64,000 bases of DNA, from contig NC_088302.1 in NCBI RefSeq assembly GCF_032854445.1, forward strand, positions 39,126,191 through 39,190,190, in the 5' to 3' direction. The position numbers and the translations under genes were made by a program. Position 1 is the stretch's first letter, and each line of letters begins with the position of its first letter. Under the pieces are notes generated by a model. It ran no database searches. It saw nothing but the letters and a program-made list of their open reading frames with translations, and was not told the DNA's origin. This document shows, piece by piece, positions 1 through 64,000 of this stretch. Origin of the DNA: Liolophura sinensis (taxonomy: Eukaryota; Mollusca; Polyplacophora; Chitonida; Chitonidae).

Positions 1-1815
1 GAATGTGCAAGAGATTTAGTTTTAAAACGCGCATGGAGATCTCACATTTATAATTTTTTTATATGGGGATTACAATTCAAATCAACGGGAAACAAATCGT
101 ATCTATCTATCTTGAAATGCCTTTTATTTTCCTTTTTTTCAGAATTCTACTGATGATGATGATTGAAATGAGGTAAATGAAGTCAGAGGTTTTGATTGTA
201 TTCATGGTAAACTTGATGGACTATTATGATTTATGGACTATTAATAATGTAAGTCGCTGAACTGAATTTTTTAATGTTTTAACTACTAAGGTGTCCGCCA
301 TACATAAACTAGGTAAAAATGTTGGATTTCTTAAGAACAGTTTTAAACACCAATCAAAAGAACACATATCAATGGATAAACTGCCATTAAATTAGAAATG
401 TCGTTATTTCTGAAAGATGAATAAGATGGGCCTGTTTGGTGTCAGTTGGCCTATCCACATTTTACCATGTAACCACTACAAGCCATGATGACAAAGTCCA
501 TTCAAACTCAGCGTGACCAATCCAGAGAGAGACACGGCATAGAACAGAGAACTCGGCATTGTTCATCTGGACATGACATGCTATTTACAGGTTTTATTGA
601 AGGTATTACAAGAACTAAGCCCTGGCAGGATAGCAGGTAAACCAGGCTAACTTTTGTGGTTATCATGGCCCCGTTTACTAGCGAGTCGTTGGCACACAAT
701 ACAATCATCGTGTTGCGGCGGCCAGGAGAACTGCTTTAAGAAGCACTCCTTGAATACCACACAAACAAACGATTTGCCCACATTTGTCGTTTCGTACACA
801 CGGAATAAACCCTTTATTATTGGCCAGACGTCGTCGATTGACGATACATGGCTAGGAGACCACCATGCTAGATGCCACTGAGAAGAACGGACTATAGCGC
901 CAATTTCCAGAGGAGCAGACGAGAGAAAGAGAATGCCACGTGACTCCGCCGTGTATATCTCTTGACTGTGTTTGCCAGGCGGTGTTAATCTCTGGCTAAA
1001 TTGCGTTTCATTGAAATAATTTCGTTAAAAGCACGTTGCTGCCAATGTGTGCAGCAGCCGTTGGCATTTAAACATCAGCTAAGTATAGCATTCCAGATCC
1101 ATATGTAAAGATATACGTTTTATTTTCAGAAGTCAAGAAATCAGGTCGTAATCTCAAAACACGTAAACAAACACAGTTACATAGTCTGCAACTCAAAATA
1201 GTTTAATAGAGATATTAATCCCAGGTTGCGAAGGACTGTAAACAGTTATGATCGCATTAATATCGTAATTATTGCCCCCTCTGGCAAAATAATTTTGAAG
1301 GCAATTAATTTTATATGGGTTTTTAATGGCCTATTCTTACTTAGACGAGACACCAAAAATTCAGTATTCTGACGTCTGTGCAAGTGATGGTTAGATGGCA
1401 CACGACCCCGCCTACATAGGATCAACAACCCTGCGGCCAGGACATGCTCGGGTGGGTCTAGATTCCCCCTACAGACGAAATGGCAGATGGCAAAGTACCC
1501 TAGGCTGAAGATGTGGAGGTAAGCCTAAACTTATTTTAAATGCCTGCATCAATAGTTAACCATGGAGTGCGAGTCAGTCATGAGTGCGAGTCAGTCATGA
1601 TCCTTTGCTTTTACCTGTATAGATGTTATATGCTGGAGGAAAACTTGAGAGGAAATGATTTCGAGTGATGTATGGCTAGTTGCTTCACTGTCATAACCCA
1701 TAACTACAAAAGTCACAAATAGTAAATTTAGCATTCTGATCAGCCTTCTTAGAACCTTCAATGGCTCTTAGGCTCGTTAAGAAGAGTTGGCTTTCTCAAG
1801 ACATTATTTAAGAGG
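1..1815. other. Intergenic, no gene recognised
   Basis: No exon with recognisable protein similarity on either strand. The longest open stretch (654-881, +, 75 codons) has no family features. A 17-bp direct repeat (gagtgcgagtcagtcat) occurs at about 1564-1599. Confidence 0.5.
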
Positions 1816-2141
1816 TGCGTGCGTGCCTATTTGGGGTTTAACGGCGTACTCAACAATTTTTCAGTCATGTGACGACGAAGGAATCATTAGGGTGCATGTA
1901 CGTGTAATGTGCCTCCTTGTTGCAGGTCGGATTTCCACCGCTCTTTAATTTAGTGCTGCTCCACTGAGACGGCTTACCGAAGGCAAATAAGCCGCCCCGC
2001 CCGAGCCATTATACTGATACGGGTCAACCAGTCGTTGCACTATCCCCTTCATGCTGAACGCCAAGCGAGGAAGTTACAACTTCCTCTTTTAAAGTCTTAG
2101 GTGTGACTCGATCAAGGATTGATCCTGGATCTACCGGTCCC
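1816..2141 (-). mobile_element. tRNA-derived SINE, family 2, 5'-truncated
   Basis: Reverse orientation. Tail side at 1816 (ggcacgcacgcacc on the minus strand), head truncated at 2141 within the anticodon-like arm. Homologous throughout to the full-length copy at 58219-58549, including ACGCCGTTAAACCCC-type tail and GAGGAAGTTGTAACTTCCTC hairpin. Confidence 0.85.
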
Positions 2142-3063
2142 GTATTAAAAAGGTATTTTAATCTTGCGAAAAATCATTTAAGAAAAACTTGGACGAAACC
2201 AATTCGGAAGTAATTCTGGAAAAGCAAACGAGGCTAACTTTTTATTCTGGAGACAATGTTTCGGCAGACATTTTGTATGGCGCTGACACGCCGTCTGGCA
2301 GCTAAAGGTCACAACCAACTTGATTATCTCCTCTTATATTTTGAAAGATGATTACTCGAAACGACCAATCGCGTCATTTCTTTTTTACATGAATGAAACA
2401 GAGGTCTCAGTATACAGAGTAATAACGCTTTTACCACGGCCCGTCAATTAAGAGCTATCATTAATTTCTTGTAATTCTGTGTGGGACCTGCCAGTTGCTT
2501 AATAACTGATACATGTATACACTTGAGTTGATAACGCCCACGAACATTTCACATCTCATTTAAATAGGTTACATGTGTCATTAGACAAATAATGTGACGT
2601 AAAGCCACAATTAATGCGTGCACATGTAGTGGAACTGGAACACGATTTCATTGGTTGAAGGCTAGATGTCTGAGATATTTATAAACTTATTTAGATGATT
2701 ATTGTTTAACGCTATATTGGAACATTGCTTACTAGTGCGATTCTTAATTGGCGATCAATTTTTGGGTGAAGGAATACCGGCTGACTAACTTTTCTTCCTG
2801 CATGTATCTGAAGTTCAGACTCGTATACAATGCGCAGTGGTGGAGGACAAGTGGCCTGGCTTCAAGAAGGAACATTCAAGCCTTCCCTCCTCCAAAATGC
2901 GGAAGAATCTAGAAGGTTTCTTCTCAAAAAAACTTGCTATCTGAAATGTATATGACAAGACCAGTGATTGAACTGGAGAGTATGCATTCGTACTGACGTA
3001 ATATATCTCACTTTGCTTCAACAACATGAAAGGAGATTATGTTGTTGTTGTTTTTTTTACATA
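2142..3063. other. Intergenic, nothing recognised
   Basis: AT-rich sequence without open reading frames of note, repeats or clear splice-flanked exons. Confidence 0.5.
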
Positions 3064-3230
3064 TTCCTCTCCGATTGGACATTGGGAAGGTCTGCCAGAA
3101 ACCTGAGGCCGGATGGTCATGGGTTTCCCCAGGGTTGCCTCCCACAATAATGCTGGCCGCCGTCGTATAAGTGAAATATTCTTGAGTAGGGCGTCAAACA
3201 CGAATCAAATAAATAAATAAATAAATAAAT
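3064..3230 (+). mobile_element. tRNA-derived SINE, family 1, 5'-truncated
   Basis: Contains the family's core (ataatgctggccgccgtcgt, ataagtgaaatattcttgag) and an (AAAT)n tail of seven units. The tRNA-like head is missing. Confidence 0.88.
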
Positions 3231-5219
3231 GAGCATGCATGATGAATATATCATACATGTATCCCCACACTTCAGTATTTACCAGCAGTTGCTCTTTTGC
3301 AGAAAAAGAAATGGTACATCTAAAATAACTAAATAAAATTTTTGTTTATAACAGAAAAGCGGTGACAATAATAGTGTAATGACTAATGGTGGACTCGACT
3401 GAGTGATTGATTTGTTGATTGGTTGTAGATCTACTCGTTTAACACCACAACTTTTCATTTATGCGATGACATTTAGTTTAATGGAAACCCGAGTGTTTAG
3501 TAAACTACAGACCTGTCAAGTTTGCCAGCCATTGATAAACCTACTATGTCACAGAGACAACGAACGTGATTTTCGGAGAAAGTGATTTTCGACGAACGTG
3601 ATTTCATCAAACGTGATTTTCGACGAACGTAGCGTCCTAGATCGTTTATTGTCGTGGAGTCCCCTATATACAAACACTAAGTTTAAAAGTTCGCCACATG
3701 TCCACAGCCGGTGTTGAACTCCCATTTCGCGTACTATACATCTCGCTCCCAATTATAGGTTCGAATACATGACCTCATTGCACATTTAAAGATCTGCAAG
3801 GTGAAATAAAGTTCACAACCCGCCATACCCAGCGATGTAGTCTTGGCACAAAGTAATTCTGCTTAGTCGAGAATGTGATGTATACAAAACAGTGCAGAGC
3901 TTCGCTGTAGAAGTTAAATAGTGTTTGATCTTCTTGCATAAGAGGAATGGGTAATTAACTAAAACCAGATACAGCAAACACAACGATGAAACGAACACGA
4001 TATTTGCAGTACTTTTCCAACACGGCTTTATTTTAACGTTTGAAGTGATTCTAGTTCTGAAAAGACATTAGGATTTTGTTTTCTACGCCTAATTGTTTTC
4101 TGAAATTGTTTTGACTACGTTTTGCGACGGGTGTATTATGGAACTGGTTCAACTGACGCCGCGGAAAAAGTGTTTTCAGCATGATGTGACTCTGGACCTT
4201 TTCAAACACCCGTTTGTATTTTGGCCTTTCCTGTATGGTATATTGGTGCCACAAGAGCGTGCCGGACAAATGGCGAACATTAGATCGGGGTAAGACAATA
4301 CGAAAACGCGGTAATAGTAGCGCGATGGAAGTGATCAGGCTGAACGCTGATGATATCTGACAGAGCCTCGCCGCGCCTCACAGCGCACACTTAATACCCG
4401 CTGTGTGTGTTCCGCCCTGACACCGGCAATAAAACTACCTGAAGACGATAGTGAGACGACAGCATTACGCCTATGTGACCACCACATGCGTCACGTGGAG
4501 ACAATTACAGTTGACAATATTCATACCTGCCCAGTCCAAGGCTCGTGGACGCCACGATACCAACCGGAACTTGATCCGCAAAAAAAAGAAAGAAAAAACA
4601 AAAAAAAATAGCCCCGGTAAAGTTTACGTGGAAAAGCGTGGGGTTAGTGATGTTGCCTGTGGTGGGAAGCTCTGATTGGCCCAGTTGTGTGGTGTCAGTC
4701 AGCTTAGTAACAGAATATGACATATAGACAAGTGTCAAGTCAAGTTTACCCACAGCAACAGGTCTCTGAAGCGAGACAGTGGACAAAATGAATATTGTAG
4801 TAGGTCTAAACAATAGGCTGTGTGGGTTCATTAGTGAAGTGCGAAATAATTAGTGTCAACGTACATTGCTAAAAAAAATAATAATACATATCTAAAAAAG
4901 ACTTTGTCGCAGGAAGAGATAATAGTGGAATAATCCTATACAGACCGTGTACAGTCATACACCTAAAGATCATATGTCTATGAATAAAAATAATACACAC
5001 AGCGAATCAGGACGGAAGATAATATTCACGTACTCTAATATTAGCTGTTTGTACTACCATTGGACAGTATAATGTATCTACATGTAAGCTTCACCCTCCA
5101 CAGTCCTTAAATTTATACTATACGTGAGACACGCTCATTCCAAAGTGGCAGATCGATCTCAGAAAAAAATTGGGTTTTTTCCTCCCTTTTGTTTAGTTTT
5201 GTAACTTTTTCATAGGTTT
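3231..5219. other. Intergenic, no gene recognised
   Basis: Holds a short imperfect tandem repeat at 3562-3633 (unit near cgaacgtgattttcga) and an A-rich stretch at 4580-4609. ORFs here are short and featureless. Confidence 0.5.
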
Positions 5220-5675
5220 TCAAGTGAGCGAAAAGGTTTCCACCTGGGTAAAAATGTTTCCACCTATATGTATCTGTATGGGTGAAAAGTTCCCACCCGC
5301 ATGTATCTACAGCTGGGTGAAAGGGTTTCCACCTACGTGTACCTGGGTGAAAAGGTTTCCATCTACACATGTCTGGGTGAAAAGGTTTCCACCTGCATGT
5401 ATATATAACTGGGTAAAAAGGTTTCCACCGACATGTAGCTGGGTGAAAAGGTTTTCACCTGCATGTAGCTGGGCGAATAGGTTTCCACCTACATATGTAT
5501 ATAACTGGGTGAAAAGGTTTCCACCTGCAAGTAGCTGGGTGAAAAGGTTTCCACCTGCATCTGTATATAGCTGGGTGAAAAGGTTTCCACCTGTAAGTAG
5601 CTGGGGGATAAAGTTTCCACATACATGTATCTTGGTGAAAAGAATTCCACATGAGTGAAACGGTTTCCACCTACA
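5220..5675. repeat. Minisatellite with GGGTGAAAAGGTTTCCACC core
   Basis: About 15 imperfect units of roughly 24-36 bp, each with a ggtgaaaaggtttccacc core followed by a variable linker (tgcatgtatctagct type). The core is close to self-complementary (ggtg...cacc). Both strands are open through much of the array, giving WVKRFPP repeats on + and GGNLFTQ repeats on -. Those ORFs look like by-products of the repeat. Confidence 0.85.
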
Positions 5676-5873
5676 CAAGAAGCTTTGTATTCGTTCAGAG
5701 CTTTTGAGTCTGTGAATTGAAGATGAAAGAGAAACGCTTCACGGAGAGAAAACAAAAATATTCCCATATAGTATCCCTATATATGTTATTTGCTATGAAA
5801 CTAATTGTACATTCAGTCAGTAATTAGTCCTAAATCATGCTGAGACTGTTGATTTGTTCATTTCATTGGTAAA

Positions 5874-6095
5874 TTGGTAAACGTTGGTAAAAGTTTTTTC
5901 TGGGTGGAAAGGTTTTTCGCCGGCATGGTTGAAAAGGTTTCACCTGCATTGGTGGAAAGGTTTTCACTTACATGTATGGATGGAAAGGTTTTTCCTGGGT
6001 GGAAAGGTTTTCACCTGGGAGGAAACCTTTCCTATTTCCAACATTTTCATCCAGATGGAAATTTTTAACCCAGGTGGAAACCTTTAATCTGCGTG
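5874..6095. repeat. Diverged second block of the same minisatellite
   Basis: Irregular repeats of ggtggaaaggttttcacctg, turning into the complementary orientation (ggtggaaaccttt) near 6018-6085. So it includes both direct and inverted copies of the core. Confidence 0.7.
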
Positions 6096-7136
6096 AAAAC
6101 AAATGCTACAAAACTTGAGACGTCGTATACACAATCACTGGCACAAGGAAGAAACACATGTTTATTGTCAAGGACAATTTTAGTTTACCAGCAATGGAAA
6201 AGAGAAAAATGAAAGCTGTATCTGAAAATGCTTTTAAGTCTTGGACATTTTTCAGCTGCAATGCTTTTATTGTAAGATGGGCCTTATTGCTGACAGTAAT
6301 AATGAAGGTCGCCCATGACGCCAAAGGTACCCACTTTTCTCTGGCCCTAAAGTACGCATTTAATGTCAAATTTGCTTTTAGGTGTACAGAAATAATGTTC
6401 ACAAGGAGTTTATTTAGACCTGAAAATAATGGTGTACAGAAAGTTGCGTTTTGCCCACATTTGCGATTATCAACATCGACTGAATTTAATCTATAAATAA
6501 AAGAAAGAAAATTTGAAAAAAAATTACGGTTTTCATTAATCTTTCTCCCGATTCTCACCTTATTTTTATATTGACTTTTCCTTTAGTACGAGATGCAAAA
6601 CTGGTAGTTCGTCATCATCTACATTTAACGCTTCAACTACTTGTGTACTTCTGTTTTAGATTCAAGACTCACCGTTTCAAACAATCAAGACCGAAGTATG
6701 ATCACCGGAGTATAGTGTACATATCGGAGTGTGTTGACACAATCCTCCCAAGATGATTTGTTAAAAGATTCCCTTTAGTTTTAAAATTGTCATTAAATCG
6801 ACATGTTTTGCAACTATGTAAATCAAACTAGACGGCCCAGGTTTGCTTGTTTCTACATTAATTATTGTTACAAGTTGGGTGAGGGCATATGAGGACAAGG
6901 TGGGCTACATGTGAACAATTTTACTGTAATCGGTGTTCCTGGAGGACAACTGAACTTCTCTAATTAGCATCTAGAAGTTAGTGATGAGCCAAATGGAAGG
7001 CATCATAAGGATCTGCACTGAAACGTTGCGTCAGACAAACTGTGAAATTCCTCTTGGTTGATTATAGCTTATGATATGCAGAAGTGACGTGTAAGCCTGT
7101 TATGCGTGACCTTCACCTGTCTTGAGATTTATGATC
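6096..7136. other. Intergenic, no gene recognised
   Basis: Opposed ORFs of 150 codons (-, 6106-6558) and 112 codons (+, 6158-6496) overlap each other. Neither shows a domain, signal or splice context, so no gene is called. Confidence 0.45.
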
Positions 7137-7472
7137 CCAGATCGCTAGGCTTGTGCTATTTTGACAGCCATCTTGATTATTTTGATTATATTTTTGGTTG
7201 TCGCAACTTTCAAGTTCATAAACCAATATAGAATGGAAACCTTTTCATTTGTATAGGATGCGAATTCGCAAGAACTTGTTAGAGCATGGTATATAAATAG
7301 AGAAATTAGATGTTATTAAAAAAGTATAGGGCTTCTTTTTCATTGGATAAGCTGTCTTTGTCTCAGGATTATATTCAGGACTCTGCGATTTTTGTTTGAA
7401 ATTATTGAGCACATAAGGTGATTCTTCACGGGAACAGCCTATACATGTACATGGAGAAACAAATTGGCCAAG
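7137..7472 (+). repeat. Interspersed repeat R1, copy 1
   Basis: Similar over about 335 bp, same orientation, to 52440-52775 in intron 7 of GALNT copy B (shared atcgctaggctt, tttgaaattattg, ggagaaacaa segments at matching spacing). Element type unknown. Confidence 0.65.
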
Positions 7473-8335
7473 TACACTTAGGTTCGCCATCTCGTGCAAC
7501 GCTTACAACAGATCGGCCTATGTACGATGATGTAATATTTCCATTGCGAAGAAACTTTGTCTGCGTTTTATGTGATCTTGCATGATGAAAGGCCAATAAT
7601 TCTATTAACCTAACTCCCAACCCCGCCCACTAACATTCCTTATCGGCAAATACACAATTCCGACTGGCATAAAGTAGCGAATACTACTCCAGTGGACCTA
7701 GCTTTCTCTAACCTATGCGCCATATATAGGCTCTCCGTGGGTTTATATGCACATACTTTGCACTGATTCCCACGATTAATCAGCAGAGTTGGTGTGTTTG
7801 TAGATCGTCCATGTTTTCAGTTCAACAGGATGATGCCGTTTGTTTGTTTCCTGTATCAAGACTAGAATACGCTTCGTTGATGTTTGCCAGAGAGCTGAGC
7901 TGACAGTCGTATTTCACAGCTCCACATTCCTCAATAATTATCCTGACTGCTCCATTGACATTCCAGGCATTCTTCTAAGTCCGGGTTTTGATTGATTCCT
8001 ACAAGTGCAGGGAATGTTCGGTCCCCCGAGGTTTGGTAGGGCCCCTCATGGACGCCTTCAGTCTTCGATGTGGCACTGATGGCTAAACTACATCAATCAC
8101 CCCACGAAGCATGTCGATTGTTTACAGTCTGGTTGTGTAAGCTCTCGGGTGGTCCCGTCAATGGCTGGAACCTGAACATGCAAACCCACCTCATCGTCCT
8201 ACCACGGTGACATGAGCATAACCCTCGTTTAGACTGCACAAGTGAAACATCAAAACAAACCAATAAGTATTTATTTACGTAGAGTATAATAGTACTTCGC
8301 TGAAGAAGACATTATCTATGCATGTCCTTGTACCC
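7473..8335. other. Intergenic, nothing recognised
   Basis: No ORF or repeat that I can support. Confidence 0.45.
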
Positions 8336-8510
8336 TTGATTTAATTTATTCTGGTGTTTAAAACACTGTAGACGAGAATTTTTTACTTATACAATAGTGG
8401 TCATAATTACGGTCGAGAGAAACCGAATTGTCAGGAGAAAACCACCGCCTTCAGGTCGCTAAGTACCTGACATAACGTTGGCCCTCTTGTACCATATGGT
8501 ATGGAGCAAC
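8336..8510 (-). mobile_element. SINE-like fragment, family 3
   Basis: Degraded. Shares the tail (gagaattttttacttatac) and the aaaccaccgcctt / cctgacataac blocks of the family represented at 50043-50240. Head not preserved. Confidence 0.45.
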
Positions 8511-8635
8511 ATTTCGTTTGGTTAATCTTAGAAGCGGACACCTTGGCTAAGAATCATACCTAGAGGACTTTAGGATCGGTAGACTGCATTGAAAACAACA
8601 AGCGGTTACAAAATCTGTTGGCTGCGTGAAGCTAG

Positions 8636-8818
8636 AAAATATTCTGTTATTATAACATAATACTGTGTCGTATTCAACATACTATCCTGTTATTCCAATT
8701 ATAATACAATCTTCATGTTGATTTAATAGAATATTTGTGCTATACTTAACAGATTAATCTGCTGCCATACTAGAATTACATTGTAGCTATACTCAGACAA
8801 CAGAATCTATGTTAAATT
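8636..8818 (-). repeat. Interspersed repeat R2, copy 1
   Basis: Its reverse complement aligns over about 175 bp with 59438-59612 (shared motifs around gcagattaatctgttaa, and acagaatatt at the end). AT-rich, non-coding. Confidence 0.65.
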
Positions 8819-11710
8819 TTAAAGATCATTACTACCTCGGTTTGCGCTCAGCATAAGGGGAATTCATGAACCAAGTAATGATCGACCCGTTGCCAGTATA
8901 ATGTGACGTCATGGGCGAGATGATGTCTTGTGTCTTCGGCATGGCGTTCTAGTAAGGTAACACTGCTTGGACTGATCTGCTACAATGAGACACGGCCGCG
9001 ATATGATCCTAAAATGTTGAAGTCCCGACGAAACAACACAAATTGCTCATACTCGATCGCCAGAAAGTGGATGCCAGAATACGTTCTAGCGCGTATTATC
9101 TGAATATGCAAAGTAACGGGGAAAGAACGGGTTCCGATGACTTGCTTCCTTATTGGATGCACAAGCTAACCAAAACCAGTCGTCCTTGATTCTGGGGCAA
9201 TACCTTTCTGTGGTGGATACTGCGTTTACACAAGTGTACACAAAAAATGTCATTCTTTTACAGTGACATTTAAGGTTTTCACTATTTATTACCTTTTACC
9301 AGATTCAGATTAGGCCTTGGCGCTAAGAGACTCGTTAAATTAATTTAATCATTTCCAGTGAGTTAGAATAGAAATCTATGACCGTAAAATCTGTGAAAAC
9401 ATGACTTTTCGTTCCTGCATGCATAATCCACGTGGCATTTTGTAGTGTGAAATTGATGCATAAACTTAATGCAATAACGAGGTTTTTAAAGAAAATGCAC
9501 AGTGAGAAGCGTAATTTCGCATTCCCCCTTATTTTCCCAAACATTTTATTTCCGAATGGCGTTTTTACTCGCCCCCCACGGAGAAGAAAATATTTCTAAC
9601 CAGCCCTCCGGTAACCAGTTTTCTAACCAGTTGCTGCCTCGCTGAAGGCCATGCCGAACACGCCACACACGACACTACTCCCATGATGTGCCAACTTGAA
9701 GTTTTTGGATTCGATTAGAATTGGAATTGAACTCGATATATACGTTTACAAAGCAGATGTTTAATTTCTATAGATATAGCTATAAGTATTTCATTCAAAA
9801 TATATCTACACATATGAACATTACGCTTGTACGTACAACTTTAGCAGATTGAACACAGTAAACGTTGTTGGTCAACGTAAATAATCCGATATGAACCTTA
9901 ACATGTAACATTACGTTTTAACCAAATGGCCTCTTACTGAAACTTCTTGATTTTGGATTTACCGGACATTTCATCACAAAAAAATTCCACGTCAAGTGAC
10001 ACGCTCTTATTAAGACGTAAATTAGTTGACACCAGATTTTGATCTTTCGTGCTGCTGAAAAGACAGATTTGATTGATGAATAAAATGATATGTCAGACTG
10101 ACGTAGGTTGAAGTGTGGTCAAGGCCCTGGGGGAGAGAGGGGGACACCAAGCTTTATGGATGGGTGGGGCTTGCTTAGAGCGGGGGGGGGGGATGAGTGT
10201 GGGTTGTGAGAGGTGGGATGGGAGGCCAAGCCACTTGAGGCCAGCGGCAATATCCTGAGATTGTGCCATATAACTGCAGCACAGACGTCTTAGATAAGCA
10301 TGTCCTTCGTGGTGACGTTATTGATCATGTGCGTGTGGGTAGCTATATGTTTATTGACTGCTTTCGTTTCTTTATTTTCATATGTAAATAAATATGCAAA
10401 TTAGATGCAATAATTAATTAAGTGCTCGCACACGGAGCTCCGGTTATTTAGTTTCTTAGTGGCGATTACTTTCGTATATGTGTTATTTTCGTTTATTACA
10501 TATAGGCCTATATCCCACGATACTTTTAGTAATGGAGGATAAACATATGGTTTTAAATTAAATGCAGTATAAGTGACAACAAATTCCGTGGTACATGCTC
10601 TGAATTTGAAATTTATGAAAACTGTTGAATAGTATGGATAATAAACCCTTTGAGAAATGAATTTGGCAATGATGTTTCACAAAATGTGAGTTTTGTTAGG
10701 TTTTATAAAATGTGTTTTCTTATACATAAATCATGTAACGGCTCTTCATTTTGACATGTCTGTAAAGGCTTATGACCCAAAACATACTTATAGATTATGG
10801 TACGTTCTAACTCCTTGTGAATGAGCCAATACTAATCAAGAACTGCATTTGAACCAGCTGCTTTTAAACCGTACTTAAACGTCCAGTTTAGCTGGAACGG
10901 TTAATTTTCTCGCTTATTTCTCAGTTTGAAAAGTAAAATGACGAGATCCTATTACTTCGGTTCTTATATTATTAGTAAGACCTAAATACAGACCAAGAAT
11001 CATTTTCAATCACAGCACTGGTCAAAATGAACCATTGAATCAGATGTATTTATCTAGGCTATGAACACGTACTGGTAAATTATATTGTTTGATGTGACAA
11101 ACTGCATGTAAAGCTACGAAAACTACGGCTGGTAGGTTCATAGTGTAAAGAAACTAAACACAGCCTTCGAGATAGTACCATACATCTGCAAGTGAACGTC
11201 AAACTTTATCCAGGTGTAAAAAAAAAAACATACAGCACACCGAATGCGGAAGCAGAAATATTCATCCTAAATAATCGGTGCTTGGAAAAATTATTATCCT
11301 CATGAATTTTTAACTTTTTGTCACTAAGAACAGTGACATTCAGTGAATCTACTAAAAGGCGAAATTTCCTACTGTTCTTTTTAACCCCTGATTGAACAGT
11401 AACTACATGCGATACATTAAGGAGGAACATAGTGGACGTGAAACATTTATGTGATTGCACGACATCACTAAGCTATGGTCAATTTTTTTCTTTGCCTTTA
11501 GAAGATTGCAATGTTTGCGCAAATTCTGGATTTACAAACATGTTAGAGTTTACATAAACAATGATTCCCCTGTTTAGTGTAGGAGCACGCGGCCCTGCAT
11601 GATCGCATGCCCATTGTTTTGAAGAGCAAAGAAATTGAGAAATAGAAAAACCACATGTTTCTTTGTGGGTAGACCAAAACACTAAACACTAAAATGAATG
11701 AATGAATGCT
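8819..11710. other. Intergenic, no gene recognised
   Basis: Contains a G-rich stretch at 10120-10250, including a run of ten G at 10181-10190 and several GGG/GGGG runs that could form G-quadruplexes. No coding exon recognised. Confidence 0.5.
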
Positions 11711-12140
11711 TGGGGTTTATTTATTTGATTCATTTTTTACGCTGTATTTAAAAATATTGTACTTAGACGACGGAGGCCAGCAGTAAGGTGGGTGAAAACC
11801 AGGCAGATCTCGTGGGAAACGCACAACCATCCGCAGTTTGCTGCGAAATCCTCCAGTTGCATGGGGTAAACCACCGAAGGTTCCCAAGTGTGACGTACAG
11901 GTATACACACCATGCTGGTGGATAGCACGTGGTCTTAACTCCGATGAATGCTACAGTGCCCAAACAACCACACGAGCGTCGTCGGTTGCTTATTGCCATT
12001 AAGCCCGGCAAAGCAAAGAAAACGCAACAATTTACAAATTCTCTGTCAATTTACAATTTACAAATACGAACTGGGTTTGAACTCGCAATTCAAATGTCCT
12101 AGCCACTGAAAAGCAGGTAGCTTTACCACTCGGCCTCAGC
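11711..12140 (-). mobile_element. Composite tRNA-derived SINE with a different head
   Basis: Diverged family-1 tail at 11711-11880 (tttatttatttgattcat, ccgcagtttgctg). The head at 12066-12140 reads on the minus strand as tRNA-like: A box GGCCGAGTGGTAAAGC (Ser/Leu-type) and B box GAGTTCAAACC 40 nt later. The acceptor stem does not pair, so it is not a functional tRNA gene. Confidence 0.6.
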
Positions 12141-12327
12141 AATATATACAATTAAGTGAGATATAAGATAAAACATAACACAATGAATCTCCGCTTGTTA
12201 TGAATTTGAAGTTTATGCAAGTTGCATGCGAAATAGCACAAAAACCAGTTTTAGAGATCATCATTTTGACAGTTTGTGTAAAATGTGTTATCATGTGTAG
12301 GCCTACTAAAAGATAAAATCGCAATAG

Positions 12328-12550
12328 CCCAGGAGCCCCTCACCAATGCGGTCGCTGTGAGTTCAAGTCCAGTTCATGTTGGCTTCCTCTCCGGTCGTTA
12401 GTGGGAAGGTCTATCAGCAACCTGCGGATGATCGTGGGTTTCCCCCGGAGCTCTTCCCGGTTTCCTCCCACCATAATGCTGGCCGCCGTCGTATAAGGGA
12501 AATATTCTTGAGTACGGTACAGCGTAATACGCCAATCAAATAAATAAATA
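12328..12550 (+). mobile_element. tRNA-derived SINE, family 1
   Basis: Includes the B-box region (gtgagttcaagtccag), the central block and AAATAAATA tail; lacks the first about 40 bp with the A box. Confidence 0.85.
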
Positions 12551-13169
12551 CAACTTTAGGCAGAAATTGTTTGCAATTATATACCAGTTGCGCTCTGGGC
12601 TCCCAATTTGATTCCACTGAGCGGGGTGTACGCATGTACACGCGTGTTTAAGGTGACTGCCATTAAATCGTCATGACATCCCAGATGTTGGTGACCATTC
12701 AATTTTCAACATTCGCGTGCTTCGCGTGGAAAACTTCACCACTAGTTTAACAAGTGTCGGTGGTCCACTAAAACAGCTCACTTTCCTCTACCCATAAAAC
12801 TGGCCCCCATGGTGTATGCAGGTGAAAAACAACGAACCCTTGTTATTCTTTGAAACCCAAATACTTTTTCTTGTTATTTCAAGCTGTCTCCGTGCTGTTC
12901 ATGTAAGTTAAAACACAAGAAAACTTTTCTTCCTTCTGCATATCAAACCCCATCTGGTATGATCACTTCTGGGCGATAAGATTTACCTCCCCTAAATCCA
13001 ACCACGTGTATAGCCATTTCAAACAGTTGCTACCGTTTATCAAGCATCAATGCATGTGTTTTATTCCCCTTACCTGTACATTCTGTATTACCGCGTCGTC
13101 AGTGACCAAACCATATAAAAATCGAAATGTAACGTATTTATATGTATAGTGCATAACCTACATATTTTT
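12551..13169. other. Intergenic, nothing recognised
   Basis: No ORF or repeat that I can support. Confidence 0.45.
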
Positions 13170-13330
13170 TTACCCTAGAAGAAAACTGAATTGCTCGCGG
13201 AGAGTACACCGCCGCCCTGTACCAGGAACGGTAAAGGGCAAACCTCTTGACTTATAACCGCTGACGCACAGTCAGGCGAGAGCTGGATTCGAACAAGCTA
13301 TCTCAACAGTCAAGGTACGTCTAGAATGCA
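13170..13330 (-). mobile_element. SINE-like element, family 3
   Basis: Minus-strand B box in gcttgttcgaatccagctct-type sequence at about 13280-13299, with the family-3 central block. Tail partly eroded. Confidence 0.5.
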
Positions 13331-16300
13331 ACACACCTGTGTTCAGGTATGGAAGGTACCAATGTTGACTGTGGAAGATTACTTTCCAATTTGGTTTGCA
13401 TTTTTAATAATACAAGGGCCAATACTTGGATTCACAAAACTTCGTTAATCAATTTTTCGTAACTATTTTAGTAAATCACATCTAATAAACCACATAGTGT
13501 TACATAGATAGTATTATTCTCGAAAACAGTTGCCAGCTGAGCAAGTGGATCTACGACTTTTAGTTAATGTGTTGTGGAACTGTCTTCATCGTTTATCTTT
13601 GTAGTATAAACTGCCTCTGTGGAGTGAATACAAGACATATTCGGCGATTTTCCTAAAACAGCTTCAATAACTGTCAGATTTTTCTCTTTTCGTGTAGATA
13701 TTTCCGAACCATAATCATTCTGTTAAATATATACATTCTATAAATATAAAATGACGTTGTACCAAACACATTATAATTTCTACTTAATAACCATTTCAGT
13801 GCCTTTATACATCCTGGGATTTGCTTTCCAGGAGTGACGTAGCTCGTGGAGAACACTTTCAGATATTCGTTGGTATAAACCTCGCAGGCTGAAAATGATA
13901 TGTCACCGTCAAAATCCGCACTGATGTTATAGATTTACTGTAGAGAAGATACCCTTATTCATACATCGTTGTGGTAGCGAAGCAAGGCTTAATCTACTCA
14001 CTTCAAATCCCGTATTTCATAGCTGTCTGGGACATTAAAGCCATGATGTAATAGGTTAAATAACACTGTAAAATGCTGCAACACTTGGGCAGATTAACAT
14101 TTTACAATATTTGGCCTCAAAAATAAAAAAATAAAAAAATGTTAACATTTCGGTGAAGATAACACTTGTCAGGTTTAGTCAACTCCTCCCGTTTATTCCC
14201 AAGAAAACAGCGTGACAAAATATAATGTTGTAATTACATTTAATACTTGGGGCTAACGGTACATATCTGTGACAGTCTTTAAGCTCACATTGTATGAACT
14301 ACATCGTCCTCCAAAACAAGTATACTTGTAATTAGCATAATTGAACTTAAACTTGACAGGGAGGTGTAGAAATTTACTCATTCATGGTTTAATGTGGCCA
14401 TTTACACTATGTAGCCATTATACACCCATATGTGTTTCAATTAGATTGTCGATGCATGGTCGCTTATTAGGTGGGCCCTTTAAAAGGAAATGTGAAAATG
14501 ATAGTTTTATTACAGGCTTAATTTGTTTAGTTCTGCTTAGGTTTAAGGTGGAGATAGTTTAAATAAAGATTATCTGGATAAACTATTAAGGTATGATGAA
14601 GTGGATAACAGAACGGACATTAAGCTACTATTGCATGGGCTACTTTGCCATTTGTATATTTCTCTTAAGTTTGAAAACTACTGTCAGATTATGAGACAGT
14701 AAACAGCATAACGAGGGGCGATAACAATGTCAACTGATCTGGATCACTAGAGTGACTTCCCTTCAATAACTCCAACATTAAAACGAGGCTGGCATCCTCT
14801 CACGGAAAGACGACAACAACACATACTTTTACGGTAAGTATTTATTGAAAGAAACGATTCCTTGATAAGTTTGTAAACACGGGGGAAAGTGTGAGTTAGC
14901 GAATGGCATACTTCCTTTCTAGGGGGTTCAGTCAGTTATTTTGTCACGTAATGGATATGAAGTTTGGAAGACGTCCGCCTGACTGGACTGCCGAAAGTTG
15001 TAACTGCATGCGTGACGTATTATCATTATGTCTCCCGGCTGACAGTAACAGCTTGTCTGTATCAGGTGGCACACTGACATAACGGCGAGCACCGTTAAGT
15101 GTGTCTGTCTGTCCCAGTGAGATCAACACATACCTGTGACACCGTTGTGTACAGGTGTACGAGAACAAGCCATGTCAGCAAGTCAGTATAGATCTTAGCT
15201 CGCCTGGATTAAACTTAGAAGTGACAGTCTTACATGTAAGGTTGATGGCTGTAAAACGCTGAAGTTTTGATTTTCATAATGTGCTAAACAGAGCAATTTA
15301 CACCAAAAGTAGAGTGATCATTATTCTGCTGGCTAAAAGTAGAAATTCTATGCATTGGTACATACAAATCAGCAGCTAATTATGCTAGATTGGGTATAAA
15401 ATTGGCAGGTATTAATTATCAAGGTAACCACTTATGACTTTTGACACTTCTCAACTGAAAATTTGGTGACCTAAAACCTTTATTATTCATTAGATTCATA
15501 GTTTCTCTTCTACATTGATAGTTTATTCTGGGAAGTGTTGGGGAAATACACCAGATTTGTACACAGGTTAATTGGCAGAGTATGCCTAGGGTTTACATGT
15601 AGCTGTAATGTTTTACAATGTGTGACCTCAGGCCTATATACCAGAAAATATATATTTGTCAAAACAAAATTCAGCTAAATATGTTAATTGAATAGACACA
15701 TAGATGTACAAAAGACAAATACATAATTGATGAAGAATTATTTGAATCAAGTGTAACATAAATCCTTGTAAGATTGCCCAAAAAATGTGGGTCCTAGTTT
15801 TATGGGTCCAGTTTTTTTGTTTAATACCTTGCAACATTTTTGGACTGCTTTTGCCAAGAGCAGTGCCTTCAGTCTAGCCCGCCTGTGGATGATGTCTGCA
15901 TGGGTAATGTCAGAATAGATATATATAATTGTTCAAAACCTTCGATCATCAACCAACAACACCCCTCCCCCTCCCTTACTCTGTTATTGTAAGATAATGA
16001 CATTGTGTTGTGCATGTATACCTGTGTCTATGTTTACATCCTAAACATGATCAAGTAAAGTATAATTATATTTTAGTGTATTCATTCTGTAAGTGTGGTA
16101 AATGTATTGAGTGTGCGCAAGGCCCCGCATGTGCACATACATGTGCAAGTACAAGTATTCTTTCATCCCTTAATTACACTTGATGGTCTTAGTCATAAGT
16201 GAATGCATCATAAAGTGTTAATCAGGTATGATCCTGATAATGAGAGTCATCATTCTTGGATAAGAACACTTTTAGGAATCATTATCAGTCACACTAGAAA

Positions 16301-18077
16301 GAAAAAACACCCGGACATGTGGGATTTGTTTGCTAAATATGAATTGACAGGTGGAGATCATGTACTGACATCCATTTACTTCAGACATCATGGGTGTGTA
16401 TATTTAATCTTGAAAATAAGAGAAATTTTTGTTGTTATTAATTTTTTTTCATATCTCTCATCATGTCTCTCATTGATTCATCTACATTATGTTAAGTTTT
16501 TTTTATGTTGGCAATAAGGGTATTTTTTTAAGGCCCTTAAGTGCATCTGAAAGTGCATTTTTAGATACCAAAATTTAGATGAAATACAGTACTATATTTT
16601 GGACATGCAGTGTTCTTGAGAACTGATACATTTTTAATACTGGAAAACTGGTTGATTTACTGACTTTAATTACTGATTTTAACTCGTTCATAATTTCTCC
16701 ACTTTTGCTGTTTTCAACGCTTATCAAGTTTTTCTCATAAGAGCATTTTCATGTACATGTAGGGGCAGCTCTGGCTCGCATCATCAAGTACCTTTCGTAA
16801 ACCATAAATTCAATAATTACGTGGATGATGCTGTGTGATAATTCTGTATTATACTACTCATCAGATGAGTATAAGTCATGAATCAAAATATTTCATAAGT
16901 TCTCAAAAATCTGAGTAAATAATGTGGTTAGTCACAGTTCAAGAGTTCACACAGAAATGACTCATTTACCAGATTTGATATTTTAAGAAATGTCTTATGT
17001 AACAGATGACAAAATGTTCATCCTAGAAACTGAATGTATGGTCTTCAAAACATGATACAACTATGTCTGGCCCGAAATTCATATTCAAATAAAACAGTCA
17101 ATGAAAACTGAATTTAGTTTCTGGAGTGTGGGTGGGTGTTTAATAGATCGATGGCCACCTCTTCTAATTATGTTCAGGTAATAGTTGGAAAGCATAATAA
17201 AAATAACTCAGCCAGGAAACTGAACTGCGTCTTAGCCCATGTTCACTCTGGTGTATGAGAGCATGGTGATAACTGGTGCTGATATAATGTAACACAGTGA
17301 CAGACCTAGCTAAGAGGGTTTATCTTATAGATGTCACCAGACACTATAAACTCTCTGCTGTTGATCTTTCAATGTTAAACTCACCACAGGCTGTCAATGA
17401 TATGTTTTCTAGTTTACAATATGGTATATAGAGCATTTTTTCTTCTGCTTGGTTTGCACACCTGACCAGGAAGAAAAACAGTAAACTCTGTCTGTTTCAA
17501 AAAGTAAGATTAACAGATAGGGGATTACTAACATGAGTGGATGAGCAGTGATGTGTGGAATCTGTGTCTGTCTCCTCCCTCTATCATGAGTGTTAAAAGT
17601 ACATACATCTATCTTCCCTTTATTGCCTCAGTAGAAGTACCGTACGACTAAACACTATATCCATGTATGTATTGTACACCCATTTTCCTCCAGTATAGTG
17701 TTAAGTATTAATGATGGGGCTCAATATGATCAGTGCATAAGAGGTTAATTGTCTAGAATTAAGTCTGCATTGAGACATGTACATATATGGTTATACATGT
17801 AAGTCTCTGTGACAGAGACTGGCAGAAAAAATTTAGGCATGTCCTGGTGATAACCTACTGTTTGTGTATGTGTATGCACATACTGTAGATTGTAGGTTGT
17901 ATTTGTATTTTACAGTGTTTTCTGATTGTAGTTATTGAAGAGTATGTGGTCTAACTGGTAGGATACATTTTGTCTTACTATCAGTATTTTAACAGTGTAA
18001 TCATGTTATTCGAGGTCGATGGTGAGCTGGCTGTGGCTTAATGATTAATAGCGCTTACAACACATGCACCTTTCAGT
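13331..18077. other. Intergenic to 5' flank of GALNT copy A
   Basis: No coding exon. A donor-like ACG/gtaagt at 14832 and a relatively GC-richer block at 14700-15190 could mark an untranslated first exon or promoter of copy A; this is weak. From 15.2 kb on, the sequence resembles the AT-rich, TACATGTA-bearing introns of copy A. Confidence 0.35.
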
Positions 18078-18312
18078 TTATTTATTTATTTTTTTGATTG
18101 ATGTTTTATGCCATACTCAAGAATATTTCACTTATACAACTGCTGCTAGCATTGTGATGGGAGGAAACTGGGCAGAGTGCGTGGGAAACCACGATCATCT
18201 GTAGGTTGTTGTCAAACGTTCCCAAGTGCTCTCGGTGAGGAAGACAGCATGAGCTGGACTTGAACACTCCTGGGTCATTGCGCTGCGCTGGTGTGTTAAC
18301 TCCCTCAGCCCC
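18078..18312 (-). mobile_element. tRNA-derived SINE, family 1, near full length, with TSD
   Basis: Flanked by 14-bp target-site duplications ATGCACCTTTCAGT (18064-18077) and ATGTACCTTTCAGT (18313-18326), one mismatch. The mismatch and many substitutions indicate an older insertion. Confidence 0.88.
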
Positions 18313-18674
18313 ATGTACCTTTCAGTATTACAAGGTGTAAGCTCAAACCTGGGACATGGAATTGTCGGCTCGCCTGAACAAAGTGTAGACGTAGTGCTCT
18401 AATACCCTACCCTGAGCGGCGAACCACATCAAGTAACTGAGAAAGATTGAAAGTAATGTTTCTCTAACATACTTGTAAACATTAAGGGTGGTATCTTAAA
18501 TAGTGCCAGCTCAGGTATATAAAGAACTGTATCATTAGGGAGATGTTCCATTGTTGGTGCTTTTTGTTGAATTAATTTTTAATACCGTAATTTGCACTTT
18601 AATTTACGTAATTAAACAGCAATAAAATAAATGAATAAAATAAACAGAGGTTGACAATCCCGGCAAACACATGC

Positions 18675-18802
18675 ATGTAAATGCATGGTTTCCTCTGGGG
18701 TCTGATCGGTTTCCTCTCACCACAATGTTGATCACTGTCATATAAATGAAATATTCTTGAGTAAGGCATAAAACACCAATCCAGTAAAGAAAATAAATAA
18801 AC
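18675..18802 (+). mobile_element. SINE family 1, 5'-truncated
   Basis: Retains gtttcctc..ccacaatg, aaatattcttgagtaaggc and an A-rich tail. Confidence 0.8.
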
Positions 18803-19419
18803 CATTCAATCAATAAATCAATCAAAACTTTATGTGTTCATACATGTTCTTAACAGCTTGTAAAATGTTATTTGACTGTGTCCTTGAACAAATTTTTTAT
18901 CATACATATATATGCAAATATATGCAAGTCTTACCATTTGAAGTTACTGAGGGCCTCCTTTAGTACACACATAGGCACACACAAAAAATCATGTGATCAG
19001 TCTTCATGAATGAATGATACTACCTGGGATACATCAGTTGACCTGATTTAGAAGAAAAAAAAGACTGTTGAAGGCTTGACTTACAAAGCCAAAGGTGTGA
19101 AGGGTGGCTGATCTATATTGTAAGCATATTAGTATTAGTAGTATGGGGTACTGGGATTATTAGAACATAGGAGAAGCAATGGAGGAATGCTATATAGATG
19201 GCTGGTGTTGTACACCAGTCACACACCTGTTTACACAGTACACATACACGCACACACACCCTTCTCAGGTGCCCATACAGGTAAGCATAAAAGGTTAAAT
19301 CTCTGTTTCTCGCTATTACACTGGCCATGGGACAAGTCTGCACACATTGATATTTGCTTTATTATAAGAAACCTTTTTAATTTTCTGTGTACATGTGTTT
19401 CTTGTTTTGTTTTTGTCAG

Positions 19420-19945
19420 GAGCTAGCTGGCCTGAGAAGAAAGTGGGCTCTGTGAAATAGCAAGACAGGAAAGTTTTTCAAATATATGTGGCCAGCCATT
19501 GACTCCTGCTGCTGACCTCTGTCTCAGTGTCTGGGTATTACCTCAGCTCTTAGCCACACTCAGCCACATTTGTATGTATAGCCAGGTCCCCATCACCTCA
19601 GCCCTTTGACAGCCAGCATGCCCTGATACTGAGCCTCCTGACAGGTTGACACAGGACTTTATGAGGGATTTGTTGTGGAGCTCCCCTGACAGAGATCCCT
19701 TTTTATACCTCCAACAGAGCATCACCCCCAGTGCTGTCACTGTATCAGGTGGCAACAGTGCAGTTTCAGCAGTATACCTGGTCAATGATCCCTCTTGTAG
19801 TTTTAGCCTGTCAACAACGTATTGCTGTGTGTTAACAGGAGGTGGGCTATGCAGACAGCATGGAATGCCTACTCCTAAACTTACAGTGCTGATTTTTACC
19901 TAGTATACATGATATTGCTGTGATAAAAGGAAGGTGTTAGCCATC
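19420..19945 (+). other. Probable 5' UTR exon sequence of copy A
   Basis: A good acceptor (tttgtttttgtcag) ends at 19419, and the sequence from there to the ATG at 19946 contains no ORF of note and no clear splice donor. If used, the promoter and first exon lie further upstream, possibly in the 14.7-15.2 kb region, where an ACG/gtaagt donor sits at 14832. This is inference from splice signals only. Confidence 0.35.
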
Positions 19946-20191
19946 ATGAGGCGTAATTCAGTGACCCTGCTGAAGTTTGTGATTGCGGCCGCAGTGTTTA
20001 TAGTAACAGGCCCCATGGCATTGCGATTCCTCATGAACAAGAGTGGGGAAGAGGACTCTGTGGCAGGTGTAGTGAAGGAGATGGGTCTGCCACAAGCTCC
20101 CAGGGATGCTAGGGATGCTGGTGATGCTGTGAAAGTCTTTGACCAGTTAAAGGCACTTGTGAAGGATGAGGGACATCGTCAAGGAGCACAG
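19946..20191 (+). CDS. GALNT10-like: Copy A exon 1: start, transmembrane anchor, stem
   Basis: Encodes residues 1-82 and ends in phase 0 at CACAG/gtaact. It starts MRRNS, then a hydrophobic stretch (about 8-28) fits a signal anchor. The rest is a charged stem with a short [10 protein letters not shown] stutter. Stems of this family vary freely in sequence and length, so the identity of this exon rests on the matching exon 1 of copy B (same MRRNS start and a shared MPQAPR-like motif). Confidence 0.88.
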
Positions 20192-23100
20192 GTAACTGTA
20201 GTTCTGTCTGTTTATTGTTTTTCTGTCTAAGGTGTGTGTATTTTGTCTGTCTGTCTGATGTCTATTGTCTGTCTCTGTCTCAGGCTGGCTGTCTGTATGT
20301 CTGTTGTCTTTCGTTCTTTTGTTAAAAACACAGTAGTTAGTTTTCTCTGTAATGCTTTATAGTGAAACTTTGAAGGGCTTACAGTACATGTGTACCGGTA
20401 CAATTTGATTAGCACATGTGGACACACATCTAGTGATACACACACACGAAAAATAAGTCAACATTAAACATAAACTATGTATGTTTGGGACAATGCAGTG
20501 ATAGTAGTTAGCCACAGTGTTAGTATTACATGTACTTTGCATGTAAACTGATCTGTGCGATCACACAGTGAAACATCAAGACCATAAATCGTCAACAAAT
20601 CCGACCAGTAAGTGATAAACTAATATGTATTTTGAAAACAAATAATTTGATTATAATATGTTGTTCATCTACTAGCAGAAATGAACTTGACAGAAATTAC
20701 AAAACGTGTTACAAACCTGTTCAGATCAGAATAATTCCTGTAATATACCAAAACATGCGGTATCTCTATGGTCAAAGTTGGTCATGGATTTATAAAGGAT
20801 ACGTATAGATGTACATTTTACACAAGACTGAATGTTCGGTCATGGTAGTCATAGCAGTCGTGTCAGTCACATTTCCTAGCTGCAACCCAGTTGTTCTTTG
20901 TCTTGATTTCCAACTTGGCAAGTGGAAAAAAAAATTATGAAACCACTTGGGTTGTTAACAGAACTTCCAAAAGTAATTTATCATCTAGGTTAAGTCTTAT
21001 CCAGACAGCAGCCATCATTAACGTGAGCTACATGTAACAAAGTTCTCAGCATGCTGATAACAAAATTCACCCCTGCACATTCTATACATGAGTTTTTAAT
21101 CAATGTCTGAGTCAACACGAATAGTTCAGCACTACTGTGTATTTAAAGCAACAGGTCCACTGATAATGTGTATAAACATCCACCACTGAGTCTGGCGGGA
21201 GTCTGGGGGCATTAATAGGCATTCAAGTTGTCTTGTGTGGAGTGGATTGGAGATCCAACACACATCAATATGTTATAGACTTACACGTACATAGTGCTGG
21301 GCACTTTGGTCTCCTCCACCTGTAAAAGTGCCTGTCATATGACTGAACAATTCTTAACATGGCATGTTAACAAGCAGCAAGAAAGAAACAAAATAATAAT
21401 AGTTACCTTGCATGTGGAGCAGTTCAATTAATTCATAGGTACCCATTTAGGCCTGTTAAATCATGAACTGCCCTTAAAACTAATTGTTGGTATGTATATA
21501 AAATTAAAACCTGTCTGCATCATTGATGAATTACCTCCCTTGATGAAAATGGCACACAACATGGGTACATCTGTTTATATGTACATCTCCTGTTGGCAAG
21601 GTATTAAAAATGAGAACTGTTAAATTCAAGATCATGAGTACTGTAAAGGCTGTTGTGTTCTACTACATATTTGTACGTCGCATAAACATACATACCATAC
21701 GCATGTTTTTGCAGTGTCAAACATGCAGGTAGGTCACAGAATATTGGTTTTGTCTTTTTTAATTGTGTTAGAGAAGACAGTGTATAAAATATTAAGTTTC
21801 ATTGAAGATATACATGTAGATAATGTGACATGTAATGTCATAATCATAAAAATCACACTCTCGTCTGCTTGTGAACTGATATTAATCCAGATCATTTTAC
21901 CCATTGTAATACCCATTTTATTCCCAGTTTATATTGAGGCTATCTATTTCCCATTATTTTCCATTCAACAATGCTTCAAATTATCCAACATTTAAGTTAG
22001 TTATTTATTTATTTATTTGATCGGTGTTTTACGCTGTACCCATAAATATGTCACATATACGACAGTGGCCATCATTATGGTAGGAAGAAACCGGGCAGAG
22101 CCCCATGGAAACCCATGCCTATCCGCAGGTTGCTGGCAGACCTTCCCATGTACAGGCAGAGAGGAAGCCAGCATGAGCTAGATTTGAACTCCCAACGACT
22201 GCATTGGTGAGAGACTCCTGGGTCATTACGAGGGGCTAGAGTGCTAACCAACTGAGCCACAGAGGCCCCTGCCACCAAATAAGTGCATCAGTTAACCTTT
22301 CATTACTAGGTCCATGATGATGTACTTAATAAGCAAAGGATATATGTTGATTTATGTTGATTCAGTGACATTGAGAAGCAGGGTAGGGATGGTTGGGGCT
22401 GGGCTCACATGTTTTACTGGATTGTATAGTGTGTAATGGGCTAGATAGTGTGCTGTGTTTGAGTACCTTGGTAGCAGCCTTCAACCTGGAGTGGCTCTTG
22501 GAATGCACAATATCCCATATCCCACATCCCACAATATCCCACATCCCACATCCCACAATATCCCATATCCCACAATATCCCATATCCCACAATATCCCAC
22601 ATCTCACAAGACGTTGGCACAGTGCATACTTGCCTACAGCTAAATTTCATTTCTCAGATCCACATATATGTCTTGTAATCTATATGTTACAAGCTACACT
22701 GTAGATTGAAGATGTTTTATCCCATTTATTGATTATAGTATTAGTCACCTAAGGGCTGAATAACTTATTAAATGGCAAGGCGTGGACTGTTAAAATGCTA
22801 CAGGTAGACCAACAGGAATTCACTTCGTACATGGACATACTGCATGCTACATATAAAACTATGAGTCTATAAATTTTAAGTTTTAGGCTTTGTCCACAAT
22901 TGTCTGTCCAAACTACACGAACATCAGTACAGTCTTTACAGATCAGCATATTGTGTGTGGAGCTTATTTTTTAAGCGTTTTGTCATGCTCATAACATCTG
23001 TGTTTGTTTAGATGGTTTGAACTTTTTATTGATTGTCAGTGTTCATGCCAGACCTCATGACAGTTTGCCATGATTATGAATAAGTGAGTGTACATGTACG

Positions 23101-26100
23101 GTACATGTAGATTTCTTCAGTGAACTGATTTATTTGTGAAACACTATATTTGGGACACAGGAAAATTAGTTCTACTTTCATTTTACATGTACAATCTGCA
23201 TCAAATATTATTTCTACGTAACTGGACATTAGGCCATAACAAATTAAATTTTTGTTTAAAGTGCATAATGAATGTCTGAGGAGGATATGGAAGTAAAATT
23301 GCCTTACTACTCGTACGTGTAGTGCACTGACTTTTCCTATTTGCGAATAAAGTCTTAGATTTCAGGTATTAGGTCATGTGAGTCTGTAGTACCGCAAAAA
23401 TCTGTACCGTCCCATAAGTCTGTAGTGCTCATATATCTGTAGTGTCCCATAAGTTTGTAGTGCCTGTATAACTGGACTGCCCCATAAGTTTGTAATGCCC
23501 ATATATCTGTAGTGTCCCATAAGTCTGTAGTGCCCATATATCTTTAGGGTCCCATAAGTCTGTAGTTCCCATATATCTGTACTGTCCCATAAGTCTGTGA
23601 TGCCAATATATCCCTACTGCCCCATAAGTCTAGTGCCCATATATCTGTAGTGTCCCATATGTCTGTAGTGCCCATATATCTATACTGTCTTATTAGTCTG
23701 TAGTGCCCATGTATCTGTACTGACCCATAAATCTAGTGCCCATGTATCTGTGCTGTCCCATAAGTCTGTAGTGCCCGTATATCTATACTGTCTCATTAGC
23801 CTGTAGTGCCCCATAGATCTGTGGAGTCCCATAAGCTTGTAGATTACCATAAGTTGTATAAGTCCCATAAGTCAGTCGGTGACCCATAAATCCATAAAGT
23901 CCCATATCTCAAGAATATTTCACTTATACATCGACTACCAGCATTATGGTGTTAGGAATCCGGACAAAGCCAATAACCATATATATGGTACAAATAAGGG
24001 ACATAAATGTTGACATGTTAACCTCATATGGTGTGTCAACTGGTTTTTGATATTGTTGTCTAGTCATTGTGAGGCTTCCTCTCTGGCTGTACATGGGAAC
24101 GTCTGCCAGCAACCTGCGGATAGTCGTTTGTTTCTCCCGGGCCCAGTTTCCTCCCACCATAATGCTGGCAGCCATCGTATAAGTGAAATATTCTTGAGTA
24201 CAGTGTAAAACACCAATCAGAAAAAATAATTTACTCATTGTTAAAAGAACACAGCCTGTAATGCTGTTAACTTGTGCTCAACAACAACCTTTTATGACGT
24301 CTGTACAGTTCGCTTGTTATAGAGCCCAACTTGTGGAGAGACTTTACGGCACATTTTGTGAGACATTTTCCTTACGAATAAGTATTCTGATCATCTCTTC
24401 TTGTTTTCCCATGTTGACTTTTGTCTGGTGATGAATTGTGTGGAGTTATAATTGTGTTTTGATCAGGAGAGCTTAGATATGGCCCAAGACTGATTTTTTT
24501 TTTTCAGCAATCCAGCGATTAACAGGTACATAAAACTTGCAAATTTTGGGGAAACCATTTGTCAATGTGTTGCTTGTAAAACTGATGTTTCTACAATCCC
24601 AGTGAGATCCTCTCCCCAGATTTTATGTTTGTTCCTGTGTATCTGGAGTGGTGTCTTAGACATGCTCTTGTATTTTCTCATATGTTTTAATTTGACTTAA
24701 GTATTTATTTGATTAATATTATTAACATATGTCGTATTCAAGCCAGGGAGAAACCCGCAACCATCCGCACGTTGCTGGCAGTGGCAGACCTTCCCACGTA
24801 CGGCTGGAGAGGAAGCCAGCATGAGGATTGTTGGCAGGCTTTAGGGTCATTGTGCCGCGCCTTGGCCCTTCCTCAGATGTTTCGTATGGTTTTATTATTC
24901 AATAATATGTCTGGAATTTTATCTGAGTGTGTTTGTGCTTCTTGCTTTGATATTGCTCCTTCAGTGTGGAGCATTGAATGTCCATTGAATGCTAGATAAA
25001 TAGATGTAATTCAGTGGTTAGACACTCTCAGATTTTCCCTGTTTGCTGTTCAATTAGAAACAGCTGACATCATACATCATGATGTGTATTGATTTTATCC
25101 TAACTTGAACTGCGTTTTTTTCTTGTAAAGCTTATCCATATCACACATCTGTTACCAAGCATTTCTAAACCCATGCTATTGATGCAAGGCTGTTGAGTTC
25201 ATTACGCAAAGGTGTACATAAAAATTCATCACTCGGGAACATGTATATTAATACCTGTGTGTTATTGTATAAATGTGGAAAGGCAATATGGACATGTAGC
25301 CGTGGTTTATTTTTGCTGCTCTTTGTGGTATTGACTAGACCTGCAAAACAATTTGCCTTTACAGTTTGAGGCGCTTATGAATTAGTTAAAAAAAAATTAA
25401 ATTTGCTGATAGCCTGAAACCTCAAGATATGCATGTATTTCGGACACAGAGGATACTTATAATGTGTATGTATGGACATGTGTACATGTCTACTCTTAAA
25501 AACACAGGCAAATCAAATCTGTTGCATGAACTACAGTATATTTATTTATTTATTTGATTGGTGTTTTACGCCATACTCAAGAATATTTCACTTGTACGAC
25601 AGCGACCAGCAATATGGTGGGTGGAAACCGGGCAGAACCCGGGGGAAACCCACGACCATCCGCAGGTTGCTGCCAGACCAACTACAGTATAGCCAGGTTG
25701 TATAAGTAGCAGTAGATACATTTACATGTATATAGCCAACAACAAATCAAGTGGCAGATTACTTCTTGTGTTAGCTTCTGTTGTTTATAATAAGTTGATG
25801 TTGAAGATTAAATTTTATTGTAGTCCACACATATAGCAAGGATTACCTTGAAAAGATTGGATTAGAAAAACTGGAAATTATTGCGACAGTCCTGCATATG
25901 GAGAATCATGTCCTTGTCAGGCTTGTCTAGAACAGACCACATCAGTACTGTACATGTAGTTTCTAATTGTAAATGTTAAATTTGTAAGTTTTGTTTTAAG
26001 TTGTAAATATGCAACCACATACTAAATGTAGAATTCCTCAAGAATCACCCAAGGTTTAAGGACAGACAATACCAGAGATTTTCACCCCAAAAAAGGTCCA

Positions 26101-29100
26101 TATTTGTGAATGAAATCAAATTTTCTGTATTCTCCTAGAATTGCTCAGATTTTTGTCCTGTGCTTCTATTATTTATAGTGTTAGAATGGTTTTAATGTCA
26201 TATTTTAGGCACATGTATGTCATTACCACTTTTGAATTATAACATTGGCACAGATGAGGTTGATATTTTGTAAAAGGTCATTAATTATTCATGGTACTCA
26301 AAAATAATAATCCAGTTTCCTCCCATAATAATGCTGGCCATCATCATATAAGTGAAATATTCTTGAGTATGGCGTAACACAGCTTTCAGATAAATATATC
26401 AAATAAAAAATTATAGCAAAATGTCTTGGATTTTGCTGAATGTGTTTTTGTCCAAAAATCTCCAGTGTAGCCCCTTTAATATTGCAGTGATTTGTTAAAC
26501 ATAATGTTTTTTTGTACCGGCTATTCAGACATTATATTGGTGTATATGTCAGAATCTAATGTGACTGGTACAGCTGGCTGATCAGACTGATTTAATACCG
26601 AAGTTAAACATTTTACCTGTTTGCGTTCGGGACGCTTTATTGACTTTAGATATTGATTCAGACTCACAGCTTTGTATGACACATGTCTTGTATGTCAATG
26701 GATCTATATGTATATGTATGCTTTTTCAGTAAAGAATTGCTGATAAGATGCACGCAGATCAGCAGGTGGTGATTTAACTTTATACTTGATTGTTAATTAT
26801 AAACATATACAGTATACCTGTACATATGCATGTACACAGAACCAGCAGAACCTGGACTGAGCCCTATTTGCACATTGTAACAATATGCGTAGTGTACATG
26901 TACATGTTCTCCATTAGCATTTATTATTATATTTTGTAAGTGTGTCAGAGAATAGGGATTAAAATAATTATTTGGTTCGGAAGGAATTAAGCTAAATTAG
27001 GAAATATTAGAGGCTGAATAAGAAAAAAATGTGCAGCTAGATTTACAAACTTGACTTGACAAGTACAATAAATCTTCAACCTTTTCAACCTCCATTAGCA
27101 TTTTTTTTCAGTGGAATTTACGCATACAATTTTTTATGAAAATGGCTCCAAAAATGATTTGTTTAAGTCAATATTAAGGAAGCAAGCTTAATAAAACTGT
27201 ACAAATTATTTCTCTACATCCCATAGTTCTCCCAGAATGTTTCAAAATATTGGTCGCAGTGGTGGTTGAAAAGGTTGAAGAATTAGCGAACTTTTTTGGG
27301 TGCACTGACTAAAAGGTGAGTGCACATACTTGTACATGTATGTGCACCCATTCAACTTTAATTTCAAAACCTGAATCATGTATGTCTTTTTACATTACTT
27401 TTAACACACAGTACAGTATGTAGATGCCAGTAATACATACATGATGCTCCAGCAGTTGATAGTGCATGTAGACATGTACACAAAAGACTCAATACTGAGT
27501 AAGGGCATAAATCCTGCTCCTGTGTTATCAAGTTTATACCTACACAAATCTACATGTATATATGGCATTTTATTGCACAAGATGAAGTAAATACCTTTGG
27601 TTTCCTTTTTTATCAGGCCGAGGACCCTATGGAGAAGATAGATTGGCATAACTATAAACAAATAGCAGAGGAAGAACAGCGCAAAGGTAAGCAACTCTGT
27701 CATACCCAAACTATAGTTGCTAGTAAAGGCCTTGTCACAAACTACAGAATGAGTTTTGAAAATCAGCATATGTCATGATGAGCATGAATATAGTATAGAT
27801 GCACAGTGGTTGGAATATATCACATGAATATTCAATATATACCACTTACAGTGTGTAAAAGAATGTAGTTGAGTCCCAGAGCTTCTGCTAGATGTTCACT
27901 ATAGTGGGTAGCTCTTGGCCAATGGTGTGTCATGTTCAAATCCAGGACCCACTCACTTTTAAGTCAGGAAGTTTAGTCAGGTATCTGACAAAGCGTTACA
28001 GGATTTGACGTCAGGAATAGCCAGTTGGGGTGACAGATGTGGAGTTGTTTCTGACTTTAGTCGCTGCAATATGGCTAAAATATACATGTAACCATAATCA
28101 GTCATTCTTCACTTATGGATTGTGGACAGGGCTGTGGTTGGGTGGGTGATCAAAGTTCGTACTTGTGGAAACGGTCATGTGGAAACAAACTCATTCTTGA
28201 ACCATTTGCTTATTGGGGCCTTGGTAGCAAAAGCACTCAGCACTTCCTTTCTATGAGTGTAACAGATTACACATGTGAGAGTTCATTAGTTAGTCAAAAT
28301 TTGTTGCTAATACTCTGGTTACTCCAGTTTCCTTGATGTGTAAAACTCAGGCGTCCATTTTTTCAGTGAAAATTGTTGAATATTTATTTATTTATTTATT
28401 TGATTGGTGTTTACGCAGTACTCAAGAATATTTCCCTTATACAACGGCGGCCAGCATTATGGTGGGTGGAAACCGGGCACAACCTGGGGGAGACCCACGA
28501 CAATCCGCAGGTTGATTGACAGACCTTCCCACTTACGGCCGGAGAGGAAGCCAGCATGAGCTGGACTTGAACAAATTGTTGAATATGGCATTATACAAGT
28601 TACAATAATCAGAATACTAATCCTGTGGTTTGTAGGCCCTGGAGAGCAAGGCCAGGCAGTGATTCTCTCCCCTGAAGAAGAAGCGAAAAAGGACGCTCTC
28701 TACAGAGTCAACGGTTTCAATGCCTTTGCTAGCGATAAGATCTCATTGGACAGATCATTGAAGGATATACGTCACGAAGAGTAAGTTGACTTTCGCACAT
28801 TAAAAACACACATAAATATAAATAAATTCCTTATATAAATTATAAAGTGTATTTTATGAGAAGAACAATAAGCTGTGTACCAATTTCCATCAGGACTTTA
28901 AGACCAAATTTTTGTGATTAAAAGCTTTCTCCCAGAGTCCTGCCCTATATTATAAAGGATGCTTGATGTTTGTGTTTCGAACTTTCAAGGGATTTATCTT
29001 TCAAAGAGAGGATAAACATTGGATGACTAGATCTACACGCTCTTCCCTTTGTGATTTGCTTTACTTTTTACTTTATATTCCTACATATAGGTGTAAATCA

Positions 29101-32100
29101 AAAAAGTATGTAAGAAAGCTTCCAACAGCAAGTATAGTTGTACCATTCCACAACGAACACTGGACCACACTCTTACGAACAGTTCACAGTGTAATCAACA
29201 GATCTCCCGCACATCTTCTTCATGAAGTAATCCTGGCCGATGACTTCAGTAATAAAGGTTAGTGGATAGTCAGTGTTGTACTCAGTGACTTCATCAGTAA
29301 AGGTTTATGCTGGGTAGTATACATCATAGAATGTGGCTTCATTATACATCGTAGTCTGTGACTTCAGTATACATCATAGTCCATGACTTCAGTATACATC
29401 ATAGCCTGTGACTTCAGTATACATCATAGTATGTGACTTCAGTATACATCATAGTCTGTGACTTCAGTATACATCATAATCTGTGATTTCAGTATACGCC
29501 ATAGCCTGTGACTTCAGTACACATCATAGTCTGTGACTTCAGTATACGTCATAATCTGTGATTTCAGTATACATCATAGCCTGTGACTTCAGTATACGTC
29601 ATAGCCTGTGACTTCAGTATCCATCATAGTCCATGACTTCAGTATACGTCATAGTCTGTGATTTCAGTATACATCATAGCCTGTGACTTCAGTATACGTC
29701 ATAGTCTGTGATTTCAGTATACGTCATAGCCTGTGACTTCAGTATACGTCATAGTCTGTGACTTCAGTATACGTCATAGCCTGTGACTTCAGTATACGTC
29801 ATAATCTGTGACTTCAGTATACGTCATAGTCTGTGACTTCAGTATACGTCATAGTCTGTGACTTCAGTATACGTCATAGCCTGTGACTTCAGTATACGTC
29901 ATAATCTGTGACTTCAGTATACGTCATAGTCTGTGATTTCAGTATACATCATAGCCTGTGACTTCAGTATACATCATAGTCCAAGACTTCAGTATACATC
30001 ATAGTCTGTGACTTCAGTATACATCATAGTCCAAGACTTCAGTATACATCATAGTCTGTGACTTCAGTATACATCATAGCATGTGACTTCAGTATACATC
30101 ATAGTCTGTGACTTCAGTATACATCATAGTCTGTGACTTCAGTATACATCATAGTCCATGACTTCAGTATACATCATAGTCTGTGACTTCAGTTTACATC
30201 ATAGTCTGTGACTTCAGTATACATCATAGCATGTGACTTCAGTATACATCATAGTATGTGGCTTCAGCAGTAAAGGTTTGTGGCGGATGATATGCGCTTA
30301 TCTCGTCTAATTTTTTTATATTGTGGACAAGATTATCAAAAACAGTTCAAGACAGAGCTTTCAGTATCATTATGTTCATTTCATAAAATGGGGCATATGT
30401 GTTTTATAAACTCTCAACATAAAGTCAATCGTCTCTTCCTGACAACTCGAGGTACCTTTATCAAGTATTATTTTTGTTGTCAGAATTTCTGGGGTCTCAG
30501 CTGGAGGAGTATGTGAAGAAGAAGTTTGACAAAGTAAAGGTAGTGAGGGCCAAGCGGAGAGAGGGGTTGATCCGCACCAGGCTGCTGGGCGCCCGTGCTG
30601 CCACTGGGGATGTGGTCATCTTCTTAGACTCCCACGTGGAGGCAAATATCAACTGGCTACCTCCGCTTCTAGGTAAGAAATCTGTGTGATTTCATACAGG
30701 TGGTGAACATAATCACAAACTTAGGCTTTCTATTATGAGATCCACTCCACCTACTCTCATTGTTTGTGGAGCCTTGGTGACAATAAGCGGTTGACTTATT
30801 GTTGATGTTCACACATTGTAACATTCGTTTAAGATCATTTGTCTTCCATCAATATTGTGTGCCTTGTATACGTGTGTTTGTCAGCGACTTACCAGAGGTC
30901 ATTGGTTTATTCCGGCCTCACCAGTTTCTCCTACTCATGAAAGCTGACTGCCATAGTGTGAGGGAAGAATTATTGAGTATGGCATCAATCATCAGTCTGA
31001 TAAATAAATAAAAGCGACTAACATCAAGAATTGTGTGAAATAAACATGATTACTTGCAAGAGAATCAGGCATAAAATAACTGTTACTGCCATGATTAGGA
31101 CAAATTTTTCTAAAACTACAATTCACTAAAAATTTTAGCGGTTGTGAAATATTTGTCTGGATGTTGTTTTCTTGGTCTTTTTGTGTGTTAGTCATGAAAA
31201 CATTTCAGTATTAGAGGTGGCAAATTTTGTTTTGTTCAACGCTATAAAAATCTAAACATGTGTGATGCTAATTTTTTGATCTGTAGAACCCATTGCCTTA
31301 AACCGGAAGACAGTTGTGTGCCCTTTCATTGATGTCATTGACTTTGAAACGTTCGCATACCGTGCGCAGGATGAGGGGGCTCGCGGAGCATTTGACTGGG
31401 AGTTCTTCTATAAACGGCTTCCTCTTTTACCAGAAGATCTGAAACACCCGTCTGATCCTTTTAAGTAAGATTTGGGAAAACTTGCTGGAATTACTGAAAA
31501 TTTGACAGCATGAAGTTTTAATCCGACAGGCCATCAAGCTTTAGCGATAGATTTATGAACCCAAGCACAGATTTTATTAGTTTTGATCTTGGGAATTAAA
31601 GAAGTCATCTTTCTGACTTTAAAATGAACACAATATCAGTCAAAACATGACTGAATACACCTCAGGTTTTCAAGTGTTAGAAATTATTTTGGATTATCTC
31701 CCCTTGGGTCCCACAGAGTACTTCAAATATGTCCTCATATTTATGAACATGGACCCTTTCTCCTCACAATAAATGTGTTACCTACATATATTACCTTTTT
31801 TATCAACAGTTTCTCATATCTAAGGGCAGCGTTAAACTTAATTTATTCATTATAGCAGTAATTTAAGTTTTGAAGGGTTTGCCAACATCTGGGATTCACA
31901 GAAAATCTCAGTGCAGGCAGAGAAATGATGTTGCTAAAAAGCAATATTGTTTACACAAAATTTGCTTAGTAATTTGTCATTCAAAACAGCAAGAAGAAAC
32001 TGTTACTTTGAAAAAGTGTTACCATTTGTTTCAAACTTTAGAGGGCCCTGTTTTTTTAGCAACTTGGTGCCAATGTGACCACACCTGCTCTGTTGTGGCG

Positions 32101-35100
32101 AGTGTAGTAGTGCGTAACATCAAATGCAAATATACCTGATGATATTATCACTGATAAAACATGACATTATGTTGAAAGATAATAAAAATGATTTTAAAAA
32201 TATAAAAACGATTTAAAACAGAAAAAAGCCAGAAATTGAAGTTTTACCAAATATATTTCCTTTTTCCATGTTGTATAACCAGGAGTCCTGTGATGGCTGG
32301 AGGGTTGTTTGCCATGGACAGGAAATTCTTCTGGGAGCTTGGAGGATATGACCCAGGTCTGGACATCTGGGGAGGAGAGCAGTATGAACTATCATTTAAG
32401 GTAAAAACAAATAAAGAGAAGAAGGAATTTGTACCTGTACAGATAGTATGTTTAGTGCAGATGGTGTCCATGATCCAGCTTAGTGTTGATATGCATATAA
32501 TTTATAAAACCTTAATATTAAGATAATTTAGTAAATTACACACTGCTTAAGATTCATAGTTGTACATGGGTTTAATATTAATAATGAAGTCGAGGCATCA
32601 CCGCATGAATGTAAAAGGTTTTGATCCACATGCCAGGATCATGACTAACTTTATTTCAAAAATATAAATGGTATATAGTGGAATGTTTACTATGTATGAA
32701 GAACTCAACAGAAGTTGGCTGAGATGTTATGTCTGGGGGTTTGTTAAGTACATCTAAGTACTCTGTCCAGGTCTTCCATACCTGTGATATTACCAAGTTC
32801 ACAAGACTGAAAAATGTCAGTGAACAGTAGGCCTGAATCAGAGAAATAAATCCTGACAGAAATCAGAACTTATGCGTACTTTGAAATGTTACATCAACTG
32901 ATAACTGTTTGTATACTCATACCCACGTTGCCTGTTTGTGTCTGCACAGATATGGCAGTGTCACGGGGAAATGGTGGACGCCCCCTGCTCCAGAGTGGGG
33001 CACATCTACAGGAAGTTTGCCCCCTTCCCTAATCCGGGTGTTGGGGACTTTGTTGGCAGGGTGAGTATGCTTAGAACAGATTTTTTTTGAACATCTGCAT
33101 GTAGATGGAATTCTGTATGGCATACATTGTGCCTGAACTAATATTTCAGTTTACATGTAAAATGAAGTTTTGGAAATATCTGCGTCAAGCAAACTATCAT
33201 GTTTGGTTCACTTCTTTCTGTTAAACTTGACCTGATCAGTATATTTATTGTATGGTATGTTATGTTTATATTGTTTGTTCAAGACTTATCATCTTTGTGT
33301 GTTTGTGCCTTAGAATTACAAGCGTGTGGCTGAGGTATGGATGGATGAGTATAAGGATTACCTGTACCAGCGACGTCCACACTACAGACAGATTGACGCC
33401 GGTGACCTCTCTGCTCAGTTGGCCATCCGCTCAAAGCACAAGTGTAAACCCTTCAAGTGGTTCATGAAGGAAGTGGCCTTTGACCTGCCCAATTATTACC
33501 CACCTGTGGAGCCCAAACCATTTGCCTATGGAGAGGTAAGCTATGATTACAGTACTCACTTGGAAGTTACCCTAATTCCTCAAACTTTTTTGCATGTGAA
33601 AGAGCAACTTTCAATGCATTTTGTACACATTTTAATTTGATTTTATCAGAAAGTGTAATTTTATCAGTCAATACAGAAAATGCCTTCAAAATATGCTTGA
33701 ATAAACACCTTGCAAACATGCAAAGATTGAAGAATTACAGGACTGTTTATAAGGAAAATCTCATCATCATTATCATCATCATCACAAGAAGTGCAGACTT
33801 TTTCGTGGAAAACAAGGGCAAATTTGCAGTAGCTTAATAGCTTGATAGCATCTTACTCTGGCCACTCTTTCAGTGAATGGCCCATGTTAAAATATAGGAT
33901 GTCAGAAATTTGATAGCATAACTTACTGAGGAGCCTGCCTCAACTAAATGTAAGGTTCAAGTCTATATATTTAATATATATGTGTCTTGGAAGTAAACCA
34001 AACCTGCGGATGGTCGTGGGTTTGCCCACGGACTCTGCCCGGTTTCCTCCCTCCATAATGTAGGCCTCCGTTGTATAAGTGAAATATTCTTGAGTACGGC
34101 TTAACGCCAATCAAATAAATAAATAAAATCAAAGTAAACCACTAAACAAGTCTTTCGATCTGTTGAAATAAAATATGTATTGAAACAGGATGGCATGTTG
34201 TTCTTTTATACTTTGAAATCTGCCCACTTTATTAAAATTTCAGTTAATATATTTTAGATCCATCTGAAAGACAGCCCACTTTGTTAAAATTTCAGTTAAT
34301 ATATTTTAGATCCGTCTGAAAGACAGCCCACTTTGTTAAAATTTCAGTTAATATATTTTAGATCCGTCTGAAAGACAGCCCACTTTGTTAACATTTCAGT
34401 TAATATGTTTTAGATTCGTCTGAAAGACACTGAAATGTGTATAGACTCGCGGTTTAAGGGAGCCAATGAGAAGTTTGGTTTGGAGAAGTGTATCAAGGAT
34501 GGAGGCAGTGGAGGAGAACAGGTGAAGGTTTTTATTACAGAAGATTGAAAACTGTCAACGTCAAGTCAGAAAATAACCTCTACAGAACTTGGTATTCCTT
34601 TGAGCGCTGCCATGAACCTTCCTTTTTGCCTCTCAGTGAAATAAACGTCTCTCAGGAAATAGTATGCTGAAATACCAACTATTAACACCATTAAAAGTGT
34701 AATGCTCAGGACCCATTTAGCAATTTTAGAGTTTTAATGGAACACAACTCTGTTCAAAGCCATGTAAAAACACAGCTTTCTCTATTGTCATTAGTGTGAA
34801 GGTATAGTGCTTGTGATTAACCACTTTGCTTTACGAGTACAATTATATGTAAACAATATGGCTCCAGAAAAAAAAAGAGAGCATGATTGACCCATTTTCT
34901 TTAGGTAGCCAATTTTTTAAAAAACATCAGTCAAATCAAACAAACCTTTAACATACATTGTTGTTCAATGAAAATGGAAAGCCTTGTGATGATGTTAAGT
35001 GGTAACCTTAACATACATGGTTGTTCAATGAAAATGGAAAGCCTTGTGACGATGTTAAGTGGTAACCTTAACATACATGGTTGTTCAATGAAAGTGTTAA

Positions 35101-36626
35101 GCCGTGTGATGATATTAAGTGGTAACCTTAACATACATGGTTGTTCAATGAAAGTGTAAAGCCATGTGATGATGTTAAGTGGTAGCCTTAACACACATGG
35201 TTGTTAAATGAAAATCTAAAGCCTTGTGATGATGTTAAGTGGTAACCTTAACATACATGGTTGTTCAATGAAAATGGAAAGCCTTGTGATGATGTTAAGT
35301 GGTGACCTTAACATACGTGGTTGTTCAATGACAGTGTAAAGCCTTGTGATGATGTTAAGTGGTCACCTTAACATACATGGTTGTCAATGAAAATCTAAAG
35401 CCGTGTGATGATGTTAAGTGGTATACATTTGTTTGTATTGTGCTGCAGGAGTTTGAAATGACGTGGCACAAGGATTTGCGACCAAAGAAAAGGAATGTAT
35501 GTTTTGATGCATCCCAATCTATTCCGAAAGCACCTGTCATTCTCTTCAGCTGTCACGGCATGAAAGGAAACCAGTGGTGGAAATACAATATGGTATGGAT
35601 TTTTCAGATAAAAGCCTTGTGTGATTGATAATATAAAAGGTTACATGGAATATACAGTAGGTCTTTCTCACATATTGATTTCCAGTAGTGATTTTGTATA
35701 AAGAGCCTCGCTTTTGATCTATTTATTTATTTATTTATTTGATTGGTGTTTTACGCCGTACTCGAGAATATTTCACTTATACGATGGCGGCCAGCATTAT
35801 GGTGGCAGGAAACCGGGCAGAGCCCGGGGGAAACCCACGACCATCTGCAGGTTGCTGACTTACCTTCCCACTTACGGCCGGAGAGGAAGCCAGCATGGAC
35901 TCACAGCAACCGCATTGGTGAGAGGCTTCTGGGTCATTACGCTGCGCTAGCGCGCTAACCGACTGAGCCACGGAGGCCTCTGCTTTTGATCTAGATTGGC
36001 CTAGACACTTTTGTCACACAGCGAGCTAGTCCATCTAGATGGATGGACTTGGAGTACCATTTTAAAATTCTCATAACCATTGTAACACTGAGTCCATTCT
36101 CAAAAGACTTGCCGCAGATTTCAAACTCTATGTCTCCTGCCCACTCTTGGCAGTCTGCACTCACCTCCTCTGCTCATTTTTGTGTAGCTTTACCATGGAA
36201 TCTTGCATACTATCCTCTTAATAAATATTTATAAAATATTGTCTGTATTAAATTTACATGTATATTTTTCCGTCTTGCTTTGCTGCTGGCCTAAAATATA
36301 CTTCAGCAATATAATCAAAAGATAACGTGTTCATGCAGTCATGTTTATAACATGTATATGTACAGATATGTACGCAAACAATATTTGGTTGCTTACAGGA
36401 ATTGTGTTTTTCTCATGGAGTATATGTTATGACCTTAACTTGTTTTCTGTCCTTGCTGTAGGACACAAACCAGCTGAAGCATGTGATCAGTAACCAATGT
36501 CTGGATGCGGATGCTGAGCGGAAAGATGTCTACATGAACCCCTGTGATACAGACAGTAACACACAGAAATGGACGTTCGGCAATGTCAATGAGACAGCAG
36601 TCAGACGAGAATGGATCAGAAACTAG
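19946..36626 (+). CDS. GALNT10-like: Polypeptide N-acetylgalactosaminyltransferase 10-like, copy A (12 exons, 620 aa)
   Basis: Join 19946-20191, 27617-27686, 28636-28780, 29091-29257, 30484-30672, 31287-31464, 32283-32400, 32950-33060, 33314-33535, 34414-34521, 35449-35592, 36462-36626. All junctions are GT/AG, phases agree, total 1863 nt including TAG. Predicted type II Golgi enzyme that transfers GalNAc from UDP-GalNAc to Ser/Thr. Seen: transmembrane segment about residues 8-28, stem to about 150, PFHNE near 172-176, EGLIRTR at 236-242, metal-binding DSH at 258-260, SPVMAGG at 333-339, WGGE at 361-364, SRVGH with the third metal-ligand His at 389, ricin-like lectin domain 483-620 with CID, CFD and CLD repeats. 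Length matches vertebrate GALNT10 (about 600 aa), and exon-by-exon resemblance to that subfamily is strong (from memory, no search run). The start is the first ATG after an in-frame TGA at 19910; the same start context occurs in copy B. Whether introns contain alternative exons cannot be seen. Confidence 0.95.
22001..22270 (-). mobile_element. tRNA-derived SINE, family 1, full length
   Basis: In intron 1 of copy A. On the minus strand it starts GGGGCCTCTGTGGCTCAGTT (A-box like), has B box GAGTTCAAATC, and ends in (AAAT)n. No clear TSD. Confidence 0.9.
22507..22608. repeat. Minisatellite AATATCCCAYATCCCAC
   Basis: About six units of 17 bp with one expanded by extra catcccac; in intron 1 of copy A. 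ORFs across it on both strands (GYCGMWDM-type repeats) are artefacts. Confidence 0.85.
23382..23902. repeat. Dimeric minisatellite in copy A intron 1
   Basis: About 14 copies of a ~35-bp unit composed of two related halves (ctgtagtgtcccataagt and ctgtagtgcccatatat). It decays toward the 3' end and abuts a SINE fragment. Confidence 0.85.
23903..23971 (-). mobile_element. SINE family 1 fragment
   Basis: Contains ctcaagaatatttcacttat and agcattatggtg only; truncated on both sides, directly after the minisatellite. Confidence 0.6.
24073..24230 (+). mobile_element. SINE family 1, 5'-truncated
   Basis: Core and tail present. Possible short TSD TCATTGT at 24064-24070 and 24235-24241. Confidence 0.82.
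24702..24862 (-). mobile_element. SINE family 1 with internal deletion
   Basis: Tail (tatttatttgatta) and head-side part (gttgctggcagtggcagacc, ttcccacgtacggctggaga) flank a deletion of the central core. Confidence 0.7.
25541..25679 (-). mobile_element. SINE family 1, 5'-truncated, with 12-bp TSD
   Basis: TSD AACTACAGTATA at 25529-25540 and 25680-25691, perfect. In intron 1 of copy A. Confidence 0.9.
26050..26475. mobile_element. Putative foldback element with nested SINE piece
   Basis: Ends resemble inverted repeats (tttaaggacagacaatacca at the left; the complement of tctccagtgtagcccctttaa at the right), akin to the element at 58603-58951. A family-1 SINE piece (26312-26407) lies inside. 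Confidence 0.4.
26312..26407 (+). mobile_element. SINE family 1, short 3' piece
   Basis: gtttcctcccataataatgc, ataagtgaaatattcttgag and a degenerate tail. Confidence 0.7.
27074..27280. mobile_element. MITE-like element with perfect 17-bp inverted ends
   Basis: Left end CTTCAACCTTTTCAACC (27074-27090), right end GGTTGAAAAGGTTGAAG (27264-27280), exact complements, 207 bp apart overall, no ORF inside. Possible AAT target duplication. The same end sequence occurs at 38312. Confidence 0.75.
27617..27686 (+). CDS. GALNT10-like: Copy A exon 2: stem
   Basis: A 70-nt exon, phase 0 in and phase 1 out, with acceptor tttttatcag and donor AAAG/gtaagc. It encodes [16 protein letters not shown]-type stem sequence that aligns without gaps to exon 2 of copy B. 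Confidence 0.92.
28384..28572 (-). mobile_element. SINE family 1, 5'-truncated, with 14-bp TSD
   Basis: Perfect TSD AAATTGTTGAATAT at 28370-28383 and 28573-28586. Inserted in intron 2 of copy A, 63 bp upstream of exon 3. Confidence 0.92.
28636..28780 (+). CDS. GALNT10-like: Copy A exon 3: end of stem and start of catalytic domain
   Basis: 145 nt, phase 1 in and 2 out. Contains [17 protein letters not shown] and DIRH, the family's conserved entry to the catalytic region (NGFN, SDKISL.RSL, DIRH in GALNT10). Two codons shorter than copy B's exon 3. A TSD-bracketed SINE sits 63 bp upstream of it in intron 2. Confidence 0.95.
29091..29257 (+). CDS. GALNT10-like: Copy A exon 4: first strand of GT-A fold
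   Basis: 167 nt, phase 2 in and 1 out. Encodes [24 protein letters not shown] and the ADDFS motif; the last corresponds to the V/A-DD-S nucleotide-sugar site of the family. The donor AAAG/gttagt is followed within 60 bp by a 25-bp minisatellite. The last 113 nt are nearly identical to copy B (see findings). Confidence 0.96.
29317..30266. repeat. 25-bp minisatellite right after copy A exon 4
   Basis: About 38 units of ttcagtatacatcatagtctgtgac type filling most of intron 4. Units in the middle mainly read tacgtcat, those at the edges tacatcat. The flanks (cttcatcagtaaaggtt at 29290, cttcagcagtaaaggtt at 30262) resemble the end of exon 4 with its donor. Confidence 0.93.
30484..30672 (+). CDS. 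GALNT10-like: Copy A exon 5: DXH metal site
   Basis: 189 nt, phase 1 in and 1 out. Encodes [20 protein letters not shown] and the DSHVEAN catalytic metal motif (D258, H260), then NWLPPLL. These are the GT1 signature features of the family. Acceptor tttgttgtcag. Confidence 0.97.
30905..31012 (+). mobile_element. Degenerate SINE family 1 piece
   Basis: Only ttgagtatggc, the position of the core and a taaataaataaa tail are recognisable; intron 5 of copy A. Confidence 0.4.
31287..31464 (+). CDS. GALNT10-like: Copy A exon 6: catalytic core
   Basis: 178 nt, phase 1 in and 2 out. Encodes [14 protein letters not shown] and [12 protein letters not shown]; the RGAFDW element is typical of GALNT7/10-type enzymes. 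Donor AA/gtaaga. Confidence 0.96.
32283..32400 (+). CDS. GALNT10-like: Copy A exon 7: Gal/GalNAc-transferase motif
   Basis: 118 nt, phase 2 in and 0 out. Encodes [20 protein letters not shown] and then [17 protein letters not shown], the most diagnostic motif of the ppGalNAc-T family. Confidence 0.98.
32950..33060 (+). CDS. GALNT10-like: Copy A exon 8: IWQCHG / SRVGH segment
   Basis: 111 nt, phase 0 in and out. Encodes [17 protein letters not shown] (His389 is the third metal ligand by family analogy) and a flexible loop, four residues longer than in copy B. Confidence 0.96.
33314..33535 (+). CDS. GALNT10-like: Copy A exon 9: end of catalytic domain
   Basis: 222 nt, phase 0 in and out. Encodes [32 protein letters not shown] and [16 protein letters not shown] before the linker to the lectin domain. 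Copy B's exon 9 has the same length. Confidence 0.97.
33565..33660 (+). repeat. Interspersed repeat R3, fragment
   Basis: Aligns with 63520-63612 (cctcaaactttttt..catgtgaaagagcaactttc, then tgcacattttaa-like). Confidence 0.55.
34001..34131 (+). mobile_element. SINE family 1, 5'-truncated, with 10-bp TSD
   Basis: TSD AAGTAAACCA at 33991-34000 and 34132-34141, perfect; intron 9 of copy A. Confidence 0.9.
34223..34430 (+). repeat. 52-bp x 4 array repeating the exon-10 splice acceptor
   Basis: Units start at 34223, 34275, 34327 and 34379. Each contains atttcagttaatatatttt ag and the first 16 nt of exon 10 (atccgtctgaaagaca). AG acceptors at 34257, 34309, 34361 and 34413 are equivalent. After the first three, translation in the incoming phase 0 reaches TAA ten codons in; only the fourth continues into the lectin alpha repeat. 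Confidence 0.93.
34414..34521 (+). CDS. GALNT10-like: Copy A exon 10: lectin alpha repeat
   Basis: 108 nt, phase 0 in and out. Encodes the alpha repeat with MCID (Asp493 retained) and GLEKC. Its acceptor is the last of four nearly identical acceptors in a 52-bp tandem array (34223-34430). The other three lead to an in-frame TAA, so 34414 is the only one that keeps the frame. Confidence 0.93.
34730..34850 (+). repeat. Interspersed repeat R4, copy 1
   Basis: Similar to 38158-38250 (gtgtaaaaacac, tatagtgcttgtgat, ctttgctttasg, acaattayatg at matching order). Confidence 0.5.
34949..35423. repeat. 60-bp minisatellite before copy A exon 11
   Basis: About eight units, period exactly 60 bp (one unit 59 bp), each with ttgttcaatgaaaatg and gccttgtgatgatgttaag. 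It ends about 25 bp before the exon-11 acceptor. Because 60 is a multiple of 3, both strands give repeated 20-aa ORFs, which are artefacts. Confidence 0.92.
35449..35592 (+). CDS. GALNT10-like: Copy A exon 11: lectin beta repeat
   Basis: 144 nt, phase 0 in and out. Encodes [12 protein letters not shown], a CFD motif, [13 protein letters not shown] (the QxW element). The acceptor gtgctgcag comes 25 bp after the end of a 60-bp tandem array. Confidence 0.96.
35722..35981 (-). mobile_element. tRNA-derived SINE, family 1, full length, with TSD
   Basis: Perfect 12-bp TSD GCTTTTGATCTA at 35710-35721 and 35982-35993; intron 11 of copy A. On the minus strand: GGCCTCCGTGGCTCAGTCGG head (A box), core and (AAAT)n tail. 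An 11-bp or so deletion removes part of the B-box region. Best reference copy in the window. Confidence 0.93.
36462..36626 (+). CDS. GALNT10-like: Copy A exon 12: lectin gamma repeat and stop
   Basis: 165 nt including TAG at 36624-36626. Encodes [20 protein letters not shown] and TQKWTFG, a full gamma repeat with CLD and QxW. The first canonical AATAAA after the stop that I find is at 37615, inside a foldback element. Confidence 0.96.
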   Translation, partial: DTNQLKHVISNQCLDADAERKDVYMNPCDTDSNTQKWTFGNVNETAVRREWIRN

Positions 36627-36662
36627 GATCAGTATTCCGTCATCAGACACGTGTTAGGGGGG

Positions 36663-36842
36663 AGGTTAAAGGTCGTATGTCCAAAAGAGATCAGGAGGAG
36701 TATTAAGGGGTATGTGTCTGAAAATGGATAAAGGTCCTCTGTTAGAGTTGAAAATGGATTTTAAAGGTCACCTTTCAGACAGAGCTCAAGTGGAGGTTAA
36801 AGGTCATCCTTCAGATGTAGTTTATGTAGAGGTTAAAGGTCA
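36663..36842 (+). promoter_or_regulatory. Repeated DR1-like AGGTTAAAGGTCA motifs in 3' UTR of copy A
   Basis: AGGTTAAAGGTCG at 36663, AGGTTAAAGGTCA at 36794 and 36830, with weaker versions between (gataaaggtcc, ttttaaaggtca). They sit in a decayed 35-50-bp repeat. The sequence equals a DR1 nuclear-receptor (HNF4/RXR type) site; function is not shown. Confidence 0.4.
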
Positions 36843-37510
36843 GCCCTCAGGCAGAGATCACAGTTAAATGTCATCTATGAGGAGGTCACTGATTATCTGT
36901 CTGAAGAAGGCTGAAGACAACTTCCTCTGTTAGACAGAGGTTTTATATATTGAAGCAGAATGTTTATATCATTGCTAATGCAAGTTATCAAGTATAGTGC
37001 AAAAGGATTCTTTGGGTAAATGTGGACAACACAGATAAATTTGAAGGTGATTGCATTTTATGAAAATGAAATAATAGAAGTGATGCACTTTTGTGAACAT
37101 GACTCCATGCACTCATTTGTATAAAGATGAACCTAGTGATATATCTGTGTGTTTGTGTGATAGAAGATGCTCAAGAGAATGAGTCTGATCTCCTGATAGA
37201 CATCGGATCAGATACCTGACTCAAGTTTAGCATGTGATCCTTTCAAGCCTTTTGTGATCACAGAATCAGCAATATTTATACAACATTTTCACTTTTTCAG
37301 CAATGTCAAGATAAAAGCCTCAGCCAGATGTATTACCAAACATGTAATTTCAGCACAATGACAAACCAAAGAGTTTTTACATGTAGAAGCTGTAACTGTT
37401 AAGTGTGAATGATATCTGACCTTTCTATACTTTGTGTTAAATGACAAGAAAAATTGTTGCTTGGCATGTCAGGCATATCAAGTACACTGGGAAATTCTTG
37501 TTATGGATAA

Positions 37511-37632
37511 ACAACTTCCTGGTTTATTAACACAACGGTTCAATGTAGTTACTAACATCGCTAACTATTGATAACTCGATAACAATGTTAGTAACTACAT
37601 CGAAACGTCGTCTTAATAAACCAAAAAGTTGT
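37511..37632. mobile_element. Foldback element, ~50-bp arms
   Basis: Left arm 37512-37560 and right arm 37582-37631 are complementary with few mismatches (ggtttattaa / ttaataaacc, atgtagttactaacat / atgttagtaactacat), loop about 20 nt. Lies about 0.9 kb after the stop of copy A. Could be a MITE or, if in the 3' UTR, a transcribed hairpin. Confidence 0.8.
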
Positions 37633-37724
37633 ATGTCCATAAGAAAGACTTTTCCAGTGCACTTCCTTCCCATCCTCTAAATGCCACTCCCACATGTCTA
37701 TGTCCATGCATATGTAGTCTACAT

Positions 37725-37789
37725 GTTTCCTCCCAAGTATAAGTGAAATATTCTTGAGTGAGGAGTACTAATCAAATAAATAAATAAAT
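37725..37789 (+). mobile_element. SINE family 1, short 3' piece with 8-bp TSD
   Basis: GTCTACAT at 37717-37724 and 37797-37804; core gtataagtgaaatattcttg and AAATAAATAAAT tail. Confidence 0.7.
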
Positions 37790-38311
37790 CAGTTTCGTCT
37801 ACATCTGTTTGGCTGAACTAAGCCTGTGGAGGAGTAATTTTATTGTTAGAGGGTCCTATGTCTTTTCTACACAAGTATTCCATATAGAATTGGTGACATT
37901 GGCAAAGGTACATGTATATCATGCTTACCCTGGGGGCCTACTGTCCATTTATGCCCCCTGGGGTGGCTTCATGTGCAAAAGATGAATGTGTTTCATCCAT
38001 CTTTGGGGGGCCCTAGACCATATGATAGTGGTGTGCTGTTGCATTGTACATAGCAGATGGTAGGTTTGATGTGGCAACATTTATGCAGTAGTGCACAAAA
38101 TCAGTGCACCACAAAAAGCAGATTATCACACCCCCGCTTTCCACCACCAAACAAATTGGTTTAAAGCTGTGTAAAAACACGATTGCCTGGTGTTGTGCTG
38201 TAGTGCTTGTGATCTACCTCTTTGCTTTAGGTTCACAATTACATGGAATCTCTGAGGTATTACAGATAAGGGAAAATAAGAGAAGAGTCCAATACTTGGA
38301 CTGTCTTGATT

Positions 38312-38733
38312 CTTCAACCTTTTCAACCGCCTCTGTAACCAATAGTTTGAAACCTTCTGATAGAACAATGGGGTGTGTAGAAATGTTATCTTAAATGACC
38401 CAAAATTTGGCCCATAGCGCATTGTGAGAGGATAATAAATGTCACAAAATGTTATTTTTGGTGTGGAAACTTACAATTTTCCAGCAGATTATCATCTCAT
38501 GTTCCAAGCAAACCTCAAAACACCTTTCTAAAGTCGGTAGGACTCTCAGAATCAGGAAAAATGGGCGAGTTAGTCATGGACGAAATTTATGGTCATTTAG
38601 GATATGTACAGTTTTATGGGGCTTGCATCTTTAGTGACACAAACAAGTCATATCTGCCGTTATTTTCATAATAATGGTATTGTATAAATTCCTCTGAAAT
38701 TCCTTCCTTAAGTGGTTGAAAAGATTAATGAAG
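38312..38733. mobile_element. Possible larger relative of the 27074 MITE
   Basis: Left end cttcaaccttttcaacc as in 27074; right end ggttgaaaagattaatgaag is a diverged complement. Interior shows no ORF worth calling. Confidence 0.4.
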
Positions 38734-40551
38734 TTGTGTTTGGCTGCTTTTTGCTGTGAATCAAGAATCGAAAGTGTCTCACATGCTTGCACACTTTGAT
38801 TACACTGATCTTCTGTTGGAATGAAATCAACATCATGAGTGAACATCTGTCTTTGTACAAAGCAGATGTCTATATTGACTGTATTTGGTCCCTGAATTCA
38901 TGGCATCTTAACCTTTTACCATTATTAAAGACTTTTTCACATCGTTTTTGAAAATACATTGATTATGTAAGGCGCTGCAGTGTTCTTAAATTGTCTAGGG
39001 GCATGATTCCATGTTTTATGTGCTCTAGATCTGCATTTTATATGTGAATTTATAACTAAGGGTTTACATGACGCGTGTTGTGTGGTACAGATAGAAATAC
39101 CTGTACTTTTTTAAATGTTTTGTATTCACAACTCATATGATATGATGCAAAGTAACCTATGCGTGATGGTGGAGAAATATACAGGTGTATGTATAGTATT
39201 GTTGTGCACCATGGAATCCAAACCCTGGGATAACAAAGCTGTCTTCAAATTGACATATGGTGTAAATTAACTTGTGATTTGTGACCATATTCCTGGTCTT
39301 ACGTTTGAACTTGAAAAGAAAAAGAAACAGACCAACTTTAAGTAAACCAAGCATTGTATAGAAGACTACACTGCATATTGATTCGAAATACTAGTATTGT
39401 TTTCAGGATTTTTTTTGAGATCGAAAAAAAATGAGGTTTTGCAGTAAACTTTTTGGACCGTATTGAACCAAATGAGTAACAGTGACATAATTGATTGGTT
39501 TTAGCCATTGATTGTTTTTTTAAACATGCCCTGTTTCCTATATTCCTATGTTCCACATGACCATGCATGTAGTTCATGTATATTTATATCTGTATAAAAC
39601 ATGTTTAATGTGGAAATGTTACAGTGAAAGCATGTTTAAGAATGAGAAAGAATTTGTGACATCGCTGCTTCAGCCTTTTCAATATGGCCTAAAGAGTCCA
39701 CTGTAGAACCTCGGTATTTCGGGCATTTTATTTACCTTAAAAAAAACGTGAAAAAAAAAACAACATGAAAACTGTATTTGAAATCTGCACAAAATGGTCT
39801 TTCAGATGACTTTATTTAAAGTTGGTCTTTTCTTTTCAGCACCAATTTTTATCTTCGCCATGAGAGCTTACAGCTAATTTTTGTGTAAAGAATAAAATTT
39901 TTATCGGTGACACATTTACAACAAGCAGTGCTGAAGTTCAGACTGATTCAGTCTTTTCAAAGACAACAGTCAGCTTTAGGATCTTATGGCTAGTTATTGT
40001 ATTATAGATAAAATTTATTTCTGATGTTACACAAAGATTTTGTTGAATCAAATTTGTAATTAAAATGACCAATACCAACTCCAATATGTGTATGGCACAA
40101 GATGGAAAGATAGTTGATATATTGTTTATGAATGTTTAAAAAAGGGACTTATACAAACTGTTTTTATGTTTAAAGGAATATAAGGGCATGTGTGGAACCG
40201 AATTCATTTTTTACGTGGGTGTATTTAATTATTTTATAGTGAGGGAGAAAATGTTTTATAAGCCTGGGGCATTTTAATTCATATTATTGGATGACGTTTT
40301 GTAATTTGCACATATTTTTAATGGTTTTTTGACTTGATCGTTAATGCCCAGCGCAGCACAGTGACTGGAACGTCCCGCCGATGTGGTGGCTTTCCATGCT
40401 GGCTTTCTGTCTAGTCGTATGTCATATGCGTGGGAAGGTTTGCCGACGACTCCTTCGTAAAATATTCCTGATTACCTACTAACACCTACTAACAACCATA
40501 TACCAACACTGAGTTACAACAATAGTCTCATATCGAGTAACAATTTACATA

Positions 40552-40673
40552 GCCCGCAGATGGTAGTGGGTTTCCCCCTGGCTCTGTGCGGTTCCTCCAA
40601 CCATAAAGCTGGCCGCCATCGTATAAGTGAAATATTGAGTAAGGCGTAAACACCATTGAAATAAATAAATAAA
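40552..40673 (+). mobile_element. SINE family 1
   Basis: Core (aaagctggccgccatcgtat) and tail present. A separate head-side piece (ggctttccatgctggctttc, tgggaaggtttgccgacgac) at about 40380-40450 may be the same copy, split by an insertion. Confidence 0.75.
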
Positions 40674-41114
40674 TCAGTCTACATAGGCTACTCGTGAATA
40701 GTATTCAAGTCGTGATCATTTGGGGACAGACTGTCAATCGTTTCTGTCAGATTTCGTCTTGTACCTTTTAATGACTTTTGTTGTAGTGAAGTGTCGGCTT
40801 TTTTTTTATTTTCTGACATATATTTTTTGATCCATGACATGTCCAACTGTTAATTGTCGTTATACCATTCTGTCGGGGATTGAGCTGTATGAAAAAACCC
40901 ACTAATTATATTGAAATCATTTTCAGTTGATCGTAATAATTATCTAGACTCTACAATTAGATGTACAGTGCTCATTAACCCAATTTTTTTAGTTTAATTG
41001 TATTAATTAGTGTTTTAATGAAACCTGCGTACATTTCAACAAACTAATCAGAAGCACCGTAAACTTAAAAATTGTTAGCTTGTGGGGCTTGTACAACCCT
41101 CACACATTAAGCAA

Positions 41115-41176
41115 TGTCCTTCCACCATAATGCTGGCCGCCGTCGTATGAGTGAAATACTCTTCAGTACGGTGCGC
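41115..41176 (+). mobile_element. SINE family 1, short 3' piece
   Basis: ccaccataatgctggccgcc and gtgaaatactcttcagtacg; followed by C- and A-runs instead of the usual tail. Confidence 0.65.
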
Positions 41177-41481
41177 CCCCCATCCCCCCCAACAAAAAAA
41201 AAAATAATAAAAACTTGAAGCAGTGGATAAAAGCAAATAACTGGATAAAACATGCCAATATGTATTTAGCTGAACGACTTTGCTACATGTACTTGTACCT
41301 CCATTTCACAAGAAGCCCATTTCTCACACTTAATAGATCATCGCGGAGTATGAGCGTCATCTGAATGACTGTAGCATTTACACTTTACCATTTTGACATC
41401 ATCAAAATTTCAAATTACACCAAGTGGTCAACATCGCCTGCATTATTTGCCTTTCATTAGATATACTGGCAATAGCCTGTG

Positions 41482-41576
41482 GTTTCCCCCGGGGTCTGCC
41501 TGGGTTCCCCCACCACAATGCTGGCGTATTAGTGATATATTCTTGAATACGGCGTATAACACCAATCATATAAATA
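41482..41576 (+). mobile_element. SINE family 1, 5'-truncated, with 11-bp TSD
   Basis: Perfect TSD AATAGCCTGTG at 41471-41481 and 41577-41587; internal deletion of part of the core. Confidence 0.85.
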
Positions 41577-43175
41577 AATAGCCTGTGTCTTTTATATACA
41601 GTTAGATGAACAGTTGAATGGGGCAAAATCTTGCAAATACGGCATGTGAATACACAAAACATGCTACATATCAAACTGCAGGAGATCGAACTTCTTTTTT
41701 TTTTTTTTTTTTTTTTTTTTTTGAGGACAAAGTGTTATGCTGCCCGAGTAGGTGGTGGTATGCAATTGCTTGCGCCTGTATGATCATCTATTCCATTGGA
41801 TAGTCCAGCGCAGTGTTCTCGGAAGTATTCTTGCATGCCCGATCCTTATTGTACTTATGAAGCTGGCTGGTTCCGAATGAATGGTTATTTGATACAACAG
41901 ATTTTGGACAGACTTCATGTGCTGTTGTTCATACAATTCATATATTGCCAAATTTAATGTTACTAAAACCAGTGTATATAGTGAATAAAGAGCTGTTACT
42001 TTTGGGAGAAAATTCTGTTGTTTCACGTGTTGTTGATGGACATTCTGTCACACGATTGGATGGCATATTTCTACGTGGGCAAAGTCCTTTTCTCGGACAG
42101 GTCTTAGTGGCGATAAGTGGTGGACGATACTCTCCTGTGTGGTCTTGCATGAAGTTGACTGGCGACATTTTTACTCACCCGTACAAGAGATCACAACTGA
42201 AGAGCCTCCCAAATATCGATGTTTTACGCCTGTTTACGCCACTGCCATCAAGAATGTGTTAAGCAACAATTAAACCAAAAATTTTATAATTTCGCCCAAT
42301 AATTTCGGGTTTGGTATCATGTAATAGGATGCAGCTGTACAACACTTTAGCTTGTCGCTCTAAAAAACATCAGTATTTTGCAGATAAAGTTGCTAATTAC
42401 CTTAACGAATCGAAAACTGAAGCGACTTCCTTTCTTTTAGGCATTCTGTCCAAATATTATTCCACGCGAGTTCAGACATTTTGGGAAGGGCAGTGTAGGT
42501 CGAAGTTCATGAATTAATCGTGATTTTAATCGCACGTTTAGGGAAGGAAACGCGGAAGGGACATAGTTTTTTAAATTCTTTTTTATTGGCCATTTAAAAA
42601 AGAGAATAAAAAACTTCTGCTAACGCGAGAAGAATTATTTCCCCAACTACCAATCAAAATGGTAATATTGAGAATAATAATTTCCTATTGGCTGCTCGGG
42701 GGGAAATTGATGTTCCCAAGTTATAGAGATATAGTTTCTTTTCTGTGTTTGTCTCCTGGAGAAAAAAGGGGAGAATTTAATTACGGAGGAAAGTATTTAG
42801 CCAGCAAACAAAATTCTGATATTTGAGATAATTGCTTCTGATTGGCTAATAAACGTCTGAGGAAATTAATTCCCACCGTTAATCAATTAATTTAACTGTA
42901 CATTAATTTCCCGTGAAATTTATTTTAGGAAATAGGCTATATTCCCGTTTTCTCCAGCAGACTAATCACGCTAATGAGGGAGAGAAAAAATTTCTCCCGT
43001 GTTGGCAAAATAGTTTTTTGTTTTTGTTTCATTCTCTGTATGCATTGCAAAAGAAATAGAACTGAAAAAAAAAAACGATGTGAACCATGTTTGTTCCGCG
43101 TTTCTGGGTTAAGTAACTACACCGACTGTAACTACATGTGTAATTACGTATGTGTCAGAAATAGTGTTACTGTCA

Positions 43176-43318
43176 ACTGGGGGCCAGCGCGGCCTCTGGC
43201 CATTGCGGTCGCGATGAGTTCAAGCCCAGCACACCATATTGCTGGGCACCGTCGTATAAGTGAAATATTCTTGAACACGGCGTAAAACACGTATCAAATA
43301 AATAAATAAATGAATTAA
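43176..43318 (+). mobile_element. SINE family 1 with internal deletion and 8-bp TSD
   Basis: TACTGTCA at 43168-43175 and 43319-43326. Retains attgcggtcgcgatgagttc (B-box side), core end and tail. Confidence 0.78.
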
Positions 43319-43408
43319 TACTGTCATGTGGGAAACGTGTCCTAGATTTGATTTCCCGAGACGTATTTCTCTGCGGAGTGAGCAGAGGGCAGCGTTTGTC
43401 TCTAAGCG

Positions 43409-43433
43409 CCCCCATCCCCCACCCCCATCTCCC
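43409..43433 (-). promoter_or_regulatory. Potential G-quadruplex upstream of copy B
   Basis: On the minus strand four runs of three to five G separated by 1-4 nt. It is 337-361 bp upstream of the copy B ATG, in a zone with raised GC content. Fits the usual G3N1-7 pattern; promoter role is speculation. Confidence 0.35.
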
Positions 43434-43769
43434 ACTCCGACCCACACAGGTGTCGTTACTGTGTAACGATAACTGTTAACTTTAAGCGGAAAAGGTCGCC
43501 TATTGAACACTCGCTGTAGGTTTCGACCAGTGGTCCTCGTGGCAAATCAATAGAAGAGATTCACATATGCATGCATGTCACATTTATGTGGTGGGAAAAC
43601 GTCCCTTATGACATATACGTGTACAGGTCGTGCAGGATGTTAACCTGATGGCCTATAGCTCTGATTTCGCGGACAGTAAAACGTCCAGATGTCGTCTATA
43701 CGGATGCGTACCTTTGGCCTATGTGTACTTGTAAACTTATTACTGTCATTACGATAAGTCTGCGGCATC

Positions 43770-43988
43770 ATGAGACGAAACTCAGTGATCGTACTTAAGT
43801 ATATGGTAGTAGCGACGTTGTTTCTAATGATCTTACGAATCCTCGTGGCAATGATTGGGAGTGAGGGCCCTCGCGCTGACTTAGGAAATGAGCTGGGTAT
43901 GCCACAGGCTCCCAGGGAATCTGATGGGGCCTTAAAAGTCCAGAAAAAGTTACCCGTGAAGGACAAACTGCCTTCTAATGAGGACCAG
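43770..43988 (+). CDS. GALNT10-like: Copy B exon 1: start, anchor, stem
   Basis: 73 codons, phase 0 out at GACCAG/gtatgt. The CATCATGAG start context and MRRNS match copy A. The hydrophobic segment covers residues 8-29. Its last 83 nt and donor are duplicated 305 bp downstream. Confidence 0.9.
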
Positions 43989-46900
43989 GTATGTCTTTGT
44001 CTGTATACATGTGTACGAGCCTGCGTGTCTGTCAGGATACTGTATGTCTGTCTCAGTATATGTATACATGCATGTCTGATTACTGTATGTCCATGTCTGT
44101 ATCTATGTGAACATGCCTGCATGTCCGTCAGAATACTGTCTGTCTCTCTCTATATGTAGCCTACATGCATGTCTGATAACTGTATTTTCCATGTCTGTAT
44201 CTATGTGAACAGGCTCCCAGGGAATCTGATGGGGCCTTAAAAGTCCAGAAAAAGTTACCCGTGAAGGACAAACTGCCTTCTAATGAGGACCAGGTATGTC
44301 TTTGTCTGTATACATGTGTACGAGCCTGCGTGTCTGTCAGGATACTGTATGTCTGTCTCAGTATATGTATACATGCATGTCTGAGTACTGTATGTCCATG
44401 TCTGTATACATGCCAGCATGTCTGTCAGAATACTGTATGTCTCTCTTAGTAGATAACCTACATGCATGTCTGAGTACTGTATGGCCATGTCTGTATCTAT
44501 GTGTACATCCCTGCATGTCTGTCAGGATACTGTATGTCTCTGTGTTTAGCCTACATGCATGTCTGAGTACTGTCGCCCGTGTCTATATATATGTGTGTGT
44601 ATGCCAACATGTCTGTTTATTTCTTTACTTATTTGGTCTTTTACGCCGACTATTTATACGACTTATACGACGGCGGCCAGCATTATGGTTAGAGGAATCC
44701 CACGACCACGTCTGTCCTTGGCAGACCTTCCCACTTACAGCCAGACCTGTGCATGCATTGTATGTAGGCCTATATTTGTGCATTCCGTCATGCTTATCTT
44801 ATGTATTGAAAGTTTCTATACATGTAGGCTATACATACCTGCATGCCAGTTTGAGTACTTCATGTCTGCGAGTTTTCCTCAGTATGTACCTCTCTGTATA
44901 CGAGACCATGCCTGAATGCCTGACTGGGTAGACCAACATACCTCTGTCATTTCTGTGTTTGTGTATGTGCATCACGACAGAGAAAATGCTAACGTAAAGT
45001 TCCTGAAAGATGAAAGCCCATTAAAACTATCCACAAAAATAGTGGGATTTATTTTTTTTTTTTTTTCGAATTTTTTTTTTTTTTCATCTCAGTAAAATGC
45101 GTTTGGAACTTTTGAATCTGTAGTGACTTTATCTGACCATATGTGGGCAAATAACGTAGCATCACATTTTTGCCTCTTAACACACACAGGCCGCTAGATT
45201 CTATCGCTCTAAATGCATAAACTTATATATCTATGAATGCATTTGCCCAATGGACCGTGAAACGAACTGTTTCAAGGAAAACTGTGTAAGTGACGTCGCC
45301 GATACCCCCTGGGTCACTAAAGACCACTGTAGAACATGATATTTTATAAACATTTTACTCGGTTGGAAAAATTCTAAAAACTAAATCGAACTATATTCCT
45401 GGACAATGTTGAATGGTCTTTCATCTGATATATATTTCATGTTCATTAATGTTTCCTTTGCACCTCAAGTTTGTTTCTGCATACTCAACTCTGTCTGTAT
45501 ATGTGTATATGTCTGCCTGACTACCTAACTGCGCTGTTTGGCTCTCAGTCACCGTACATGCCAGCATGCTTGTCTGAGCATATAAATCTCTGGTTGCGTG
45601 CATATGCCTACATATCTGTCTGTGTACTGTATATCTGTCTGTCTCAAAATATACCTCTGTGGATTCGTGTACATGCCTGCATGTCTGTCTGAGTACTGTA
45701 TGTCTTTATGTATACTTGTACATGCTTGCATGTTTGTCTCAGAATATACCCGTGTCTGTATGTGTACATGCCTGCATGTCGGTCTCAGAATATACCCTGT
45801 CTGTATGTGTACATGCCTGCATGTCTGTCTGAGTACTGTATGTCTAACATTCTGTATATTTGTACATGCTTGCATGTGTGTCACAGCATATACCCGTGTC
45901 TGTATGTGTACATGCTTGCATGGCTGTCTCAGAATATATTCCTGTCTGCATGTAGCATATGCCCGTGTCTGTATGTTTGTACATGCTTGCATGTCTGTCT
46001 CAGCATATACCTCTAGCTGTCTGTATTTGTGCATGCTTGCATGTCTGTCGGAGTGCTGTATGTCACTTATATGTGTGAGCATTTGCCCCATATTTGTGCT
46101 TGTCTATCAGTATGTTACACTATATACTTGTGTAGGCTATAGCCATACGCATCGTCGATTACATAACCTCCCAAGATAATTGACAAGTTCGTTTACATTA
46201 ACTGATCGACTTTGAATTGTCGACAGATGGCGTAACTAGTCGCCAGTTTGCTTTAGTTGGCTTCAAACAGGGGCTTCATTTCAGAACAGCTGACGTCAGA
46301 TTTAACGTAAATGGTAGATCGCGGCCTGTGATAGCTAGACAACGTGTGTTACTGTTTCAATGTGACAGTTCGACCCACACTGTAATCAATAAGCCAGAGC
46401 GCCCCTCAGGGCGCCCCTCAGAGGGCCCCATGGAAGGGGGTTGACTCCTCTTCTGTTTCATTCCCTCCGCAAGGGGTAATATTAAATTCAATGGTAAATT
46501 TAACATATGGTATCTGATAAATTGCATTTAACGCTGCATTGCTTTTTGTTATTTGCTACCATTTAAGCATTTACAGTTAGCATAAAACCTTCACCTAAGT
46601 AAACTGACAAGAGGCCGTTTTTCACCGGTTGCCAGTTATCATGCTGTCGTCACTGCTCTGAAAACTTGAGATTCCACAATTTATTCTGCTTAATACATTA
46701 GGATAAGGTCGGATCATTTTGCAATGACTTGTTCTCCAAGTCAAAATATTCTCGCTTTGGCCTTATGACAGCTGTTAAGTTTAGACTGACTAAGCCGGCG
46801 TGTCCGGGCTAAGCAACCGGTGTTCGTCAAGTACGTACAGACAACCAATTAAGAGATGTGCATCATTCACTGTGGCAGGTCGAGTAGCAGAGATGGACAT

Positions 46901-47882
46901 TGATGTAACCATCTGAAAACTCAAACCCCAAGCAAGATGTCGTTTTTTTTTTCTAAAGCACGTGTAACAATGTTATTATTCGGAATGTCTAAAATATGAG
47001 GAGGAATGCCATGATGCAGGAGCGTAGTCTACGTCAAACGACATTCACTGTCCCAGTCACCTGAATTGACTTACCTGAAGAATGAAGAAAATACACTGTA
47101 AATTCGATTGGCATTTCTATATCGTCTTTTAGGTTGAGGACCCTCTGGAGAAGATCGACTGGCATGACTATAAGCAGATAGCGATAGACAAACACCGCAA
47201 AGGTACGCAACTCGCTATCTAACGCATCACCTTAACACCCATATACTGTAATTTTTCTAGTTTTTTAAACACCTGGCCTGCTCTTTGTACCCAGAACAAA
47301 TGCAACTGTAGCCGGAATATTTAGTTTCAATTTTGTTCAAATGGGTAGTCCACCCAGTGAAAAACATTCATATCTTTGCATGTTCAAAATAACACTTTGA
47401 CAACGAGTGTCACTTCAAACTCATGTTATCATATCGTTTGGAAAATTTCAGTTTAAGAAATATTTTATGTTTGGGCAACACAGAGTCTGGAAAAATATCT
47501 AGATAGTAGAATTTGGCCACCTGAATTTGCATTCAGTTGAAGTGACTATATAACTACCGGAAGTGTAAGTAACCTACATCCCATGTAAAACAATCAGTTC
47601 CTCATCTCTCTAGGCGTGGGCCCAAAATATCACATTGCAATGATCGTGAACATATTTAGCATGTGTGTAGCCCTTAACACTTCAGTGAAGTGTTCAGTCA
47701 TACGTATACCATAGGTACAAATTTGTGTCCATGGTGTCATTGGCTGATAATGTTCAGAACAACACGACTTTGCATATGGAAATTATTTCTAAACTAAAAT
47801 CATCCATGTCTGTTTCACCTCAAACCATCTTTATTTGTTTTTATTTACTTATTACCATTCTTAATATTTGTGCCGTGCGTAC

Positions 47883-47934
<52 letters not shown>

Positions 47935-50900
47935 CCAATTATTCCTATACACGTAAGCATATATCAAATTAGCTATGCATATATAACCAATCAGTTTCTC
48001 CCTTGCCTCTGATGTTGGTATAGGTGCGGGAGAGCAGGGACAGGCGGTCATTATCTCCCCTGATGGTGAGGAGAAAGCCAAAATGCAGTCTCTCTTCAAC
48101 CCTAACGGTTTCAATGCCTGGATTAGCGATAAGATCTCAGTCGAGAGGTCACTGGCTGATATACGGCACCCAGAGTAAGTGATAGCATCTGCTAACAGCT
48201 TTCCGTTTGTTTTGTTTTTTTGTTGTTTTTTTTAAAGTGGACAGCAATAAGTGTTCGTGATGTGTATATCAGGTATAAAGCAACATTGTTTATTGTGTGT
48301 TACAGATCACATATATAAAATGTGGTCATGATTTATGTGGTTCCCCGATATGAATACTGTTGTGATCCCGTATAACGTTAAATACAAATAGTTCAAATGT
48401 GAACTAAAGGTAAGCAGATGTCTGTCTTAATCAATAATCAATTATGTGGATTTCAACACGGGGTCAAACCTAATTTAACAATGTATGCTTCAGTGTGTTC
48501 TGATATTTCCACTAGAGATACATTGATTTGTCGGGACCTGTAAAAATAATACACGAATACATACACGTATAGCAAATAGATATAAAATGGTTACAAACAC
48601 ATTCATGTAAACGTACGAACAGTTTACTTCAGAATGTTGTGAAAACGTTACCAAACTGGATTCAGCCGTTTTGAATGTCCAGTCACAAAGTTCGTTTCCT
48701 AGAATAAGAAAACACCGGGTCAATCCACCGTTGGTCACAATTTCAATAACCAAGGTCAAGGAGGCAGTCGTTCTGTAATTCCACTGGTACAGCATCACAT
48801 GAATGCTCATGGAATGAACTGGAAACCTGGAATCTTTAATAATTCCAACTCACTTTTGGCATAGTATTACTGCTAAAAGGTCTCTAGCCAACAATTTCGC
48901 AGCCAGACATTCCGTGCCCTGGATTATAACACGAAGTAAAACACAAGATCACAAAAATCCCACATGAGTATATAGCTGTCACTTCGCACCATAATATCTT
49001 CTGATCGCTAGAAGACGCTCGATGTTCTCCCACGAATGAACTTCGTTAACTGCCCTAGGCTCACTATTTGTTGCCCGGCTCCTGTAAATATTAAGAACAG
49101 AATTCTATCGAAATCGACACCATTAACGGGCCTCTTGCATATACACACTGTACTTTGTTTATACCTACCACGGCGGCAAACATCAAAATATGCGCCTTCC
49201 TCTGCGCCTTTTGTGATTGGCAGTCCAGTTGGCTTGACGGCACTTACACGATGATATCGGCAAACATTACTGTATACATACATATGCGAGGAAAACAAAT
49301 TCACACAAAGATAACAACACTCTTCTATGTGTATAAGTTACGTAATAAGTAAAATAAGGGCGATACCTGATGACTGCCATTTCGTCCCACATGACTGACT
49401 AGGGTATACATTATGTACCTTTACGTACGTCTCCCTGCCAGCACTGGATTCCACCTAGTCATGACCTTGCTTGAATCGTTGCACTGGGCAGGGCATTTCT
49501 TCGGTTTTACAATTCCATATTCTGATTCTTTTGTATCAGGTGTAAAAATAAGAAATACCCGAGGAAGCTCCCCAGAGCAAGTATTATCATACCATTCTAC
49601 AACGAACACTGGACCACACTCTTAAGAACAGTTCACAGTGTAATCAACAGATCTCCCGCACATCTTCTTCATGAAGTAATCCTGGCGGATGACTTCAGCA
49701 ATAAAGGTTAGTGAATATATTGAACACTGTAATTAGTGACTTCAAATTCAAGGTAAGTAGATAACAACTCTGATAGTAAAGAAAGACTTGTCGATGAATT
49801 CAACAATAGATTAAGCGAGAGTTGGATTCGAACACGCGTCCAAATTAACAAGGAGTGAAGCAATCCAGTGTGGTCGGTCAGATCACACACACTTTTGCCA
49901 CCATGCAGCTAATAAATGTCAATTTATAGTGTTACCCTTTTCTTCCCTCAAGGTTCAAAAGTTTTTCTAGTTCCAGAATTTTATGGAATGTCCGCATTTT
50001 ATTAGACAAATCTTTCATGATTTGCGTAGGTCTTCATTTTATGTATTTATTTATTTCGTGTTGGACGCCACTCTCAAGAATTTTTCCCTTGTAAGACGTT
50101 TATTCGAAACCGAAGTAAACCACTGCCCTTCGTCGGATACCAGGCAAAGTTCTTGATAATGGCGGAACTGAAAAAGCGAGAGATGGATTCGAACTTGTGA
50201 CCACATTACCAAGGGTATGCATGATCGGCTCAATTGAGATTGTCTGTTGATTGCAGAATTTTTGGGAGCTCAACTGGAGTACTATATGAAGAGTAAATTT
50301 GACAAAGTCAAGGTGCTACGTGCCGAGAAACGAGAGGGGTTGATTCGCACCCGACTGCTGGGTGCCCGTGCTGCCACGGGGGACGTGCTCATCTTTTTAG
50401 ACTCTCACGTGGAGGCTAACACTAACTGGCTCCCTCCGCTGCTAGGTAAGACCTGATAACTCCGAGGGATATATTATTCCTCCGCGACTTTGGCGAATTC
50501 AGGGACTGTTGCCTACAACAGGTTATAGAAGTGTTTGGTGATATGTATTTTCCAAATGTGATACTTCAGAGTGTTTTTAGATTGAGAAAGTTTCTAACAT
50601 AATGCGCATTAACAATACATATATAATTGTTGAATCCAGGGCTGAAAGGCTTACAATTTATGAATATAGTATTTTGATAGCGATGAATGTGGTAAGTACT
50701 CTAGCTAAAAAATATAATCATTAGCAGTGTTTTTGATGTTTTGATGCATTAAATGGTAATATATTTCTGATCTGTATAATTTAGGCCTATTTAGGATGCT
50801 AATTTTTTAAAAGAGAAAGCAACAGATAATATAACCTGAGGTTTTCGGGTAGAGGAGTGGAAACAGGTCATATATTTTCTGATGGTAACTCAATAAATCT

Positions 50901-53900
50901 AGTTATAATGTGGACCTCCACCGAGACCATCGGGTGCGTCATGTAAGGGAAACAAGATATCGCACATATTGTTAAAAGGTAAACCCTGTACCCGACTGAT
51001 TGATCAAACTTGATTACATGGCGGCGCTTTCGATTCTCTCAAAATGTGCGATTATGGCTTTCGATTCTCTCAAAGTGTGCGATTATGCCTACTTTGAACT
51101 GTGATATCCCGGTTATGCAGGATCGATGCATATATACATTTGGTCTTGTGTTGTTGTTTGTTTTAATCATCAGAACCCATTGCCCTAAACCGGAAAACAG
51201 TTACCTGCCCTTTCATTGATGTCATTAGCTACGAGACGTTTGCATACAGCGCTCAGGACGAGGGTGCTCGGGGTGCATTTGACTGGAACTTTTTATACAA
51301 GCGAATTCCACTTTTACCCGAAGATTTGAAGCATCCGTCAGAACCCTTTAAGTAAGGTTTTGTGTAACATACAGAGTGTTATAGTAATGTTCTAGAAAAT
51401 AACCTTATTCACCAGAAATCACGTAAGTTAGAAATAATCTGAGTTCGACATTCTTACCTACTAAGCAAATCCGTTGCAGCTGCATGTAGGAATAATGACG
51501 GTAAAACATGCATTTTTGAATTGTGTGAATGACTTTCATCTTTGAAGAAACGGTGTATTCCTTTCACCAACAGATTAAGACAATCTCGCCTACTTATCTA
51601 GGCAGGGAGAACTGAACTGTAAAGCATATACTAAGCTATCTGTGTTTGCTTTCCAAATTGTGTCTTGGCGACAGATTGCTTAAGGATAGTGTTTCAGCCA
51701 GCCATAGGCTTCATTTCAAGGCTTCATTTCGCTTCAAGAAGTTTCTGCTGTAGAAAAAAACTTCCCAAGAACACATGCTTGGCGAAGCACGCGCCATAAG
51801 TGGTATACATTTATTGACAAAGTGACAAAAGTCTTGAACGAATCGGGAGATAGGAGAATGTCCCTTTGTCTTCACGAGCAACGAAGATGTCTACATCAGG
51901 ATAGACTTCTTTGTGAAAATTCTCCGCTATGATGTCGTTAATGGACGAGGTGCGTTTGACTGTGCGCCGTCAAAATATGAATTTCATATTCATCTCGCTC
52001 CTATACTTAATCAGGAGCCCAGTAATGGCAGGAGGCTTATTTGCAATCGACAAGGACTTTTTCTGGGAGCTTGGCGGTTATGACCCTGGCCTTGACACTT
52101 GGGGAGGAGAGCAGTATGAACTATCATTCAAGGTAAACCAGCTGAAAGTATCTATATATTTTTACAAGAATAATTTGTATTATGCTGGCCTGTTTGCTCT
52201 TTATGCAGATATAAATCTTGGCGATCGCTCGGTAGCAAAATGGTTGGATCGAATATCTGCTGCATGTAGTCTTTAACAGTGAATTTATAGTTTTCATTTC
52301 TTACATTACCAGTAACGTCTTTTATGACTTGTATATCTGGTGTCCTGTCATTCATATCTTACATTACCAGTAACGTCTTTCATGACTTGTATATCTGGTG
52401 TCCTCTCATTCATTTCTGGTGGCCAGTGTGCCGAGCTGTGGGTTAGCTCGGTTTATCGCTAGGCTTATGCTTTTTTGATAGACATCTTGTCGAGATTTGT
52501 TTATACATTTTCGGCGGTAGGAACTTCCAAGCCCACAAAATTACACAAGAAGATTTGTTTGACTTGTAGTTCACAAATTAAAAAAAATTGTTTTAGAATG
52601 CTCTAGACAGACAAAAAGCAACGATTATGGGAAAAGATAGGAGCGCGCGTTTCAGTGGACAAGCCGTGTTTGCTTTTGGATAGAACCCTTCAAATGAAGG
52701 ATCGTGCGATTCGAATTTGAAATTATTGTGACGTGACTATTCGGGAATTAATTATAAGGAGAAACAAGTTGACCGTGTTAAATTTTTTATTTTCACATTT
52801 TCTCCCATTTTAAGTTGCTTTATCTCCACAGATCTGGCAGTGTCACGGGTTGATGGTTGACGTCCCTTGTTCCAGGGTCGGTCATGTCTACAGGAAATAT
52901 GCTCCCTTCAGCCTCGGCTCTGTAGGCAAGGTCAGCCTTTAATGCCATCAACTTCTCAAAACTTTTTGTGCAGGAAATTTAATGCATTTATTTATCTGAT
53001 TGGTGTTTTACGTCGCATTCAGGAATACTTCACTTAATTATATAACGGCGACCAACATTATGGTGGGAGGAAACTGGACAGAACCTGGTAGATTTTGTGC
53101 AGGAAACGACATTGTCACTCAAGAATTTCATTCAGAGTTGAAAACTCGGTTTACACCACTGATATCAAGAATGACCTATATGGTCCATCGACACTTTACT
53201 TCACTGTTTTGTTTTGCTTCACTTTAACAAAACTAACAGCGGAGGTTTTTTACCGTCTCAGGAATGTATGGCATGCTTTTTTGTCATCGTTTAAATTTGA
53301 TTTGATCGAGTGTTCCTGGGGATAATACTTACTGGAATGATGACTATGACAAAGATTTATTTATTTATTTATTTGATTGGCGTTTTACGCCGTACTCAAG
53401 AATATTTCACTTATACGACGGCGGCCAGCATTATGGTGGGAGGAAACCGGGCACAGCCCGGGGGAAACCCACGATCATCCGCAGGTTGCTGGCAGACCTT
53501 CCCACTTACGGCCGGAGACTATGACAAAGAGCCACAAGGAGTAACTGTGAAGAGAGCACAGAAACTACTTTCTCCATGTCTCTCAAACCTTGCAAATTTT
53601 ACACGACAAATATTAAATATACTTTCTTTTAGAACTGACATTAAATTAGAAAAAAATTGAGCTTAATTTAAATCTGTTTTCTGTTCTTCTTAATACAAAG
53701 GCAAGGCCTCATGATTATCATATGTCATTTTATGCAGAAATAGTACAGATCACTCAAATAAAAGTTTCATGTGTAGAATTTCAAGCGTGTGGCTGAGGTA
53801 TGGATGGACGAGTATAAGGAGTACCTATATCAGCGACGGCCATACTGCAGACAGATAGACGCCGGCGACCTTTCCGCTCAGCTGGCGATTCGGAGCAAAC

Positions 53901-55663
53901 TCCAGTGCAAACCATTCGAATGGTTCATGAAGGAAGTGGCCTTTGACCTGCCCAATTATTACCCACCTGTAGAGCCCAAACCAATTGCCTATGGGGAGGT
54001 AAGCTATAATTACAAGATCAATCACAAATGTATCACATCCCAGATGATGGTGATAAAGGTGGAGTTCAAATGCTTATAACGCAGTGATATATAATAGTAA
54101 CAGCGTGGTTATTGGTATATATCGATAAAAGACCGAAAACGTCATAATAATACATGTTTGTAAAATATATTTCAGACTCTACATAATTATTATTTCTGCC
54201 ATGTTTTTCGAAATTTTGCTCTCGCCAAGGTACAGGAAATTTACTTGCGTGCGTCAGTGATGCATGACTAGATAAAATGGAATGAATTTTCACTTTTGCT
54301 GTATAGATTCTTCACATGAGAACTGGGAAGTGTTTAGGCTGGAATTTTAGGTTTGGACTCAAGAAATGCAGCAAGGACGGAGGCAATGGCGGCGTGCAGG
54401 TAAGTCTGATACAAGAAGGAGATCGATCACAGTGTGTGCATCTTTCCAATATGGATTTCCTGCATGCCTTACTCTCTTGAAAAATAAACATATTCCCGAA
54501 TGCATCTTACGCTACATTACTCGTTTAGGCGCTTGAGCACTTCCGTCATATCAGTGAGCTATTTTTGGTTTCAACTTAACCTACCAATCATATGAAAAGT
54601 GAAAATAACCTATTAATTTCTGAGTGTCCCCAACCCCACACAGGAGTTCGAGATGACCTGGCACAAGGACCTGCGGACTACACAAACAAACAGGTGCTTG
54701 GACGTGTCACAATACAATCCTAAAGCCCCTGTGTCTCTTTACAACTGCCATGGAATGAAAGGGCACCAGTGGTGGAAATTTAATGTGGTAAGTATGTGTT
54801 CGTAGACTAAAAGTAAACGTGGCGAGGATGTTCGCAGAAACAGCCTAGTGTGATTGCGCAGAGAAGGTTATTTATCTTGGAAGGTTAACAATGTAGTAGC
54901 CGAACTCGAGGAACCCATATGGCAACCTAACAGCTTAATTAACAAGATCAGTTTGAAACATTTAAAACATTTTAATAATGTATGTGTGGATAAATCTTCT
55001 CTTAATTTGGAATGTGCGGCTGAAAACTATCACAACCTAATTGTCGTCTTTGCTCTGGTTTGATGCTCCATGTAGTAGTTTTTCAAATCACGCTTTCAAG
55101 GGGAGGCAACTCTAAATAAACTGCTACATAACAACACCACTGAAGTAAGATCATTGTGTTATGATTTGGCAGCTTTCAAGTCTCAAACTGTTTTCATGGT
55201 CCATTATAATTATACTTAAAGATTAAGCATCTACATCTTTTATAACAACAGCGCATCTAGTGGATATGAACATGTAGTTCACCAAAAAGACTCCAAATGT
55301 CATGCAAATTGTATACCTATTTCTTGTAGGGGATTGAGCATACAATCTCCCATTTATTTTGTCACTCGTGGTGTTTATTTCATGTCCCCGGTGCACTAAA
55401 ACCGAGTTTCCCTTCAGCTCCATAGATCTTCTTCCTATGCCTCTCCTGTAATCGCGTGTTGTTTTCAATTTTTTTTCCCATCTTATCTTGTATTGTAGGA
55501 CACGCACCAATTAAAGCATGTGGTCAGTAACCAATGTCTGGACGCGGACGCTGAAGGGAAGGATATCTACATGAACCCGTGTGATACGGACAGTCTCACA
55601 CAGCAATGGACGTTCGGACATATCAATGAGACAGCAGTCAGACTAGAGTGGGCTAAAGGTTAG
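43770..55663 (+). CDS. GALNT10-like: Polypeptide N-acetylgalactosaminyltransferase 10-like, copy B (12 exons, 604 aa)
   Basis: Join 43770-43988, 47133-47202, 48024-48174, 49540-49706, 50257-50445, 51174-51351, 52015-52132, 52832-52930, 53777-53998, 54307-54399, 54644-54787, 55499-55663; total 1815 nt including TAG. Tandem paralogue of copy A, with identical intron positions and phases. Predicted Golgi type II GalNAc-transferase: anchor about 8-29, stem to about 143, DSH at 251-253, SPVMAGG at 326-332, WGGE at 354-357, SRVGH with His382, lectin domain 472-604. Differences from A: shorter stem (73 vs 82 codons in exon 1), Tyr167 where A has His in PFHNE, four codons fewer in exon 8, five fewer in exon 10, and CLG instead of CxD in the lectin alpha repeat. 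No internal stop or frameshift, so the gene looks intact. An in-frame TAA at 43755 supports the start. Confidence 0.95.
43989..44610. repeat. TGTATGTCTG-type minisatellite and 305-bp duplication, copy B intron 1
   Basis: Irregular repeats of about 45 bp (atgtctgtcagaatactgta, tatgtgtacatgcctgcatg). The first about 190 bp of the intron is duplicated with the end of exon 1 at 44211. ORFs through it are repeat artefacts. Confidence 0.8.
44213..44293 (+). other. Duplicated 3' part of copy B exon 1: possible extra stem mini-exon
   Basis: Second copy of the last 27 codons of exon 1 with its donor, created by a 305-bp tandem duplication (unit starts at 43906 and 44211). It is preceded by an AG (tatgtgaacag) and followed by the same gtatgt donor. 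It is exactly 81 nt, and exon 1 ends in phase 0, so inclusion would add 27 residues to the stem without changing frame. No difference is seen in the duplicated coding part. The upstream pyrimidine tract is mediocre; inclusion in mRNA is unproven. Confidence 0.6.
44615..44745 (-). mobile_element. SINE family 1 fragment in copy B intron 1
   Basis: Inserted into the minisatellite; cgacttatacgacggcggcc and gcagaccttcccacttacag preserved. Confidence 0.75.
45466..46100. repeat. TGTACATGCCTGCATGTCTG minisatellite, copy B intron 1
   Basis: About 12 irregular units of 45-60 bp with tgtacatgc.tgcatgtctgtct and cagaatatacccgtgtc. It leaves ORFs of 193 (+) and 180 (-) codons open; both are Cys/His/Met-rich repeats produced by the array, not genes. 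Confidence 0.85.
47133..47202 (+). CDS. GALNT10-like: Copy B exon 2: stem
   Basis: 70 nt, phase 0 to 1. Encodes [17 protein letters not shown], colinear with copy A exon 2. Acceptor cgtcttttag, donor AAAG/gtacgc. Confidence 0.93.
47887..47932. repeat. (TA)23 microsatellite
   Basis: Uninterrupted TA repeat in intron 2 of copy B, about 90 bp before exon 3. Confidence 0.97.
48024..48174 (+). CDS. GALNT10-like: Copy B exon 3: entry to catalytic domain
   Basis: 151 nt, phase 1 to 2. Contains [28 protein letters not shown] and DIRHPE. Six nt longer than in copy A, frame kept. Confidence 0.95.
49540..49706 (+). CDS. GALNT10-like: Copy B exon 4: first strand of GT-A fold
   Basis: 167 nt, phase 2 to 1. 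Encodes [12 protein letters not shown]; the Tyr replaces the His usual in this family's FHNE motif and present in copy A. From position 49601 on the DNA is almost the same as in copy A. Confidence 0.96.
49795..49893 (-). mobile_element. SINE-like fragment, family 3
   Basis: Minus-strand B box TGTTCGAATCCAACTCTCGC region; intron 4 of copy B. Confidence 0.5.
50043..50240 (-). mobile_element. SINE, family 3, next to copy B exon 5
   Basis: Tail side tatttatttatttcgtgttg, ctctcaagaatttttccctt; head side on the minus strand has B box AAGTTCGAATCCATCTCTCG. It ends about 17 bp before exon 5, so the branch-point region of intron 4 probably lies in or at the edge of the SINE. Confidence 0.7.
50257..50445 (+). 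CDS. GALNT10-like: Copy B exon 5: DXH metal site
   Basis: 189 nt, phase 1 to 1. Encodes [19 protein letters not shown] and [11 protein letters not shown] tRNA-type SINE ends about 17 bp before the acceptor gttgattgcag. Confidence 0.97.
51027..51112 (+). repeat. 32-bp direct repeat, also found at 57155
   Basis: ctttcgattctctcaaaatg / ..aaagtg units at 51027 and 51059, followed by tactttgaactgtgatatc. The same string, diverged, recurs at 57157-57215. Confidence 0.7.
51174..51351 (+). CDS. GALNT10-like: Copy B exon 6: catalytic core
   Basis: 178 nt, phase 1 to 2. Encodes [15 protein letters not shown] and [15 protein letters not shown], colinear with copy A. Confidence 0.96.
52015..52132 (+). 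CDS. GALNT10-like: Copy B exon 7: Gal/GalNAc-transferase motif
   Basis: 118 nt, phase 2 to 0. Encodes [20 protein letters not shown] and [18 protein letters not shown] decayed relative of this exon lies at 56238-56327. Confidence 0.98.
52297..52415. repeat. 58-bp tandem duplication in copy B intron 7
   Basis: Two copies of ttacattaccagtaacgtct..atgacttgtatatctggtgtcct, offset 58 bp, four or fewer mismatches. Confidence 0.9.
52440..52775 (+). repeat. Interspersed repeat R1, copy 2
   Basis: Counterpart of 7137-7472, in intron 7 of copy B, same orientation. Confidence 0.65.
52832..52930 (+). CDS. GALNT10-like: Copy B exon 8: IWQCHG / SRVGH segment
   Basis: 99 nt, phase 0 in and out. Encodes [20 protein letters not shown]. 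The donor GGCAAG/gtcagc lacks the usual purine at +3 and is weaker than others in the gene. Confidence 0.95.
52978..53092 (-). mobile_element. SINE family 1, 5'-truncated, with 14-bp TSD
   Basis: Perfect TSD TTTTGTGCAGGAAA at 52964-52977 and 53093-53106; intron 8 of copy B, about 45 bp after exon 8. Confidence 0.9.
53355..53516 (-). mobile_element. Young SINE family 1, 5'-truncated, with 13-bp TSD
   Basis: Perfect TSD GACTATGACAAAG at 53342-53354 and 53517-53529; very close to consensus. Intron 8 of copy B. Confidence 0.93.
53777..53998 (+). CDS. GALNT10-like: Copy B exon 9: end of catalytic domain
   Basis: 222 nt, phase 0. Encodes [20 protein letters not shown] and [16 protein letters not shown]. 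The 3' part is nearly identical to copy A at the DNA level. Confidence 0.97.
54307..54399 (+). CDS. GALNT10-like: Copy B exon 10: lectin alpha repeat
   Basis: 93 nt, phase 0 (15 nt shorter than in A). The alpha repeat reads KCLGWN where the family expects Cys-x-Asp, so sugar binding by this repeat is probably lost or altered. The final [13 protein letters not shown] part is kept. Confidence 0.92.
54644..54787 (+). CDS. GALNT10-like: Copy B exon 11: lectin beta repeat
   Basis: 144 nt, phase 0. Encodes [18 protein letters not shown] and [13 protein letters not shown], a complete beta repeat. Confidence 0.96.
55499..55663 (+). CDS. GALNT10-like: Copy B exon 12: lectin gamma repeat and stop
   Basis: 165 nt including TAG at 55661-55663. 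Encodes [19 protein letters not shown] and [11 protein letters not shown], complete gamma repeat. A possible polyadenylation hexamer ATTAAA lies at 56075. Confidence 0.96.
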   Translation, partial: DTHQLKHVVSNQCLDADAEGKDIYMNPCDTDSLTQQWTFGHINETAVRLEWAKG

Positions 55664-55786
55664 GATACAGCCTCACATATAGCCGGTCATACCCTAGATG
55701 TCTGATGACGTCAAACGTCATCTTCATCGGAAGGAGGAAGGTACACGTTAATCTGGTAGATCTGACGTTTTAACGCCTGTCATCAG

Positions 55787-55885
55787 AGGTCAGGTGAAGG
55801 TCAATAGTAACCTGTCTGAAAGAGGACAACGATGAGAGGTTGAGTGTTCTCCGTTTGACAGGAATTAGATGGAGGTTACAGGTCA
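55787..55885 (+). promoter_or_regulatory. AGGTCA direct repeats in 3' UTR of copy B
   Basis: AGGTCAGGTGAAGGTCA at 55787 (DR5 spacing) and AGGTTACAGGTCA at 55873 (DR1 spacing), a position similar to the motifs after copy A. May be remnants of the same ancestral repeat. Confidence 0.35.
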
Positions 55886-56237
55886 TCTGTCTGAAAGAGA
55901 AGGACGATAAAGTTGTTGGCTAACACTGGTGTTCGACAGAAGTCACAGGTGTTCACAGACGTCATACACTAAGACAAGACTAAGACTCCGTGACATACGA
56001 GATCTCAGTATCCTCTGTCACAGATGAGGATTGAAATGTGAGGACTAAACGGCTGCTTCATATGGACACACATAATTAAAGGGTTATTCGGGTAATTTTT
56101 ATACGGCTTACTTGCATTGTGGGATGGAGTTTCCAGCTCTGTGCCTTATTATGTTTAGCATGTATCTTATGTATAAACTTTTTTTCAGGAAGAATCTAAT
56201 GCTACACGTCTTCCCGACATCCTGGTCATAATTTCAG

Positions 56238-56327
56238 GCAATTAAGTTTGTTTTCTGGGGGCTTGGGGCTTACGACCCTGGGCACGACACTTGGGGAAGA
56301 GTGCAAGATAGGAAACATCATTTAAGG
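56238..56327 (+). pseudogene. Relic of a GALNT exon 7 downstream of copy B
   Basis: Reads AIKFVFWGLGAYDPGHDTWG in one frame, clearly derived from the Gal/GalNAc-T motif exon ([17 protein letters not shown]). It then loses the frame relative to exon 7 but still matches its last bases (acatcatttaagg against actatcattcaagg). It follows a cag at 56235-56237. No neighbouring exons were found, so this is an isolated fragment of a third copy or a partial duplication. Confidence 0.75.
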
Positions 56328-56834
56328 CTATATAACTAGGAATCTTTTTAAGGCAACTAACTTTCATTCCAAGATTTTTTTTGTGGATTAAGGAGAAAGG
56401 GGGAGGGGGGATCGTAATTCAGTTCTTTTCATAAAACGGGTCTTCTGAGAATGTGGCTTTGGACATTTTTTTTTCCCATTGACGGCTTTACGTGTGATTT
56501 TAACCTTTCGTCTGGTTAACATAGGCAGAAGACCGTTTTATGAGCGATGTGAAAGTCTCAGAGCTGTAAATGTGTTCATATATCGATATGAAAATGGATC
56601 AAATCATATCATTAAACAAATCAGCTCAAGTGTGCAGGAATTGTCTTAACGCTTAGAGTTTTATCTGTAATCTGGACAGTCATGTGAAATTTGGCTGAGT
56701 CTAGGCGAAAGAAGGGCTTAGATGGTAAGGGCTCTGACTCATGCGGCTGACTTGCACCAATCAGTTTCTGTTGCCCATTTAAACCAAAAAATGATTACAT
56801 TTTTGTGAGTCGGTGGTTTACTCCCGGCATCAAT

Positions 56835-57230
56835 AGGACTGCCTGCGTATATTTTAAAAGAAAAGACAACAAACAATTTAACCTTAGTTTCGGAAGAGAG
56901 GTAGAAACAGAGCTAAATGGTCATTGCAACTTTGTTCTAGCGAACTTGGTGACTTTGATCAACTTTTAATCTGGAGTTTATTACGAAGACATGGGAGGCG
57001 ATATGATACAGAAACCGAAAATATGACGTCGCGTCACCCGTGCCCCAGGCTCATATGCCCAAAAGGCAAATCAAGGTTCGGAGGACGTCAACAGAAACAG
57101 CTACGATTTGGGGCCAAAGAAATGCCTAATTGGTTAAAATTTACGACATGGCAGAGCTTTCAATTTTCTCAATGTGCGCGATTTTGCATACTTTGAACTG
57201 CGATATCTCGGTTATGGAACATCACAAAAA
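56835..57230 (+). repeat. Repeat R5, related to copy B intron 5
   Basis: Shares with 50785-51115 blocks such as ttttaaaagaaaag, gagaggtagaaacag / gaggagtggaaacag, ctttcaattttctcaatgtg, ctttgaactgcgatatc and cggttatg. Either a copied piece of intron 5 or an unrelated interspersed repeat. Confidence 0.5.
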
Positions 57231-57959
57231 TAAAAGTTATTTTTTTTTACTTTCCTATTAAAAACATCTTGGAGATAAATACCAATTAGTCAGTGGCTCG
57301 TACCCATATATTCTTAAACTATACCAAGATGCATTGCTGTTATTTTACAAGCAGCATTTAATTGATTAGATATGACCTTCTTAAAAATATTTTTCTTAAA
57401 GGTGCAAGATAATCCATGTTGTTTTTGATTCTAGTATATCATGTTGGTAAACATCAATATACATGTATTAATAAATTTTTGTCCATGTGACTACTTGGAA
57501 AGGTATCATGTGATTTCTTTCCTTGTCAGTACGTTGAATGTTGTACACTGCCAGTGTAAACTGTCAGAAAGTTTAATATTTGAAGGTATAATCAATGATG
57601 TGGCCCCCAGGTGCAAGGGAAAATAAGCACCACTGGGCACAAAATCGATGCATGATGCTTATATCAGCAGCTGTAATTAAACCACGGCTGAGGTGTACTA
57701 TTCCCTTCGTCCTGAATGGATTATTAACGTTTAACTGATAGTTATTCTGAGTATTCCAAATAATCGTCATGTCTGTACTACAGACAGACAGTGGAAAATT
57801 GCTGAAAACTGATGACTGTTGGTTTCTGTATAACTTGATACTCATTTAACTGATTCCTGAGACGGGGATAAATGAGATGTTCAATGACCATACGGGCGAT
57901 ATGACACATGGAGCACTGAAGGACACACGGGAAGATGGTCTTTTCTGACTCACTGACTG

Positions 57960-58110
57960 CTATTATCAGACTTTTGACCAATGCGGTTGCGTGTTCGAAT
58001 CCAGCTTTCGCTGATACGGCTGTGCTTTCAAGTCAGTTTCAGATGTTTGTCAGATGCCCGACAAAGGTTGATGGTTTTCTCCACCCATATAGGAATTAAT
58101 AAATCAATAA
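57960..58110 (+). mobile_element. SINE-like element, family 3
   Basis: B box tgtgttcgaatccagc-like at about 57990-58005, gatgcccgacaaaggttgat block; no good tail. Confidence 0.5.
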
Positions 58111-58218
58111 CGCAGAGGGGAACGTGAGCAATTCCAAGATGTATCTTCACTCTCTAGTTTAAACCGTCAGCATCATATTTACATCATGGTGTCTTCAGCG
58201 TGATGTTCTAGTGATGCT

Positions 58219-58549
58219 GACCGGCCCCGATAGCACAGTTGGTAGAGTGTCCGCTTCGGGAGCGGTAGATCCAGGGTCAATCCTGGGTCGAGTCACACCT
58301 GAGGCCTTAAAAGAGGAAGTTGTAACTTCCTCGCTTGGCATGAAGGTGATAGTGTAACGGCTGGCTTGTGCGGGGCGGCTTACTTGCCTTCGGTAAGGCG
58401 TCTCAGTGAAGCAATACTAGATAAAAGAGCGGTGGAAATCCATCCTGCAAAAAGGAGGCACATTACATACACTCGAAGGATTCCTTCGTCGTCATATGAC
58501 TGAAAAATTGTTAAGTACGACGTTAAACCCCAAGCACTCACTCACTCAC
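58219..58549 (+). mobile_element. tRNA-derived SINE, family 2, full length, with TSD
   Basis: A box TAGCACAGTTGG, anticodon-like arm ccgcttcgggagcgg, T-arm-like ccagggtcaatcctgg (one nt short), hairpin gaggaagttgtaacttcctc, conserved tail ttaagtacgacgttaaaccc and (CACT)n end. TSD TCTAGTGATGCT / TCTAGTGATACT at 58207-58218 and 58550-58561. Confidence 0.92.
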
Positions 58550-58602
58550 TCTAGTGATACTCTGAAATTGTGCTGCACAAAATGAAAAGTGTTGATTGGA
58601 GC

Positions 58603-58951
58603 TCTAAAGGGGTTATACAGGAGATTTGGGCAAAAAATCGACCATTGCGAATCCAATCCCAAATCGACTTTTAGCCAGTACAGAACAGCCCAAATACCTT
58701 TCACGAAATATCAGTCTCGCCTGTGCAAATATTTCCGTTCAAAATCGATAATAAAGTTCGTAAAAAATTTAAGGTGGGCTGTATATAACTTTTTTAGCAT
58801 TAAAGTCCTTTTAACACAATAAGTATTACAGGTCAAAGACTGATATTTACCGACAGGCAATAATGTAGGCTATTCTTGGTAAACAGGGGAAATCAGATTG
58901 ATTTGCGAATACCGATTTTTTGCCCAAAATCACAGATATAGTCTCTTTAAA
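58603..58951. mobile_element. MITE-like element with ~38-bp imperfect inverted ends
   Basis: Left end 58603-58640 (tctaaaggggttatacagga, then gggcaaaaaatcg) and right end 58913-58951 (cgattttttgcccaaaatca..tttaaa) are complementary in about 31 positions. No transposase ORF. Confidence 0.8.
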
Positions 58952-59437
58952 CTCCGAACAAGGTAATTCAGAGCAAAACCTTGGCACGGAGCAACCTTGT
59001 TTTTGTCAAACTCGATCTGTGGAAGGGATACGCAAACAAAGTTTCATCATTAATGGGCAATATTTGAAGCAGTTTTTCCATGAAATCCAGTGACCAATTG
59101 TAATTCTGAAATCTGATTAAATATGCAAAACCTACGTAGGAATCCTTCTTTTATATATACACACAAAGTATCTTTTAGAAATCCATAAATACTTGGTGCA
59201 GTTATTGCAAGACAAGCAAAGCGTGACAAACGGACATACCGACAGGCCCATATTAGTATCATTCGCTATCATTGAAAACTGGGATAAAATCGATAGTTCA
59301 AGCCCAAAGGGAGGCTGCCTCCAATGTTTAGAGCATTGGATTGTCAGGTTCTTCACTAATGAGGTCGCCGTTTTGGGCGCTATGCCTTTTAGTCAAGAGG
59401 TTTGTCAGTTACACTCAAAACAATAATCTGTTAATTT

Positions 59438-59612
59438 TAATGGAAAGTGTGTTATCTGAATGATACTAGAATGTATTCTATTGTTGCAGCGGATTATTCT
59501 GTTAAATATAACGCACATATTCGTACTATTATTTCAATATAAAGATTCTTGTAGACTAACAGCATGTTATGTTGGATGACAGAATATTGTGTTATATGGT
59601 CACGAACAAAGA
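59438..59612 (+). repeat. Interspersed repeat R2, copy 2
   Basis: Reverse-complement relative of 8636-8818. Confidence 0.65.
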
Positions 59613-60608
59613 TGTATAAAGGATAACACGAAGTGCATTCCTGTGAACATAAATAACTTTATTTCAATACATTACAGTATGAAACAGTGTTCCTACCCAT
59701 AAATACAAAAATTACAAACCACTTGAAATGTTTTATGATAAACAGTGATGTGACGTCATAAAATAGCTGGTCGACAATTGGCTTTTTGCCCTCGTTTTGT
59801 TATGGGCACTGAGTAAATTTCCACCACCTTGGACCATTGTTTTTGTCAATAAATACAAACCAATGTACTTCCTGTTTCAATTGTAATACCCTGTGTGATG
59901 TTAACACGCATAATGAGAGGATAAATGTCGTTGGAAACGATGTATTTGGTGAAAGCAATGAGTAATGTAACATCGTCTTCATTTCTGTGTTTTTTGACAC
60001 CAAGCACGCATATTTACAAGCGTGAATGTGAAAGACACATCGTCATATTATGAGACTGCAGTATAGTGAATCCCACGAAAGAGTAAACATACATTTATGC
60101 GCAATGTTTGATCAGTAAACTTAAAAATGAAAGTTGATACTTAGGAGAGATGGTACGGCACATTAGACAAAACAATTAGAAGACCATAATAAATGCACTG
60201 TGGCAACCATGGATAAGTCCTCAATTATGTGAATACTAAACTTCTACAATATATGATCAGAGAAGTGCTACTATGTCCCTAGAAGTCGTGCAGTCTCCTT
60301 TTTTTCTTCTACGTCTTGGGCTTTCGAAGAAATCATAGAATAACGTACCAGAGGGTATATGCGTTTTATTTTCAAACAATATTGTAAATTTTGAAGCAAC
60401 ATGTATTGTGAGCAAGGTACTGAAAACATGGCTACAAAAAATGCACTGGGTTTAGCCAGTTTGTCGTTATCGGGGTCTATTTTCTATCAAATTTGACATT
60501 TTCGGGTATGAATTGATTCCAAACTGTTTGTGTCTGTAGAGCGTAGCTTCTGGACAAGTTTAGCAAGAGTGGGCTAATATTCACCATACAATAGAAACGT
60601 GTAATGGT

Positions 60609-60614
60609 TTTATT
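60609..60614 (-). terminator. Polyadenylation signal of the hydrolase gene
   Basis: AATAAA on the minus strand, about 31 nt past the predicted stop at 60645. Its closeness to the stop in the second frame fits that frame being the original C terminus. Confidence 0.5.
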
Positions 60615-60644
60615 AAAAAGTAAGCTAAACAGAAATGTCATGCG

Positions 60645-61338
60645 TCAAAACGTGATGGGTACTCCAGTTTCTTTTGACCAGCTTAAATGGCAAAATACCA
60701 CCAGTGCCGCCAGACACAGTCCAAAAGCAGAAGAATTCAAGTTACTGCCGATAGACGAGCTATGATCATTAAAACGGACGCAGCGATTGAATTCTATCAC
60801 CTCCTGTTGCATGATGAATGTTAAGTACTGAAGTGTTCCGTCCCAGTCCTCTATGAAGGTCACCGCATCCGGAATGGGACTTTTCTCTGTCAGAAACCAG
60901 TACACACCCGTCAGGGCCACCGAGAATGTGTCTTTGGTTTCAGACGGCAACAAAAACCCTTCGAAATGTTCCCCGTATTTAATTTCCAACCTCGGCTCTG
61001 GGCATGGCGGATAAATACCCGAAAATCTCCGAACAGCTTATTTCCGTAAGTTCCGGTGTATTCCTCTAATGGACGCTGCGGCGCATGCGCCTTACTAGGG
61101 AAGTCTACAGTGGGCTGAACCTCGCGCCAAGGTTCCGGGAACGTGCATGACGTCGTGTGATTCAGCCACGGTGTCTCCCCTGACGTCACGTCCGCCAGAT
61201 AGTAGGCTATCAGCGCCAGAACCGGGTCTCTTGCTTGACGATTTGCAGCGACGAAAATCCCTGTTTTCTGATCAGGTAACAACCACAGAACAGAAGACGA
61301 TGCTAATAGAGCGCCTGCATGGTTCACAAGGCGATGAC
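60645..61338 (-). CDS. Hydrolase last exon, frameshifted
   Basis: Acceptor tccacttccag. Begins HRLVNHAGALLASSSVLWLL (HAG motif) and runs to GDFRVFIRHAQSRG, where the reading frame breaks. Family-like sequence continues two frames over (LEIKYGEHFEGFLLPSETKD, then TGVYWFLTEKSPIPD). The 3' end encodes a hydrophobic stretch that may be a membrane or GPI-type tail. Confidence 0.82.
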
Positions 61339-63224
61339 CTGGAAGTGGAACAAAATGAAAAAAAAAACTTTATACACAGCAAATAATGCTGTTTATTTAA
61401 CGGTTAGACGCATATACTATTACTTAGCCTCAAAAATCTTTGGTTAAATCCGTTTTCCCTGAGGGAATGTAATTTCCGTCGGTCTAACGAATTAATCCGT
61501 AATTTAACGGAAGATTTTCCTGAGAGTAATTATTTATATGATTGTTGTTTAACGCCATACTCGAGAAGTTTTCACTTATACGACGGCCGTCGACTTTTAC
61601 GGGTGGAGAAAATTGGAGCGCCCGGGTTAAACCAAAGATCATTGGCGAGTTACTGACGAACTTTCTTACTTGTGGCGTACAAATATGCCCCGTGTGCTAG
61701 TGGAAGATGAGTGGTCTTGAACAATCGTAAAACTGCACAGACGAAGACACAATCGTCGTCAACCGTTTATTGTCACCACGGCCCAACGTACGGTGAGGGT
61801 GAGGTATTAGCGTTTGAAGTCGCCCACAAAATAATTCAGCTGTGTAGCACAGGTCAAATTTATGCTTGGAGTATTATACCGAGAAGAGCTTGTATTATCC
61901 TGGCTATTATTAGTCTAGTCGTGAGTAGATCATGTATACAGTAGCCCTGGGTCCAGTTTCACAAATCGGCTTACCATATTGTTTTATCGTACATTTGTCG
62001 TACGATATTTTGTACGTCACTATTACCGAACCATTGTCCTATATGCGCGATTATCGTACATGTACAACATCTATGTGAAACTGGGCCTTGCTGTTCACTA
62101 CAAGGCATACTGACCTCGGTAGCTCCCAATAACCCATCCGAATCCGAATCCGTAGGAGTGAGGGTTGCCGGGTAACGGCGGATCGAATCCGAACCAAGTC
62201 TCCATGACCATATGCGGCGTCATCGTATCTTGAAAAGCGGACGTATTCGCCAAGTTGGTCGGCGTCATCCCGAAACTTTTGATGTTCAGTAAAAACTGCA
62301 TCCATTTTATCATGTCATTTCCGGTGGAACAAATGGACGCCGCTGGTTGTTCTGGGTGAAAACTGTGGGCAGAAGAGTTAACTAGTTGATTACAACATCA
62401 TACTCTAAAACAACTGAGAGAAATGCTGACTGCTTTCTGTTAACTTCATTTTCTGAAGTGACCGTATGTCTTCACAATATATGTTGGCATGAATGTTACG
62501 CCAGGCACACGTCACGACAACTACGCAAAACGCGCCTACAAAGCGCACCTAAATTTGCGGCAGGCGCAAATGTCATGGCAACGTATTACTTCAGTGTGTG
62601 TTACAATTACCGTTACGCTTGCACACAATTTTCGCACGCTTTGTATAAGGGGCTCCATGGGTCTCATTCAGCTGAATGGAGACAATAACTTCAACCGACC
62701 AGCCAGCAAAGAAACCATCGCGCAACACCGAGGATTAACACCGACTATATATGTAAAACATTTGGAGAGGTCAACATGGAAAATGATTTGCAAACTTCGA
62801 AGAGGACCATACAAGATTATCTCGAACAGTGGACAGGCATGCTCACACGTTCTAAGAAAAGGCTGATGAAAGTCAACCTGATTAAAAAAGGAACCAACGT
62901 TTGGAATTACGCTCCACAATCACAGGTTTGTTTTTGTACAATAAAAACGCAGGTTACCTGTAATGTTCCAGGGGAAACGGATGAAAGTCTCCGTTGACCA
63001 CGCGGTACGGGACGGCTAGCGTAGTATTGACGTAACGTCGCAGGTCCCTGAGAAAGACGGTCGAGTCCATTCCGAGGGGTCCCAGGATGTTCTTGACGAT
63101 CAAATCCTCCCAGGACTCCCCTCCGGACAAAACCTCTGCGATATACCCGGCCAACATGTACATCCAGTTATTGTACAACAGCTTGTCCCTGAATCCGAAT
63201 CGCGCCTCAAGATGATTCAGACGA
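60645..63224 (-). CDS. Beta-lactamase-like serine hydrolase, 3' part (three exons, frameshift in last)
   Basis: Minus-strand exons 63224-62958, 62362-62115 and 61338-60645, with GT/AG junctions and matching phases. Resembles animal members of the class C beta-lactamase / serine beta-lactamase-like family. Seen: LLYNNWMYMLAGYIAEVL (YxN catalytic Tyr motif), SICSTGNDMIKWMQF, YGFGFGWVIGSYRGHRLVNH with HAG corresponding to the H/K-x-G motif, then YTGTYGNKLFGDF and a C-terminal part with DGTLQYLTF and a hydrophobic segment (AFGLCLAALVVFCHL). The SxxK exon must lie above 64000 and is not visible. Around 60987-60998 the frame changes: the upstream frame stops at 60911, while the family-like sequence continues in another frame to a stop at 60645. 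This could be a pseudogene, an allele or a sequence error. Substrate unknown. Confidence 0.85.
61533..61720 (-). mobile_element. SINE-like element, family 3
   Basis: In the hydrolase gene's last intron. ttgtttaacgccatactcga, ttttcacttatacgacggcc and cgagttactgacgaacttt preserved. Confidence 0.55.
61949..62087. mobile_element. Short foldback element GGYCCAGTTTCACA
   Basis: Left end ggtccagtttcaca (61950-61963) and right end tgtgaaactgggcc (62074-62087), 13 of 14 complementary. The interior has repeated TCGTACRT / TCGTACGA strings. No ORF. In the last intron of the hydrolase gene. Confidence 0.75.
62115..62362 (-). CDS. Hydrolase middle exon
   Basis: 248 nt, acceptor tctgcccacag, donor CGAG/gtcagt. 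Contains PAASICSTGNDMIKWMQFLL and YGFGFGWVIGSYRG. The phases at both ends join the neighbouring exons exactly. Confidence 0.87.
62958..63224 (-). CDS. Hydrolase exon with YxN motif
   Basis: 267 nt, acceptor ctgtttcag, donor AG/gtaacc. Encodes RLNHLEARFGFRDKLLYNNW then MLAGYIAEVLSG and ILGPLGMDSTVFL. YNN is the second catalytic motif of class C beta-lactamases and relatives; ILGPLGM.sT is a family landmark. Confidence 0.88.
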
Positions 63225-64000
63225 CTGAAACAGAAGATTGATTAATTTATTGATGGAGTGACGCCATACTCAAGATTTACTTGAGATAGCGTATAAAGCG
63301 GTTCGTTTCATTGGGGAATGAAACTGAAGTGCCGGGGGTAAATCAACAACCTTTGGTAAGTTACTGACAAATTTTCACATGTGTACATACATAGTTGCGT
63401 GCCATATTTATGGAAAGCAACGGACGTAAAACTGCACATGTAAACCGCCCACAAGCGCATACCTTACATACGTTTACAATCCAGATCTACCAAGTTCTAA
63501 TGTGGCCTCAAATAGGTTACCCTAAGTCCTCAACTTTTTCGCATATGAAAGAGTAACTTTCAGTGCAATTTATGCACATTTTAAATTTGTTTTTGGAGAC
63601 AAAACTACATTGGTTAGATTGGCAAAAAAGGTGGAACAATTTTAATATACCGGATATTTTGGGCAAAAATCGATTATCGCAAATGCAATCAATGTTTTGC
63701 TTACATTAGCCCAGGTAATTATCTTTCACAATGTAATAATTTTTTCTGCGCACAGCTCAAACTGCATGGTAAAGTTCCTAACATTTATAATACGGATTGT
63801 ACTATAATTTTTTAAACTTTACAGAATGATTTAAACACTATTCATAGTAGAGGCACGATTCTGATATTCACTGAAAGGCAATACTTTGAGCAATTCTTAA
63901 TAATAATACAGAAAATTTTATCTGATGAGCGAATTTGGATATTTGCTTCTCCAGTCTTCGGTATAACATCTTTAAGTCAGATGACTTGTCAGGTGGTGAT
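63225..64000. other. Intron of the hydrolase gene, to window end
   Basis: Holds a family-3-like SINE piece at about 63236-63440 and an R3 / MITE-like stretch at about 63518-63980 related to 58603-58951 (gggcaaaaatcgattatcgc at 63660). No further exon is visible, so the 5' exons lie beyond 64000. Confidence 0.55.

Follow-up and report, generated by a model that had tools for sequence, protein, structure and literature searches.

Minisatellite-like tandem repeats that run over intron/exon boundaries have been described as mirages in the amphioxus genes Adh3, TnC, BflGb6, BflGb9 and PGBD5 (PMC3087553, PMC3902484). Their units range from 10-72 bp (Adh3) to 150-160 bp (globins); a BflGb6 unit joins the end of an intron to the beginning of an exon, and that of BflGb9 covers an exon's 3′ boundary (PMC3087553). 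The edges of such clusters are described as escaping homogenisation, and haplotypes of BflGb6 carry either six or three units (PMC3087553). Aberrant mRNAs arising from the upstream splice signals of a mirage are held to be possible in principle; Adh3 data and globin RT-PCR, as presented in the same account, suggest regular splicing to be undisturbed by the repeats (PMC3087553). The passages on lancelet TnC in a second account do not report aberrant mRNA, and those on PGBD5 give accurate splicing as the authors' own inference, with one annotation predicting an exon from the repeats that lacks EST support (PMC3902484). All mirage cases that we found in the literature come from lancelets.

Several other systems place duplicated sequence, or competing sites, at the end of an intron or exon. 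Tandem-duplication intron gain, as in the Rogers model, potato RdRp and ATP2A1, forms a related class (PMC4974935). At IFI6 (6-16, G1P3), a minisatellite located at a splice site supplies several donors (PMC4526556, PMC2572611); these extra donors are said to give rise to different protein isoforms (PMC4526556), whereas the array described below supplies extra acceptors that lead to stops. With NAGNAG and other tandem acceptors the array shares the competition of several AGs at one intron end. It was nevertheless rejected as a member of that class, as its acceptors lie 52 nt apart, with a TTTCAG 14 nt (not 3 nt) before each, every site has a branch region of its own and all but one lead to a stop. 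Among papers on splice variants of GALNT10, or on duplicated acceptors that splice unproductively, none stood out as describing this case.

A 52-bp array at the exon 10 acceptor of a GALNT10-like gene

The 64-kb window analysed here (the whole 64,000-nt stretch of Liolophura sinensis DNA) contains on its forward strand a predicted GALNT10-like polypeptide GalNAc-transferase gene, for an enzyme of mucin-type glycosylation (gene A; 19946-36626), identified by Pfam and PDB homology, whose 12 exons join into an open frame of 620 amino acids. The predicted protein matches PF00535, PF02709 and PF00652 (Glycos_transf_2, Glyco_transf_7C and Ricin_B_lectin, respectively), and among solved structures it comes closest to polypeptide N-acetylgalactosaminyltransferase 10 (PDB 2d7i, E = 1.7e-200), which we take to be the human enzyme. 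A tandem paralogue (gene B; 43770-55663), predicted as an open model of 12 exons as well, lies on the same strand and is 73.4% identical to gene A over 621 columns. Exon 9 of gene A (33314-33535) ends at the donor GAG/GTAAGC. As exons 1-9 encode residues 1-482 and the ricin-type lectin match covers residues 480-603, exon 10 (34414-34521; 108 nt, phase 0/0) opens nearly all of this match and is the exon with which most of the lectin domain begins; its skipping would keep the frame of the gene model. Homology to GALNT10 runs on across the exon 9/10 joint, and exon 10 of gene B, which starts at 54307 behind a single acceptor, agrees with that of gene A in phase and first codon (ATT). Together, the alignment through the joint and the equivalent start in gene B place the productive site at 34414.

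This acceptor lies within a 52-bp array at 34222-34429, for which TRF reported 4.0 head-to-tail copies with 96% matches, 0% indels and a score of 381. Twenty windows randomised with the dinucleotide transition frequencies of the original reached a TRF score of 74 at most, indicating that the array is not a chance feature. Each unit comprises 36 nt from the end of intron 9 followed by 16 nt from the start of exon 10, and each contains an extra TTTCAG 14 nt upstream of its TTTTAG, a feature that the initial annotation of the locus did not list. Decoy exon starts are thereby provided by copy 1 (34222-34273; exon start at 34258), copy 2 (34274-34325; 34310) and copy 3 (34326-34377; 34362), while copy 4 (34378-34429) comprises the productive acceptor, with its AG at 34412-34413, and the actual first 16 nt of exon 10. 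An initial annotation of the locus had already described four tandem 52-bp units, each carrying an acceptor and 16 nt of exon 10, which the TRF result confirmed; it had placed the same array at 34223-34430, one base off the present register. Its acceptor positions (34258, 34310, 34362 and 34414) were exact, with the donor following 33535, and its exon number was right, the exon in question being number 10 of 12 in the joined gene model.

Copies 2 and 3 are identical over all 52 sites, while copy 1 differs from both at two and copy 4 at three of the 52. Identical inner copies with diverging outer ones, albeit judged on few sites, recall the lancelet clusters, as does the fourfold repetition of a unit (36 nt of intron plus 16 nt of exon) that spans the exon/intron boundary; unlike the lancelet mirages cited, the array resides in a GALNT10-like gene. 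Judged by this anatomy, it would represent a further mirage-type minisatellite. At exon position 3, copy 4 shares a T with gene B where copies 1-3 have a C, and this single site suggests copy 4 to be the one closest to the ancestral unit. The 52-bp unit found no match better than 30/52 outside the array within the 64-kb window, its pattern had zero matches in a collection of prokaryote contigs, and no relatives of exons 9 and 10 were confirmed among viral contigs.

The identity of copies 2 and 3 is also what one would see if the assembler had expanded one or two true units. However, copies 1 and 4 each have private differences, and the window is dotted all over with arrays of differing period, as would be the case in a repeat-rich genome, so we regard an assembly artefact as very unlikely.

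Reading frames and strength of the competing acceptors

When 28 AGs between 33906 and 34427 were joined in silico to the donor after 33535 (AGs from the donor to 33900 were left out), only 34414 gave an open joint. Joining at 34258, 34310 or 34362 yields nine codons followed by TAA, and the TTTCAG sites of all four units run into a stop once seven codons have been read. Proteins predicted from mRNAs spliced at copies 1, 2 and 3 end at residue 491 of 620, with the stop located 234, 182 and 130 nt upstream of the exon 10/11 junction, respectively. By the usual rule, nonsense-mediated decay acts on mRNAs with a stop more than 50-55 nt before an exon junction. Since stops at 130-234 nt fall under this rule, decay of the decoy mRNAs is to be expected.

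AG contexts were scored with a small in-window matrix derived from 17 acceptors, namely those of exons 4-12 of genes A and B minus the tested one, with the four acceptors of exons 2-3 omitted. Each decoy reached 3.30 bits compared to 3.97 bits for the real site, and 13 of the 17 other acceptors, by their left-one-out scores, outscored the latter. Site 34414 is thus weak as an acceptor, with decoys close to it in score, and this weakness means that actual leakage to the decoys may be substantial.

The copies also differ in their branch regions. Copy 4 contains TTAAC, a match to yUnAy whose putative branch A (34391) lies 22 nt from the AG. The equivalent sequence is TTAAA in copies 2 and 3, where no yUnAy occurs within 15-45 nt upstream, and in copy 1 the motif is present within CTTTATT, 26 nt ahead of the AG. 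In the same 15-45 nt interval, yUnAy is found at 12 of the 17 other acceptors as compared to 1740 of 3571 AGs in the window (49%). As nearly every second AG thus has the motif, decoy 1 included, the branch-motif argument is weak and at most suggestive, and we downgraded the motif as a sole discriminator between the copies. In copy 4, the AG of TTTCAG is located 8 nt from the putative branch A of TTAAC; AGs at so short a range (below 12-15 nt) from a branch site may be passed over in splicing (PMC1431707). Masking of the decoys by RNA structure was considered and rejected, as the region 34200-34521 folds with a z-score of -0.35 and 26 of 100 shuffled sequences fold as well.

These data refine several statements of the initial annotation. 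It expected TAA after ten codons at the three upstream sites; the TAA is there at all three, with nine codons before it and the stop as the tenth. The foreseen loss of the lectin domain or decay holds, given that an end at residue 491 of 620 would remove nearly all of this domain and that the stops lie far enough from the junction for decay. The view that the upstream acceptors are as good as the real one is approximately correct where the AG context is concerned, yet fails in copies 2 and 3 when the branch region is considered. Accordingly, the sites are not fully equivalent, with TTAAC at 22 nt in copy 4, no such motif in copies 2 and 3, and one in copy 1.

The annotation further proposed that the array might act as a brake on expression. 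Here, the decoys would divert a set share of the pre-mRNA to a decay-prone isoform, with copy number tuning that share. A weak real site, decoys within 0.7 bits of it and, for every decoy, a stop 130-234 nt short of the exon 10/11 junction are features on which such a brake could operate. Yet the paralogue has no multi-copy acceptor at gene B exon 10, the RNA fold of the region is ordinary, the overlap of an acceptor with an array is expected by chance given the window's repeat content (see below), and, according to the accounts cited, Adh3, TnC and the globin genes of lancelets splice normally despite their mirages (PMC3087553, PMC3902484). The single acceptor of the paralogue, the ordinary fold and the reported lancelet splicing speak against the proposed function, and we consider a brake to be quite improbable. 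A regulatory brake is unproven and less likely than a tolerated mirage.

Duplicated splice signals across the window

Tandem arrays make up 6.6% of the window (merged TRF rows; 36 rows in total, some overlapping, with many periods). With 18 of the 22 acceptors tested, uniform placement gives a probability of 0.71 for one or more of them to fall inside an array, an estimate that ignores the tendency of arrays to avoid exons. With this chance of overlap under uniform placement, selection is not needed to account for the position of the array.

We compared all 44 exon boundaries of genes A and B with their surroundings within 2 kb, requiring ungapped agreement at 80% or more of 40 nt, a procedure by which echoes with indels, such as the one seen past the exon 4 donors (see below), would be missed. 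Copies were recovered for two of the 44: the exon 10 acceptor of gene A had three (best 37/40) and the exon 1 donor of gene B had one (40/40). The other 42 boundaries reached 25/40 at most, and for the exon 10 acceptor of gene B there was no ungapped copy within 2 kb (best 22/40). At the second locus, the end of gene B exon 1 together with its donor and the start of the intron (43904-44119) is repeated at 44209-44424 (216 nt, 97%, spacing 305), the whole feature extending over 43904-44424 on the forward strand. This test indicates that tandem duplication hit an acceptor in gene A and a donor in its neighbour, gene B. The copied exon 1 segment at 44213-44293 (81 nt, identical) is flanked by an acceptor-like CAG (4.26 bits) and the donor copy GTATGT and, if used, would add 27 residues in frame.

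Duplications of this kind raise the possibility that the gene A array is an intermediate of intron gain, in which an upstream acceptor together with a new donor would create a new exon or intron. The in-frame 81-nt segment of gene B, placed between an acceptor-like CAG and a donor copy, is in line with this idea. So is the case of potato RdRp, where an intron 3′ end plus an exon 5′ part was likewise duplicated and a recruited donor makes the new intron, as set out in PMC4974935; the amphioxus globin model points the same way (PMC3087553). In contrast to potato RdRp, however, the array here has no donor-like GT: the best of 13 GTs in 34222-34445 scores -1.18 bits, compared to 5.7-12.7 bits for donors, the latter range stemming from a model of 20 of the 22 donors scored on themselves. 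The 52-bp unit contains no AGGT either. Formation of a new intron from the array was therefore rejected, its best GT at -1.18 bits being set against at least 5.7 bits for the donors, and so was recursive splicing at a ratchet point, since the unit lacks AGGT. We rate an intron-gain intermediate as highly improbable.

Further repeats were seen in the two genes. By eye, a degenerate echo of the exon end plus donor (GTGACTTCA...AAGGT) is discernible ~45 nt past the exon 4 donor, at 29257-29310 in gene A and 49706-49770 in gene B. The gene B echo reads AAG/GTAAGT and sits behind in-frame stops; the gene A echo lies just upstream of an array of 38 copies of 25 bp (29316-30267) whose unit contains GTGACTTC. 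In intron 10 of gene A, an eight-copy 60-bp array (34943-35423) ends 26 nt before the start of exon 11. An interspersed repeat occurs at 34001-34127, 35721-35884, 53352-53518 and elsewhere, in many copies and on both strands; it is presumably similar to a tRNA-derived SINE found in lophotrochozoans, molluscs among them, and its pattern had zero matches in prokaryote contigs, viral contigs and the literature searched. Outside the two genes, frames on the reverse strand at 60648-63241 resemble exons of a beta-lactamase-related serine hydrolase, as recognised by eye from their translations.

A probably tolerated minisatellite and its implications

We consider it likely that the array is a mirage-type minisatellite that arose by tandem duplication over the intron 9/exon 10 boundary and is tolerated, length-unstable and probably non-regulatory, with splicing mostly at the last copy. 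According to this model, a 52-bp segment spanning the boundary in the GALNT10-like gene would have been duplicated in tandem, and its copies may then have multiplied by slippage or unequal crossing-over. The last copy would serve most transcripts, with help from a better branch motif (TTAAC, at 22 nt); the TTTCAG in copy 4, 8 nt from the putative branch, is probably too close for use. Exon definition probably favours the last copy as well. Where an upstream copy is occasionally used, the resulting mRNA would be removed by nonsense-mediated decay. The array would thus probably be a by-product of duplication that the gene tolerates and whose length is unstable, rather than a regulator. Counting against this model, the spliceosome is able to exploit similar duplications, as seen in the new intron of potato RdRp (PMC4974935) and predicted by the PGBD5 annotation that lacks EST support (PMC3902484). 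Given its close likeness to lancelet mirages in sequence anatomy, it appears as a known oddity and an instructive example, not as a new mechanism.

A bolder proposal holds that the array, as a length-variable minisatellite, acts as a heritable rheostat, in which the number of decoys sets the share of GALNT10-like pre-mRNA that decays so that alleles differ in enzyme dose, and that its presence in a non-lancelet host makes mirages a wider animal phenomenon than the literature found here suggests. We view this as unlikely; if true, mirage copy-number alleles would differ in the enzyme dose they provide.

The array lends itself as a natural experiment on how 3′ splice sites are chosen: four near-identical acceptors stand in series, and a short list of differences marks the one that must be used. 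Together, the copies of the gene A acceptor and of the gene B donor indicate that tandem duplication readily copies splice signals, and such copied signals are the proposed raw material for the gain of introns and exons.
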